Below, piece by piece: positions 1 through 64,000 of a DNA stretch of 64,000 nucleotides; the first letter of the stretch is position 1; every line of letters starts with the position of its first letter. The translations under genes were made by a program, and so were the position numbers. The DNA is from Pyropia haitanensis (Eukaryota; Rhodophyta; Bangiophyceae; Bangiales; Bangiaceae), in contig SDUX01000005.1 of NCBI GenBank assembly GCA_008729055.1, positions 546,801 to 610,800 of the forward strand, given 5' to 3'. The notes beneath the pieces were generated by a model. That model saw nothing but the letters and a program-made list of their open reading frames with translations, had not been told where the DNA came from and searched no databases.

Positions 1-328
1 AGCAGCCGCGAGCAGGGCGGCCGCAAAAGGACGGGTCGGTCGTCCCTTGGCGCACCGCCAGAGGCTGGCGCCCCCCCCGCCGCCGCGCGTGCCCCCTGCG
101 TCGGGTCCCCCCCTCCCCCGCCCCCCGCCGCCGCGGCGGACGAGGGCAACAAAGCGGGAGCACCCCCGCGCGGTCGCGCAGCAGCGCCAGCTGCGCAACC
201 GCCCGCGCGTGGACGCCGCCGCCGCCAAACACGGCGGCCACGTCCGCGGCGGCAGCGGCGGTCAGCGGAGGCGGCGGCAGCCGCCCCAGCACCCCCTTCT
301 CCCACACCTTCCCCGCGTCCATCGACGC
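1..328. other. unassigned left edge
   Basis: GC-rich sequence with long C runs near 70-130 and alternating GGC/CCG triplets. Several frames stay open on both strands only because stop codons are rare at this GC. I recognise no protein, RNA or repeat here. It lies directly 3' of the possible minus-strand coding fragment that ends at 329. Confidence 0.5.
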
Positions 329-595
329 TCATTGGTAGGCGCCACTGTCCGCGACGGTGTCGCCGGCGGCGGCGGCGGTGGCGTCGGCGGCGGCCACCTC
401 CCCGCGCTGCGCCGCCGCGGCGGCCTGCACGCGGGCGCCCCAGGCGGCCGTGGCCGCCGCCACCGCCGCGGGCTCATCGTATCGGTCGGCGGTGCGCGGG
501 ACGCAGCCCGCGTGGCGGAGCGCGTGGTCGACCCACGGGCGCGAGAGGGTGGCGGCGGGCGGGTCGGGGCGGAGGCCCTCCTCGGCGAGCAGTGT
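329..595 (-). CDS. possible C-terminal coding fragment, unknown protein
   Basis: The minus strand reads an open frame ending in TGA at 329-331. The last ~85 codons have a mixed, protein-like composition with Asp, Glu, Trp and Tyr, for example LRPDPPAATLSRPWVDHAL, then an alanine-rich tail ending DSGAYQ. Upstream of about 595 the frame runs straight into the minisatellite, so the 5' part is missing, lies across an intron or was replaced by repeat. I do not recognise the family. A faint likeness to a HECT domain falls partly in repeat-encoded residues and is not trusted. It could equally be a chance open frame. Confidence 0.25.
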   Translation of the reverse strand, partial: TLLAEEGLRPDPPAATLSRPWVDHALRHAGCVPRTADRYDEPAAVAAATAAWGARVQAAAAAQRGEVAAADATAAAAGDTVADSGAYQ

Positions 596-3500
596 CACCG
601 CCAGCAGCCTCCCGATGGTAAAGCCAGCGGCGAATTCCACCCCCCGGCCAACGTGAGTTGCTCCCTGCTGCCAGCGCCGGCGGCGAGCGCCAGCCCCACG
701 CCAACCAGCGGCCGAGTGCTGACAACGCAAGCAGCAGCCCACCACCCACCCCCGCGGAAAGCGCCGACCCACGGGCAACGCTAGCAGGCGGCCGCCCCCA
801 ACGCCGGCTGCGAGCGCCACAGCGATGCCAACGCCAGCAGCCGCCCGGTGCCAGCGCCACGCCAGCAGCTGCGCACCGTCAAAGCCGGCGTCGAACGGCA
901 GCCTTACCCCAAACAGCGCCACCCCGTCGCTAAACAGCGGACGCCCACGGCCAACATCGACGCCAAGCGCAGCGCCCCCACCAACGCTGGCAGCCGCCCA
1001 CCACCAGCACCATCGGCAACCGTGAACGCCCCGTGATCACAAGCAGTCCCCAGATGCCAACGCCGACGGCGAGCGCCTCCCCCGTGCCAACGCGAGGATC
1101 CACCCCATCGCCAACGCTGGCGGTGATGGTCACCCGCCCACCAAAACGACGGCCGCCGGCCACAAACGCCAGCAGCCGCCCGCCGCAACAGCACGTAGCA
1201 GCAAACACCACCCTGCCGCCAACACCATGAGGCGCGCAACAACAAAAAAGCCTGCAGCCAGCGTGACCCAGCAGCTAACGACAGCAGCCGCCCGCCACCA
1301 ACAGCGACAGCAAGCGCAACCTGCCAGCCAACACCAGCAGCCGCACGCCGCCGACAGCGACATCAAGCGGCACGCCGCACACGATACCAGGAGCCGTCCA
1401 CACCCAAAATGGGCGGCAATCATCACCCTCCTGCCGACACCAGCGAGCGCTTGCCATCAACATTGACGCCATGCGCCACCTCCCAGAGAGCGCTAGCGCG
1501 CGGTTGCCGCCAACTTCGACGCCAACCCGAAGCCCTTGGGCACCCCCACCAGCCGATGAACGACAAAGACGGCGGCGCCTATCACACCGACGCCAAACAG
1601 CGTACTGCCGCTGATCACACCAGCAGCCGCCGGACGGCTAACGGCGCAACGAGCGCCACCCTCCCGGCATCACCTGCAGCCACCCACTGCCAACGCCAGC
1701 GCCAAGTACAATCGCATTGCCACCGCCAGCAGCCACCCGTCACGAATAGCAGCGCCAAGCAACCACTCCCGGCCAGCACCAGCATCCACCTGCTGACAAT
1801 GACGTCGGCAAGCGTCACCGCCGGGACGAACACAAGCCGCTCGCAGACCACACCAGCAGCCGCCCGACGGGCAATCCGACTGCGAGCGCCACCCCCCCAT
1901 GGACGCCAGCAGTGGCTCGCCGCCAATGCCGGCGGCGAGCGCGATCCCAACGCCAAACAGAGGCCTCCCGTTGGAACCGACGGCAAGTGCCACCCCCCAG
2001 CCGACGCCAGCACGTGTCCGCCACCAACACTGAAAGAGAGAGCCAGACCCATGCACATCTGCGCCACGCCACGGATGAAGAGCGGCCACCCTCCGCCAAG
2101 GCCGGCGGCGACCGTCTCCCCATTGCGAGACAGCGCAACATACAGCGACTGACAACTGTCAAGCCCGACGCAAAGAGCCGCCCCCCCACCAGCGGCAGCA
2201 GCCGACTGCCGCCAACGCCGTCGACAAGCGCCACCGCGGCACCAACGCCAGAAGTCGTCTGCAGCCAAAGCCAGCGGCAAAAGAACTGCTCCCCGCCATC
2301 TCCGGCGGCCGCCCGCCTCAACCACCGACGCCAAGCACCAGCCCCCCGCGAGCGTCAGCAGCAGTCTGCCTCCAACACCGTCGGCGAGAAGTACACGCAC
2401 GCCAACGTGAGCCGCCGCCCGTCACCAAAAACGGATAAGCAAGCCTGCAGCCAACGCCAGCGGCCGCCCGCGCACACAGCGCCGAGAAGCACCACGTCCT
2501 AGGCAATGAGAGCAGCCACTCGACGCCGACGCCGGCGGCAAGCCCCACCGCTGCGGCACCGCCAGCGGCCGCCAGACAGAACTGTCGGCGGCTGGCGACG
2601 CCCGCCCGTCAAAACAGCAGCCGCGCGCTGACAACGCCACCAACGGCCCTACGGCAAAACCGGCGACAAACGGCAGCCGCCCGCCAACGCCAGCAGCCGC
2701 CCGTCGCCAACGCCAGCGGCAACAGCGACCCCCCCGCCAGCGCCAGCAGCCACCCGTCGCCAACGCCCGCGGCAACAGACACCCCGCCGCCAACGCCAGC
2801 AGCCGCCAGTCGCCAGAGCCAGCGGCGAGAGCCACGCCCACGCCAGCATCTGCCGGTCGTCCAAGCCGACGGCGACAGCCAGCCCCACCCCGAACAGCGC
2901 CACGCCGACACCAAGCAGTGGCCACCTGCCGTCAAAGCCGTCGGCGACCATCAACTTCATGCCAAACAGCGCCACCCTGCCGCTGAGCAGCGGCCACGCT
3001 CCGTCCATGCCAGCGGCAAGAGCAAGCACCACGCCAAACAATGCCACGCCGATGCCAAGCCCATGACCCTACAAACTCCAGCAGCAGCGCGCCGCCAACG
3101 CCGGCGGCGAGCGCCGCCAACCCGCCAAAGACCAACCACCGGGCGCTGACGGCGACGGCAAGCGCCGCTACCAGAAGCCGCGCACCGCCAACGCCGGCGG
3201 GAAGAGCTGCCCCCCTGCCAACGCCGGCAGCCGCCTGCTGCTAACGCCGGCGGCAAGTGCCGCCCACCCGCCAAACCGGGGCCGTCCCCTGGCAACGCCA
3301 GTACACGCCCAACGACAAGTCCGGCAGGCATTGCCACACTACCGCCAACGCCAGCCGCCGCCCGCCGCCAGCGCCAACAGCCGCCCGATAGCCAAGCCGG
3401 CGGCGAAGGCCACCCTCCAGCCAGCGCCAGATATCGCGCACCGCCAATGCCAGCGGAAAGTGCCCCTTCCCCCCCAACGCCAGCAGCCGCCGGACGCCAA

Positions 3501-6500
3501 CAGAGACGCTAAGCGCGATCTCCCAGCCAGAGCCGGCAGCCGGCAGCCGTCCACAGCAACGCCGAGCGCCATCCCCCGTCAGTGACAACGACTGTCCGCC
3601 ACCAACGCCCGCGGCGAGCGCCGCCCATCCGCGAACCAGCAGCCGCAATGGGCCAACAGCGACGCCAAGAGCCGACCCCCAGCCGACCCCGGCAGCCGAC
3701 CGCCGCTATTGACGGCCGCTAGCGTCACTCGCGCGCACACCAGTGACCGCGAGCTGACTGTCGTAAACAGCCAAACACAAGCACCACCGCCAGCGCCAGC
3801 TGCCGCCCGCTGCCAATGCTGGCGGTAAGCGCCGCCCATCCCCAAACAGCAGCCGTCGAAAGCCGACAGCCGCGGCAAGAGCCACCGCCCGCCAACGCCA
3901 GCGGCCGCCCGCCGCCCACAAAGACGCCAAGCTCCACCTCCCCTTAGCCGGCGCTCGCAGCGGAACGCCGCCATTATTAGCGGCGAGCGTCACCCAAACG
4001 CCGTAAGGCCGCCGCCCGCCAGGGACAGCAGCAGCAGCCCGACGGCCAAGCCGGCGACAAGCGCTACCGCACGACCACGCCAGCAGACGTCCGCCACCAG
4101 TATGGACGCATAGCGGCCCACCACAGCGATCCCCAGCAGCCGCCGGCTGCCAATGTCGTCGGCGAGAACCACCGTCCCCGCCGGCATCAGCAGCGGCCCG
4201 CCACCAACGCCAGCGGCAAGCGCCGCTCACCCGCCAACCAGCGACCGCCGGGCGCAACCACCGGCACCGCCCCCTGCCAACGACAAGAGCTGCCTGCGGT
4301 CAACGCTAGCTGCAAGCGCCACCCCCCCGTCAGCGCAATCAGCTGCCTGGTGCCCGCGCCGATCCCAAAACGCCATCCCCGCGCCAAACAGCAGTCGACG
4401 CCTGAAAACGCCAGCAGCCGGCCGACAGCAAGGCACGCGGCAAACGGCACCCCCCCGCCGACGCCAGCAGACACCCGCCACCACCAGCAACACCAAGCGC
4501 CACACCGCAGGCTTCTCCAGCATCTGCCCGCAGCCAGAGCCGACGGCGAGAGCCAATCCCGCTCTATCGGCGTCAACCGTCTGCCAATAGCCTCCCACCG
4601 TAAACAGGGAAGTCAAGCGTCACCTCACAGCCAAAGCCAGAAGCGGCCTGCCGCCAGCGCCGGCGGCAAGCGCCTCCCACCCGCTGAGCAACAGCCGCCG
4701 GGCGTGAACCGCAACGCCAAGCGCCACTCCCGCGCCAGCGCACGCCCCCTCGCGCCAGCGCCAGCAGCCGCCTGCCGCCATCGGCGGCGGCGAGCACCGC
4801 CGACCCGCAAAACAGCGGCCGACCGTCACCAACGCTGACGCCAAGCCGCATCCACCAGCCAGCGCCACCAGCATCAGCCGCCAAAGCCGACGGAAAAAGC
4901 GACCCCCCGGCAAACGCCAGCAACCGGCGGAGCCCAACTGCCAAGCAGCAGTCGCCGGGCGCCAACAGCGACGCCAAGCGGCACCCCTGGCCTCCACCAG
5001 CAGCTGCCAGCCGCCAAAGCTGACGGAAGTGCCACTACTTCGCCAACGCGAGCGTTCGCCGCCCACAATCGTCAGCAGCCGCCCGCCGGAACAGCCATCT
5101 GCCGCCCGAGGCAAAAGCTTGCTGCGAGCGCTCGCCGCCCACAATCGTCAGCAGCCGCCCGCCGGAACAGCCATCTGCCGCCCGAGGCAAAAGCTTGCTG
5201 CGAGCGCTCGCCGCCCACAATCGTCAGCAGCCACCCGCCATCAACGGCGGCGGAAAGAGCCACCACAGCAATACGAGGTCGCCCGCTGATAGCGCCAGCA
5301 GCTGCCCGACTGCGGCAAGCGACACCCCTCCACAAACACCAGCAGCGGCCCGACGGAAAAAGCGCGCAGCCAAGGCCACCCTCGCGCTAACGCCAGCAGC
5401 TGCTCGAAAACAAAGCCAACGGCACGCGTCACGCGCCCGCCAACGCTAGCAGCCGCCGGCCGCGAACGCCAGTCGCAAAGCCCACCCGCCCGTCAACGCC
5501 ACAGACCCTGCACCGCTGACGCACGCGACGCACATCACCCCAACGTCAAACAGCGGGCGCACGCTCTCAAGGCAACTAGCTGCTCGCCGACAAAAGCTGA
5601 CGGCGAACGCGGCCACCCCGTCAACGCCAGCGGCCGCCCGCCACCAACTCCGGCGGTGAGCATCACCCCCACGCCATCGGCAGCAACCGCGCGCCGCTAG
5701 GCCCGGCGCCTCATGCCATGGCCACGCCAAACAGCTGCAGCCCGCAAACGCCACCAGGAGCCGCCCGGCGTCAAGCGCTACCCCTCCCCCACCTCCAGCA
5801 GTCGTCTGCTGCCAACGCCGGCGGCGATTGGCACCCACTCACCAGCCAGCGACGCTCAGCTAGCAGCGCCAGCAGCCGGCCAACGGCAAAGGCAGCGGCA
5901 AGCGCTACTCCGCCGTCAACGCCAGAGAGCACCCGTCGCCGAGGCCGGCGGCAAACGTCACGTCAACGCATATTCAACAGCCGCCTGCTGCCAACGCCAG
6001 CAGCCCCACGCCGCCGACGTCGCCTGCGATCAGGAGCTGCCGGCTGCGAACTCCAGCAGCCGCCTCCTGCCAACGCCGACGGTGAGCATGAGGCCCACGC
6101 CAATCAATAGGAACCCCGGTGACAACGCCAAGAGGCCCTCGCCGCCAACGCTGGCGGAGACAGCCACCCCACCGCCGTAGCCAGCAGCTGCCCACCGCCA
6201 AAGATGCCAAGCGCCACACCTGATCAAGCACAAGCAGCCGCCCGCCGCCAACGCTGGTGGAGAGCACCGCCAGCACACGAAACAGCAGACGCCAACCCGG
6301 GCATCCGCCCGCCACCAACGCCCGCGGCGGACGCCACCCTCCAGCGAACGCCAGCAGCCGACAGCCGCAAACGCCGGCGGCGAGAGTCATGCCCACGCCA
6401 AAAGGCAGAAAAGCGCCATCCCATCGCCATGCAGCGACCGCCCGCCGCCAACACCGACGCCAAGCGCAAGCCCAAAGCCAACAACAGCACCGGCCCGCAG

Positions 6501-9230
6501 CCAAAAACCGGCGGCAAGCGCCACCGCCCTGCCAACGCCAGCAAGCGCATGCCGGGAACATCGACGTCATGCGCCACCCCCCAGACAACGACAGCGGACG
6601 GTCGCCGTCAACAGCGACGCGGACCCCAAGCCCGCCGTCAACGTTACCAGCTGCCCACCGCCAACGCCGATAGTCATCGTCACCCAGACGCCAACCAGCG
6701 GCCGCGCGCTCACAACACCGAAAGCCGCCCAATGGCAAGCCGCCGGCTAGCAACGCTGGCGGCGAGAACCGCCTACTAGGCAAAAACGGCAGCCAGCGAG
6801 CGCCAACATCGACGTCAAGCGCCGCCGCCTCGCCGTCGCCAGCGGGCGCTTGCCGTCATCAGCGACGCCAAGCGTCACTCCCCCTCATAGCAACAGCGGC
6901 CGCCCGCCGCCAAAACCGATGGCGAGCTGCACGCCCGGGCCAAACAGCGGCCGACCGCTGGCACGCCACCAGACGCATGCCATCAAAACGGACGGTCGGC
7001 GCCACCCCCGCGCCAACGTCAGCGGCCGCCCACCGTCAACTGCAGCCCCAAGCGAAACCGCACAGCCAAAACCAGCAGCCGCTCGCCGCAAACGCCGGCG
7101 GCATGCGCCCCCCAAACGGTGAAGCCGGAGGAAGATTGACGGCAATGCCGGCGGCGAGCGCGTCCCACCCGCCAAAGAGCGCCCGCCCGTGGACAACGCC
7201 ACCAGCCGCCAGTCGCAGTCAGGGACGCCAACAGCCACACCCGCGACAACGCGAAACCGCCCGCCGCCAACGACGGCACCAAACACCGCCTTCCAGCCAA
7301 CGCAGCAGCCGCTGGCCGCCAAAGCCGGCCACGGGCGTCACCGTCCCACCAAGCAGCGGCCGATCGCTGGAAAAGTCAGCAGCTGCCAGCCGTCAAATCT
7401 GACGACAGGCACCACCCCCGCGTCAACGTCAGCAGCCGCCCGCCGCCAACAGCAACCCCGAGCGCAGCCTCACCGCCAACGCCAGCAGCCGCTCGCCGCC
7501 AACGCCGGCGGCAAGCACCCTCCCCCACGCCAACGCCTGCAGCCGTGCGCCAACACCAGCGACGCCAAGCAACCCGCCCATGTCAACGCCCGCAGCCGCC
7601 CACCGCCACAACAGCCGGCGAGCGTCGCCCCCCCTCCAAACAGCAGCCGATCGCTGACGACACCAGCGGCCGTCCGACAGCCAAGCCGGCGGCAAACGGC
7701 GCACCCTTGCGAGCAGCCGCCCGCCGCCGACCGCGATGTCAAACGCAGCCTTCTCTTCCAGAGCCAGCAGCCCCCCGGACGGCACAGCCGGCAGTAAGCG
7801 CCAACCCCCCCCCGCCAACGCCAGCAGTTGCCAGCCACAAACGCCTGCGGCGAGCGCCACCCCTCCGCCACCGCCTGCAGCCGCCGTCTGCAAACGCCCG
7901 CGGCAAGCGTGGCGCCGCCGCAAAAACCAGCGGCCGCCAGACGGAGGAGCCAGCGGCGAGCGTCACCCGCACGCCACAGTCAGCAGCCGCCCGCCGCCAG
8001 CGCTGGCAGCAAGCGGCTCCCCCCCATCAACGACCAGCAGGCGCCCGCCGTCAACGGCGGCGGCAATGACCACCTCCCAGTCAACGCAATCGGCCGCTCG
8101 CCGCCTAGGCCTGCGCAGAGCGTCACCCTCACGCCAACGCCTGCAGCCGCCCGCCACCACAATCCGCGACGGGCGCTACCGCCCGATCAATGCCAGCAGC
8201 CGCTGGCCGCCACCAACAACAACCGAGGGAACCTCCCCGCCAACGTGAACAGCAGGCCGCCGCCAAAGCCGGCGGCGAGCGCCACCTCCTCGTGAAAAAG
8301 CAGACGCCCACTGCCACCAGCGACGCCACGGGCAACTCCCAAGCACCACGCAGGCGGCCGCCCGCCGCCAAAGCTGACGGCGAGCTTCCCTCCCAGAACA
8401 ACCAGCGTCCACCGGCTGCCAACGCCTCCCGCCGCGCGCCGTCAACGTCTGCGGCAAGCGCCAACCCCCTCGTCAACGCAGCCGGCCGCCCGACGGCACA
8501 GCCCGACGCGAGCGCCACCTCCCCCGCCCTCAGCAGCAACCGCCAGCCGCTGCCGCCTGCGACCAGCGCAACCACCCTACAAACGCCAGCGGCCAACCGC
8601 TGGCACCAGCGACGCCCAAGCACAACCCCCACGCCAACAACACCAGCGACGGCCCGCCGCCAGAGCCGACGACAACAGCCGCCTCCACGCCACCATCAGC
8701 AGCCGCCCGGCACCAGCGCCAGCAGCCGCTCGCCGTCAAAACCGGCGGCGAGCGCAGCCCCCCCCGCAAACCCCAGCGGCCACTCCACAGCACAGCCGGT
8801 GGCGAGCGCCACCGCCCGGCCCACCCCAGCAGCCGCCCGCCGTCCCAGCTGCCGACAAGCGCCACCCCCCCGCCAGCGCTGGCAGCCCGCAGCCGCCAAC
8901 ACCAGCGGCACACACCACCCCCGAGTCAAACAATACCCGCCGGGCGCCAACGCAAGGGCCCAGACCAGTCCCCTCTGCCGACGCCCGCAGCCGCGTGGCG
9001 CTAGCGCCCGTGGTGAGTGCCACCCCCACGCCATCACCAGCCGCCACCCGCCGCCAGCGCCGGCGGCGGGCGGCCCGTGACGGCCAAACAGTGGCCGGCC
9101 ACACGCCAGCGCCGACGGCAAGTGCGACGCACCCGCCAGACAGCGACGGCTCGCCGCCAACGCCCGCAGCGGGCCGCCACCGCCAGCACGTCGCGAGCAG
9201 CGGGCCTCGTCCACCATCACTCCAACGTCG
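590..9230. repeat. 8.6-kb degenerate GC-rich minisatellite array
   Basis: The stretch is built from variants of a unit of about 50 bp. Its core words recur throughout: GCCAACGCCAGCAGCCGCCC, then CCAACGCCGGCGGCGAGCGC, with an AAACAGCGGCCG-type variant in many units. Around 2,681-2,840 the same word recurs at 2,681, 2,734 and 2,787 (spacing 53), then at a spacing of about 47. The spacing is not a multiple of three and varies, so the many open frames across it are not a protein repeat. About 165 units would fill the array. Divergence between units suggests an old array, possibly subtelomeric, pericentromeric or intronic heterochromatin. Both ends are approximate. Confidence 0.8.
5061..5230. repeat. 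recent 76-bp tandem duplication inside the minisatellite
   Basis: The word GCCCACAATCGTCAGCAGCC starts at 5,061 and 5,137, and a truncated third copy starts at 5,213. The spacing is 76 bp both times. The two full copies appear identical, including AGGCAAAAGCTTGCTGCGAG, whereas surrounding units have diverged strongly. This marks a recent local expansion within an otherwise old array. Confidence 0.85.
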
Positions 9231-10883
9231 ACCCCCCACCAAAGGTGATGGCGGCGGCTGGCACGACTCTTGGCAGTGGGAGCCCGCTCTACTACCAGTT
9301 CCGGTTCCGGTTGGCATGCGTGCAAACGCCGCAGCACCATCAAGGGATTGGCACGCCGCCAACGGCGGCAGTCAGCGCCACCCGCCCGCCGCGGTCAGCG
9401 CCACCCGCTGCCACCACAAGCCGACGCTGGCGCCACCACGCCGCCCGCACGGCGGCCGGCCGCCATCGCCGCTGCCGCGTGGCGCCAAGCCCGCCTCGTG
9501 CCGCCGCCGCCGCTGGCCGCCCCTCGTTCGAGCCGCCGTCGCCACGACGCCAGCGGGGCGCCGCCGCCCGCCGCGACCGGCAGCGCGCGCCACCCCGCCG
9601 CCTGCCAGACCACACCTGCGGCCACCCCGCGGTGGTCGCCACAGCCAGCCCCCCCCCAAAAAACGGGCGCCGCCCGCCCCCGCCCGCACCGCCCACCACC
9701 AACGTCGACCGCAGGGGGCGGGCCGCCAGGCCGCCGCGCCCTCCCCCCCCCCGCCAACGCAACCGTCCACACGGGCGGCAGGCGCGCGGCAGTGCCGCCA
9801 AAAAAAAGGAGCGGCGCCCACTACCAAAGCCGGCCGACGGCGCCACCGCACCGCACCCGTGCTGCCCCCGCCCCCTACACCGCCGCCGTCACAGGGGAGC
9901 GTCTGCGCCGCAACGACGAGCAGCGGCGGCCACGCCCGCCCGTGCCGGGGCGAGCCGCGGGCCCGCGCCGTGGCCGGCCGCCGCCCCGCAAGAGCAACGG
10001 CCGTCGCGGTCTCGCGCGGCAACCACTCCCCGCCCGTGCCTTGCCGCCGTCGCCCTTCCGTCGGCACATGCAGCTGGGGCCAACGGCAGACCGCAACGGC
10101 GGCCCATTGGCGATGGAGGGTGCCGCGCCGAGCAGAGGCGGGGAGGCAGAGACGACGTCCATGGACGTCGAGGCTCGCTCCGGCACACCACGACAGGAAA
10201 CTGAAGCAGGAAAAAAGAGATCCCAAACCGACCGAGCACACCGAAACAGCCACGAACAGCAAAGAGAGCGTGAATGTCAGATGGGCCACAGAATTACGGT
10301 CCACGGTCGCGGAGGTGAACCAGCCAAACCCAAAGAGGAACAAAACTCCCTACGCCAACCTGTACCAACACAACACCGTAGCAGAGGGGGCGACGACGCC
10401 GTGAGTCAGTGGCGCCGGCGGGGCGCGAGCCCGTGGGCGCCGCCTCCCGCCCTTGCCGCCCCCCGCGTGCCGATCCCACGACGCGCGCGGCGCCGTCACC
10501 GCGCACACCCTGCCAATGTCATCGCCCCCTCCCAGCCACTGCGCAGTAGAAGTGGGCGGGCACGCCGCGCGCGGGGGGTCGGGGGCCGAGCGCCAGACCC
10601 CAGGTCGGCCGACCATCTCGGCGTGGGCACAAGCCCGAGCAGGACCTGCGACGCGACATCTCCGTGCGCACCTGCAGGCACCGCCTCTCCCGTGTCACAG
10701 TGAGGGGAGACTGACGGCACGGACGTCCATGCGCCCCAGATGGAGAGCCACCAATTGTGGAGTAAGAGGGGGAGACGAGCACAGCGAGACGGCGGCGGAC
10801 AGGTGGGAGGGACACACCAAACCGTCTCTCACGGGGGGAAGGGAAACTAAAAACACGCATCAACAAAGACGGGAACGCAAAAC
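9231..10883. other. unassigned GC-rich region between minisatellite and retroelement
   Basis: Proline/arginine- or glycine-rich frames of 300-480 codons are open on both strands at once, which is the signature of high GC rather than of genes. Positions 10,180-10,400 and 10,740-10,880 have more balanced composition with AAAAAAG and GAACAAAACT words and may be untranslated or flanking DNA. No family was recognised. The right edge abuts the left end of the DIRS-like element at 10,884. Confidence 0.5.
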
Positions 10884-11217
10884 ATGCATTGTTACTTGCC
10901 TTTGTCTCCGCGTAACTCCAATTCGAGCATCCAGGTCGGCGGCGGGCGGCCGAGAGTGCAAATTGCACCCACGGGCGGACGGTAGCAGCGACTGACACCC
11001 TTGCTGCGGCAAGGGCCGAGGCGGGCAGCCGAGGGCGTGCAGCACGCCCGAGAGCGGACGCGGGCTGCGGCGCACCACGCTTGGTGCACTCGCCTGGAGC
11101 GGGCACGCGGTCGGTCTGTGGCGCCCTGGCTGGACGCCCGCCGCCGGTATATAACTCCGCCGCTTCTCGCCGCTCTCCCCCTCTCGCCGGCCCGGCACGT
11201 CCGTCGTCTTCGCGCCT
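10884..11217 (+). repeat. split direct repeat A1 (5' terminal repeat of DIRS-like element)
   Basis: This 334-bp block starts ATGCATTGTTACTTGCC and ends CGTCTTCGCGCCT. It recurs at 24,678-25,011 with no difference that I could find. It carries a TATA box near its 3' end and so acts as the promoter-bearing leader. Sequences diverge immediately after position 11,217 and after 25,011. Confidence 0.92.
11148..11154 (+). promoter_or_regulatory. TATA box of the DIRS-like element
   Basis: TATATAA sits inside the A repeat, 138 bp upstream of the first in-frame ATG of ORF1 at 11,286. The same box recurs in A2 at 24,942-24,948. In this GC-rich sequence a perfect TATA box is unusual. Confidence 0.7.
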
Positions 11218-11285
11218 GTTCCAGGCACGCAGACGACGTCTGGGCCTCTCGGTCTGGACTGGCGGTGATATTGGGTTGCGGCCCT

Positions 11286-11676
11286 ATGCTGGCGCTCGCG
11301 CCAACGCAGCCCTCCCTCGTGGGGGGGCCGCGGTGCGGTTGGCTTTCCTCCCGCCCCGTGCCGGCCCTTTCGGGCATCGGTGAACTTTGCGCTCTGTGGA
11401 GCTGTGTTTCTTGGTCGCTGGTCGGTCCCCTGGTCGCCTTCGCCCTGGTTTCGGGGTCGCTCAAGGTTGCAGCTGGACTTCCTGGCGTCCTGGTGGTATC
11501 TGACAACGAGGAGGAGATCCGCCCTGTTACCCCGCCTCCTGGCGGCGGCGGCGGCGGTGCCGGTGCGAGCGGCGGCAACAACGCGGGCGGTACTGCCGGC
11601 GGTGGTGCTCCGCCTCCCCCCCCCCTACCCCCTCGTCTACCACCGGGTGGCGGAGACGGCGGTGAACGCCCCCCCC
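11286..11676 (+). pseudogene. DIRS-like ORF1 (Gag-like), 5' part, interrupted
   Basis: An ATG at 11,286 opens a frame that runs to the chromovirus insertion point. It includes an acidic patch (SDNEEEIRP) followed by glycine- and proline-rich low complexity. The frame is cut by the LTR, which supplies a TGA after two bases. The matching downstream part resumes at 20,431 in the same phase once one CCCCC copy is discounted. DIRS ORF1 products are presumed nucleocapsid-like and poorly conserved, so the role is inferred from position. The start codon is a guess; no homology fixes it. As it stands this copy cannot make full-length ORF1. Confidence 0.6.
11672..11676 (+). repeat. target-site duplication, left (CCCCC)
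   Basis: CCCCC lies directly before the 5' LTR and is repeated directly after the 3' LTR at 20,431-20,435. Five bp is the usual size for Ty3/gypsy integrases. The left copy lies within a longer C run, so its exact register is uncertain. Confidence 0.8.
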
Positions 11677-12197
11677 TGTGACAAACCCCGAATCTGGGTT
11701 TGAATATTCGGAGCAAGTGGCTCAGAATTGAGATTGGATTTCACCCGACCCATGAGTGAAATATTCCGATTTCAGCTCGAAATTCCGACTGGGACTTTCG
11801 GCACCCCGTTTGCAGAGTATTGCAGTGGTTCGTATCTTGGGGATTTTTGCGCGGGAGCCAGACGGATTTCTACGCTTGCTTGCTTTGATTGTGGAGCGTT
11901 TTTATTGGGTGGTCTGAGTGTTCATTTTTTGCGTGTTTTGCGAGGGGTGTGCGCGCGCATGCGTGCACACGAGGGTTTATATGCGCGGGACAGCAAGGCG
12001 GGGAGGGCCCCCCTTGGCTGCCAAGTAAACTCCGTCTGGCTCCGACACATCTTGTTCGTGCCTTGGCAAGTCGGCCACTCGTCACACGCAAGTCGCGTGT
12101 TGGTGTTGCACGGGTTGCTTCCGGTGTTCCAAGTTGGGACCCGAGCGTGCGTGTTCCGCCCCCACAAGTTGTGGGTCGGCGTAGCCGTACTGCTACA
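11677..12197 (+). repeat. 5' LTR of chromovirus
   Basis: This 521-bp repeat begins TGTGACAAACCCCGAATCTG and ends GTACTGCTACA. It recurs at 19,910-20,430, and translations of the two copies agree over 150 codons. It holds a TATA-like TTTATAT at 11,976 and is distinctly more AT-rich than the surrounding genome. Confidence 0.95.
11976..11982 (+). promoter_or_regulatory. TATA-like element of the LTR promoter
   Basis: TTTATAT in GAGGGTTTATATGCGCGGG lies in the 3' half of the LTR, a suitable place for the U3/R boundary about 20-30 bp further on. The same sequence is in the 3' LTR at about 20,209. Confidence 0.5.
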
Positions 12198-12199
12198 GT

Positions 12200-12217
12200 T
12201 GGTGGATCAGCGGGGGA
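12200..12217 (+). promoter_or_regulatory. candidate primer-binding site
   Basis: TGGTGGATCAGCGGGGGA begins two bases after the 5' LTR. The leading TGG pairs with a tRNA CCA end, and the remainder would pair with an acceptor stem. I cannot name the tRNA without a tRNA set from this organism. Confidence 0.5.
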
Positions 12218-12504
12218 GAGGACATCGACTCGGAGTCCCCTCCTTTGGTGAGGAAACTGAGTTGGTTTCTCTCCCCCTACGGCACCGTGACTTCGGGCCG
12301 TCTCATCGACTCCCCCTCGTACTCCGAGGTTCGCGGGGCGACAAGGTGAGCGTCCGGAGTTCGGACGGGGACGCGGAGTAACGACCCCTCACCGCTTTCG
12401 TTGCGTAAGCGGAGGGGCGGTTGTGTTCCGTGCTCCCACGCCGACGATCCCCGACTCTGGGCACCGTAACGTCATTTTGGTGACTCAACTCGAGTCCCGG
12501 AGTG

Positions 12505-14265
12505 ATGGCGGGCGCGGAAGACTCTCCCGCCGCGCCGTTTGTACCTGGGGAGGGGGAGCGGATGCGTCCCCCTTTGGGCGGAGTACCCCCCAGGACGGGC
12601 AGCGTGGATGAGTCGGGTCGCCAGGGGCGACCCCCTCGGCGTTCGGCCAGGTTCCGACCCGCGCCATCCTCCGTCGACTCGAGCGGAGGTCGCCCTCCTC
12701 CGGCGGGTGTGCCGAGCCAGACTCCGGCTCAGGTGCCCCTACCGGAGGATGATGATACTCTCTTCGGCACGGGACTGCCGGCCTTGGGTGCTGGGGGCAG
12801 AGGCTCCGTACCCCGGGACGGCGAGTCCGCGCCCCCTTTGGTTCCGGAAGGACCGGGCGGTAGCTCGAGTCGAGCTCCGCCGGGGTCCACCGGGAGCCTG
12901 GATGCCAGTGTGGTGACAGCCATCGCACAAGTTGTGCGTGAGGAGGTGGGGCGGGCGCTACAGGAAAAGTCTCCTGCGCCTGGGCAGGCCTCCCGGCATG
13001 AGCGGCGTGGGGAGCAAGTTGCTCCCCGCCGAGAGTACCGTTCTGGTTCGCCTGCCCACTCGAGCGAGGCGTCGAGTGGGGAGGAGGCCGTCCGACATGG
13101 ACGGCAGGAGCCACGGGATCGTCCCAAAGTCCGGGAGATCCCCAAGAAGATCGTGGTTAACAATCCTCTATACGCGGACGTCTTCGACTGTGAGACGTAC
13201 GCGTTGGTCAACAAGTCGGTGACCTACACGAACCGCCAGGCCCATACTCTGGGCCGGCGCAAGAAGGACGTGGCTCAGTCCTTTGGGGTCCGGTCTGAGT
13301 GGGACGGGACCCCGCCTCTGAAGGTCTTCCAGTTTTTGCGTAAGTTCGCAAAAGCTTGTGATGACAATGATGTCTCTGAAGCAGAGGCGTTCTTTATGCT
13401 TCAGGACTTCACCAAGGAGCCACTCCGCTCCGAGGTGATGAGCGTCATGCCAAGTCGGCATGGCGGCAACCCCGGTGAGGTCTCCTCCTACTTGGAGTTG
13501 ATCAACTGGGTGTTGCGCTACCACGCGGACGAGGCGTCTCTCGCCGCGCAGGTAGAGGAGTTTAATCGTGCCACCCAGAGTGAGGGTGAGGACGAGCGGA
13601 CGTTCGCTGAGAGACTCCGTCAGCTGAACGTCCTTTGTGGATTTATTCATCCACAAGGCGTCATCAAAGGGCGTTTTGTGGAGGGTGTCCACCGTTCCGC
13701 TCGCGCGACTGTGCGCGAGCGCAACACGCCTGGTATGACGCTGGCCGAGTTGGCCCGCGTCGCCCAAACCAAGGGCGAAGAATACCGTTGGATCGTGTCT
13801 GACCAACGGAAGGAGAGAGAGAAGGAGACTAAGAGCGCGGAGGCGACCCGCCTTCGTCGCGCGGCCAGGGCGGCCCAGTACCCTCGGGTACGCCCGGCTG
13901 TGGCTGCTACCTCGACTCAAGAGGAAGCTGATGTCGTGGCGGCTATCCCGGAAACTCCCCAGGGAAAGGCGACGCCACAGACATCGAAGAGCGACCGGCC
14001 GTGTTGGCAGTGCTCGAAGACGGGTCACTGGGCGTCTCAGTGCCCCGCCCTGGACTCGCGTCTGCGAGCCATCTTGGCTCGCAGCATGAGTCTTGGGACC
14101 CGGGGAACTCCCCCGAGTTCCCGCTCCAACCCAACTCGGGTTGGTGCTATTACCCAACAGGGGCCGGAGGGGACTAACAAGAGTCTTGAGGAGGGGGAGG
14201 CACCCACCTCAAGCTCGAGTGAGAGTACCCCTTCCTCATCCGACTCGGGTGAGGGAAACGCCTAG
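12505..14265 (+). CDS. gag: chromovirus Gag polyprotein
   Basis: ATG at 12,505 opens 586 codons ending in TAG at 14,263. Residues ~1-180 are Pro/Gly/Arg-rich. A retrotransposon capsid-like region follows (about 200-430), with the phrase YADVFDCETYALVNKSVTY at its start and repeated Trp/Leu/Arg patterns. A zinc knuckle CWQCSKTGHWASQC (CX2CX4HX4C) lies near residue 500. After it comes a Ser/Glu-rich tail. Gag forms the particle and binds the element RNA through the knuckle. The final codons contain the slippery heptamer that feeds ribosomes into pol. The leader between LTR and start is about 300 nt. Confidence 0.93.
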   Translation: MAGAEDSPAAPFVPGEGERMRPPLGGVPPRTGSVDESGRQGRPPRRSARFRPAPSSVDSSGGRPPPAGVPSQTPAQVPLPEDDDTLFGTGLPALGAGGRGSVPRDGESAPPLVPEGPGGSSSRAPPGSTGSLDASVVTAIAQVVREEVGRALQEKSPAPGQASRHERRGEQVAPRREYRSGSPAHSSEASSGEEAVRHGRQEPRDRPKVREIPKKIVVNNPLYADVFDCETYALVNKSVTYTNRQAHTLGRRKKDVAQSFGVRSEWDGTPPLKVFQFLRKFAKACDDNDVSEAEAFFMLQDFTKEPLRSEVMSVMPSRHGGNPGEVSSYLELINWVLRYHADEASLAAQVEEFNRATQSEGEDERTFAERLRQLNVLCGFIHPQGVIKGRFVEGVHRSARATVRERNTPGMTLAELARVAQTKGEEYRWIVSDQRKEREKETKSAEATRLRRAARAAQYPRVRPAVAATSTQEEADVVAAIPETPQGKATPQTSKSDRPCWQCSKTGHWASQCPALDSRLRAILARSMSLGTRGTPPSSRSNPTRVGAITQQGPEGTNKSLEEGEAPTSSSSESTPSSSDSGEGNA

Positions 14266-14302
14266 CCGCTGGAGTCGAGTTGACCCCACAGACCTCGGCG
14301 GC
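14253..14302 (+). promoter_or_regulatory. -1 programmed ribosomal frameshift signal (gag-pol)
   Basis: GGGAAAC at 14,253-14,259 fits X XXY YYZ exactly in the gag phase (G GGA AAC), four codons before the frame ends in TAG. The pol frame opens at 14,253, just after an in-frame TGA at 14,250. Five nt downstream a two-part stem can form. GCCGC (14,265-14,269) pairs with GCGGC (14,298-14,302), and CGAG (14,276-14,279) pairs with CTCG (14,294-14,297). Heptamer, spacer length and stem are all standard for -1 frameshifting. The stem was found by eye and not folded. Confidence 0.8.
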
Positions 14303-17300
14303 AGGCCAAGGGGAACTTCACCCGACGCCGACTCATGGGCGGGTGAAGCTCTTACAACGCCCTCGAGGGGTGAGACCTCAAGGCAAGGCCCCCTCGCAGC
14401 GATACGACCCAAGTCGGATCGTATCTGTCTTGGTAGGGAGTAACTACCAAGTCGCAGCCAGACTTTGGCTGTACGATGGGTATGAGTTTGCTTCCCGTGT
14501 CATAGTCGACACGGGTTCGCCGGTATCCCTCATCAGGCAAGAGTTGTTGCCTGAGGGAGTCGAGGTGAGTCAAGTTGACCGCTCGACATGGCGTATGTTT
14601 GATGTCAATGGGGGACTCCTCCCCATTGTGGGTTCAATTGCATTGAGTGTATGCATTGGGTCATACCAGACTGAGGTGACCTTTGGGGTTGTACCACGCA
14701 TGTCGGTCCCAGTACTCCTGGGTACCGACTACGTGGACACCCACGTACCCGAAGTCCGGGGACCCGAAGGGTTTATTCGTATGCTCAATGGGGAAACTGT
14801 CCCCATCTTGCGTAAAGGGGCCACTGTCTCCCCGAAGACTCCCAAGGCACGGGAGAGTCCTCGTAAGACAGATGGCAGCACTGAGTCGGTGCATGTGCTC
14901 AAGGGAGTGTGCATTCCTCCCCGGTCGAGGACGTATGTACAAGTTCGTACATCGTTTAAGGGAAATGGGTTTGTATTCCCCCTCGACAAGACGTATGAGA
15001 AGCACCAGGTGCAAGTTGCACCTGGACCCATGACTTGTGGGACTGACCAGACCTGGGTCGTCGAGGTCCTCAACGTGTCGAAGACTTCTCGACGCATCCC
15101 CCGTGGGATGAAGATTGCGAGCATCTCCACCCACGAGGGGAATGTCACCGCTGTGACTCAACAGCAGTGGAAGGCGATGGAGGAGAAGACTCCCTTTCCT
15201 CCGGACCCAAAGCCGTCGGCAGACTCGCCGACGGTGCATCGGGAAAATGTCCCGAAGTGCCTGCATGATCGCTTGGATAAACTCATCCAACAGCACCACA
15301 AGTTGTGGAATGGTGACCTTGGACTCATCAAGGCCACTGAACACAGAATCGTGTTGAAGCCTGGGGTCAAGCCAGTCCGCTTGAACCCCTACCGTATGGG
15401 CCCTGCCTCTCGGGAACTTACCCGGAAGCAGGTCCAACGGATGAAGGACCTTGGGGTCATTGAGCCAAGCTCAGGCGAGTGGGCCAGCCCCATAGTCCTG
15501 GTGCCCAAACCCGACGGCACCATGCGGTTTTGCATTGACTACCGCAAGTTAAACGAACGGACGGTAAAGGACAGTTACCCTTTACCCCGTATGGACGATT
15601 GCCTCGACTCACTTGGCGAGGCAAAGTTCTTCTCCACGTTGGACTGCAACGCGGGTTACTGGCAGATCCCCATACGTAAGGAGGATCGACCACTCACGGC
15701 CTTCACGTGTCACTGTGGAGTTTATCAGTGCGTGAGGTTGCCGTTTGGGCTATGCAATGCACCTGCGACTTTTCAGCGTGCTATTGACATGATACTTGCC
15801 GGAGTCAAATGGCAGTGTGCCCTCGTCTATTTAGACGACATCATTGTGTTCTCCGGAACTGCCGAAGAACACTTGTCCCACTTGGACAATGTGTTCACCC
15901 TGCTGAGTAGGGCAGGAGTGACACTAAAGCCAGCCAAGTGCCACCTCTTCAGTAATGAGGTGGCCTACCTAGGTCATGTGGTTCGACCAGGTAGCATCAG
16001 TGTCAACGAGAAAAACCTCGTGGCACTGCGTCGGGCAAGTTACCCCTTGACGCAAACACAGCTCAGGAGTTTTCTGGGCATGTGCAATGTGTACAGACGC
16101 TTCACGGCGAACTTTGCCAAAGTGTCTGCACCCTTGAACCGCTTGGTAAGTCCCAAGCGGCCCAAGCGCCTCGACCCTCCGACCCAAGAGGAGCGAGAAG
16201 CGTTTGAGAGGTTGAAAGAACTTCTTTGCAACCCGCCGGTGTTGGCCATCCCCAGACTCGGGGGCCACTACATCATAGATGTGGACGCGAGTTACGACCA
16301 ACTTGGTTGTTGCTTGCTCCAACAACAGACCACGGGCGAGTACCTGCCCGTGGGCTACTACAGTAAGGGCCTGTCCCCGGCACAGAAGAACTACACTGTG
16401 ACGGAGCTGGAAGGCCTGGGCGTAGTATGGGCAGTCACCATGCTACGACCCTACGTCGAAGGAGGGAGGTTCCTCGTTCGATGTGATCACCGAGCCCTGA
16501 AGTGGATACTTACCACTACAGCGTGCTCGAATAATCGACTCAATCGATGGCGACTTCGCCTCGCTGAGTTTGACTTCGACGTTGAGTATAAGTCGGGTCA
16601 AAAGCACGCGGTTGCGGACGCCATGTCTCGCATACCGACGGATGGGTACGACTCGGTACCCATCCGAGAGGAAATCCCTCATGTGGGAGTCACCACACGG
16701 TCGGGGTCAGTACTCGACCCGAGGCGGCCGGAGATGGCCCGCCTCCTACCTTTGCCTAAGGACAAACTCGTCCAGGCTCAAGAGTCTGACAAACTCTGTC
16801 AGCAACTCAAGAAGGAGTTGGACAACCCCGAACCAACTCGGTTCTTCTTCAGTGAAGACGGCATTTTATGCCGGCGGGGACATACCCAAGGAGAACAACA
16901 AGTTGTTGTTCCCGAGAGTCTGAGGAAGGACATCCTCCAACGGGAACACTCCTCCCCGTTGGGTGCCCACCCAGGGTCGACTAAGTTGTATCAGACCCTG
17001 AGGAAAAAATATTATTGGCCATCACTTGTGGCTGATGTGTATGGGCATGTGGCCTCGTGCGCGACTTGTGCACAAAACCGACTCATGGAGGCCAGAGAGA
17101 CGTCCACCATGCGTCTCTTCCCTGCGACGGAGCCGTTCGCAGCGATTGCCGTGGACCTACTTGGTCCACTGCCTCGGACACCAGAAGGGTATGAGTACCT
17201 TCTGGTGATGTGTGATCGCTTTACTAAGCTCACACGGGTGGCCCCACTCAAGGACACCACTGCCTTGGACGTCTTGAGCGAGTTGCTCGACGTCTGGATA

Positions 17301-18245
17301 GCCAGTTATGGTATCCCGGACTCTGTCCTTTCGGACAACGGACCGCAGTTCGCGTCCGTCCTATACCAGGGAGTCCTGAAGATGCTCGGGGTGGAAACAA
17401 ACTACGCCACCCCGTACCACCCCCAGACTAATGGGCAGGTGGAGCGCTTCAATAAGACACTAGTGCGCCAGTTGCGTCACTATGTGCACGACCATGTAGT
17501 CACATGGGCGCGCTACGCGTCACTACTTGTGACAGCGTACAACTCCCAAGTGCACAGTAGCACGGGAGAGGCACCGTTTGCCTTTGTATGTCCACGGCGA
17601 CTCAAGCCAGTGGCCATTGAACGCCTCACCCAGACTGAGGGTGACACGTCGGCCCAAACTCCGGGTCAAGCTAGGGCCGCCCTCCTCCATAAGTTAGAAG
17701 AGATGATGCCCCTTGTCCAGAAGACCATGGACAAGGCGCAGGCGAGATACAAAAAGAATTTCGACACCCGAGTTAGGAGTCGACGTACCCCCCTCCAAGT
17801 TGGAGAATGGGTGTACGTGAATGCCCATGACAAACCGGGCGGGAAATTGGTCTTCAAGACTCTGGGACCATATCAAATATTGAAGACGGATGGGCGTCGG
17901 TTGACCATCGAGAGTGACGATGGCATCCGTACTATCAATGGGAATCACGCAACTCGCGCTCCCGAACCACCCGAGGGAGACCCAGCTTGGGCTCGGGCAC
18001 TCAAGGCATGGCAAGTCCCAGCCTTGCCGTCAACTTCCAATAAGCCAATGGAAGCCGTGTTCGATAAATTCGTCGGACACGGGTACGATGAATCGGGGCG
18101 ACTCATGCTCCGTGTCAGATGGTTTGGGTATGGGTCGGACTCCGACACATGGGAATATGTGGAGGACCTTCCAACTGAGAAGGTCCGTCGGTATTGCCAC
18201 GTGGCAAAAATACCTATGAGGCGTCGCCCAACTCAGGCGACGTAG
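14253..18245 (+). CDS. pol: chromovirus Pol polyprotein (PR-RT-RNaseH-IN-chromodomain)
   Basis: The frame has no early ATG and is reached by -1 frameshift from gag. Domains in order: an aspartic protease with VDTGSPVSLI (DTG at 14,508); a reverse transcriptase with IDYRKLNERTVKDSYPLPR and the catalytic YLDD at 15,828; and an RNase H starting at VDASYDQLGC (16,284). The integrase follows, with an HHCC zinc-binding region near 16,940-17,075 and core D (about 17,153), D (SDNGPQF, about 17,336) and E (GQVERF, about 17,438). A GPY motif near 17,862 and a chromodomain at about 18,058-18,210 (LMLRVRWFGYGSDSDTWEY) complete it. All catalytic residues I looked for are present. The stop is TAG at 18,243-18,245. 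Confidence 0.95.
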   Translation, partial: GKRLAAGVELTPQTSAAGQGELHPTPTHGRVKLLQRPRGVRPQGKAPSQRYDPSRIVSVLVGSNYQVAARLWLYDGYEFASRVIVDTGSPVSLIRQELLPEGVEVSQVDRSTWRMFDVNGGLLPIVGSIALSVCIGSYQTEVTFGVVPRMSVPVLLGTDYVDTHVPEVRGPEGFIRMLNGETVPILRKGATVSPKTPKARESPRKTDGSTESVHVLKGVCIPPRSRTYVQVRTSFKGNGFVFPLDKTYEKHQVQVAPGPMTCGTDQTWVVEVLNVSKTSRRIPRGMKIASISTHEGNVTAVTQQQWKAMEEKTPFPPDPKPSADSPTVHRENVPKCLHDRLDKLIQQHHKLWNGDLGLIKATEHRIVLKPGVKPVRLNPYRMGPASRELTRKQVQRMKDLGVIEPSSGEWASPIVLVPKPDGTMRFCIDYRKLNERTVKDSYPLPRMDDCLDSLGEAKFFSTLDCNAGYWQIPIRKEDRPLTAFTCHCGVYQCVRLPFGLCNAPATFQRAIDMILAGVKWQCALVYLDDIIVFSGTAEEHLSHLDNVFTLLSRAGVTLKPAKCHLFSNEVAYLGHVVRPGSISVNEKNLVALRRASYPLTQTQLRSFLGMCNVYRRFTANFAKVSAPLNRLVSPKRPKRLDPPTQEEREAFERLKELLCNPPVLAIPRLGGHYIIDVDASYDQLGCCLLQQQTTGEYLPVGYYSKGLSPAQKNYTVTELEGLGVVWAVTMLRPYVEGGRFLVRCDHRALKWILTTTACSNNRLNRWRLRLAEFDFDVEYKSGQKHAVADAMSRIPTDGYDSVPIREEIPHVGVTTRSGSVLDPRRPEMARLLPLPKDKLVQAQESDKLCQQLKKELDNPEPTRFFFSEDGILCRRGHTQGEQQVVVPESLRKDILQREHSSPLGAHPGSTKLYQTLRKKYYWPSLVADVYGHVASCATCAQNRLMEARETSTMRLFPATEPFAAIAVDLLGPLPRTPEGYEYLLVMCDRFTKLTRVAPLKDTTALDVLSELLDVWIASYGIPDSVLSDNGPQFASVLYQGVLKMLGVETNYATPYHPQTNGQVERFNKTLVRQLRHYVHDHVVTWARYASLLVTAYNSQVHSSTGEAPFAFVCPRRLKPVAIERLTQTEGDTSAQTPGQARAALLHKLEEMMPLVQKTMDKAQARYKKNFDTRVRSRRTPLQVGEWVYVNAHDKPGGKLVFKTLGPYQILKTDGRRLTIESDDGIRTINGNHATRAPEPPEGDPAWARALKAWQVPALPSTSNKPMEAVFDKFVGHGYDESGRLMLRVRWFGYGSDSDTWEYVEDLPTEKVRRYCHVAKIPMRRRPTQAT

Positions 18246-18540
18246 CCAGAGGTACGTCACCCCCACCCCAAAGTCGGGGAGGGGGATGACTCCCCCCACT
18301 GAGTCAAGTAGGGGGGAGGTGTCACAGTCGATACCAACAAAACAAAGTTCTTCTTGATCATAAAGGGGGGGGACACGACCCACGCCCCCGCCGACATCTT
18401 GACCAACTTGGTGATGTAGAGCTCTGGAGGGGGGACACGACCCACGCCCCCCGTCACCACCCCTTGACCGACTTGGCGAGGGCGAGCTCCGCGGGAAGTG
18501 GGACGACTCCACCCACGACCCGCAACACCTCCCCCGACTC

Positions 18541-18612
18541 AAGCACAAAAAAAAAAAAAAAAAAAGAAGACAAAAGAAAAAAAAAAAAAAATAAATGGGG
18601 GGGGGGGGAACC
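18541..18612 (+). repeat. poly(A) tracts followed by poly(G)
   Basis: After AAGCAC there is a run of about 21 A, a short purine spacer (GAAGACAAAAG), about 15 further A, TAAATGG and about 10 G. The purine strand is the plus strand throughout. Such a tract inside the element could serve as a secondary polypurine primer or be slippage product. Run lengths may be affected by assembly. Confidence 0.8.
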
Positions 18613-18629
18613 GACTCAAGTCACCCCCG

Positions 18630-19010
18630 CCGACAGCCGCCCGACCCAGGGGCGGAAGAGAAAGCACCACCCCAAGGACAGCCGCCCGACACAGAGGCGG
18701 ACAGGGACGACACACGCCCCACCGACGAGCGCCCGACCCAGAGGAAGGGGAGGGACACACACGCCGACCGCCGGCCGCCCGACCCAAAGGCGGAGGAGGA
18801 GGACAACACCACCCCCCCACCAAGAACGGACGACACACCACCACGGCCGCCGACCGCCCGACACACGGGAGGGAGGAGGACGACAACACCACCACGGCCG
18901 CCGACCGCCCGACCCACGGGAGGAAGAGGGACACACCACCCCGACCGCCGGCCACCCGACACACGGGAGGAAGAGGAAGGCACACCACCCGCCGACGGAC
19001 GCACGACCCC
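18630..19010 (+). repeat. ~47-51-bp minisatellite in chromovirus 3' region
   Basis: The word CCCGAC followed by ACACGGG, CCCACGGG or CCAGAGG recurs at about 18,636, 18,682, 18,732, 18,778, 18,857, 18,908 and 18,955. Most spacings are 46-51 bp, with one of 79. Units contain CACCACCACGGCCGCCGACC and a purine-rich GGAGGAAGAGG half. The spacing is not a multiple of three, which argues against a coding repeat. Confidence 0.75.
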
Positions 19011-19384
19011 GCAGAGGGAGGAAGGGAAGACCCACACCCGACCGAAAGGGGGAGCACGCGCCCGACACAGGGGCCGGGAAGGGCGGAGCAGCGCCCCGAC
19101 CGCCACCCCGCACCCCAGACACCAAGGGGGGAAAGGGGAAAGAAAAGGGGAGAAGCGCCCCGACCGGACGGCCCCGGGGGAAAACTCTCGCCCCGGGGGA
19201 AGCGTCACCCCGACCTGGGGTGAGGCGACGGATATGGGGGCGGAGTGGCAACTCACCCCCCGCCCCCCCCGGCACCTGAGGAACCCGAGCCCAGTTGGCT
19301 CGGTGCCCCCCTGGAGATACTCCTCCTGCGTGTCCCTGGAAACTCCCAGGAACAGCAACAGGAGGAGGTGCCCGTTATGTGCGA

Positions 19385-19511
19385 GGTGTGCCGAGTGGGC
19401 ACACCCCGCACCCTGCACGAGGTGTGCCGAGTGAGCACACCCCGCGCCCCGCGTGCGGCGTGCCCAGGCGGCACGCCACGCCCCGCACCCGGCGTGCCAA
19501 GGCGGCACGCC
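19385..19511 (+). repeat. four tandem hairpin units near the 3' LTR
   Basis: Units start at 19,385, 19,421, 19,457 and 19,491 (spacings 36, 36, 34). Each is a short inverted repeat with a 5-nt loop: GGTGTGCC-GAGTG-GGCACACC, a slightly imperfect second copy, GGCGTGCC-CAGGC-GGCACGCC, and GGCGTGCC-AAGGC-GGCACGCC. The last two have changed T:A pairs to C:G on both arms, a compensatory pattern that suggests the fold matters. Confidence 0.8.
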
Positions 19512-19896
19512 AGGCCCTCTGAGGGAGGGGGGTGATGAGTCACCACGCCCCACCCCTCGCGGGAGGTTATGTGGAAGGGGGGGGGGTGCGGGCGGACACT
19601 GCACTAGCCCCCCCCCCCTGACACGGCCCACGCGACCCGGGCCACGAGATGTACTCGACCGCCCCGGGCGCGGGCGGGCCCGCGCGACACGAGTTTGTGG
19701 GCGCGGCGCCCCTGGCCCCTACGTGTCCCTCACGACACTGGGCCAGATCTTTCCGTCCACCCAATGAGGTGCGAGCTTCACGAGTTGTGATTCTCGTATC
19801 CTTAGCCCCCCTACCTGGGGAGATGCAATCTCGCCACCCCCAGGGAGATCTGCAAGTGGCAGATGATTGGACGTCCGCCGGGACGGCTGGACTGTT

Positions 19897-19909
19897 GAGG
19901 AGGGGGAAA
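19897..19909 (+). promoter_or_regulatory. polypurine tract
   Basis: GAGGAGGGGGAAA lies directly against the 3' LTR, the expected place for the plus-strand DNA primer of an LTR retrotransposon. Confidence 0.85.
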
Positions 19910-20430
19910 TGTGACAAACCCCGAATCTGGGTTTGAATATTCGGAGCAAGTGGCTCAGAATTGAGATTGGATTTCACCCGACCCATGAGTGAAATATTCC
20001 GATTTCAGCTCGAAATTCCGACTGGGACTTTCGGCACCCCGTTTGCAGAGTATTGCAGTGGTTCGTATCTTGGGGATTTTTGCGCGGGAGCCAGACGGAT
20101 TTCTACGCTTGCTTGCTTTGATTGTGGAGCGTTTTTATTGGGTGGTCTGAGTGTTCATTTTTTGCGTGTTTTGCGAGGGGTGTGCGCGCGCATGCGTGCA
20201 CACGAGGGTTTATATGCGCGGGACAGCAAGGCGGGGAGGGCCCCCCTTGGCTGCCAAGTAAACTCCGTCTGGCTCCGACACATCTTGTTCGTGCCTTGGC
20301 AAGTCGGCCACTCGTCACACGCAAGTCGCGTGTTGGTGTTGCACGGGTTGCTTCCGGTGTTCCAAGTTGGGACCCGAGCGTGCGTGTTCCGCCCCCACAA
20401 GTTGTGGGTCGGCGTAGCCGTACTGCTACA
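19910..20430 (+). repeat. 3' LTR of chromovirus
   Basis: This 521-bp copy has the same ends and the same length as the 5' LTR. I found no difference by reading, although only a pairwise alignment can prove zero substitutions. A non-ATG open frame starting in the LTR runs in phase into the DIRS ORF1 remainder. Confidence 0.95.
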
Positions 20431-20435
20431 CCCCC
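20431..20435 (+). repeat. target-site duplication, right (CCCCC)
   Basis: CCCCC follows the 3' LTR directly and matches 11,672-11,676. Confidence 0.8.
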
Positions 20436-21511
20436 GACGAAACCCCTCTCGCAACGCCCGTCCCGCCGTCTTGCTTGACGACGAGGACGACGAGGACGAC
20501 GAGACCGACGACGAGTCGGACTACATCCCGACGGACGACGCCTCCTACGAGGACTATTCCTCGCAGGCCTACCGTGAGCTCGAGCCGGCGGCCGACTTGT
20601 ACGACCGCCGCTCCCGCCCCCCCGCCCCCGATTACTTTTCTCGCGCGGGCGAGCGTCGCGCGCTCAACCACCGCGACCCCATCTGGGGCTTCGTTCTCCC
20701 GCCCACCCGTCCTACGGACCGCGGTGACCGTTTTCCGCGCCCCTTCCGCGTGCACAACGACTCCCGCTGGTCCGAGTCGTTCTCGTCTTCCCCTGCGCCT
20801 GTCATCGCGGACGCGCGCACGATCTACAACGCCTGCGCCTGGGTCCAGACGGTCCACAACCGCCTGCTTGAGGCCGAGTTGGACCGCCTTAACGGCGCGC
20901 TGTCCGCCCGGGAGCTGCTCAACGAAGTGATCTACACTCGTGCATCCTTGCACCAGTTGTTTCTCATCCTCGTCACGCGCTACCGCGTGTTAGCCGAACA
21001 GTCGTCTAACCCTACGCTGGCCGCCAACCTCCAAGACCTCCTCCTCGCCCCAGACGACGCGGACGGCATCTACTGCCCTACCACGTCGTTTTTCCAGTCG
21101 GCCGTGCTCTCCCACCGCGCGTTTGTGATATCCCGCGAACAAGCGGACCGGGTGCAGGCCCGTCTTCGACCTCGCCGCCCCCCCGGCCCAGCCAACCCCA
21201 ACGCCACAGCGCTGTCAGCCGCAGCCCGCCGCCGTCTTCGTCAAGCGCAGCGCAATGCCGCAGCGGCCGCGACCGACGCCCGGCAGCCCCCCGGTAACCC
21301 GGGCGGCGGCAGCAATGGCGGCGGCCGAGGCGGCGGCGGCGGCGCTAACGGCACGGGTGGCGGCCGAGGCGGCAACGCCCGCGACGCGGGGACCGGTGGC
21401 GGTGGCGGCGGCGGCAGCGGCGGTGGCCGCCGCAACCAAGGAACCGGCGGCGGCGGCGGCGGAGCCGCCGGCGGTGCAGGTGGCTCCGCGGCGCCCCCGT
21501 CCGCCGCGTAA
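20431..21511 (+). pseudogene. DIRS-like ORF1 (Gag-like), 3' part, separated from its start
   Basis: This remainder continues the frame cut at 11,676 and ends in TAA at 21,509. It starts with a strongly acidic tract (DDEDDEDDETDDESDYIPTD). A globular-looking middle follows (about 20,640-21,180), with aromatic and charged residues and a helix-rich segment around NRLLEAELDRLNGALSAREL. The tail is rich in glycine and alanine. I recognise no named domain. Position before the RT ORF and the low-complexity basic/Gly tail fit a nucleocapsid-like ORF1. It overlaps ORF2 by 257 nt in another phase. Confidence 0.7.
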
Positions 21512-23690
21512 CCGACCAAACGGGCGACCGGCCGCGCCCCCGCCCACGCAGCGGCGGCGGTCGGGCCCCCCACCTCGCGTGCCGGGTGGGGCGGCGACGA
21601 ACCAGGCACGCAACCGCCGTCGGCGACCGCCCAAGGCGGCCCGGCTGGCGACTCAGCGGCGGTTGGCAGCGGAAGCCGCTCAGACCCCGCACACCGCGCA
21701 CGCGTCGCGAGTCCGCGCGGCGCTGCCGCACTGGGTGGACATCGGCGCTCCCCCGTGGGTGCTGCGCGTCCTCCAGTACGGCTACAACATCCCTTGGCGA
21801 GCCCCACCGCCCCAACACCGGCGGCGCGCCTACCCTCAGCCGCCGAGCGACCTGGCGTTCGGCCACGCGACCGCGGACGCCTGGGTTTCCCAAGGCTTCG
21901 TCCGCGAGTTGAGCCCCGCAGCCGCAGCCCAAGCCAAGGACGTGAGCCCCACCTTCGTAATCCACCACCCCAAGGACCGGCTCGTCGTCGACCTCTCAGC
22001 CAAGAATGCCTACATGGAGGATCGCCCGTTCACGTACGACAACCTGCCCCGTTTTGCCTCCCAGTTGCTGCCCGGCGACCATCTTATCAGCTGGGACATC
22101 TCGGACGCCTTCATGCACATCCCCTTGTCTCCGGCGGACCAGCGCCGTCTCTGTTTCCGCGTCGGCGAACGCTTCTTCTTCCCGCAGGTGCTGCCTTTCG
22201 GCATGAAGCTGTCGCCGTTCGTCTTCACCAAGGTGCTCCGCCCAGTCGTGGGCGCACTCCGCCGCGCCGGGCTCATCGTTCTGGCCTACATGGACGACTT
22301 TGGCGGTCGCCCTCCCGGGTCCGGGCCGGCGCCAAAACACCAAGCAACCGCCATACGGCGGTGGGTTCTGACGCTTTTTTCGCGGCTCGGGCTGTCCGTG
22401 CACCCCACCAAGGGTGCCGTCGAGGGCACGACGGCGCTGCCCCTGTTAGGCTACGTCCTCGACACCAAGCGGCAGCTGATCCTCTTGCCTCCCTCGAGGC
22501 TCGCCAGCCTGACGGCTGCCGCCCGCGTGCTGTCCTCAACCGCTTGCGCCTCCTCACGGCGCGTCTCGCTGAAGGACCTCCAGCGCTTCACCGGCAAGGC
22601 GGTTTCTTGCAGCTTGGCCGTGCCGGCCGGCCGTCTTTTTCTACAGCGCCTGTACGCTGCCCAACGCGGTCACCTGCACGCCCGAACCGTCAAGTTGTCG
22701 CACGGCGCCATGAGGGATTTGACTTGGTGGCGGAACCTCGCTTCCTCCTCCCACGTGGGCCGTGCCCTCTGGCCCTCCCGCCTCGGTCTTCTCACAACCG
22801 ACGCCTCTCCGTACGGCTGGGGCGGCCATTGGAACAACACGGTGCCCGCCTCCGGCTTCTTCGCCGCTGTGCACCGCCCGTCCCACATCAACGTCAAAGA
22901 GATCGAAGCAGTGACCCACTCCCTCCTGGCACTGCACCGTCATTACGACATCCACGACGGGCTCATCGACCTGGCCATCGACAGCCAAGTGGCCATGAGC
23001 TGCATCAACACCTTCGCTTCCCGCTCACCCGCCCTCAACGCCGCGCTGCGGCGGCTGTACGCGTTGTGTCGCTCCCTTGGGCTCACCCTCCGCGCCAGCT
23101 GGTTGGCGTCCCTCGCCAACATCTGGGCGGACCGGCTGAGCCGCGACCGCGACCGAACCGATTGGCGCTTGTCTCCCTCCGTCTTCGCCCGCCTCGAGGG
23201 CCTGTACGGCCCACACGAGGTGGACCTGTTTGCCACCAGCCTGGACACACACTGTCCCCGCTTTTATTCCTACCCCGCCTCCCCGGGCTGCGACGGCATC
23301 GACGCATTCCGCCAGGACTGGTCAGAGGGGAACCTGTACGCCAACCCCCCCTTCGCCAAGATTCCGCTCGTCCTCAACAAGATCGCGGCAGACGCCGCGA
23401 CCGTTACCCTGATCCTGCCCGTCTGGCAAGACCAGGAGTGGTGGCCAACCGCGGCCTCCCGTGCCAACGAGCTGTTCCTCTTGCCGCGGTCCGCGGGGCT
23501 GTTCGAACCTGGCCGCAACCAGCACGTCGTTCCCCGCCCGCATTGGCGGGCGGCCGTCTTCCGCTTCCGGAGCGGCGGCAAATCGCTGCCGACGAGTGGC
23601 GCGCCGATCAGCGCGCCGTCCTCGTCGACGCCGCTGGCCAAGATGGCCTTGCGGCCGCTGCCCTCGCCAACCTGCGCAACCTCTCTCTAA
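21255..23690 (+). CDS. DIRS-like ORF2: reverse transcriptase-RNase H-methyltransferase-like
   Basis: ATG at 21,255 opens 811 codons. Residues 1-150 are Ala/Arg/Pro-rich. The reverse transcriptase follows, with VIHHPKDRLVVDLSAKNAY, then SWDISDAFMHIPL and the catalytic YMDD near residue 345. RNase H starts around residue 515 (TTDASPYGWGGHW), with a conserved glutamate in NVKEIEAVTH and a final aspartate in WADRLSRDRD. A third domain (about 655-790) has GPHEVDLFAT, then ANPPFAKIPLVL and LPVWQDQEWW. This is the N6-adenine-methyltransferase-like domain carried by DIRS and related elements, with NPPF as its catalytic signature. Role: copies element RNA into DNA for recombinase-mediated insertion. 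The copy looks intact. Confidence 0.93.
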   Translation: MPQRPRPTPGSPPVTRAAAAMAAAEAAAAALTARVAAEAATPATRGPVAVAAAAAAVAAATKEPAAAAAEPPAVQVAPRRPRPPRNRPNGRPAAPPPTQRRRSGPPPRVPGGAATNQARNRRRRPPKAARLATQRRLAAEAAQTPHTAHASRVRAALPHWVDIGAPPWVLRVLQYGYNIPWRAPPPQHRRRAYPQPPSDLAFGHATADAWVSQGFVRELSPAAAAQAKDVSPTFVIHHPKDRLVVDLSAKNAYMEDRPFTYDNLPRFASQLLPGDHLISWDISDAFMHIPLSPADQRRLCFRVGERFFFPQVLPFGMKLSPFVFTKVLRPVVGALRRAGLIVLAYMDDFGGRPPGSGPAPKHQATAIRRWVLTLFSRLGLSVHPTKGAVEGTTALPLLGYVLDTKRQLILLPPSRLASLTAAARVLSSTACASSRRVSLKDLQRFTGKAVSCSLAVPAGRLFLQRLYAAQRGHLHARTVKLSHGAMRDLTWWRNLASSSHVGRALWPSRLGLLTTDASPYGWGGHWNNTVPASGFFAAVHRPSHINVKEIEAVTHSLLALHRHYDIHDGLIDLAIDSQVAMSCINTFASRSPALNAALRRLYALCRSLGLTLRASWLASLANIWADRLSRDRDRTDWRLSPSVFARLEGLYGPHEVDLFATSLDTHCPRFYSYPASPGCDGIDAFRQDWSEGNLYANPPFAKIPLVLNKIAADAATVTLILPVWQDQEWWPTAASRANELFLLPRSAGLFEPGRNQHVVPRPHWRAAVFRFRSGGKSLPTSGAPISAPSSSTPLAKMALRPLPSPTCATSL

Positions 23691-24625
23691 GAGACGCGAC
23701 CGCAGCCAACTACGGCGCCGGTTGGGCGCGTTTCTGCGCCTTCTGCGCCCGTGGCCGTTACCGCGCCTTGCCCGCGTCGGCCTCCACGGTCGGCCGCTAC
23801 GTGGCGTATCTATGGCTCCAAGGCACGGTGCAGCCGACCAGCGCCCGCACATACCTGTCGCCCATTCGCAAACGGCACCTCGCCGCCGGCTTCCCCAACC
23901 CGTGCGCGTCTGACCTCGTTGCCGAGGCGTTGGATGGCTTCACCAACGCGTGGCTCGACAAGCACGGTACCAAGCCCAAGCGCGTCGCCTTGCCCGCTGC
24001 CGTCGCCTGGCGTCTCGCCCAGCTGGCTTACGCCTCCGGTGACCGCCTTGTCCGCCTTCGTCTCACTGCTGTCGTGTCGCACTTCTTTATGTGCCGACGG
24101 GCCCAAGACGTGCTCAACCTCCGGGCTGCCGATGTCAGCCTCTCTCCTGACGGCGGACTTTCGTTCCAGATTACCCGGTCCAAGACGGACGCCAAGCGTC
24201 CCGGTGGGGAGCGCATTGCGCACTATTATCCCCCATCCTCCTTTTCGTCGGTGCCCGACCTGCCGGTCCTCCTGCTGCGCCGTGCCCTTGCAGACCACGC
24301 TGTCCACCGTCGTCCCTGTGACCGGTTGTTCCCTGCCCCCGCCCGCGACGCCGGCGCCGTCATGTCCGGCTGGCTGCGCGCCGGCTTGCAGATGCTCGGC
24401 GTCGTGGCGCCCGTCGGCTCTGTCTACGCCAGCCACTCCTGTCGGAGCGGCGGCTGCACTGCTCTCCGCACTGTCGGCAAAGAGCTTGACGCTGTGGCCC
24501 AGTGGGCCGGTATGACCATTGAGACATTGAACAAGAGCTACAATGACGCCCTGGCGGTTCCTTCCCTCGAGGCCCACTTCTTTTTTGGCCGTCTTCTTCC
24601 GCGCGCACTTCCTTTGCCCGCTTGA
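23591..24625 (+). CDS. DIRS-like ORF3: tyrosine recombinase
   Basis: The frame lies -1 relative to ORF2 and overlaps its end; the given start is the approximate domain edge. An N-terminal SAM-like core-binding region begins LSLRDATAANYGAGWARF. The catalytic domain has the first arginine in CRRAQDVLNLRAADV, a lysine in ITRSKTDAKR, HSCR as the H-x-x-R box and the nucleophile in KSYNDAL. All expected tyrosine-recombinase residues are present. No ATG occurs near the domain start, so translation probably needs frameshifting or a spliced RNA. I saw no canonical slippery heptamer in the overlap. The enzyme would integrate a circular DNA intermediate. Confidence 0.92.
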   Translation, partial: DEWRADQRAVLVDAAGQDGLAAAALANLRNLSLRDATAANYGAGWARFCAFCARGRYRALPASASTVGRYVAYLWLQGTVQPTSARTYLSPIRKRHLAAGFPNPCASDLVAEALDGFTNAWLDKHGTKPKRVALPAAVAWRLAQLAYASGDRLVRLRLTAVVSHFFMCRRAQDVLNLRAADVSLSPDGGLSFQITRSKTDAKRPGGERIAHYYPPSSFSSVPDLPVLLLRRALADHAVHRRPCDRLFPAPARDAGAVMSGWLRAGLQMLGVVAPVGSVYASHSCRSGGCTALRTVGKELDAVAQWAGMTIETLNKSYNDALAVPSLEAHFFFGRLLPRALPLPA

Positions 24626-24641
24626 CGGCCTACTCCCTCTG

Positions 24642-24678
24642 ATGGCTATGCGGCGTCCCTCCTGCTCTACCTCTGTTA
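24642..24678 (+). repeat. split direct repeat B1
   Basis: This 37-bp copy begins ATGGCTATGCGGCGTCC and ends CTACCTCTGTTA. It abuts A2, sharing one base, and is repeated at 25,164-25,200. B1-A2 recreates the junction that a circular intermediate (B2 joined to A1) would have. Confidence 0.9.
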
Positions 24679-25011
24679 TGCATTGTTACTTGCCTTTGTC
24701 TCCGCGTAACTCCAATTCGAGCATCCAGGTCGGCGGCGGGCGGCCGAGAGTGCAAATTGCACCCACGGGCGGACGGTAGCAGCGACTGACACCCTTGCTG
24801 CGGCAAGGGCCGAGGCGGGCAGCCGAGGGCGTGCAGCACGCCCGAGAGCGGACGCGGGCTGCGGCGCACCACGCTTGGTGCACTCGCCTGGAGCGGGCAC
24901 GCGGTCGGTCTGTGGCGCCCTGGCTGGACGCCCGCCGCCGGTATATAACTCCGCCGCTTCTCGCCGCTCTCCCCCTCTCGCCGGCCCGGCACGTCCGTCG
25001 TCTTCGCGCCT
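24678..25011 (+). repeat. split direct repeat A2
   Basis: Second 334-bp copy of the A repeat, apparently identical to 10,884-11,217, including the TATATAA box at 24,942. Confidence 0.92.
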
Positions 25012-25148
25012 CCCGCCCACCTCCCTGCGCGACTATGCTCCGCACATCTGTCGTCTTCAGGTGGGCTGTTGGAGCGTCCGTGTTTTCTCCACGGACACGC
25101 GTTTGTATCCTTTGTTGTTTCTTTTCTTTTGTTTGCCGCAACCCAAAG

Positions 25149-25154
25149 AATAAA
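25149..25154 (+). terminator. poly(A) signal of DIRS-like element
   Basis: AATAAA lies between A2 and B2, 46 bp before the right end of the element, a fitting place for 3' end formation of element transcripts. Confidence 0.65.
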
Positions 25155-25163
25155 ACACTGTCA

Positions 25164-25200
25164 ATGGCTATGCGGCGTCCCTCCTGCTCTACCTCTGTTA
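25164..25200 (+). repeat. split direct repeat B2 (right end of DIRS-like element)
   Basis: The 37-bp match to B1 ends at GTTA; beyond it the sequences diverge (GCGAAC here, TGCATT after B1). This fixes the right end of the element. Confidence 0.9.
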
Positions 25201-28200
25201 GCGAACAAGAAGTCGAGGAGCATCGAGAAAAGGACCCGTACCTACGAGTTGGGAGGGGGCGCGACCCGAGGTGGCACCGACCACGCCGGGATAGCCAGCG
25301 CGTACAAGACAGCGACCGCCACCCGAGTAAGCGCCGGCAGGGGCGCCAACGGCGGCGGCGGCACCATCGGCGACCGCGTCAGCAACAGAAACACATCACG
25401 CCGTTGGCCACCGGCTACAATGCCAATGGCCGCCGCCAAGACAGGCGGTGGCGCCGTCGGTGCGGTCGAGCGCCGCGACGGGCGAGCAAGCGGCGTCGTG
25501 GACGCCAGCGGAGAGGGCGGCGACAGCGGCGTCGCTGACGATGCGCCACCCCCTGCCTCCGGCGCGACGGGCGGCCGCCGGCCTGGCAGCGACGAGCCGC
25601 CGGTGTCGCTGGCGACGCGACAGCGTCCCAGAACGTCGTCGCCTCGCGACGCGGCGGCGGCGCGCGTCTACGCGCGCGCCTTTGACCTCGGCGGCCGCCG
25701 CCGCGCATCGATTGCTGGCGCGCAGGCTGTGACTGTGTCGGCCGCTGCCGCGGCGGCGGCGGCTGAGGAGAGCGCGGCCGCCGCGGCGGCGACGGCGACC
25801 ACCGCCGTTGCGGCGGTCGCGGCGGAGGCGGCGGGCGTGCACGCGGAGGTCGCGGCGGAGTGGGGGGGGGGAAACGTGCTGGCGGCTGTTGGACGGGTCC
25901 CGCCTGGCCACCCGAGGAGGGGGGGGGGGCTGTCGCAGAAGACGCCGTCGCCTGCCACCGAGGTGGGGGTGCTGCCGGTGGGGCTCGTCGCGTCGGGCAG
26001 CGCCAGCTCGCTGGCGCTGTCTGTCGCCGCGCCACAACCGCCGCCGCCACTGTCGGCCAGCCCGCCCGCCGCGGGCGGGGCGGCCGCTGAGAGCGGCGCG
26101 CCGCGGTCGCTGGCAGCGGCGCTGTTACCGCCCCCAGCGTTCCCTCCCGCCGCCCCCACCGTCCCCTCCCGCCGCCCGCTTGCCGCAGCCCGCGACGCGG
26201 GTTGACTCGCTCGCGTCGTCGGCAGCGGGCGCCGCGTCTTCCCCGCGGGGTTCAACGGGCGCGTTCGGCACCGAGGACCTGCGCTGTGCGATGCCGGTCG
26301 GTCTCGGCGCGGTCAGCGGGCATCTGTGTGGAGGAGGAGCCGGCGTCACTGCCGGCGCTGCCGGCGTCGTCGTCGTGGGGGGGGGGGGCGACACGCCGCC
26401 GGCGGAAACGGTACGTGGCGGAGGTGGCGCATGGGACGGGGGGGCGTGGGAGCTCAGGGATCCAGGAGAAGGGAGGGGTAGCCGGGGCGGCAACGCGCGC
26501 AGGTGGCCACGCACAACACCGCCGCGGCAGATAGGGACACGAAGGAGGCGCGGGCGGCTGTGATGTCCGCGCCCACGGCTGACCATGCCGCTACTAGTGC
26601 GACCGGCTCTTCCATGTCGGCCTCGCCCGTGCCGGCGGCGCCATTGGCGGAGGCCGGCGAGGTGGCGGTGGCGCCGGTGGTGGCGGCCATGTGGACGCTG
26701 CTGGCGGCCACGGCCGCTCCGTGTGCGCCCACGAACGCCAACGGCGCCACGACGACGGTGCGTCGATTAGTCGCGGCCGTACTGGCAGAGGACGGGGGCC
26801 ACTGGGCCGCGCTGCCGCCGTCTGCGCCCTCGGTCGACGACATGGCAAGGGGCACAGCAGCCCCACACGCACGGGCGGCCGCGGACGACGGCGCTGCGGC
26901 GACCGCTTAACGCGCGGGCACTCCTGGGCCGGTGACGGCGGGTACTGCGGCCGACGCGCGAGCGCCGCCCGTGGTGGCAGTTGCGGCGCCCGACGGGGAC
27001 GCGGTGGCACCCGTAGCGGAGTTCGTGCCACCTCGGGCGGCGCAGCCCGCACCCATGGCGGCGGCGGCGGTGGTGACGGTGCCGTCCCCACCCCCTATCG
27101 CCGAATGGAGGGCGCCCGCCGCACCCGCGGTGGCAGGTGTCGCTGTGAGAGCAACCCGCAGCAGCGCGGAAGTTGCGGTAGTGGCTTTCGCGATTGCCGC
27201 TGGTGACTTTTTCTGCGCAGCTGATGCCAGGTGCGGCGGCGTCCGTAGTCGCGACAATCGCGTCTGCGGCCGCGGCGGTTGTCCTCGTGTCCGGCTGCCG
27301 GTGGCACTGAAGCGATCGATGGGGGAGCTCAGAGCGGCGGCGGCTAGCTTGGGTGATGTCGAGTTGGCGCGGCCATGGGGTGACGGCTGTGGCGGGCTGA
27401 GAGCTCGCCGCCGCTGCCTTGGCAGCCGCTTATCCTCCAGCTATCGCCTCCCGCTCGCATCTTGGCGCTGAGGCGCGCGTTACTTTCCACCAGCGGCCAT
27501 CCTTCTTCGCACCCCGCGACCGTCCGCCCCTGGCCGTGGCACGCTGAACTTGGGGGATAGTGACGGCCGAGAACGGCAAGACGCGGACCGCCGCCCACGC
27601 CGCCACGTTGCAACAACCGCCACCGCGTCCGTCTTGGCTGCTGCCGTTGCTGCCGCCTCCGCTGCTGCTGTTCCCGTCGCGGCCACTCCGTTGTCGTGTT
27701 CCCTCGCACCCTTATGGCCGCCCTTGCCGCATGGGAAGCCAGCAGAACAGGGCTTGGGCACGCCACAGTAAAGCACACCATCTTTACCGTTGCTGGTCTC
27801 GTTCTGTCTTGAGACTGTCGACGTCGGCGGGAGTGCTCGCGAGGTGATGGCGGCGGCGCGTCACGGCACCGCCCGATGGACCTTCCTGGCGGTGGGCGCG
27901 GCAGGGACGCGCATTGGCCGCCACCGCCATCCCACAGCGTGCTGCCGGGCTCGGCAGCGTCCTACGGCAGCGCGTCTGCGCGCTGCCAGACCAACGAGCA
28001 GGCTCGATTGCGACTTTGTTGGACCACAAGCGGCATCCCCCCCCTCGGTCGCCGCCGCCTGGCGCCGGACGTACAGCCAGGGTAATAGCCACCGTTACTG
28101 TTCGGCCTACTGCTAGGGTTCGAGCTAGGGATGGCGGCCGTCGCTCTCCTCCGTGCGAGCTGGTCAAATGCCACGGAATGCGAGGTGCGGACTCTTGGAA

Positions 28201-28275
28201 GAGCCACCCGTCGCGGTCGACGCGGACGACGGGCATGGCCAGGCTCGAGAAAGCGGATAGGCGCTGACGCGGCAT
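25201..28275. other. unassigned GC-rich region, no recognised gene
   Basis: Long Ala/Arg/Gly/Pro frames are open on both strands (for example plus 25,800-26,560 and minus 25,400-26,250), and none shows a domain. Two plus-strand frames in one phase (26,503-26,910 and 26,932-27,471) are rich in Ala/Val/Pro with a Trp/Asp-containing stretch (EDGGHWAALPPSAPSVDDMA) and could be a spliced or degenerate gene. A minus frame reading 28,275 to 27,784 has mixed composition (VRVDRDGWLFQESAPRIPW) and would be a small tail-to-head neighbour of VPS13. I cannot support any of them as a gene. Confidence 0.45.
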
Positions 28276-28602
28276 GATATGGAAAGGAGGAAAACTGTAC
28301 ACACGCACGACCAAGCAGCACACACAATAAGCAAAACAACAAACGAAAGCACACATCAAGCCTTCCCAAGGAACAAAAAAAAACAACACCAAAGACCCCA
28401 AAAAAGAGCCGAAACAAAACAAGGGGTACGACACCCCAAAACAGGAGACTGCAGAATACATGGCCAACCCGCAGCAGTGCTGCCTAGGCGCGCGCCACGG
28501 CCAAAAAAAAGCAGCTCGTCATGACGGCTTGGCTGCCCAGCCGCAACCCCTGCGCCCTTCTCCCCGCACCCCCCTGCTGGCGCCGCCCAGGTACACCCCG
28601 TA
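28276..28602 (-). terminator. T-rich 3' flank of VPS13
   Basis: Downstream of the VPS13 stop the minus strand becomes T-rich, with runs such as TTTTTTTTTGTTCCTTGGG and TGTTTTGTTTCGGC. This contrasts sharply with the GC-rich coding region. It is the likely 3' untranslated region and termination zone. I saw no perfect AATAAA on the minus strand. Confidence 0.5.
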
Positions 28603-28724
28603 TCAGCCGACCAGGATGTCCACCGCGCGTACCAGGTCCCCCCCCGCCTGGCGCAGCGCGCGCACCGCGTCGGCGCGGGGAAAGCCCAACTCCATCAGCT
28701 GCGACAACGCATCGGGGTTGACCG

Positions 28725-28755
<31 letters not shown>

Positions 28756-31700
28756 AGGAGTGGTGCCGCCACCCCCGCGGCGCCCGCCGCCGACGCCGTC
28801 CGTCACGTCATCGCCGGTGCCAGCGGGCGACTCAAACAGGCGCGGCTCGTCCGGGCCCGGCTCCGCCGCGTCCCGCCAATCGCTCGCCAGGTCGCGGCTG
28901 CTCGTGCCGCCGCCGCCCGCACCCGCGCGGCTACCACCACCACCCCGCCCGCCGGGCAGCACCCAAAAGACGACCGTGCCGTGCGCGCCGAGGCCGCCGT
29001 CGGTGCGCACGGCCACGCCGCGCGGGGCGTCCACCTCAAACGTGTTGTTCGCGAGCGTCGGGTTGAGCCACGACAGCCGCACGACGCCCACAGAGGCCGC
29101 CTGCCCGGTCGCCGCTGCCGCCGTCGGCAGCATGTCCAGAAGCACGGACCCCCGCACCTCCCGCGTCAACGCCCGCCGACGGCCACCGTCATCCGCGTCG
29201 CCGCCCGAATCGGCCTCCCACACCGCCGCCTCGCCACTGGCAACAGACGTGGGAGGCGGCCGCCGCCACACCCCCGCGTCCAGCCGGCTGGACCGCAGCT
29301 TGAGCGTCCAGCCGTCGATGCCATTGACCGTCACGACGCGCATCGAGCGCTTCGAGCCGGCATCCCGGGCGGCACCGGCCGTCACCAACCGCCGGACAGC
29401 CGTCTCCACCTCTTCTTGCGGTACTGGCCGCGCATCAAAGAGCGAAGGCGGCGCAACCGCCGGGGCGGCTGTCGTCACCGGAGTCCGAGCAGCGGGACTG
29501 GGCAGCTTGGAGCGGCTGTTGCTGCGACCAGGCAAGGGAAAGCCAGCGAGAAACCCGCCCCGTTCCTTGCCCGCGTTCACAGGGAAGGCTGGGGACCTGG
29601 ACATGTCCCCCATCTCCAAGTTGCGGCCGGCGCCAGAAGCGGAGACCAGAACACCCGCCCCCGACGTTCTACTCGACGACGAGGCGGCGCCAGAGCATTG
29701 CGCTTGACGAGACAGGTTGGAGCAGCGCACACGCTCAGCAGAGTTGAGCACGTGCTGTGACAGCAACTCGTGGAGCTCGTCCCGTGCCTCCCGGGACCCA
29801 CACTCAACGCGCTGCCACAACAGGGACGAGCGAGCGACGTCGCCACGCCCCCCCACACTCAGCAGCAGGTCCGCCTCGTACTCGGGCCGCACCTGCGCGT
29901 CGGCAATGTCTGCGGGCGCGTATTCGGCCACCAGAACGCCATCCAACGTCGCAATGAGCAGCCGGGATGAGGAAAGCAGCCCCACCCGCATCTTTTCAGG
30001 CCGCTCCCGCCCCTTGTCAGCGCGGCTACGGCGTCGCTCCAGTGACGGCCCCGTCGCGGAGGAAGTCATGTCGGAAGACATTGACGGCGAAGCGCCGCGG
30101 CCCGTACTGGCGCCACGGCGGGAGCCGGGCATGAAGCGTGTCGCATGACGCACCGTGTTCCACACCGCCTCCACTCCCGCATGGCTATTGCGGCTGGGGC
30201 GGTTGCTCAGCTCCACCCAGTCCACCAGGTCCTCCTGCACAAACGCACGGCCCTCTGTGCGGGCCACAGCAGCCAGGATAGCAGCTCCTACAGCAGGCCG
30301 CAGGCCGTATGATACGAGCCGCTTGTTCGAACCCGAGAACATCCGGGGGGGGCGCAGTACCGCCGCCGCGACAGGCACGCCCGTTTTGCGCGCATCTGCA
30401 TCCGCAACCATAGAGCGCACCCCCGCGGCCGGCTCAGCAATCAGGTCCAGGGCCCCCGCTACAGGCTTCAGCACCGAGCCAAGCAGCCCCTTGCCAAGGC
30501 CGCGGGCAAACCCGAACGCCCCGTCCTCCCGAGCGCCCGCCACGGGGTCACGGATCAGACCCGCCACACCCGACGACAGGCCGTGTCCAAACGAGAGGGC
30601 GCCCGTGACAAGGCCAGACCCAGGCGTCGCGCGGCGACCGCGAATCGACGCCCGCTCGGCCAGGTACTCACTGTCACCCACGGCAGATTCCAGGCCCGCC
30701 GATAGAGAGCCGGGAATGCTGCCGAGGGAGCCCACCAGCCCGCCTACGGTATGGGTCAGGAGCGACGACGAGCCACGACCCAGGGACGCAACGAAATCCG
30801 CAGAGGAGTTGGCCTTGCCGGCCTCGACAAAAAAGTCCTTGGTGCCCGTAGCAACCGAGTCAAACAGCGCGCTCGGGTTGCCGACGAGCGAGTTGGACGT
30901 CAAAAACTTCAGCTTCTGCGCACGCAGCTGGCGCAGATAGAACTCCGCGCCCAGAGAGCTCAGATGCTGCGCCGTGTCAAACGCGTGACGCAGCTCCAAA
31001 GCGCTGAACCGCAGCTCCGCATTGTCCACGTTGCCCACAATGGCCACCAGAGTGCGCAGAGAGGCCGTGTAGCCAGCAGCACGGACGCGACTGGCACCCC
31101 GTGAAGTAGCAAAACTCAACGTCAGCTTCGGGGGGTAGAAAAGCAACCGCTCCACGTATATCCGCCGCAGGGCGTTGACGGCCGCGTCCGCAACCGCTTC
31201 GTTGTGGTCGCTCGATGGAGAGCCGGGGCTGGCAAGCAGGCCCGGCACACGGCTGGCGTCTGACTCCGTCCGAAGCGGGTCCTTCACGTGTTTGGCGTGC
31301 ACTGCACTGCCGCCGGCGGGCAGCCAAAAGGCAACCTCGTCCCCGTCGTGACCCCCCAGCACCTCGTCGTCGTCGTTGCGGCCCGACGCCAGCTGGGTCA
31401 GCGTCTCCCACAACGGCCGAGCCCGCAACAAAAACTCCTCGCCCATGGACAGCTTGACGGGTTGGATGGCACAAAAGATGCCCTTGAACATGTCAATGGA
31501 GCCCGACGGCTTGATGGACCGGTCGACGGTAATCTCCAAGAACGGCTTCTTCTCAAACACTGGCGCCTGCGCCTTCACACCCGGTTGACCACCGTCCGCC
31601 CGCGTCTCGGCTAGGGTAGGGGGAGACCACAAAAGCACCGGGTACACCGCGTGCGGCAATTGGTTGTCCACTTGCAAGTCGCCCACCTCGAACTTGGCAA

Positions 31701-34700
31701 GCACGCTCGTGTCGTCCGTGTCGACGTGAAGCCGAACCCCGGAAGCGACGCCGTAAGCCAGCTCCATGGGAGCATCCGTGACGACCGAAAGCCCCACAGA
31801 CTCGAGCCATACCTCAACGTCAACGCCACCAATGCTAACGTCCTCACTGACGCCAGATTCTTGCTCGGCGGGCATCTTCGACGCGGCGTCAGCACGCCCC
31901 GCCGAAACAGCCACGGACGTTGACGGGTTCGTGGCGTCTGTTCCTGGTGCCGCGGCGGCTCCTGCGGCGCTATGCTCAGGACCACGCGCACTCGCTGAGG
32001 TGGCATCGTCTGGACCCGAAGCACCAGACGCACCGGGCTCGACGGCGGGCGGGCGCTCGCCTTGGTCCCCCTTGAAGTCGTCCCAGCCGACGACAGGGAC
32101 GGGTGGGCTCGGCACTTTTGCCGCGCAGGCCGCAGCCTGGGAGCTCATCGCCGACGGCAGCGCCAGCAGCTGCGACGGCACGTCGTCCCAAAATGTCACC
32201 ACCTTGGTCGGCCCTTCTACGGACACGGACACGCGGAGGGGCGGGTCAAAGTGCGCGGCCGCCGCGATGGCCCGCGCTGCCGCCTCCTCGCAGACGACAT
32301 CAATGTTGAGCTCAAAGGGCGGCTGGAGGATCTCGTTTTCGGTCACCTGGGAGGAGCCGCCGGCTTCGGCGGCATTCTGACCTTCAGGAAGAACCTCTGG
32401 CTCAGCAGACTTGAGCCCCGCCGCCGACCGGGACTGGTCCACCCCGGGTGGTGCAGTCGACGCCAGCGAAGCAGCCCCCGAGCGGCGAGTCTCGAGCACT
32501 TCCACCAGCAATATCCGCCGCCGACGAGGTGCACCCGGGTCATCCCATGAGTAGCGCGTTGAGTTGCCAGCCCGGACCAGCCACGCGCGGTCGGTTCCGC
32601 CCGGCTGACGAAAGGCAATCGCTCGACGCAGGCAGTTATTCACAAGCCGGTACGGCGGATGCTCCTTGTCTTCCGCGTGAACCACGAGCCCGAGGGAGCC
32701 GCCGCGCAAGCCGACAGACACCACCCGAGCAATGTACTGCTCTTGCCCCTTGGGCCGGTACATCTTGGCGGCCACCTCCCCCAACGACGCGTTCAGCGGC
32801 ACCGGCCGGCTCCAAATCCAGTCGCTCTTCCGTCCGTCCGAGTCAGCACGGCGGAGGCACACGGCAGCCGCCCCGCCCAGTACGTCCCAATGAACAGGCA
32901 CAGCCACGCCAGACGGAACCGAATGCGTCATGGACGCCAACACCATACCGCCCGCGTCCATGGCAGCCGCTTGACAAAACTGAAGGCCACCGCCCGTGCG
33001 GTTCTCAATCCAAGCCGAATTGCGGATGGTGAGCACCGTCGTCCGGCGGAAGCGACCACGTGCCGGGCGGGCCTCGAGCAGCAGCGCTACACTGGGTAGC
33101 CGCAGTGCAATCGGCTTCTCCACATCGGCCAGGTCGGCCCCAATGGCATGCCACGCAGCCAAGTCGTCACTGTCGTCGTCGTCGTCCACCTTGGCCTCCC
33201 GCACCGGAACACCACCACCACGGTTGCCAGTGGCACCAGCTGCACCATAGTCGTTCAGTAAACCGGCGGATGCAGAGCTCACCCGTGACTGCTGTCGCAA
33301 GCGACGGAAGGCAGCGACCTCGGCTGCTGCAGCGCTGGCAGCGTGCTGAGACAGGTCCTCCGCCAGCTGGCAAAACAGGAATGGGCCGGACAGCGCCACG
33401 TACGGGTCGGCTTCGTGTCCCAGCGGGCGACCGCGGAGGAGCGTGGCCTCTCCGTAGCTTCCGGCCGAGTTGCGCTCCTTGAACCGAATGTCAACGTCGG
33501 ACCGGTTGCGGATCCAGTACTCACTCCACAGGGATAGCCCATGGACGCCACCAAAGCTGGTCCGCTCCGCGTTTACCGTCAGCGGCTGCGTCAGCGCGGC
33601 GCGGCCCCAGCCGCCACCGCTTGCGGAGCGTGGTGCATTTGGCTCCACTGCAACGCGACCGGAAGAGGACGGGATCATCGACAGCCGATAGAGGCGACCA
33701 AAGGACGGCGAAGACATTTGCCCAGAGGCAACGCCAAAGTCCATCGGCACATACTCGGCCGCCAGCTCCTCTTCCACCGCCACGGGCGTGTTGCGCACCG
33801 CAAAGCAGATGCCCATCGTCACCGAGTCAGTCCCACATGAATGGACGTGAGCCTTGCCCAGAGGACGAATGACACCTTGCGCGAGGAAGTGGGGCGTCCC
33901 GTCCGCGCTCGTGTCCATCGCCACCGCAGTTTCCAACAGGTTGCGACCGCCGCCACCACTAGGAGGTAGTGCCTCGGCCACGCGAAAGTAGAGTGGGTGC
34001 GGCAGTAGATTCTCCAACACCAGCGGGGCGCTAAAGGCAATGTCCAACCAACTCTCGGCCGCGGCCAAGTGTCGGCTGGCCGCCCGCGTCTCGGCCAGGG
34101 TCTGCAATATAGAATTCGCCGCCACAGAGTCCACGCGCGGGCGAAGCGAGAAGTGAAACGCCGACGAAGCCTCCCCAAAGGAGCGGCACACCAGGGGGAG
34201 AGCAGACAGCTCTGCCGCCTGGCGACGGTCCGATGCTCGCTGCGCCTTCGCGGCGGCACCGCGCAGCCACTCCGCAGGGGGAAGCGGCGAGCTCCAGTCA
34301 TACTCCCGCTCCTCCTCCACGGACACGCCACCGCCACCCCGCCCGCTCGCATGAGAGGATCCCAGCTTGGCCGACGACGGCTTGGCCGCCATCTCGGGCT
34401 CATCGTCGTCGTCTGAGACGCCCCCGCCGCTCGGGACCGCAACGAGTGCGGGCCGTACACGCAGCAGGCTCGACTGCGAGTGCAGCGGAACGCTCCACCT
34501 CTGGCCAGCGCCAATGGTGGCCAGAGGGCGCACCAACCCGCTCGTGCTCTGCGCCAACGGGCTGACCAGGCCCACCTCCAGCACCGTCTGCGTCTCGTTC
34601 ACGAGGCACACGGGAGAGCGGATCGTCCCAATAGGCACGCCATCCTTCATGACCACATCCCACACGATGACGACCGGCTCGACCGATAAGGGGGAGTCAG

Positions 34701-37700
34701 GGTCGAAGGAGGCCTCCGAGGCCACGTCGCTGGCTGCCACTCCGCTACCATCCCGGGCCCCAGTCGCCCTCATAACCGGCGTGTTGGAGTGCAGCGCATC
34801 TTCCCGCTGCTCAGGCCACAGGGTGATCAAGTGACGGCCCACCTCCGCCGCAAGCAGCTCCACCGGCTCCATCCCGCGTAGAGCCACAAAGCATCGAAGC
34901 GTCGCCTTGCGCCCCACGTTTCCATCCTCAGCTAGCCCCTGCGCGGCGACCAGCTCATCAGCGGGCAGATCCACCTCCACCTGCTCGCCCGTAGACACAG
35001 ACTGCCGCACCGAGTCGTGGGGCAACCACATCACAAGCGGCACACCCAGCTGGTTGCGCACACAAAACGCAGACACAGAAGGCTGGTGAGAATAGCTGCG
35101 GCGCCCTGTCCCGGTTGCACGACCCTTGCCGCCGCCGGCGGTATCGTCATCATCAAGACTGCTGCTCGAGTCAAGGGCGTCGCCCTTGTGCCGAAGCGCG
35201 TCACGCAGTGCGTCAGCGACCCGCAGCGCACCGCGCACCGTCGATGGGGTAAGGTTAACATCCAGGCGTCGGTTGGAGCGAAGGACCACGGCACGGGAAC
35301 CGCTGCGACCGGCAGAGTAGACGGCGTCGGCAGCCCACTGCTCCACGCCGGGCTCCCACCAGCCCTTGGCCTCATTGAACAGCTGGACAGTTACCAGCCC
35401 CGCAACAGACGTCATGAAGGGAACGGTAGTCCGAACTAGGGCGTTCCGCAACCGCACCTCCATGATGGGCACGCATCGACCCTGGGCCTCGTGAGTAAAC
35501 AACAGACGAGCCGCCTTTGCCGACAGTGTCGTCGTCATCTCTGCGGGCGGTGGCGCTCCGGGGTCGCAGCGGGCGGCGCGTGCAAGCGCTTCCGCCTCCA
35601 GACCACTCGACGGCAGGTCGGTGGCACACTGCACGATCGACACAAGCGTCCGCACATCGTTCACGTTGATGCTGGTAAGCATGGACGTCGCGTCAAACGA
35701 CGCACTCGCCGCACCCGACTCATTCGTGGCAGCCGCATACGTGGCGGTCACGTCACAAGGAAAGAGCACGGGTGTCTCGCCATCTTCGTCGTTATCCCCA
35801 TCAGCTTCCAGCTTGTCGCTGCCAGCCGATGCAGTCTTGCGCCGCGCAATCGTAAACTGGCTGCCAGTGCGGCCGACGACAGACCTACCCGACGCGGAGC
35901 GGTTGACAGAGGTCGGGGACGCGGCCGCCCGGGCTACCGCCGCCGCATCCATGGGCGGGCGGGCGAGCGCCACGCGGAGCCGCCGGGCCACGACCGAGAC
36001 CGTCTTGGCCCCCGTGACAGGCGCCCAGTCCAACTTGACCACAAACTGGCCGCGGGTGTTGAGCGCATGCCGCGCAGAGCAGACGCACACCTGCGAGTTT
36101 GAGAGGGTCACTTCCACCGCACGGCCCAGGTACGGGATGTCGGGAGGAGGCGCAGACGACGCTAGGTGCACGTAGCCTGGCACGGTCAGGAGCGTCAAGT
36201 CCCGGAGAAGGCTTGGCAGCAGCATCAGCCGCAGGGACGAGAGCGTCATTTTGATGTTGGGCCGCCCGTCTGCTGGCTTGTCGTACGTGACCGCAATTTC
36301 CCGCCCTTGCGAGGCACCCGCAAGCGTGTCGGAGGCTGGCAACGCTTGCGCGCTCGAACCATCCGTAGATGAAGACCGCGAGGCCCGCAAAGCGGCCACC
36401 CCAGAGCTGCCCAGTGAGAGAGGGCTCAGTAGCACACGGTGCCGTCCCCCTTCCGGTCGCTTGTCCCTAATGCTCTTGGCGTTGCAGGAGAGCTCAGCCG
36501 ACAGGCTCCCGTCCTCCATCGTATCCGCAACCCCGTTGACGTTGGCAACGTCCACGGACACGACCTCCCGAGCAGCGGCCACATTGTCGTCGCCATACAC
36601 CACGGTGAGAGAGAAGGAGGGCATTGCAAACACCGCCCGGAGATACGGCCGCACGGGGTCCCCGGGCTGCGCCCGCGGCAGGGCGGCCGGTCCCTTCCCA
36701 CTGCCTTGGGGTGTCGCAGGGAGCGGCTTCTCCGTGGGTTCCCGAGCAACCTGCCCGTCCGGAGCCGAGTCTGGCGTGTCGTCGTCCAGCGCAGGTCCCG
36801 CCTCCACCGTGGATATCCTGTCCTTGCCAAAGTCCGTGTCCTCCGAGTCGACGGTCTCCATCAGGTTTTCCGTCAGCACAAAGTACAGCACCGAGTAAGC
36901 TGCCTCGCTCAGACGTAGCGCCACGCCATCAGGCAGAAGCAGACGCGCGCGCGTAGCTGGGAGGTTCACTACGCTCTGAGCTGCTCCGTCCGCTCCGCCG
37001 GCGGAAGCGGAGCAGGCGTCCCCATCCTCCACCGGAGATACGTCGAGACGAACGTCCAAAACCGTGTCGGTCATGAATGGCGGCTTGTCCTTGACACCCA
37101 CCATGTCGGCGGAAAAGGTCTCGTCGTCCGCAATGTACGCCACCCTCGCTGACACGCCGCTGACCCGCACATGCGCGCCAACGGCGTAGCCCGCGGCGGG
37201 GTCGTCAAAGTTGTCTGCCTGCAGCAGCCCCAACTTGACGTGCAGTGCCTCGTGCGAGTTACTCGAGTGCCGCGGAAGGATGACGTCCACGTTTCGAGCA
37301 ACAGCCGCGACGCGGACACGACTCGAGGACGCCTCACTGCACCGGGAGGGGCCACGATTCAGCTCTGCCGACGCAGTCCCAGAGGAACCCTCGGGGGACA
37401 CCGCCGACGCAGCCTCCACCGCCCGCAGCGCCGGTTGAAGTCCAGCCTGCAGCAAAGAGAGGTACTGCGACAACACATTCACAAATCGCTGCAGGTAGAC
37501 CAGCTTGACGTCGCCAAAGCGTATCCGCAGCCAGACGTCACCGCCGCCAGCCTCGGGGGCGGAGAGGCTCCACCCGTCATGCTTGAGCTCACTCTCGGGG
37601 AGCTCAAGCGCCCCAGCATCGGGCACTCTGCGGTCCTGTCCCCTGGACGCGTCGGTTCGGGTGACCCCAGGGGCGCGCTCCAGCAAGTCCCGGATTCCGT

Positions 37701-40700
37701 GCGGTGTGCGCCGGTACACCAGCGCGTCCTCATACTCGTTCACCGACGCGGTCAGGTCGGTGACGACAAACGAGTCGAGCTCCCCGCTGGCGCTAAGCGA
37801 ACCCGACGGGGCCTGCTCGGCGCGCATCGCCGCGCCGCCTACATCTACGGTGGCGAGTGCTCCCTCCGCGGCAGCGAGAACGAGGCGCACGCCATCAAGC
37901 TGCGCCACAACGCTTAGGCGTCCTCGCTGCGCCAGTGCCGCGGCCGACTGCTCCAGGACAGCACCGGCGCCAGTCTGTAGCCGCCGCGCAGCCTCACCTG
38001 TGGTCGTGCCAAGCGCAGTGAACGGGTCGACATACTCCCCGGCAGCAGCGCCATCCACAGGGTCCGCGCTGTGGCCAGACAGGAGGGAGCCCGTGCTCAC
38101 ACCAGCACTGTTGACCTCGCCCGGACGGGAGCTCGAGCGTGTCCGAGCTGCAGGGGAGACGCCCGCGCGGGAGGAACGCCCGCGCTTGGACTTGCGGCCA
38201 GACCTGTAGAAAAAGGCCACCACCCGGATGTACGTTTCTCGCACACACACAAGGTTGAGCGACAGAAACCGGACGTCCAGGCTCTGGTTCCGCTCCGCCG
38301 CGTTGGAGCGATACTGGATCTGTACAAACGCACGGTCGTCCAACACCGGCGCCTCGCTGCCGGCGCGCGAGACCTCCGATCGCGGTGGCGACACGCCCCG
38401 TCGGGCCGCCCCTGGCCCGGCGTGCGCCAGCCTCCTGAACGCCGCCGTCGTGCCACGAGACCCATCCGTCACGGAAAAGGAGCGCACCCGGTAGGCCGCA
38501 ACCAGATGGTCCCCGCCAGAGGTCGCCTCCAGCTCTGTGCCGGTTGCTTCTGCCGTGACCAACCGACGGCCGGTGGCGTCCCGGAGCTCGAGAGAGGAGC
38601 TTTCAATCGCCAGAGAAATGTCCAGCGCAGCCAGGCCACTAGGTGCATCGCCAGACGAGTCGCTGCCGCTCCGATCACGCGAGAGAGAATCCACAGGCGG
38701 CAGTCGCGGGGAGCCCACTCCCCCCGACAACCTTCTTGGTGACGAGCTGGCAGGAGGTGGTGGCGGTGACGACGGTGTCACGGCCATGGCCTTGGCCCAC
38801 GTCCGCGCAAGGCCAAGCAATCGAATGTATGACCGATGCGACAGAAACAGCCGTAAAGCTGGCACACGACCCCGTAGCCGTGCCTTGGCCAGCGACATGA
38901 GGCCCGCGGCCTGCACCATCTTAGCGTCGTGCAGGACTTGCACCGAAAGGTGAACAGAGAACGGTTTCACCAGGCGCTCCACAAAGTCACGCTCCCGAGC
39001 ACCCGACGACGGACGGGCTCCTGAGCCCGGCACGGCCGCAGACGGGCGTCCATACAGAGCCGACCCAGCGCCGTGCGCGCCCAGCAGAACATCTGCGCCA
39101 GCCTGTGCACGCCGCTCACGGTCCGAGCGGGCATCGGACGTCAACGACGTGGCGGCTGCCGTCGACGGTGCCACAAAGACGCCCACGTTGGCCAGTGTGA
39201 CGCGATAGGCAGAGTAGTTTGCGCGACTGTCGCGCCGCGGCATGAGCTTCCCGTCCGCAGCGGTCACAGTGCCCTTGGCCGACGACTCCTCCGCCTCGTC
39301 CTTCGAATCGCCTCCAACGCTCTCCGCCCCGTCTTGCTTCAGCTCCATAGGTGGACTTACAGCCGCAACGCCCAGCGTACCGAGGTTGGCCACCAGCGCG
39401 GGGCTGTTATCCGAAGACCCGGGGAATATAAAGCGGGGTGCCCGAATGACCAGGTCCAGCTGCATTGGCAGTGCCTGTGCCGTAAGCGTTCGCTCCAGTT
39501 CCACCCGCATGGCGGCCAACTTGGGCGCAGCAACAGAGCTCAACAGCTCCAGCACCGGCTCTTCGGCCGACCCGCGCGGTTGGAAAAACGTAAGCGCCGA
39601 CATCAGCGAGCCAGACGGGCCGTCCACCACCGCCTCGACGCAGCCAACGGCGGCCTCCACAGACAAGCGCCCCGACTGGTGGCGGTTCGCCTCGCGTTGC
39701 AACCGCACCGCAATAAGGTACTGTAGGGCGTCGCCCTCTGACACGTCGTGGAAACCGGTCGCATCACCCGACCGGCTGCCCGTACTCGTATCCCGCTCGG
39801 CAGTCCCCGCCGCAAACGAAGACGCAACGGTGGAGAAGTAGCTCGCAGAACCAATCCACGAGTCCTTCTCCGACGCCACTGAAAACTCGGGCTGGCCGCT
39901 GTCCGAATGCTCGGGCAGCTGGTCCCGCGCCTGCGCGTCCCGCAGGTTGTCCTCTGCCGCAGGCTCAAAGCCGCCGCGAATGGCGGCCAGCGCTTGGGTG
40001 ACACCCACGGGGTACGCACCGTCCCCGCGGAACGGGCGTGACGAAGGTGTCCGCCGTGAGCCCGCTACGACCGCCTTCTCGTCAGCCGAACCGGCCGCCT
40101 CCTCGTCTGAGCCGTTCGCCTCGGAGTTTGACAGCTCGCCGGGCAACGAATCGGGTGGCGCGTCTGTGTTGGAAGCGCCGCTCTCGTCGTCCTGATCCGT
40201 GCTCGTCGCTGAGGGCGTCGCGCACGACACCCACGGCACGCGCGGGTACAGCACACGAAAGTCCCGTGTCAGGTCCCGCGCCTCCACCGTGCCCAGGAGC
40301 AGCTCCAGGAGCGCCCCCCCGTGCGGACGCGCCTCAAAGCCAACCCGCAACTCCCGAAAGGAGAGGTCCACTAGAGGCGTTGGCGCCTTTGGGTGTCCTC
40401 CGCGGCTCAACCGGAGGGAACCCCGGCTGAGGAGTACCCCAAACCGTACCAGCGGCGCCGTGATGTCCTCTTCGGTCACCCCCGCCGACGAGATGTGGTC
40501 ATCTTCGCTGACGCCCAAAAAGTCGGTCAGCTGCGAGGCGGTCAGCGCCGCGTCCTCCGCGGCGTCTTGCGGCGGCGACTCTGGCCCAGTGGTGGGGGTG
40601 GACGAGAAGAAGGACCAGATACGCGACGTCGTCGACGCCGTTGCCGCGGTCGATGTGGACGCCGCGGCCGCAGCCGCGGCCCAGGCGGGCGACAGGGACT

Positions 40701-42324
40701 TGATCTTATCGTCGGCCAGCTCTCGATAAAAGAGCAGGTCCGTGACGGGCACCTCCTCCTCCAGCCGCGCGATCGTGCTGAGCGCCTCGGGGGGCTCCGT
40801 CTCGCCCAGCCGCCGAGACCGCACCAGCGAGATGCGCGCAGCAACGTACGCCTTGAGCTGCGTCCGCGTCGTGCGCTGGCCCGCCGCCGACAGCCGCCAC
40901 GCCGCGGTCGCCCGGGCGGCCGAACCGGGCAGCAGCTGCTCCAGCGCCCACCGCCATCGCTCCGACGCTGTCCGGGGGCGCTTGGCTCGCCGAGAAAGCT
41001 CTGAAAAGTACACGGTGGTTTGCAACAGGGAAGAGTACTGCACGTCGTCCAGCGCGAAGCCCACCTCGGGCAGCTCGACGACGAGTTGCACCCGCGGCGT
41101 GTCGGCCAACACCTCGTCCGCGGCCTCATCTGCAGAGGCGTCCTCGTCCGTCGATTCCGGTGCCGCCTCGGCCGCGACGTCGTCTTCTCCCCCAGTGCTG
41201 GCATCTCCGCCAGCAAGACGGGCCTGCTTGCGCTTCCGGGATGCCGCCCGCCTCGCGGTGGCGGCCGCCAGCGCGGAGCTCTTGGTGAGCGTCGCCCTCA
41301 TGTTGACAAAAACGGGTGCGATCAGGTGCTGCGCCGCGCCGGGCACGCCGCCCGCCGCGTCGCCCGCGTCGCCCGCCGCGTCACCCGCTGCTTCCGCCTT
41401 GTCCTCGTCGGCCGCCGCCGCGGGGGCGGCCTCTGCCATATGTACATCCGACGGGGAGGAAGGCGTGGTAGCGGTCTTGGCGGTCTCGTCCAGCACCCAC
41501 TGGCGGAGCGCGTCGTGGTCGTTGAACGACAGGCTGTCGCCGCGGGACAGGCCGGGTCCCTCCGCCGTCGGTGGCGCGCCGTCACCCCCCCGCGCTGCCC
41601 GGCCCGGTAGCAGGGGCGCCCAGTCCACCACCAGCCCCTGCAGCTGAAGGAGCTTGTGGATGGCGGGCGTGTCGTGGTCCTCGACAAACGCCTCGTCCCA
41701 CTGGGCGTTGGTGGACACGGCCGACAGTGAGTCGAGGGAGAGAGAGAGGGTGTAGGGCAGCGCCGGCGCGCTGACCGTGTCCTCAAACAGGATGATCAGG
41801 TCGCGCACCTCAAACTGGATGTTGTCGGCCACCTTGGTCAGCAGCCCCGACGTGAAGGACCAGCCCCAGCTGGCCGCCGTCGACGCCGTCGACGACGATG
41901 CGGCCGCGTCAACGCCGGCGCCCACCCCGTACCGTGCCTGCCGCACCGCATCGTCCGTGTCGAGGCGGGCGCGCTTGATGCGCGCCTCGCGCGCGTCGAG
42001 CGCGTCCGCGCTCGACGCGGACGCGGCCGACACGGGCGACGCAAAGACGGTCAGCTGCTGGAGGGTGACGCGGACGGGCGCGGAGCTGAGGCGCTTCCAT
42101 GGCACCTCGAGCGACAGCAGGCCGATAAAGCCCGAGTGCACGGTCACGGGCAGGGCCAGGCCGAGCGACTCAAAGAGGACGGCCAGCGCCTCGGGGCGGA
42201 GGGCGAGGCCGGTGAGCTCGAGGTTGCCGCCCCACACGCCAAAGCGGATGCTGTCCCGGTCGATCCCGTGCACGTACTGACCGAGGACGCGGGTGAGCAC
42301 GTCCGCGAGCAGCGACTCGAGCAT
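28603..42324 (-). CDS. VPS13: VPS13-family bridge-like lipid transfer protein with C-terminal UBA
   Basis: ATG at 42,324 opens 4,573 codons without a visible intron, ending TGA at 28,603. It starts with a chorein N-terminal domain (MLESLLADVLTRVLGQYVHG, then GVWGGNLELTGLALR). A very long middle should form the hydrophobic lipid groove. Residues ~2,760-3,240 hold the VAB/SHR-binding repeats (VLENLLPHPLYFRV, LWSEYWIRNRSDVDIRF, RNSAWIENRTGG). Residues ~3,760-3,990 are the VPS13 C-terminal/ATG2-C-like helices (LKFLTSNSLVGNPSALF, LLGSVLKPVAGALDLIAEP). A PH-like segment lies near 4,110, and a UBA domain ends the protein (LMELGFPRADAVRAL). VPS13 moves glycerolipids between organelles at contact sites. 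It is longer than yeast VPS13 (about 3,140) and close to animal VPS13D, which also has a UBA, though not at the end. Confidence 0.95.
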
Positions 42325-45300
42325 CGTAGCCGGCGCGGGCGGCGACGCCGCCGCCGCCGCGGCACCACCCTAGTGCGATGCCTGGCCCGGGAACGACGCC
42401 GCTGCCGCCGCGAGGGGGGGGTCCGCCGCGTGGCGGGCAGAGGGGGGAGGGGGAGGGTGGGTCGGTCGCACACGCAGCCGCGCTGGCGGGGCGGCGGCTC
42501 GCCTCTACAGCCGTGTCGGTCAGGGGGGGGGGCCGCGGCAAACGCCGCAGCGGCCGACGTGGGCACAGACCAAGACGCAACCGCGGCAGTGGCAGTCGCA
42601 GGGACGCGGCCGCAGCACAGTCGCCGGCAGCGGTAGGCGCAGCAGGAAAGGTTGACGGCCGCCTCGGCGGCAGACGCAGCGCTGCCGTCTGTGTACCGCA
42701 GCACCCCGCCGCAGCGCGACACGGGTCACAGCGGGCAACGGGCGGGGGCGTCGCCACGCTGGGGTGACCCCAGCAACGGGGGGTCGGGGAGAGCATTTAC
42801 GTTGCGGGACTGCCTGTTTTGCAGCACGGCAGTGTCCCAATTCGTGTCTTGGTCATTTATTTCCCCCAGTGCTGAAACTAGGGGGGCTACAAACGGTGGA
42901 TCCATTCACGACAGAAATCGAGGCGTAAGAAAGATCAGGCCGAAAAAAACATATTCTAGTCTTCTAAGGGACGGCTTGGTTCGCTTTTGGTTTTTTCATC
43001 GGCATTTGATCTGTCGTGATCATGGATTGGGGGGAGGGGGGGCGCGGCGCTATCAACGGCGATGCCTTTGGCGGCGGCAGCGCCGCCACGAGCGCCGCCT
43101 GCGTCAGCGTGGACGGCGGCGGCGTCGACGGCGGCGGGTTCCACCCCCCCCAGCAGCTTCTCACCCGGCCGTCCCCCACCCATGCCTCACGCTTCCCGTC
43201 AAGAGCGGCAACGGTGACGCCGGCGGTCGCGGTCTCCACTCTCCACCCCTTTGCCTCTGCCCCCTTCCCCCCGCGCTCCCGTGCGGGCGCTGTCACAACT
43301 GTGGTTCTAGCGATGGTCCTCGCCCCCCCCCCCCCCCCGCCAGCTGCTGCCGCCACCGCGTCGGCAGCGACGGCAACCGCGCCCCCCCCTCCGCATCGCG
43401 CCGTCCCTCCGGGCGGCCGCGCGCGGCTTCTCCGCGCGCCGCGCCGCGGCCGCAACCGCGGTGTCGCGATGGGCCACCGCCGCGGCGGCGACGGCGGTGG
43501 GCGTGGCGGCCCGCGTGGGGGTGTTGGCGGTGGCGCCCGCCGCCGCGCGCGGGCGGTCGGCGGCGGCCACAGCCGCCGCAGCGGCCGCCGCGGCGTTGCC
43601 TGTGGGGGGGTCACACCCCCCGGGGAGGCCCGCGGCGGCCCATCTTCCGCCGCGATCATTGGTGCACCCGTCGGCGCCGCCGGAGCGGCGGCGGCGTTCG
43701 ATTGACGTTGGCGGTGGGCGCGTGCGTGCGGGGCAAAGGGAGGGTAGGACGTCGTTGCTGCTGCGGTGGCTGCTGCCCACACCCAGTTAAGACCGGTCTA
43801 TCTGGGACATACGGCTTTTCGAATGCCGTTCTGCCCTCTCGTTGGCTGCCCTCATGTTTCATCTACTGCTCCTGCTCTCTGGTTGGTACACGTCACATTT
43901 GGGACAGTGTTTTTCTCTTTGAAGCTCTCCTGCCCAATGGAGTTATGAAGGTGGTGAAAAAGCATGTACTGAACAGCCCCAGAGCTTGTGTGAGAGCTGG
44001 TGGGGACTGCGACGCAAGCAAACATTTGGCCGCGCGCAAGCTGTTTGAACGGGCGAGTGTGAAAAATCGAGCGTCGCATCCTCCTTGAGAGCGCTCTCCC
44101 TCCCTTGCTGTCCCCACCTCCATCCCCCTCCTGCCGGCCGTCTTCCATGCTATACGTCGCCGCCTCTCCCACGGGACGACGTCTGCCGATGCCACCCCCT
44201 GCCGTACCTGCCGCTGCTGTTCTCGCGCGTCGCCCCCTTTCGTCTCAGACGCTGGGCGCCTCTGCATAGGCTGACCGTGGTCCCCCTGCCTGGACTGGTC
44301 TGTCCGCCGACCCGAGTGTTGCCCGAGTCCCTCCCGCCCGGCGCCCCCCCCTGTCCCTCCCGGCGTGCCCCCTCCCCCACCCCCGCCCGGTGGAGCTGTA
44401 CGGCCACTAGCGCCCATGTGCACCCTACGTGGACCGAGCATCCCGCTGCCGCCTGTGCCCCCATCCCCCCCACGCGATGGGCCCGTTTCTGCCACCGGCG
44501 AGCCACTCGTCCGTAGCGAGGGTGGAGTGGAGGAAAGGAGTGACACACGAGGTGCAGACAAAAGCCAGGTGCCGTCCAGAGGTACAATCAACAAAATCCT
44601 TTACCAGACAGGCGACCTCATGTACACCACTGCGCCAGGTAAAAAAAAAAGAGAAGAATACGGTCAGCGCCGAGAAAAAAAATACAGAAAATAGGAAGCG
44701 ATGCAGACTCGCATGGTTACCTTGTATGGGCACAACCAGAAAGATCTGCCCCGATTGATTGCACCATAACCCCCAGCGGTACATAAGCGCTTCTCTCCGC
44801 TTCACGGCCACACGTCGAAACATACCTTGGGATATGGTCCATTGCTGGAGCGCTCATAGCGTGAGTTACCCAGGTGTAGCCGACCGAGGAGACAGCACAG
44901 AAACTCAAAGGTGGGAAAGTCCGATCCGAGCGCCGCGTCGGTAAGACGCCGACGGTGGCTGGGAAGGCTGGGGGGGTCACAGAGCGATGCGGTCGATAGC
45001 GGGGTGGACGAGAGATGGTGCGGTCCACGGCGTTGCTGGCCCACCCACGGCGTGAACCGCGTGAAAGTGCCTCTTGAAATGTGGATGTATTTGCTATAAC
45101 TCGTTCTTTTTCAGATCCCAGCGACCACCCTTAACTGGGTGTGTGCCGCCGCTTTCGCTGCCGCCTCCGCTACAGCCTCCGCTGCCGGTGCGCGCGACGC
45201 CCCAGCCGCCCAGAGGGGGTCTCGCACGTCCCACTGCGTCTCCCCCCGATCCCGCAAAAAACAATAAAAAAACAACCAAAACCGCCGCGCGACCCTCGGT

Positions 45301-46936
45301 CTGGACGCGCACCCCCCGATGGCGGGCCCCCCACCTTTTTCTTTGTAGTGAGTCTGGTGCCTTCTGTCACGGGCGGGAAAGGGCGCCCGGCGGCGGCGCG
45401 CGGCGGGAAGCAGACCGGGAGGAGGACCGATACCGCTGGTGCACGCGTGGCCGCGTCCCGCAACCGGACGTTGGCCGTTTGATTTGGCGGCCCCCGCTTG
45501 TCAATGGCAATGTGTCGCTGCCCGCACACGGGACGGCGTACGGCTGCTACTCGGGGCAGCGACACGCGGTGACAAGGGCGGCAGGGGCGAGGGGCGGCGC
45601 GGCACGACCGCCACCGCCGGCGGCGGCCGTCGCGCCCCCGCCGCTCCATTGCATCCCGGGTATTGTCGCCGGTAGCGGCCGCCGCCGCCGTGCTGGCCGT
45701 CTCCCCGACTCGTTTCCGTCGTCTGAGCGGCATGGACGCCCACCCCCCACTGCGGATGGGGCTAAACGGCGGCCGCGGGGCGGCTGCCGCCGCCCGACTG
45801 CCTCGGTTCCCACCCCCCCCCCCCCCCTCTCTCCCCGTTCCCCCCTTCCACGGCTGCAGGGGAGCCATGGCGATGAACACGGGCGCGCCGCCGCATCACG
45901 GTGCCGATGGCGGCCACCCCTCCCCCCCATCACACAGCCACCACCCGCACGGGCACCGGCGGGAACCTGTTTCCACCGGCAGCCGGCGGGGCACCGTCCG
46001 CGGCCGCCACCCGCCACAGGGGTGCCCCACGGGCACGCAACGCACCCGACGGGCCGCTCACCAAGACGCCGTCGCCGTCGCGAGCGAGGCATCCATCCGG
46101 TGGTCGATGCCGTTCCGCACGGGCTCTTCGGACGGCCAGGGAGGGGAGGGGGGGGGGCAAAGGGATCGGCACCGCCGTCCTCGCCCGCCATCCGCATCGC
46201 GACTCGGCGGCACGCCCGCGTCTATAGCCTCGGCCGCGTGTGCGAAACAGGGGGGGAGGGGTATAGAGTCCGCCAGCCCGCCAGCACACTGGCCACCACC
46301 ACGGCCGCCGTCGCCGTCGCCGTCGCCGCCGCCGCTGCCGCCGCCGCCGTCGCCGCCGTCGCACCTCACCCCCACCACCCGCCCCCGGGCGCCTTCCCCC
46401 CCCGCTTTCTCCCCCGATGCAGTCACCGCGTCGGACGCGGTCGTTCTCGAGGCGAGGGTCGGGAACGCCGCTACGTCCGCGACCAGGGCCGTGTCCCACC
46501 CCCCCCCGCCCACCGACGGCCGCCACCCATCCCACCGCAGCGGCGGCCGCCTCCGCGGGCCCCGCCGTACCGCTTGCACTCCTGTCGTGCTTACCGCTGT
46601 GGGGGGACCGACCCCTTGGTAAAAACCCTCGCACTCGCAAAGATTCTCACCCACAGTGATAATGAACATCCGACGATTGCCCGCGTTGCGGCTCGTCGGA
46701 GAGGGAGGGGCCGCTGCAACGGCCAGCCGCGGGGGGCGCCCCGCGTGAGTACCGCGGTGTTGAACCGTCTCACGCGTGGGGTGCCTCCCCGCCACCAGCC
46801 GCCGCCGCGCCGCCCCCCTCCCCGCTCGCCGCGACCAGCGGTGTAGCGTTTGGGGCCTCTGGTGGCGGCCTGACGAGGCCTACGTTGCGGCGGTCCCGCG
46901 TTACCTGGCGGCCCGCGGTGGCATGGTGGCGGACTC
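42325..46936. other. unassigned region upstream of VPS13
   Basis: It should hold the VPS13 promoter at its left end; no TATA is obvious there. A possible plus frame begins at ATG 43,021 after an AT-richer leader (AAAAAAACATATTCTAG) and reads 228 Gly/Ala/Pro-rich codons to 43,705; confidence is low. Minus-strand frames across the same stretch look equally plausible. At 43,790-44,090 and 44,560-45,060 composition is balanced and may be untranslated or intergenic DNA. Positions 45,430-46,900 are low-complexity, with GCC/GTC runs near 46,300 and C runs near 45,810. I recognise no protein or RNA. Confidence 0.45.
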
Positions 46937-46946
46937 GATCCGGGTG
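46937..46946 (+). repeat. 10-bp direct repeat flanking the large DNA transposon, left
   Basis: GATCCGGGTG occurs here and at 61,510-61,519 in the same orientation, directly outside the paired inverted termini. It is a candidate target-site duplication; the KDZ group usually makes one of about 8 bp, so two of the ten bases may match by chance. Confidence 0.55.
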
Positions 46947-46960
46947 AGGGTGTATATACA

Positions 46961-46987
46961 TGCCCGGAGCTCCATTCGGGAAACTCG
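46961..46987 (+). repeat. terminal inverted repeat core, left
   Basis: The 27-bp core begins TGCCCGGAGCTCCATTCGGG and ends AAACTCG. It is the inverted counterpart of 61,469-61,495 with one mismatch, and contains the palindrome GGAGCTCC. Weak similarity (about 7 of 14) continues outward to 46,947. Confidence 0.7.
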
Positions 46988-47045
46988 GCTTGCGCCAATC
47001 AGAAGGCGGCATACGATTCAATCGTGGGTGTGGGCCTGGGCGGGG

Positions 47046-47098
47046 CGATCGCGCCTGGATACCGTGGTTTCATATGATCGACCCACAGAGAACGATCG
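47046..47098 (+). promoter_or_regulatory. left subterminal GATCG motif cluster
   Basis: CGATCG at 47,046 and 47,093 and GATCG at 47,076 lie within 55 bp. The right end carries five such motifs (61,367, 61,384, 61,409, 61,425, 61,445). Clustered short motifs inside both ends are typical of transposase binding sites. This is inference only. Confidence 0.35.
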
Positions 47099-47450
47099 TC
47101 GCAGGGACAAATATCATCATCGGTCGGTCCGCGGCGGCGGTTTCGCGCTGCGCTTCCCGCGCCGGCCCCCGCCGTCCGCCGCCGCCGCGCTTCGCGCGCC
47201 TGCGCTTCGCTTCCCGCGCGTCCGCGCTGGCCAGCTGTGCATCGCTCCCGCGTGAATGGTGGTGCCAGCCGGCGGCGGTTTTTTTTCCGGGGGCCGTTGC
47301 TGCGGCGCCTGTGCGCAGGCTCTGGGCGCGCTACGGCCGCTTTGGGTGGCGATGCGTACCCGCGTGTTGCAACACACTGCGCCTGCAGGTATGCACCGGG
47401 TCGTTCTTCTTTTGCGGGCCCCGCGTTCGGCCGCGCGCTCCGGGCACGGG

Positions 47451-47460
47451 TAAATATATA
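47451..47460 (+). promoter_or_regulatory. TATA-like box upstream of the 824-aa gene
   Basis: TAAATATATA lies 153 bp before the ATG at 47,614 and is followed by a pyrimidine-rich leader, in a region otherwise above 65 percent GC. Confidence 0.5.
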
Positions 47461-47613
47461 GCGGCGGTCACTGCGCGTCTCTCCGTCGCGGCTCCCCGAC
47501 CCCACCACACGCCTCTTGCTAACTGATGCCTGTACTCACACGCCTCATCTCCTTTCCTCTACTCCCATCCCTCTCCTGACCCCTTTGCCTCCCTCATCTC
47601 TTCCCGTAGTGCC

Positions 47614-50088
47614 ATGGCGACTACACCGCGGCCTGTTGTCGGGGCGGCTCGGGCGGCTGCGCTTCCAACGCTGACGGCGGCCGCTGGCGACGCTGCGGTG
47701 CTGGCGAGGGCCGCGTCGGCTGCGGCGACGCCGTTGGCTGCGCCCACGCCAGCCGGTGCGCCCACGACGGCGGGTGCGCCCACGACGGCGGGTGCGCCCG
47801 CGCCAGCGGGTGCGCCAGCACCGGCGGCTGCGGCGAGTACGGCCACGGGGGCTGCTTCGGTGGCTGCCGCTGAGATGGCGGCGGGCGCGCCGGCGGTGGC
47901 GGGTGCGCCGGCGGCGGCGGCTGTGACGGCGGCGGCGGCTGTGCATGCGGCGGCGGCTGTGCCGGCGACGATGTCTGGTCCGGCGCTGGGGGCCGGGGTG
48001 TCGCTTGTGGCTGGGTTGGCGCCGGCGGATGTGGCTGGCGGGGCTGCTGGGACGCGGGTGGTGGCTGGGCCGTTGATTGAGTCTGGTCGTCCGGCTGAGG
48101 GCCGTACTTGGGGCTCCGCTGCACCGTCGCTTGCTTCGGGGTCTCGTTCTAGCGGCTCATCCGGCGATGGTTCCGCTGGGGACGACGCGGCAGCCGGTGT
48201 GCGTGGCTTTGTGCGCACGGGTGGGACGGCAGGGGCGGCACGTGGTCGCGTCCTTCAATCCCCGCCAGGGCGACCTTCCGGCGGCTCCCGCCCCCAGGCG
48301 CCTCCACGGTCTACCCCGCGTCGTCGCCTACGGTCTGACACCGCAACGCGGTCTGCAGCTGACGCCGGGCTACGCCGCTTGCGGGTATACATCGCCGCTC
48401 TCAAGGGGACGAGCCGCGTGCGTGAGTCGACGCTCAGGTCTGCGGCTGCGATCATTGCCGCGGCGCAGGCTATTGAGTCTACCAACTCCGAGCTACGTCT
48501 CTCTGTCCAGCTCTCGGGGGTGGACCCGGACGGTGTCATTTCCTGGGCCAGCCTGCACGGAGCTGGTCGTCTTCTCGACCCTGTTGTGACGAGACTGTTT
48601 GCGCAGATTCACCAGTACTCCCGTGGCCAAGACGGTCTCGTTCGTGCGGGCGCCACACTGCGCTGCCCCCCCGCGCACAACATCGGGTCTTATGCGGGCG
48701 GCGCTGCACCTGTGAGTCCTTCACGCGGCAGCTCGGCTTCTCCGCGGGCTCCTGGCGACATGACGGAGGAGGAGATTCTTGACATCTTCACGTCGCCCAT
48801 CGACAGCTGGCGCCCGCCTCCTCCCGGTGTCCTGGAGGACGTTGCTGCGCTGCGGGCTGCTACCGTCGGCGAAGGTGACTCTGTGGAGCCGGACCGGATG
48901 CTGGAAGGCGCCGATCTCCCCAGAGAGTTGTTTCCCCCTCTGCGTGCAGGTGAGTCCGCCACGAGCGCAGCGCCGGTGCCTGCGGAAGGGCTGGTGCTGG
49001 AGACGCTTGTGCCGCTGGCGCCCCACACCCCGTCGGACGACTCTATCCGGCATATGGAGACGTTGCTGAAGGCAGCCGGCCGGCAGCGGTCCAAGACCAT
49101 CCGCGTCGTTCTCCGGGCTGTGATTGCGCATTTGACGTCGCGCCCGGGCACGCGCAGGTGCGACATCCAAGAGCGCCTCGCGAGCTGGTGGTCCTACAAG
49201 CTGACGAGTGGGACGCTCTCTGGAACTCCCGAGCCGTGGCCCATTGACGTGGCGGTTCCTGCACGCATGACTACAACCTCGCAGCGCGTGGCCAACAGAG
49301 GCAACGAGACCAAGATGGTCACATTGAAGCGCTTGCCTACGAACGACAGCTCTTCTACTCAAGACGAGGTGGTGGCCAGTTTGCTGTTGCTTTGGGACAA
49401 GGAGGAGTACGCCCGCACCTCGATGCTGAACGAGCTGTTTAATGCGGAGGCGACGGCCGCCGCGGCAGCCGAGAGACGTCGCGCGTCCAAGAAGATGCGA
49501 GAGCTTGCTGCTGCCGCGGCGTCTGCTGCTGCTGCGTCTGCTGCTGCTGCGTCTCCTGCTGCTACGTATGCTGCCGCCGCACCTGCTCCCGCCGCGCCTG
49601 CCGCGGCTGCTGTACCTCCGCTCCCTGCGGGATCTATTGGTGCTGCTAGGATAGCGACTGCGACGGCACCCCCCCCGCCTGCTCGTGCTGCTCCTGTTCT
49701 TGCCCCTCGACCGCCAGCCTTTATCTCAGCTCCGGGGCAGTCATCCGCTTTGCCAGCGCAGCTACCACCGGCGACTGTGGCGCTAGCGCCTGCGGCGACG
49801 GTGACGATGACGCATGCACCAACCGTGACCGCGCCGCCATTGACGGATGGGACAGTGGCGCCACGACGAGCGCCAGCAACTGACCTGTCAGCGGTACAGC
49901 AGATGGCTATTGCGGCAGCGGAAAAGGCGGCTGCCTCTGCCGCGAATGCTCGCAAGCTGGCTGCAGTGGCGGCTGCTCGGAAGGCTCAGGCCGACGCGGC
50001 CGCGACAGCCGCTGGATCTTCTGCAGCGGCCAATGCAGCCAACCGTGGTTTGCGCCCTGGAAACCCACCTGGTAGGTCACTTGCATGA
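47614..50088 (+). CDS. 824-aa accessory protein of the transposon, unknown function
   Basis: ATG at 47,614 opens 824 codons ending TGA at 50,086. Residues 1-150 are Ala/Gly/Pro-rich with tandem GAPTTA-like repeats. Residues ~230-640 have normal composition and look globular: a helical stretch RRLRVYIAALKGTSRVRES, an acidic DMTEEEILDIFTSPIDSW, and an RSKTIRVVLRAVIAHL helix followed by CDIQERLASWWSYKL. From ~610 a charged helix (RRRASKKMRELAAAAA) leads into a long Ala/Pro tail. I do not recognise a family. Its place inside the terminal repeats, with its own TATA box, suggests a transposon-carried DNA-binding or accessory factor. It has no RT, DDE or SWIM signature. Confidence 0.7.
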   Translation: MATTPRPVVGAARAAALPTLTAAAGDAAVLARAASAAATPLAAPTPAGAPTTAGAPTTAGAPAPAGAPAPAAAASTATGAASVAAAEMAAGAPAVAGAPAAAAVTAAAAVHAAAAVPATMSGPALGAGVSLVAGLAPADVAGGAAGTRVVAGPLIESGRPAEGRTWGSAAPSLASGSRSSGSSGDGSAGDDAAAGVRGFVRTGGTAGAARGRVLQSPPGRPSGGSRPQAPPRSTPRRRLRSDTATRSAADAGLRRLRVYIAALKGTSRVRESTLRSAAAIIAAAQAIESTNSELRLSVQLSGVDPDGVISWASLHGAGRLLDPVVTRLFAQIHQYSRGQDGLVRAGATLRCPPAHNIGSYAGGAAPVSPSRGSSASPRAPGDMTEEEILDIFTSPIDSWRPPPPGVLEDVAALRAATVGEGDSVEPDRMLEGADLPRELFPPLRAGESATSAAPVPAEGLVLETLVPLAPHTPSDDSIRHMETLLKAAGRQRSKTIRVVLRAVIAHLTSRPGTRRCDIQERLASWWSYKLTSGTLSGTPEPWPIDVAVPARMTTTSQRVANRGNETKMVTLKRLPTNDSSSTQDEVVASLLLLWDKEEYARTSMLNELFNAEATAAAAAERRRASKKMRELAAAAASAAAASAAAASPAATYAAAAPAPAAPAAAAVPPLPAGSIGAARIATATAPPPPARAAPVLAPRPPAFISAPGQSSALPAQLPPATVALAPAATVTMTHAPTVTAPPLTDGTVAPRRAPATDLSAVQQMAIAAAEKAAASAANARKLAAVAAARKAQADAAATAAGSSAAANAANRGLRPGNPPGRSLA

Positions 50089-50262
50089 CCTGCTGGGGTC
50101 GCTGCGAGCAGGGAGACAGAGGCGGTTCCTGAGTTACGGCCATTGAGTTCTGCAGCGACCTCATCCACGCTACGCCATGGGCACGTGCTCATCAAGGGGA
50201 CAACGGGCGCGACGGTTTCCCGAGGCGTCCTCGACCTGGACCGCCGCTCGATGCGCGGCCTT

Positions 50263-51663
50263 ACTGGCTGGGCGGCGGGGGCGGGGGTGGTGCGGCTCGC
50301 CTGGGGGGGGGGGCCGTGGTGCGGCCGGCCGGGCGGGGGGGGGGGGGGGCACTGCGGCTGGCTAGGCGGGGGGGGGCGGCGGTGGTCCGGCTGGCCGGGT
50401 CGGGGGGGCGGGGCTGGTGCGGCTCGCCTGGGGGGGGGGGGCCGTGGTGCGGCCGGCCGGGCGGGGGGGGGGGGGGGCACTGCGGCTGGCCGGGCGGGGG
50501 GGCGCGGCGGTGCTGCGGCTGGCTGGGCGGGGGGGCGGGGGTGGTGCGGCTCGCCTGGGGGGGGGGGCCGTGGTGCGGTCGGCCGGTCGGGGGGGGGGGG
50601 GGGCACTGCGGCTGGCTAGGCGGGGGGGGGCGGCGGTGGTCCGGCTGGCCGGGTCGGGGGGGCGGGGCTGGTGCGGCTCGCCTGGGGGGGGGGGGCCGTG
50701 GTGCGGCCGGCCGGGCGGGGGGGGGGGGGGGCACTGCGGCTGGCCGGGCGGGGGGGTGCGGCGGTGCTGCGGCTGGCTGGGCGGGGGGGCGGGGGTGGTG
50801 CGGCTCGCCTGGGGGGGGGGGCCGTGGTGCGGTCGGCCGGTCGGGGGGGGGGGGGGGCACTGCGGCTGGCTAGGCGGAGGAGGGCGGCGGTGGTCCGGCT
50901 GGCCGGGTCGGGGGGGCGGGGCTGGTGCGGCTCGCCTGGGGGGGGGCAGGGGATGGGCAGAGGCTGGCTCCGAGGGGGACCGGGGACTGGGGCGGGGCTT
51001 GCTTTGCCTTAGTGGCGCGGAGGCAGTCCGGGTGGCGCTCCTAGCCACCGACGTTGCGATGTTGGGAAGGTGGCGGGCTGGGCTGTAGATGGGGTGACGG
51101 GCAGGCAATTGGGGCTGGTCCTGGTCGCCGCGGAGCAGCTCAGCGTCGACTGAGCGCTCATGCTAGACGGGGGGACCGAGGGGCGGCTCGACGTGTAGCA
51201 GGAGGGTGGGGGTCGCGCTCTTGCTCATTGCATCATCCTGAACAAACCACTGCGCAACGCCTAAGACATGTGTTCGCTCCACGCAACGAGCCTCTATGCG
51301 GGCTTGAAGGGAGCGCAAGCAGGCGATGCGGCACGCGAGCTAGTGTAGTTGACGAGGATAGAAATCAAATTGAAGGAATATATCATGGGCGCATTGGATT
51401 CAACTTGCTCCTTGGGTTCCATAGCACACGGCAGCCCCATGCGGGCCAGAGCATTACAGAACATACGCACGTGTCTAACTACCATTTCGCCCCGCCTTGG
51501 CTTTTTGTGACCGTTGCAGCCCGCCATTGTCTTGGGCGTGGTAGCACACCGCCCACCATCACCCTTGTCAGTCGCTCCGCGGCGACGCCCACCCGCGCAG
51601 CAGTTGGCCTCGGTCCCATGGTGCCGGCCTCGGTTCCATTGCTGTGACTTGTTCTCTAGGTCT
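50263..51663 (+). repeat. left inverted arm with poly-G higher-order repeat
   Basis: The arm matches 59,457-61,105 in inverse orientation. Its outer part (50,263-50,945) is a G-rich array with a 254-bp higher-order period: GCACTGCGGCTGGCTAGGCGG starts at 50,349, 50,603 and 50,857. Each period is made of two ~127-bp half-units with G runs of 7-14. The inner part (50,946-51,663) is unique sequence that appears identical to its partner; both encode the same 197-codon open frame. The match breaks down after GTTCTCT.GGTCT near 51,663. Confidence 0.88.
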
Positions 51664-51803
51664 ACGGCTGAGGTGTGGGCTGGGTTGGCGCGATATAGTG
51701 CTTCGACCGAGATATGTACGGCGGCTGCGGGCCTGAGAGGGCAAGCGTGCCCCATAATAGTTCCGTCTGCCAAGTGAGCCCGTCGGGTGCGCCGTTTTAC
51801 TTC

Positions 51804-52562
51804 TTATTCAAGTGTTCTCCCCAGTTGCCGATGCCATTTCTCAACGCAGTTGTTCCAGTCTTGGCCATGATCGACACATGCGCTCCCTCCGCCAGCTCCG
51901 AACAGTCCATCCCTCCACGTCTCCGCTCTCGCATCCGCACCCGCAGCTCCGGTAGGAAGCCCAATAGGCGGCCTGCGCATCACCGCCGACGCGGCACGGA
52001 CGAGGCGTGCCGCGGCAGAGGAGCGGGGGCGGGCCGCGTCGGCGGCGGCAGCGTTGCCATCGTCGTTGCCACTGTCTGTGGCGGCCGCGGCGGCGGCTGC
52101 GGCGGCCTCAACGGCGGCAACCTGGTCGGGTGGCGTCCACGACCGCCCGGGTGTGGGCGGGGGTAGGTCGCTGAGCGCCTCCGCGTCGAGCAGCGCGTCG
52201 CGCATCCTCCGAAAGCCAGCCAGGGCCGTCAGATGATGGCACCGCCACCGCCGCGAGCAGCGCGACGCCATAAATCGGCGACCCTCTTCTTCGGATGCAG
52301 GATGGGCAGAGGGCGCCACCGGCTGCCGTTCCAGGGCCGACGGCATCCGGCTCCGCAGCCGTCGACGCCGGCAACCCGACGGACACGCCACCAAGAACAC
52401 TGGAGCGTCTGGCAGTCTTGCCAATGGCGACCCCGAGAGGCAGAGGAGAGACAGGGCCCTCGTAGCCCGCGCCCCGCCGCACCGAGCGCAGCAGTTGACC
52501 AGCCGGCCCCAATGGACCGATCGATCCCGTCGGCCGCCTTCGCGCCGCACGAGTGCGGACAC
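51804..52562 (-). CDS. possible minus-strand gene inside the transposon
   Basis: A minus-strand frame of up to 252 codons ends TGA at 51,804. Its second half has protein-like composition, with EALSDLPPPTPGRSWTPPDQ, an Ala run, DSGNDDGNAAAADAARPRS and an end DWNNCVEKWHRQLGRTLE. An overlapping minus frame (52,632 to 52,108) begins MVAAADAVGMGTAV and also looks plausible, so a spliced or frameshifted gene may run through both. I recognise no domain. Low confidence. Confidence 0.3.
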   Translation of the reverse strand: MSALVRREGGRRDRSVHWGRLVNCCARCGGARATRALSLLCLSGSPLARLPDAPVFLVACPSGCRRRRLRSRMPSALERQPVAPSAHPASEEEGRRFMASRCSRRWRCHHLTALAGFRRMRDALLDAEALSDLPPPTPGRSWTPPDQVAAVEAAAAAAAAATDSGNDDGNAAAADAARPRSSAAARLVRAASAVMRRPPIGLPTGAAGADARAETWRDGLFGAGGGSACVDHGQDWNNCVEKWHRQLGRTLE

Positions 52563-54845
52563 GAGCCTTGAACGTCAAAGACACGGACGCGACGGCGGTG
52601 CCCATGCCAACCGCGTCCGCCGCCGCGACCACCAGCGCGGAACCTGCACCAAAGGACCAGCATCAAGACGAAAAGGGGGTGGGGGTGGAGGCGCGGCGCC
52701 ACCAAACACACAGGGACGGGAGGGGAGGTGCGCAACCCAAAAAACGCCGGGAGGGGAGGGGTGGTGCGCACCGAGCAAAAACGAGCGCATCTGTCCACTC
52801 CGAACAGAAAGGGACGCCGAGAACTGCGCGCCAGCGTCCATGGAGAGGGGAGTGGCGCGGCGGCGCGACAAAGGACGAGCCCAGCGGCCGCGACCGCCAC
52901 ATGTGCGGCGCCGAAGCGGGCTTCCGCTATGGGGGATGGCAGCGGGGTAGCCACTGACGAACATCCCATCCGTGCCCGCCGCGACCTGTGGGGCGCAGAC
53001 CCGTTGACGACCGCGTTGTCGGTTGCAGCAAAGAAACATGGGCGCCAAGCGGCACACGGCGCCAGGCAGGCGAAGTGGAAGTCGCCAAGCGGCTCGCGTG
53101 CAAGGGCAGACAGTAAGTCTCCGGAGACCGACTTGCAAAACCGATCCAGCACCAACGCCACGCGGGCAAAATAGTCACAAGACTTACCGTTCGACCGAGA
53201 TGCAAGAAGAGAAAAAAACAGGTGAACGGTACTCAAGATGCCCAAAGAACTATGTGCTGAAAAAAAAAAACCGCACAAAATCTTTCTCACCCAGGCGTCC
53301 CACGTGCGCGGGCGAGGGCTGCGTGGGGCGACAAGCCAGACGAAATCGTTGGCCATCGGACAGCTAGAATATGAAATGTTGGCCTCAAGAAAGTTTTGAA
53401 ATGCTCGCGGGAGTCCTAATTGACGCCTATGCCGTCTCTTCATTGGCTGACGCACGGGATTTTACTATTCTCTGAGCATGAGCCTGTGTCCACATGAAGA
53501 CGAGATATGATATTCACCTGCAAAACTGATGACCAGGTCGCCTGGGTAGCCGGTCTTCATTCGTGGCTGATGCCCTTCTCCGTGCTTGGCTGGAGAGCCT
53601 CGACATCAGCGAGATGAGTACGGCAACGTTCTTCGTTCTACGGAGCGGTGTCCAAGCGGGGTGGCCAGGTGGTCCGCAACTGCTAGGTTTGGCCGATCGT
53701 GGGATGTCACTGCCACTGTGTGCCCGCCCCGACGTCTTGGGATGGCCAGCAGTAGTGCCCAATACGTCATCAGGAGACACCGCGACCTGGCGCGCGCCCC
53801 ACGCCAGGTTAACGGTCTGACGCCAGGCGACGTCCGCCGCCGTAAGAGATCTGCCCGCTGTGGCCTTCCCCCCGCCCGATGACAACCATCAATCAAGTTT
53901 GCCTGGGCAAGACTACCCTGCCACCAGGTGCCTGGCAAAGCGCGGAACGAGCGCACACAGTTCAGCACGGTCGATGCGCATGCAAATTTGCTGGTGCCTG
54001 CCTTTGGCGCTGGTAGCGCTTGCGGTGCCCGGTGCAGGTCACTGTCATGAGAACAAGCCGACAGGACAATCCGTCCGGAAGCATGCCGCAGCATACCCAC
54101 ACAGAGACCGTCTCTTTTCCTCATGCACTTGCTACAATCGTCTTTTCAGGCCGAGACGCGTTGCCCGCCTGACCCGTGCTCGTGCCATTGTGACCGCCTT
54201 CCGGTGGTTTCCGGCATGCGTATTCGGTCGTGCCACACTGCTGGAGGGACCACAACGCGGCGGCGTCGAGGCGCCGCTCCTGAATGGTACCCTTTGTGGG
54301 TACGTACGCCTGTTCAAAGCAGCGTCTGGAAGGGACACCATCGGTACTTCTATGTCAGCTGTTGTACTGAGCCTACTGCTTCGCGCAGCCAGTGGTGGCG
54401 CCCATCACTGCGTGTTGCCTGCCGAGAGCACATCTGACTGATCAGCGCACACAAGTCGCTACAGACCCAGCCTCTAGTCCCGACGGCACTGAAGCCCCCG
54501 ACAGAGTTCTGAGGGAACCAAATGGTGAGAGGGGCTCTGAGTACGCACTGCCCTGTGCTTGCGGTTACTGTTTGTGTCGAAGTTGGCTTCAGATGTCGGA
54601 GGTGCAAGTTTTCGAACGTAGCCACCGCATAACTTTACATCGTTTAGCTGCACAAGTCTTCAGATGCCGTCACTTCATCTTCTGTACTTGAAACGATCGG
54701 AAAAACGGCTGTCACCAGGTCCTTAGAGCGTGTCGCGCTCGCTCACCCGGGTACCACGCCCCGCTGGTCAGCACCGCGACCTGCTCTTGTCAGTCGCGAA
54801 CGTTTTTCCACTCTTTCCTCTTGGGCCGTCGCCCGTCCCTCCTTC
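52563..54845. other. unassigned stretch upstream of the transposase
   Basis: Composition is mixed, with AT-richer parts at 53,180-53,540 and 54,430-54,700 (for example GAAAAAAAAAACCGCAC on the plus strand). A plus frame at 53,860-54,441 has one hydrophobic stretch (ICWCLPLALVALAVPG) but no domain. A minus frame at 53,455-52,229 is long but low in acidic residues. The 120 bp before the transposase start is pyrimidine-rich leader (CGTTTTTCCACTCTTTCC). Confidence 0.4.
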
Positions 54846-57800
54846 ATGGACGGCGACGTCGACAACCATGAAGCTTCTGACGCTTCCGACGTCGCGGAGA
54901 TAGCCGTGCATGCTGGTGTGGTGGCTGTCCAAGTGCATCTCGCCGCAGATCTTCCTTATCTACTCGGCAACAACCCGGAACAGCTCGAACGGGCTCCCCG
55001 ACGGACGGAGCCATTCCGGCGGCGAGTGCGTCGGCGGGTACGCGCCCCACCTGGTGCAGTTTTTCGTCAGCGACGACGCCGTGCGGCAGGCGGGGCCCAT
55101 GCGGAAGCCGACGGCTCCTCTTCAAGCTACAGCGACGACAGCGGTGGGCCCCAGGATCTTTTTGAACCGGCTGGAGGGGGCGCTGGTGGAGGCGGGACCG
55201 GGGATAGTGCCGGTGGGTCGGACGATGATGGCGATGCCGACGAGGAGGACGTACGGCCTCGGACACTGGCGTCCGTAGACTACTACTCCAAGGTGCTGTC
55301 AGACGCTCTCACTCTGGCCTTGGACAACGAGCCGCAGCCAGATGCGTCGCGGTCGTCCCGCAGCTGTCGTGCTGTAGCTGTTGCTGGGGGAGCTGCAGTC
55401 ATCATTTCTGAGGGTGAGAAGGCTTTCTGTGTGTGGCTTGCCAAGCCCAGGAGCTGCGTGCTATCAATGTGCTCGTGCGGTGGCCGGCGGGGCGCCGAGT
55501 CGGTCGAGATGCGGTACATGCTGGACAGGTGCTCTTCTTGCGTGCATGCTCGCGCTCTGCTCGCGTGCTCCCTCACGCTAGCTTTGAGCCTCCAACTGGC
55601 AGGCCTTCCGCAGCTGCTTGAGCGGTTTCCGGTGCTTGACAACGCCTTGCCGGCGAGGGATGAGGCCGCCGTGGTGCACTACGGCACGAACACGGCCAAG
55701 TATCGGGGCGCCTTTGCGGTCCTGACTGACGGGCTCTGGTCGTCGGTCGTCATCAGGCCACGACTTGCGGTAGCGAGGAGCCGTAAGCGGATGCTGATGA
55801 GAGCTGCTTGCACGCAGCTGAGTTGTGCGAAGAGGCACTGGTGGTGCAGACACGCAAGGGCGGTGACGGCCTGGTGCACTGAGGCTTTGGGGATCGGCGC
55901 AGCTGCCGCTGCACTTGGTGGGCGTCCTCCTGGTGTCCAGCTTGTGGACGTGGCAGGAAATCCTGTTCCAGCTCGCGGTCGTCGACGGGAGCAGGGCGAC
56001 ATTGACGGCCGGTTTGCAGATGAGACGCGGTGGCGCGCGGCGAGGAACATGCTGCCGTGCGAAGGGGAGATTGACATGTGCGCTTTATACGACAAGATGG
56101 CAGACTTGGGGCGGGACGCTGGCGAGGAGGTGCACCTACCGATGGTACTGTTTGAGGACCGCTGCTTCAAGTGCACCGCTGCGTACCGGCACGTCGGGGT
56201 CAAGAACACCGGCGGGGTGCTGCACACGTTGCGAGGCCGCATCTCTGTGCGGCTGCTGCGGTGGACCTGCGTGTGCGGCACGCAGGTCCCTTTCGATGGG
56301 GCTCAAGACGGCTTGTTTGCTTCCACTCTGTCCACCGTCTTCACGCGGACCTACATGGACGTCATGGCGCAGTCTATTTTCACGGGCAATAGCACGCTCT
56401 CCTCCGCTGCTGGGGTGATGTGTTTCCTGCTTGAGTCAACCAAGTCTTTGAGTGGTGCCCTGTCAACCCTTACGAGGCAGACGCTGATCAAGGCGCTGCA
56501 TCGCTTCTCTAGGACGCTGATTGTGCCTGCTGCATTGTTCCGCTGCGACAAGTGCTACCTATCTCCGCAGCGCCCGTACCCGGCCGTGATCATGGATGGC
56601 CAGGTGATTTCGGTGCAGCGCAACCAGTCCGAGGCTCTGACGCGCGTCGAGCAGGATCTCTGCGTTGTTGCCATGGACACGGGACTTGGTGCCTGCATTC
56701 CCCTGCCGGCGCTTCGCGGGGTCATACGGCGGCTGACGCGGAGTGACCGTGACAAGGCCATGCGCCTGTCCAAGGCCGACGAGAAGATCTTGCGGTCGTT
56801 TTTTCAACTTTCTGTAGGCGACCCGGATCCGTATCCTGCTGGCCCAGTGCGCAGCCGACCGGGCAACATCATGTGGGCGGCCTCGTACCTGTTCAGGTGC
56901 TACTACTCCATCGAGCCGGCCGCTGTGGATGATGCGCCAGGGCATGATGCGGCCGCCGAGCCGGCACAAGTGGGAGGTGTGGCGGCAGGGGCGGGTGCGG
57001 CTCCATTTGGGCCAGCGCCTCCAGGCGCTGCTGGTCCCGAGCAGGGTGGTGCCGCCGCCCCTGGTCCTGATGCTGCTCCTGCTGGTGGCGCTGAAAACTC
57101 AGGCAGTGAGGATGGCGCGGAGCCTGTGGGGACTTTCACCTGTGCCGAGGTGGAAGAGGCTGTCGGCGTGTGCAACGACCGCGCGGTTGCCAGCGACCGG
57201 TGGCGTGTAGTGCGTGACTTCTTTCACACGTTCCTTGCGGAGCCTGTCGTCGGAGCATTGGCTGGATTGAACCGGGGCCAGTTGAGGCGGATGGCGGCGA
57301 AGCAGGTCACGTGCACGGCTGCAACTGCGCATCAGTGGAAGAGGTATGCGTCGGCGGCAGAGTCTGTCCTCATCCTCTCGCCGTTTCTCCTGTTGATGGA
57401 CCGTGAACAACCACCTGACCCGCTCAAGATACGCGCTGTTGGAGAGTTGCTTCTGTTCACGTGCGGAGTGGACGCTCATTGGGAGACGATGTGGCGGGGG
57501 CGTGCAACACCTGCTGCTCTGGAGTTTGAGGACCAGTGGAAGGAGACGTCGGCGCAGCACTACGCCACCTGGCTTGCGGCGAGGCCTGGTGCCGTCCCTC
57601 CGCCGGTCACACGCCTGTCGTGCGAGCTCCACTCGCAAGCAAGAGCGCTGGCGCAGGCTTTAGAGTGCGTTACGGGTCATGTGTGGCCCGAGCTGGAGCC
57701 GGTTCGACCGTTCATTGTTGACAGCAAGGCCAATGCTGTCAATGCCGCGCGCGCCGCCAAGGCGAAAGTCAGCCGCGCGGCCATTGAGGCCGAGCTAGTG

Positions 57801-59123
57801 CGCGTCCTGGGAGCAGACAGCTGCAGGCACACGTTTGTGGAGTCCGACGCCTTCCTGCCGGGGATCGAGAACTTCCTGTGCCCCTGTGGGACACTGCTTG
57901 GATTTGACTTTCTTGAGCGCGCCGAGAGCCCCGCGCACGTTTTGGCGTCACTGGTGCAGCACTTCCCACTTCTTCCCCGAGTCATGTACTACGACACCGC
58001 TTGTCAGCTGGCGCGGAACGCCTCTCGGCGAGTGCCATGGCTGGTGAACACGTCGGACGCTGCGTCGAGCGTGGACCGGGCTCACAACACTGGGGACCAG
58101 CACAAGTGCTCCGACATTTATGATGCGGACCGGTATCCATCCCGGTCGGTGGCCCACAGCACGACGGTGGCGGAGAGTCGCCACGCCATCTACAAGACTT
58201 TCACCGCCCACCTCTCCCACCTCCGTCAAGACCACTTCATTGTCCAGATGCGCCTTCTCTCTGGGGTGATTAACGCGCGCGTCCTCATGCGACGGGCTAT
58301 GGGCAAGGAGACCAGCCACCGCCTGCTCTGCAGATTCTACCACCGGCACATCGCTGGCCATTGCCAGCGTCGCTTGTGCTCGTGCCATCAATGGCGGGAA
58401 CACCAACAACCCGTGCCGCCTCAACAACCTGGTGGACCGCCTCCGCCTGCTGATGGAGCTCCTCCTCCCCCGCCGGTTGCTGCTGCTCATGCTCTTCCTG
58501 CTCCCGTGCCGGCTGCACCTGGTGGTGCTCCTCCTCCGCAGGCTGCTGCTGCTGATGCTTCCGCTGCTCCCGCGCTGGCTGCTCCCAGTGGAGCTCCTCC
58601 TCCGCAACGGCCTCCTGGTGCTGACGCTCGTCGTCTTCCCGCGCCGGATTTTGTTGGTGGTGGTCCTTCTGGCTCCCCCGCGCCTGCTGGTCGTGGCGCC
58701 CCTGTTGATACTGCGCCACCGTCGCGTGGTAGCACGCTCCATACGCCTCCCCCACCTGCTAGTAGCGGCCTTCATTCTGCGGCTTCCCTTCGTGGTGCCG
58801 GTGGCGACATCTCCGACCCTCTACCGTCTGTTGGTGGCGTTGTTTCGGCGGCGGTTTTGAACCAACCTGCCCAGGGACACAACAGAGACGTAGCTGGAGG
58901 CGAGAGTGGTGGCGGGATGTCTGAACCAAGTGCTCAGGATGAGCTTTCTCGGTTGATTGCCACCATTGCTGAGGGATTCAGCAGTCGGCGTACGGCTGCC
59001 TTGCAGACCGCCCCTCCACTTCCAGAGGAGGAGATGCCGAGTGATAATGAGAGCAGTCATGTGGGTGAGAGCAGTGCGCAGGAGCATGCCCAAGAAGAGG
59101 ACCTGGACTCGACTGGTGTGTAG
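54846..59123 (+). CDS. KDZ-like transposase with cysteine clusters, 1,425 aa
   Basis: ATG at 54,846 opens 1,425 codons to TAG at 59,121. An acidic N-terminus precedes a SWIM-type zinc finger (CSC near residue 209, CVH near 232). Further cysteine clusters follow: FKCTAAYRH and WTCVCG (about 440-475), then CDKCYLSPQRPY (about 566). A putative catalytic aspartate is in VIMDGQVISVQRN (about 582), a second in YYDTACQLARNASRR (about 1,048) and a glutamate in HSTTVAESRHAIYK (about 1,108), preceded by DRAHNTGDQHKCSDIYDADR. This order, and the DTACQ and AES phrases, match the KDZ (Kyakuja/Dileera/Zisupton) transposases with CxC zinc clusters, as I recall that family. A Pro/Ala/Gly linker occupies ~690-760 and a Pro-rich tail ~1,190-1,330. 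The frame is intact. Confidence 0.7.
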   Translation: MDGDVDNHEASDASDVAEIAVHAGVVAVQVHLAADLPYLLGNNPEQLERAPRRTEPFRRRVRRRVRAPPGAVFRQRRRRAAGGAHAEADGSSSSYSDDSGGPQDLFEPAGGGAGGGGTGDSAGGSDDDGDADEEDVRPRTLASVDYYSKVLSDALTLALDNEPQPDASRSSRSCRAVAVAGGAAVIISEGEKAFCVWLAKPRSCVLSMCSCGGRRGAESVEMRYMLDRCSSCVHARALLACSLTLALSLQLAGLPQLLERFPVLDNALPARDEAAVVHYGTNTAKYRGAFAVLTDGLWSSVVIRPRLAVARSRKRMLMRAACTQLSCAKRHWWCRHARAVTAWCTEALGIGAAAAALGGRPPGVQLVDVAGNPVPARGRRREQGDIDGRFADETRWRAARNMLPCEGEIDMCALYDKMADLGRDAGEEVHLPMVLFEDRCFKCTAAYRHVGVKNTGGVLHTLRGRISVRLLRWTCVCGTQVPFDGAQDGLFASTLSTVFTRTYMDVMAQSIFTGNSTLSSAAGVMCFLLESTKSLSGALSTLTRQTLIKALHRFSRTLIVPAALFRCDKCYLSPQRPYPAVIMDGQVISVQRNQSEALTRVEQDLCVVAMDTGLGACIPLPALRGVIRRLTRSDRDKAMRLSKADEKILRSFFQLSVGDPDPYPAGPVRSRPGNIMWAASYLFRCYYSIEPAAVDDAPGHDAAAEPAQVGGVAAGAGAAPFGPAPPGAAGPEQGGAAAPGPDAAPAGGAENSGSEDGAEPVGTFTCAEVEEAVGVCNDRAVASDRWRVVRDFFHTFLAEPVVGALAGLNRGQLRRMAAKQVTCTAATAHQWKRYASAAESVLILSPFLLLMDREQPPDPLKIRAVGELLLFTCGVDAHWETMWRGRATPAALEFEDQWKETSAQHYATWLAARPGAVPPPVTRLSCELHSQARALAQALECVTGHVWPELEPVRPFIVDSKANAVNAARAAKAKVSRAAIEAELVRVLGADSCRHTFVESDAFLPGIENFLCPCGTLLGFDFLERAESPAHVLASLVQHFPLLPRVMYYDTACQLARNASRRVPWLVNTSDAASSVDRAHNTGDQHKCSDIYDADRYPSRSVAHSTTVAESRHAIYKTFTAHLSHLRQDHFIVQMRLLSGVINARVLMRRAMGKETSHRLLCRFYHRHIAGHCQRRLCSCHQWREHQQPVPPQQPGGPPPPADGAPPPPPVAAAHALPAPVPAAPGGAPPPQAAAADASAAPALAAPSGAPPPQRPPGADARRLPAPDFVGGGPSGSPAPAGRGAPVDTAPPSRGSTLHTPPPPASSGLHSAASLRGAGGDISDPLPSVGGVVSAAVLNQPAQGHNRDVAGGESGGGMSEPSAQDELSRLIATIAEGFSSRRTAALQTAPPLPEEEMPSDNESSHVGESSAQEHAQEEDLDSTGV

Positions 59124-59456
59124 AGTGGTTGTGGCTGATTGTTTGGAGCGTCGTGTCGATGAGGGTAGCAATGCGGACGAGGACCGATGCATTCTTGGAG
59201 CACGTCTTTCAATTGAAATGCTCAAGACGCCCATGCTGTAGCTACTGCGGCTTGATAGCCAAGAACGCAGCGCTCAGCACGTAAGGATTGCGACAAGCCT
59301 GAGCGGCATCCTCAACTCCGTGCAATCCCCGGCCGCTCTTCCCCACCGCAAAAACGTCCGCTGCCTCTCATGCCTGCAAGTCAAACGCCAGTAGGCGGCA
59401 GTCTGCAACGGGCCTAGTGGGCCAAAGATGGCGCCTCGTCTCAAACCAGGAGCAGG
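59124..59456 (+). other. 3' flank of transposase gene
   Basis: Unique sequence of balanced composition lies between the transposase stop and the right inverted arm. It probably contains the 3' untranslated region. No AATAAA and no other gene were recognised. Confidence 0.5.
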
Positions 59457-61140
59457 AGACCAAGAGAACGAGTCGCAGCAATGGAACCGAGGCCGGCACC
59501 ATGGGACCGAGGCCAACTGCTGCGCGGGTGGGCGTCGCCGCGGAGCGACTGACAAGGGTGATGGTGGGCGGTGTGCTACCACGCCCAAGACAATGGCGGG
59601 CTGCAACGGTCACAAAAAGCCAAGGCGGGGCGAAATGGTAGTTAGACACGTGCGTATGTTCTGTAATGCTCTGGCCCGCATGGGGCTGCCGTGTGCTATG
59701 GAACCCAAGGAGCAAGTTGAATCCAATGCGCCCATGATATATTCCTTCAATTTGATTTCTATCCTCGTCAACTACACTAGCTCGCGTGCCGCATCGCCTG
59801 CTTGCGCTCCCTTCAAGCCCGCATAGAGGCTCGTTGCGTGGAGCGAACACATGTCTTAGGCGTTGCGCAGTGGTTTGTTCAGGATGATGCAATGAGCAAG
59901 AGCGCGACCCCCACCCTCCTGCTACACGTCGAGCCGCCCCTCGGTCCCCCCGTCTAGCATGAGCGCTCAGTCGACGCTGAGCTGCTCCGCGGCGACCAGG
60001 ACCAGCCCCAATTGCCTGCCCGTCACCCCATCTACAGCCCAGCCCGCCACCTTCCCAACATCGCAACGTCGGTGGCTAGGAGCGCCACCCGGACTGCCTC
60101 CGCGCCACTAAGGCAAAGCAAGCCCCGCCCCAGTCCCCGGTCCCCCTCGGAGCCAGCCTCTGCCCACCCCCTGCCCCCCCCCAGGCGAGCCGCACCAGCC
60201 CCGCCCCCCCGACCCGGCCAGCCGGACCACCGCCGCCCTCCTCCGCCTAGCCAGCCGCAGTGCCCCCCCCCCCCCCCGACCGGCCGACCGCACCACGGCC
60301 CCCCCCCCAGGCGAGCCGCACCACCCCCGCCCCCCCCGCCCAGCCAGCCGCAGCACCGCCGCGCCCCCCCGCCCGGCCAGCCGCAGTGCCCCCCCCCCCC
60401 CCCGCCCGGCCGGCCGCACCACGGCCCCCCCCCCCAGGCGAGCCGCACCAGCCCCGCCCCCCCGACCCGGCCAGCCGGACCACCGCCGCCCTCCTCCGCC
60501 TAGCCAGCCGCAGTGCCCCCCCCCCCCCCCGACCGGCCGACCGCACCACGGCCCCCCCCCCAGGCGAGCCGCACCACCCCCGCCCCCCCCGCCCAGCCAG
60601 CCGCAGCACCGCCGCGCCCCCCCGCCCGGCCAGCCGCAGTGCCCCCCCCCCCCCCCGCCCGGCCGGCCGCACCACGGCCCCCCCCCCCCAGGCGAGCCGC
60701 ACCAGCCCCGCCCCCCCGACCCGGCCAGCCGGACCACCGCCGCCCTCCTCCGCCTAGCCAGCCGCAGTGCCCCCCCCCCCCCCCGACCGGCCGACCGCAC
60801 CACGGCCCCCCCCCCAGGCGAGCCGCACCACCCCCGCCCCCCCGCCCAGCCAGCCGCAGCACCGCCGCGCCCCCCCGCCCGGCCAGCCGCAGTGCCCCCC
60901 CCCCCCCCCGCCCGGCCGGCCGCACCACGGCCCCCCCCCCCAGGCGAGCCGCACCAGCCCCGCCCCCCCGACCCGGCCAGCCGGACCACCGCCGCCCCCC
61001 CCGCCCGGCCAGCCGCAGTGCCCCCCCCCCCCCCCCGCCCGGCCGGCCGCACCACGGCCCCCCCCCCAGGCGAGCCGCACCACCCCCGCCCCCCCGCCCA
61101 GCCAGCCGCAGCACCGCCGCGCCCCTCCGCCCGGCCAGCC
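59457..61140 (-). repeat. right inverted arm with poly-C/poly-G higher-order repeat
   Basis: Inverse copy of the left arm. The inner unique part (59,457-60,165) matches 50,946-51,663 closely, with about three differences near the inner edge. The outer part is a C-rich array on the plus strand with period 253-254 (CGCAGTGCCC at about 60,258, 60,511 and 60,765) and about one more period than the left arm. G runs of 7-14 therefore lie on the minus strand here and on the plus strand in the left arm, so both face inward. Confidence 0.88.
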
Positions 61141-61468
61141 GTACCGCCGCCGCTCCCCCTCGACAGCGGCCTGGCCAGGCGCCCCGCCGCCGCCGCCAGC
61201 TGATCCCGCTGGTGGGGGCTCTGGGTCCCGCTAAATGCCTCTCATACTCGTCAGCTAACGTGGGAGATAGTTTGGCGCCGATATGGCAGTATGAGTCCTA
61301 CCCCCCCTGCCGAAGCGCTAGCCCGACCGTGTGGGCAACAGCTGTCCTGTCGGCGAAACAGTGGAAGATCGACGAAGAACTGGCGATCGTGCTGCAAACA
61401 GCGTTGATGATCGCTCTCTCCCGTCGATCATCTGCACACTGCCTGATCGGCACCCCATTGGACGAGCG
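61141..61468 (+). other. right subterminal region of the transposon
   Basis: Balanced unique sequence with five GATCG/CGATC motifs at 61,367, 61,384, 61,409, 61,425 and 61,445. No gene was recognised. It has no obvious long match to the left subterminal region apart from those motifs. Confidence 0.45.
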
Positions 61469-61495
61469 CGAGTTTCCCGGATGGAGCTCCGGGCA
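61469..61495 (-). repeat. terminal inverted repeat core, right
   Basis: The reverse complement begins TGCCCGGAGCTCCATCCGGG and ends AAACTCG, matching the left core with one change. Confidence 0.7.
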
Positions 61496-61509
61496 GGCGT
61501 TCACTCCAT

Positions 61510-61519
61510 GATCCGGGTG
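61510..61519 (+). repeat. 10-bp direct repeat flanking the large DNA transposon, right
   Basis: GATCCGGGTG, the same as 46,937-46,946 and in the same orientation. Confidence 0.55.
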
Positions 61520-61716
61520 GCGGTTGTGGCGGCCCTTCCCCTGGTTGGACTTGGTGGCCTGCTACTTACGGTTTCTCTTGCATTTGTTCTCATCGATTTT
61601 CACTGCGTGATTTCGTGCTTTTCGCCCTTTTTTCCCACTGGGTTTTTGGGCGGATTGCATCTGTGTGAGGGTTTTTCGCTTGCATCTGAGTAGAGGGATT
61701 TTAGCGTGGAGCGGGG
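61520..61716. other. AT-richer spacer between transposon end and hairpin cluster
   Basis: The plus strand holds T runs (GCCCTTTTTTCCCACTGGG, GGGTTTTTGGGCGG, GGGTTTTTCGC) and, read on the minus strand, two copies of CAGATGCAA about 30 bp apart. As the 3' side of the Fanzor-like transcription unit on the minus strand it may include its 3' untranslated region or the right end of a Fanzor element. Confidence 0.45.
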
Positions 61717-61838
61717 TGCCCCGGCGGGGCAGGTGCACGCTGGCACTTGGCCCGCTGGAGGCGCCCCTGAGAGGGGGCGCCCTGGTGGCCCCTCGGGGGG
61801 TGGTGTGGAGAGCTCTTAGGGGCTTGGCCCGCGGGCCA
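61717..61838 (-). ncRNA. candidate omega/f-RNA: hairpin cluster 3' of the Fanzor-like gene
   Basis: Within 122 bp, read 3' of the Fanzor-like stop on the minus strand, lie several perfect inverted repeats. These are the palindrome TGGCCCGCGGGCCA (61,825-61,838), AGAGCTCT (61,809-61,816), GGCGCCCC-TGAGAG-GGGGCGCC (61,760-61,781) and TGCCCC-GGC-GGGGCA (61,717-61,731). There is also a weaker CCCC/GGGG pair at 61,789-61,798. OMEGA guide RNAs of TnpB and Fanzor are structured and encoded at or just beyond the 3' end of the nuclease gene. Position and structure fit, but no RNA evidence exists here. Confidence 0.4.
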
Positions 61839-61893
61839 CGCGAGATCCTCTTTGTAAAACAACGTTGCTTTGGGTTCTCCTTCCCCTTGGGCT

Positions 61894-64000
61894 TTAGCCT
61901 TTTCCCTTACCTCTGGCTGTTGAGGTGGGCAAGTGTGTGTGGGACTCCCTGGCCCGTTCCTTCTGGTAGCCCCCTGTTCTCTGGCGGTGGCGACGCGGGG
62001 CGGACAAGGGCCGCAGAACGGCCAATAACGCTACAAGCGGGTCCGCCGCTGCCCCGCCCGCGCCGCGCCCATCCGCCGCCCCGCCCGTGCGGCCGTTCCA
62101 GTCGATCCGCGGCCACCGTACGTGGGCCGCGGTCCGGAACGGGTGGCACGGGCGCCCGCGTATCCACTGCCACGTGCGCCAGCCGAGGTTGGCCGCCGCC
62201 GTCACGTCGCGGTTCACCATCCCTCGGGCACACGTCGGCTCCACGCAAACCTTGACGCACCTCACCACCGCCTTGCGGTCCGCCCGAAAGACCGGGCCCG
62301 CGTGCGGCCGCGGGTTTGCAGCCGCCCGTGCCGTCGCGGCGTTCTCCGCCTCGGCGCGGCACGCCGCCCGCCGGCGGGCGTACCGCACCGGCGCGCTGCG
62401 GTCCCACCACCCGCGCTGCACGCCGCTCGGCCGGCCGGTGCGGCCGCGCACGCCACGGCGCCGCCCGCACACGCGCGTGCCGCGGGGCACTTGCGGCGGA
62501 GACGCGGGCGTCGGGAACACCAGCGCCAGCCGCGTGTGGCAGCCGTCGCAAGCTGCACTCGTGTTGCGCTCGGGCACGTCCACCGTCCAGCACAGGTGGC
62601 GCAGGCGACGCGTCAGGTGCAACGCCCCGCCGCGCGTCGCAGCGTCGCCAATCGCCACCGCCACGACAGCCCCATCCACCACACGGCGTAAGCGGCCGCC
62701 GGTCAGTTCGCGCGCCACCTGCGCAGCAAACCTCCCGCGCTGCAGCACTGCGTGCAGCCGCGCCGTACGCAGACCGCGCGTTCCCTCCGCGCCCCACAGG
62801 TCTCCGTACAGCGCCTGCGTGCGGGCGGCCAGCCACGCGCGCGACGCGACGCGCACCGCTTCTGGGTCTGCCACGGAAATCGAAGCGTGCTCGGTCACTT
62901 GCTCGGGCGTCCGCACGCCCGCAGTGTCACCCAGCTGCGTGATGCGCTCCACAGCCGCCGCGCGATGGGCTGCCACCGCGCGCGCCGTCATGCCATTGCC
63001 ACACGCCACATGATACCGGCCCCGTGACAGTTTGTACACGTCGCCCGCAGGGGGGGGGGCACCGTGCCCGCGACTGGCGTGCGTCGCCGCGCGTACGCGG
63101 CCGGCCAGGCCACGCAGCGCAGCCGCGTACGCCTCCGCCGCAGTGCAGTCAGCCTCCATGGCGCCCGCACGGTCCACTCGGTACGCCTCCAAGGGCGCGC
63201 GGCCGCCGTCGACGTCGGCCGCCACGACCCCGCGCGTCGACCGCGGAAGGCACGCCCTTGCCACGCGCACCGCCGCGTGCCGAGGCACGCGCCACCGGCG
63301 GCGCCCGGTCGCCGCCAGCAGTCCGCCCACGGCGGCGCAGAGCTCGACGCGGCCGTCTCGCCGTGCACGCCGCGCGGGGCCACGCACGCGGCGCACACAG
63401 CGGCGCGTTGCGTGCCTCTCGTCAGCGACCGCCATCGCGCCGGGCGCTGCGGGCGCGGACGGGCTGCCCCGACTGCCGGGCGATCGTGCGGTACGCGCTG
63501 CCGCAGTCGCTTGCGACGCAGCCGCACTGCCGTCGCGGGTCGTCCCGCCCCCAGCCCCCGCCACCTCTTCGACACGCCGCCGCTGAGCTGAGGGTGATCG
63601 CGCACCCGTGTCTTCTCCCGCCCTCGGCCGCGTACGGCGCTTTCCAGTGCGCCCGCGGGGTGCCTGCAGCGGTACCACCGCCGGTGCGATCCCGGCCGCC
63701 GCGTCGGCCGCCGCCTCCACCGCCGCCGTAGCCGACGCAGAGAGGCCGGTCACACGCGTCACAACGGCGTCGACCGCCAATGCGGCTCGCAGTAGCGCGT
63801 CATTGGCCACCAGCCGCGCGCGCTCCAGCCGCTGCGCCCAGATTCGAGGGCGCGGTGCCCACGCGGCGGCCTTTGGGCCACTTGACACCGCCGTCAGGAC
63901 CGCGCGGACGCCGGGATCCGCCGACACAATCGTGAGCGTCTTGACATCAGCCACCAGGCAACCCTGCTTCTCCAGCTGTGTCGTTGGCGAGCCCGCCAGC
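61894..64000 (-). CDS. Fanzor/TnpB-like RNA-guided nuclease, C-terminal part (5' end off window)
   Basis: The minus-strand frame is open from the window edge (about 701 codons visible) to TAA at 61,894. RuvC-I is VSADPGVR, with its aspartate at 63,916-63,918. The usual RuvC-II glutamate position reads VVAVAIGDAATRGG, with G in place of E. A glutamate appears instead in DVPERNTSAACDGC (62,569-62,571), the rearranged Fanzor pattern. A zinc finger is formed by CDGC and CVEPTC. RuvC-III is MVNRDVTAAANLGW, with its aspartate at 62,206-62,208. Between RuvC-I and the rest lies a ~130-residue Ala/Arg/Pro insertion, and a basic linker splits the zinc finger. The family cuts DNA guided by an omega RNA. 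The N-terminal recognition and wedge domains should lie beyond the window. Confidence 0.85.
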   Translation of the reverse strand, partial: LAGSPTTQLEKQGCLVADVKTLTIVSADPGVRAVLTAVSSGPKAAAWAPRPRIWAQRLERARLVANDALLRAALAVDAVVTRVTGLSASATAAVEAAADAAAGIAPAVVPLQAPRGRTGKRRTRPRAGEDTGARSPSAQRRRVEEVAGAGGGTTRDGSAAASQATAAARTARSPGSRGSPSAPAAPGAMAVADERHATRRCVRRVRGPARRARRDGRVELCAAVGGLLAATGRRRWRVPRHAAVRVARACLPRSTRGVVAADVDGGRAPLEAYRVDRAGAMEADCTAAEAYAAALRGLAGRVRAATHASRGHGAPPPAGDVYKLSRGRYHVACGNGMTARAVAAHRAAAVERITQLGDTAGVRTPEQVTEHASISVADPEAVRVASRAWLAARTQALYGDLWGAEGTRGLRTARLHAVLQRGRFAAQVARELTGGRLRRVVDGAVVAVAIGDAATRGGALHLTRRLRHLCWTVDVPERNTSAACDGCHTRLALVFPTPASPPQVPRGTRVCGRRRGVRGRTGRPSGVQRGWWDRSAPVRYARRRAACRAEAENAATARAAANPRPHAGPVFRADRKAVVRCVKVCVEPTCARGMVNRDVTAAANLGWRTWQWIRGRPCHPFRTAAHVRWPRIDWNGRTGGAADGRGAGGAAADPLVALLAVLRPLSAPRRHRQRTGGYQKERARESHTHLPTSTARGKGKG

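Follow-up and report, generated by a model that had tools for sequence, protein, structure and literature searches.

A divergent Fanzor-like gene, likely for an RNA-guided nuclease, in a repeated mobile element of a red alga

The window, meaning the whole stretch of DNA analysed here, is 64,000 nucleotides long (C6:546801–610800) and belongs to a genome that was searched over 52.9 Mb in 136 contigs. Its right part carries a portion of a long Fanzor-like gene, belonging to a repeated element, together with the remains of a nested insertion (Table 1). Further to the left, the window contains a Ty3-type retrotransposon gag-pol at 12484–18242 (+), with a chromodomain match (PF00385, E = 0.001) below the cut-off, and an ORF at 21129–23687 (+) with matches to a reverse transcriptase and a DNA N6-adenine methyltransferase (PF05869), which we take by resemblance to be DIRS-like. 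A single open frame of 4588 residues occupies 28606–42369 (-), and its start appears to resemble VPS13.

Table 1. Features of the Fanzor-like locus in window numbering
Feature	Position	Strand	Remark
Candidate omegaRNA, stop codon to left end of the element	46590..46775	-	structured region
Displaced last codons of the Fanzor-like gene	46773..46841	-	by comparison with the C11 copy
Nested 15.2-kb insertion, ends TGTAGCGTT...AACGCTACA	46842..62035		separates the gene body from its 3' end and the RNA region
KDZ-like transposase ORF	54648..59123	+	within the nested insertion, not in the Fanzor element; CxC4 match E = 1
526-bp young repeat at the right edge of the insertion	61510..62035	+	LTR-like
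Fanzor-like ORF, part inside the window	62036..64000	-	residues about 718 to 1372; extends right to 66150
RuvC-III Asp D1315 codon in NRDVTAAAN	62206..62208	-	place derived from residue numbering
Alternative RuvC-II Glu E1194 codon	62569..62571	-	place derived from residue numbering
RuvC-I catalytic Asp D745 codon, first of DPG	63916..63918	-	place derived from residue numbering, read in the sequence

On the minus strand, the frame 61894–63999 has no stop up to the right edge of the window, and in the same contig it continues into a stop-to-stop frame of 1556 residues (61897–66564 in window numbering). The Met start of the gene lies at 66150 (C6:612950), the upstream limit of the frame being 66564, so that the window copy encodes 1418 residues, about 717 of them to the right of the window. 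This right-hand sequence, to which the initial annotation had pointed, contains neither an unrelated upstream protein nor a stop before RuvC-I. Two uninterrupted copies, C11 and C2, have 1394 residues each, counted from a Met one residue upstream, and end in '...PLVAASGEGGGAAAAGGGEAPHA'. The tail of the window protein after 'PLVA' is translated insertion and not the gene's own C-terminus. The stop at 61894, first taken for the end of the gene, had to be given up as such because the insertion occupies 46842–62035 and the gene resumes at 62036; this stop is thus located in foreign sequence. The base composition at codon positions is coding-like along the Fanzor-like frame, except for a low-complexity insert (816–930) and the last 48 residues.

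The window copy of the element has its left end at 46590, and the nested insertion is bordered by a 5-bp duplication, AGCGG, at 46837–46841 and 62036–62040. For the 526-bp repeat, at least 39 matches besides itself were found, 96–99% identical (40 of 76 candidates scored), and many pairs of them are about 8.02 kb apart. A C-rich tandem repeat at 60180–61140 was also noticed within the insertion, and the ORF located there is tentatively called KDZ-like on its motifs in addition to the weak CxC4 match. Two more insertions to the right of the gene (67486–68042 and 68137–68897) are absent from the C11 and C2 copies, and the first of them recurs in L033. Since the window copy is interrupted by the 15-kb insertion, it is unlikely to be the working one, and split in this manner it is probably not an active source.

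The RuvC-I, zinc-finger and RuvC-III motifs, which had been proposed to follow one another on a single open frame, were found in this order at the places claimed. In numbering from the Met at 66150, RuvC-I is represented by SADPGV with Asp D745, Glu E1194 is found in ERNTSAACDGC, six residues ahead of the first CxxC of the zinc finger, and Asp D1315 of RuvC-III belongs to VNRDVTAAANL, C-terminal to the zinc finger. PMC10711439 describes DPG combined with an alternative Glu six residues before the zinc finger as a molecular fingerprint by which Fanzors are known and which <1% of TnpB-family homologs show; it names TDG in the wedge domain as characteristic of Fanzor1. In the window protein TDG is at 679–681, and TNG was read in the relatives P0001–P0003. 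The catalytic residues of SpuFz1 are given as D383, E541 and D606 (PMC11423790), and D745, E1194 and D1315 would be their counterparts.

The full ordered motif (DPG..ExxxxxxCxxC..C-C..RD), a Bao/Jurka-like form with widened spacing, and DPG with ExxxxxxCxxC alone were obtained in 0, 2 and 32 of 20,000 protein shuffles, respectively. Among 263 frames of at least 150 residues in 80 kb, the full motif is present in the Fanzor-like frame alone and the two-part form in one other. The published spacing D-X(125,275)-[TS][TS] was not found in the protein, where 451 residues separate D745 from the TS of the zinc motif, nor was the published C4 finger CxxC...CxxC, the distal Cys pairs being CxxxC/CxxxxC; the zinc pairs are about 93 residues apart.

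The window protein matched no TnpB/Fanzor profile of Pfam or NCBIfam, an outcome that the initial annotation had named among those counting against the Fanzor reading. P0001, P0002 and P0003 matched no such model of Pfam, and NCBIfam and PHROGs gave no TnpB/Fanzor match for any family member scanned. In favour of the reading, PF07282, the zinc domain of TnpB/Cas12f, was matched below the cut-off by four relatives (13.7–19.6 bits vs 26.3). It was the sole match of P0006 (E = 0.001), of L101 (E = 0.007) and of L094 (E = 0.02), and ranked second for P0005 (E = 0.07). When hhalign was applied against a set of nine bacterial TnpBs (A6: InsQ and eight others), which holds no Fanzor1 proteins, the NRD motifs came into register with E = 0.0047 and a probability of 7%, and after the addition of family F with E = 0.00029 and 40%. 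Another comparison paired the zinc motif (E 0.017, probability 3%). Sequence searches of a PDB set that may lack Fanzor1 chains found no Fanzor chain, and no reference Fanzor was found in viral contigs, one of the patterns used having too short a gap. An AlphaFold model built from an alignment of 7 sequences had a mean pLDDT of 35 and is unusable for the RuvC or wedge fold.

Protein searches returned P0001 (80% identity), P0002 (48%) and six more relatives, and a further search for reference Fanzors returned only family members already known. Seven of these eight proteins cover at least one catalytic site in homologous sequence and keep it; P0007 stops short. Conserved across relatives are an N-terminal Cys/His cluster (CARCRSR.H...CPAK), T[DN]G, DPG, SRGRY..GNGM, VARELTGG.LRR, GxAATxGG, ExxxxxxCxxC and RDxxAA, the Glu motifs before the zinc finger being, for example, EHNSSQACAGC and EFNTSQACPSC. 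Since the nearest named relative, P0004, is Pyropia yezoensis I4F81_012934 (99% identical over 46% of the query), we infer that the host is a bangialean red alga, which supports the earlier guess at a red-algal genome. Among the papers of the collection searched, none names both Fanzor and Pyropia.

In its own genome, the Fanzor-like gene recurs as five lineages, A, B, D, E and F, and the DPG/E/D set is present in all of them, with one exception in family D. Protein identity is 53–88% by stretch for family B, bar one stretch of 36%, and 66–87% by stretch for family E, some copies of which have stops. Family D is about 50% (49%) identical to family A. The family F copy from C93 has one stop and shares 31–35% with five relatives and, by another measure, 39% with P0006. 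DPG was read in five of six family D copies; the exception is L094, with DLG and a stop within its frame.

Some observations concern exchange between these lineages. At four B loci (C11:374970, C9:5875879, C40:9041 and C9:4364420) the left ends are 99–100% identical to family A, and the gene DNA of the same loci is 85% and then 67–68% identical to it; subfamilies A and B have recently exchanged ends. The C-terminal part of P0003 (~180 residues) is near-identical to that of the window protein, the remainder differing by about a quarter, and this is consistent with an end exchange as between A and B.

The dN/dS values bear on the question of whether the gene still works. They were 0.43–0.59 among three A copies, which differ by few changes, 0.40 for A–B (380 codons) and 0.47 for A–D (1261 codons), and by region of the A–D comparison 0.30 near RuvC-I and 0.41 near RuvC-II. 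Across 65 codons of ZF2–RuvC-III the A–D value rises to 0.79, a poor fit to simple constraint there. This stretch is one of the points in favour of an alternative in which the protein is an old Fanzor that has lost its cutting activity and persists as a decaying passenger of a non-autonomous transposon. Many Fanzor-like copies are indeed deleted, interrupted or frame-broken, including the split window copy, and at all four B loci the C-terminal part lies in a separate frame of 380 residues, the frame break having been read in one of them. Against decay speak the intact 1394-residue frames in C11 and C2, the stop-free frames of 1380–1440 residues in six of nine long family D matches, the A–D ratio over the whole comparison, and the catalytic residues kept in the diverged lineage F, even if the F copy has a stop. 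We regard such decay as unlikely, and as the strongest of the competing explanations.

Gene DNA of this type was matched at no fewer than 47 genomic sites, 40 of the 142 candidates having been scored, and the copies define a mobile element. Nine of 12 left ends, located 3' of the gene, start with (C)TTACCGCTGTGGGGGGACCGACCCC, and L032, L046 and L051 show related variants; the flanks differ at all 12 left ends compared. The right end reads ...GGTCCCCCCACGTCGAATGAGTGTAG. Inverted, hairpin-forming repeats lie near both ends of the element, and no long target duplication was seen there. The cleanest copy, C11:60286–74945, is 14.66 kb long and matches the window copy with 99.2% and 98.5% identity over the two main aligned stretches, and C3:7216842–7220619 is a 3.8-kb deletion derivative keeping both ends. 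Within the C11 copy, at 8.3–15 kb (L053 and L055), several kilobases have an extreme GC content, reaching 0.93 by codon position, and both strands carry long frames there. No transposase was found in four long frames to the right of the gene, where no domain match fell below E 0.2. In a 9.7-kb family D element, whose domain scan covered the C-terminal Fanzor frame only and whose frames were otherwise judged by eye, the Fanzor homolog alone was recognised and no transposase. A search next to one right end of family C likewise identified none. At a distance of some kilobases inward from such an end, L095:1–795 (-) holds a fragment of an AAA/P-loop ATPase (E = 0.0002, below the cut-off), which might belong to the host or act as the element's partner.

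The ~186 nt between the stop codon and the left end align in families A, E and D. Families A and D are identical there at 119 of 185 positions (64%), only slightly more than the 59% for gene DNA, whose best 186-nt window reaches 70%, and the conservation is situated in two blocks (columns 1–20 and 81–120) with A–D identity of 85–90%. RNAalifold predicted 60 pairs, 13 of them with compensatory changes, the structure being derived from the same alignment of five sequences, and several separate helices show such changes. In this five-sequence alignment, paired cells make up 93.0%, vs 86.7% in shuffled and 38–52% in slid versions; none of 500 shuffles attained the pair counts by any one of five measures, and every slid version stayed below them. 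The fold of a single sequence has z = -3.0, one of 200 shuffles folding as well, and the last bases of the element, GGUAA, pair with UUAUC upstream in a closing helix. Rfam gave two matches only (E 0.25 and 0.55), far below gathering scores.

A 16-base core of this region, CTCTCCGACGAGCCGC, occurs 35 times in 53 Mb, and its reversed control 0 times. Of these cores, 25 are within 2 kb of a protein match of the P0006 type; that of the window is at 15 kb because of the insertion. Nine have no Fanzor protein match within 2 kb, one of them (C1:98886) having a DNA match 10 kb off. Conversely, 12 of 37 protein matches, including those of the window and of distant families, are without the exact 16-mer within 2 kb. 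The gene with its structured 3' region has the layout of a Fanzor/omegaRNA system, and by position, structure and covariation the region looks like a guide RNA, a candidate omegaRNA.

At the opposite end, the bases past the right end were read in 30 cases. Of these ends 18, with the window and C11 among them, are of A/B type, and 12 belong to other types. CTTCY follows all 18 A/B ends, among which L069 has an altered last stretch. The other 12 are followed by TTTAC/T (five), TATAC/T (two), CTTAC/T (two) and ATTAC/T (three, family D), and N[T/A]T[A/C]Y fits all 30 flanks. A tie to a Fanzor gene was established for the right ends of A/B and D, the remaining ones being those labelled C, L071 and L080. 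On the gene strand the motif reads 5'-RGAAG (A/B) and 5'-RTAAT (D), its boundary with the element end being fixed to within a few bases. It lies where a target motif (TAM) is expected and may be regarded as a candidate for one; the motifs published for GtFz1 and SpuFz1 are TTAAN and CATA (PMC10432273).

The ends of the element also permit another explanation, namely that the protein is a guide-free transposase or accessory nuclease with a RuvC/RNase H fold acting on these ends, the 3' region being a terminal DNA hairpin. No other transposase was recognised in the frames examined, the inverted repeat GTGGGGGGACCG is present at both ends, and the terminal helices could act as DNA hairpins. However, DPG with the alternative Glu is, as described, the fingerprint of RNA-guided Fanzors (PMC10711439), the structured region reaches ~186 nt inward with its best blocks far from the end, and the compensatory changes occur in several helices, which lie 3' of the gene like the omegaRNAs already known (PMC10432273). 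In our opinion, action without a guide is improbable, somewhat more so than decay.

A composite transposon, in which the ORF at 54648–59123 would serve the Fanzor as its own KDZ transposase, was suggested by two ORFs lying tail to tail in the window and by the CxC4 match, but it is rejected as next to impossible, since this ORF belongs to an insertion with its own 5-bp duplication that is absent from the C11 and C2 copies, and no shared terminal repeats were found above shuffle. The idea of a chance open frame in GC-rich DNA, where long frames are common on both strands, is contradicted by homologs, codon-position signal, motif statistics and dN/dS, and hardly deserves credence.

Summarizing these data, the reading as a Fanzor-type nuclease is the best one, as proposed at the outset. 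It is backed by three findings: several lineages carry the DPG/E/D set, the gene lies in a repeated element, and a structured region stretches from its stop codon to the end of that element. We consider it likely from the sequence features that this gene, carried by a bangialean repeated mobile element in which no transposase was recognised, codes for a divergent Fanzor-like nuclease of the RuvC type that cuts DNA under RNA guidance, and the protein probably works like a Fanzor. The 186-nt region would be transcribed into omegaRNA, with the flanking DNA just past the left end serving as the guide. The nuclease would then cut matching DNA adjoining the target motif, 5'-RGAAG or 5'-RTAAT according to the family, on the gene strand. 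Such cutting might help the element to keep or copy itself, and some other transposase, perhaps acting in trans, would move it.

A more far-reaching version of this reading is possible and is put forward tentatively. The family may be a distinct giant Fanzor lineage, seen so far only in bangialean red algae, in an element without its own transposase. Compensatory changes would preserve its guide RNA even as protein identity falls to 49%, its candidate TAMs would be specific to subfamilies, and loci with the RNA alone would supply a common nuclease with additional guides in trans.

The family bears the Fanzor fingerprint, but its divergence is too great for the present searches to tie it to a known Fanzor; surveys that rely on models of this sort may therefore have overlooked it. 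One genome supplies a candidate guide RNA, defined ends, candidate TAMs differing between subfamilies and several intact copies. This makes two questions testable: what role a Fanzor plays for its element, and in what way the evolution of guide, target motif and transposition is coupled. If the interpretation is true, the compact RNA-guided nucleases would have an unusually large relative in a multicellular red alga.

With 1394 residues, the protein is about twice as long as Fanzor1, the length of SpuFz1 being about 640 residues. It differs from Fanzor1 also by an N-terminal Cys-rich extension, by the distance of ~93 residues between the zinc pairs and by spacing beyond the published ranges. 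With the nine bacterial TnpBs of IS200/IS605 and IS607 it has in common the zinc motif and the (N)RDxNAA register. These TnpBs differ by their length of 362–513 residues, by an upstream Glu (such as IEDL or VENL) in most, as judged by eye, and by DAG, DLG, DRG or DFG at the place of DPG, as seen in the four whose motif was read.

Among mobile elements, Helitron2 with Fanzor1 in Chlamydomonas, as described in PMC3627910, likewise has hairpin-forming inverted repeats near its ends and no long target duplication; this likeness is one of description and not of compared termini, and unlike in Helitron2, no Rep/helicase ORF was recognised here. Fanzor1 was reported from a red alga, Cyanidioschyzon merolae, in 2013, in the element CMe-1A, which measures about 3 kb and has some 150 copies with an identity of around 80% to their consensus (PMC3627910). 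This, too, is a Fanzor in a red-algal repeated element, compared here by its published description. With the Fanzor1 proteins SpuFz1, GtFz1 and PpFz1, as far as they are presented in PMC10432273 and PMC11423790, our protein shares DPG in RuvC-I, the Glu six residues before the zinc finger and the RuvC-III RD. The Spu-1 Fanzor1 element is, as reported, also a repeated element without a transposase. The likeness extends to a candidate RNA region running from the stop codon to the element end, a short conserved motif at the opposite end and the 'ghost loci', a layout comparable to that described by Saito et al. in Spizellomyces (PMC10432273).
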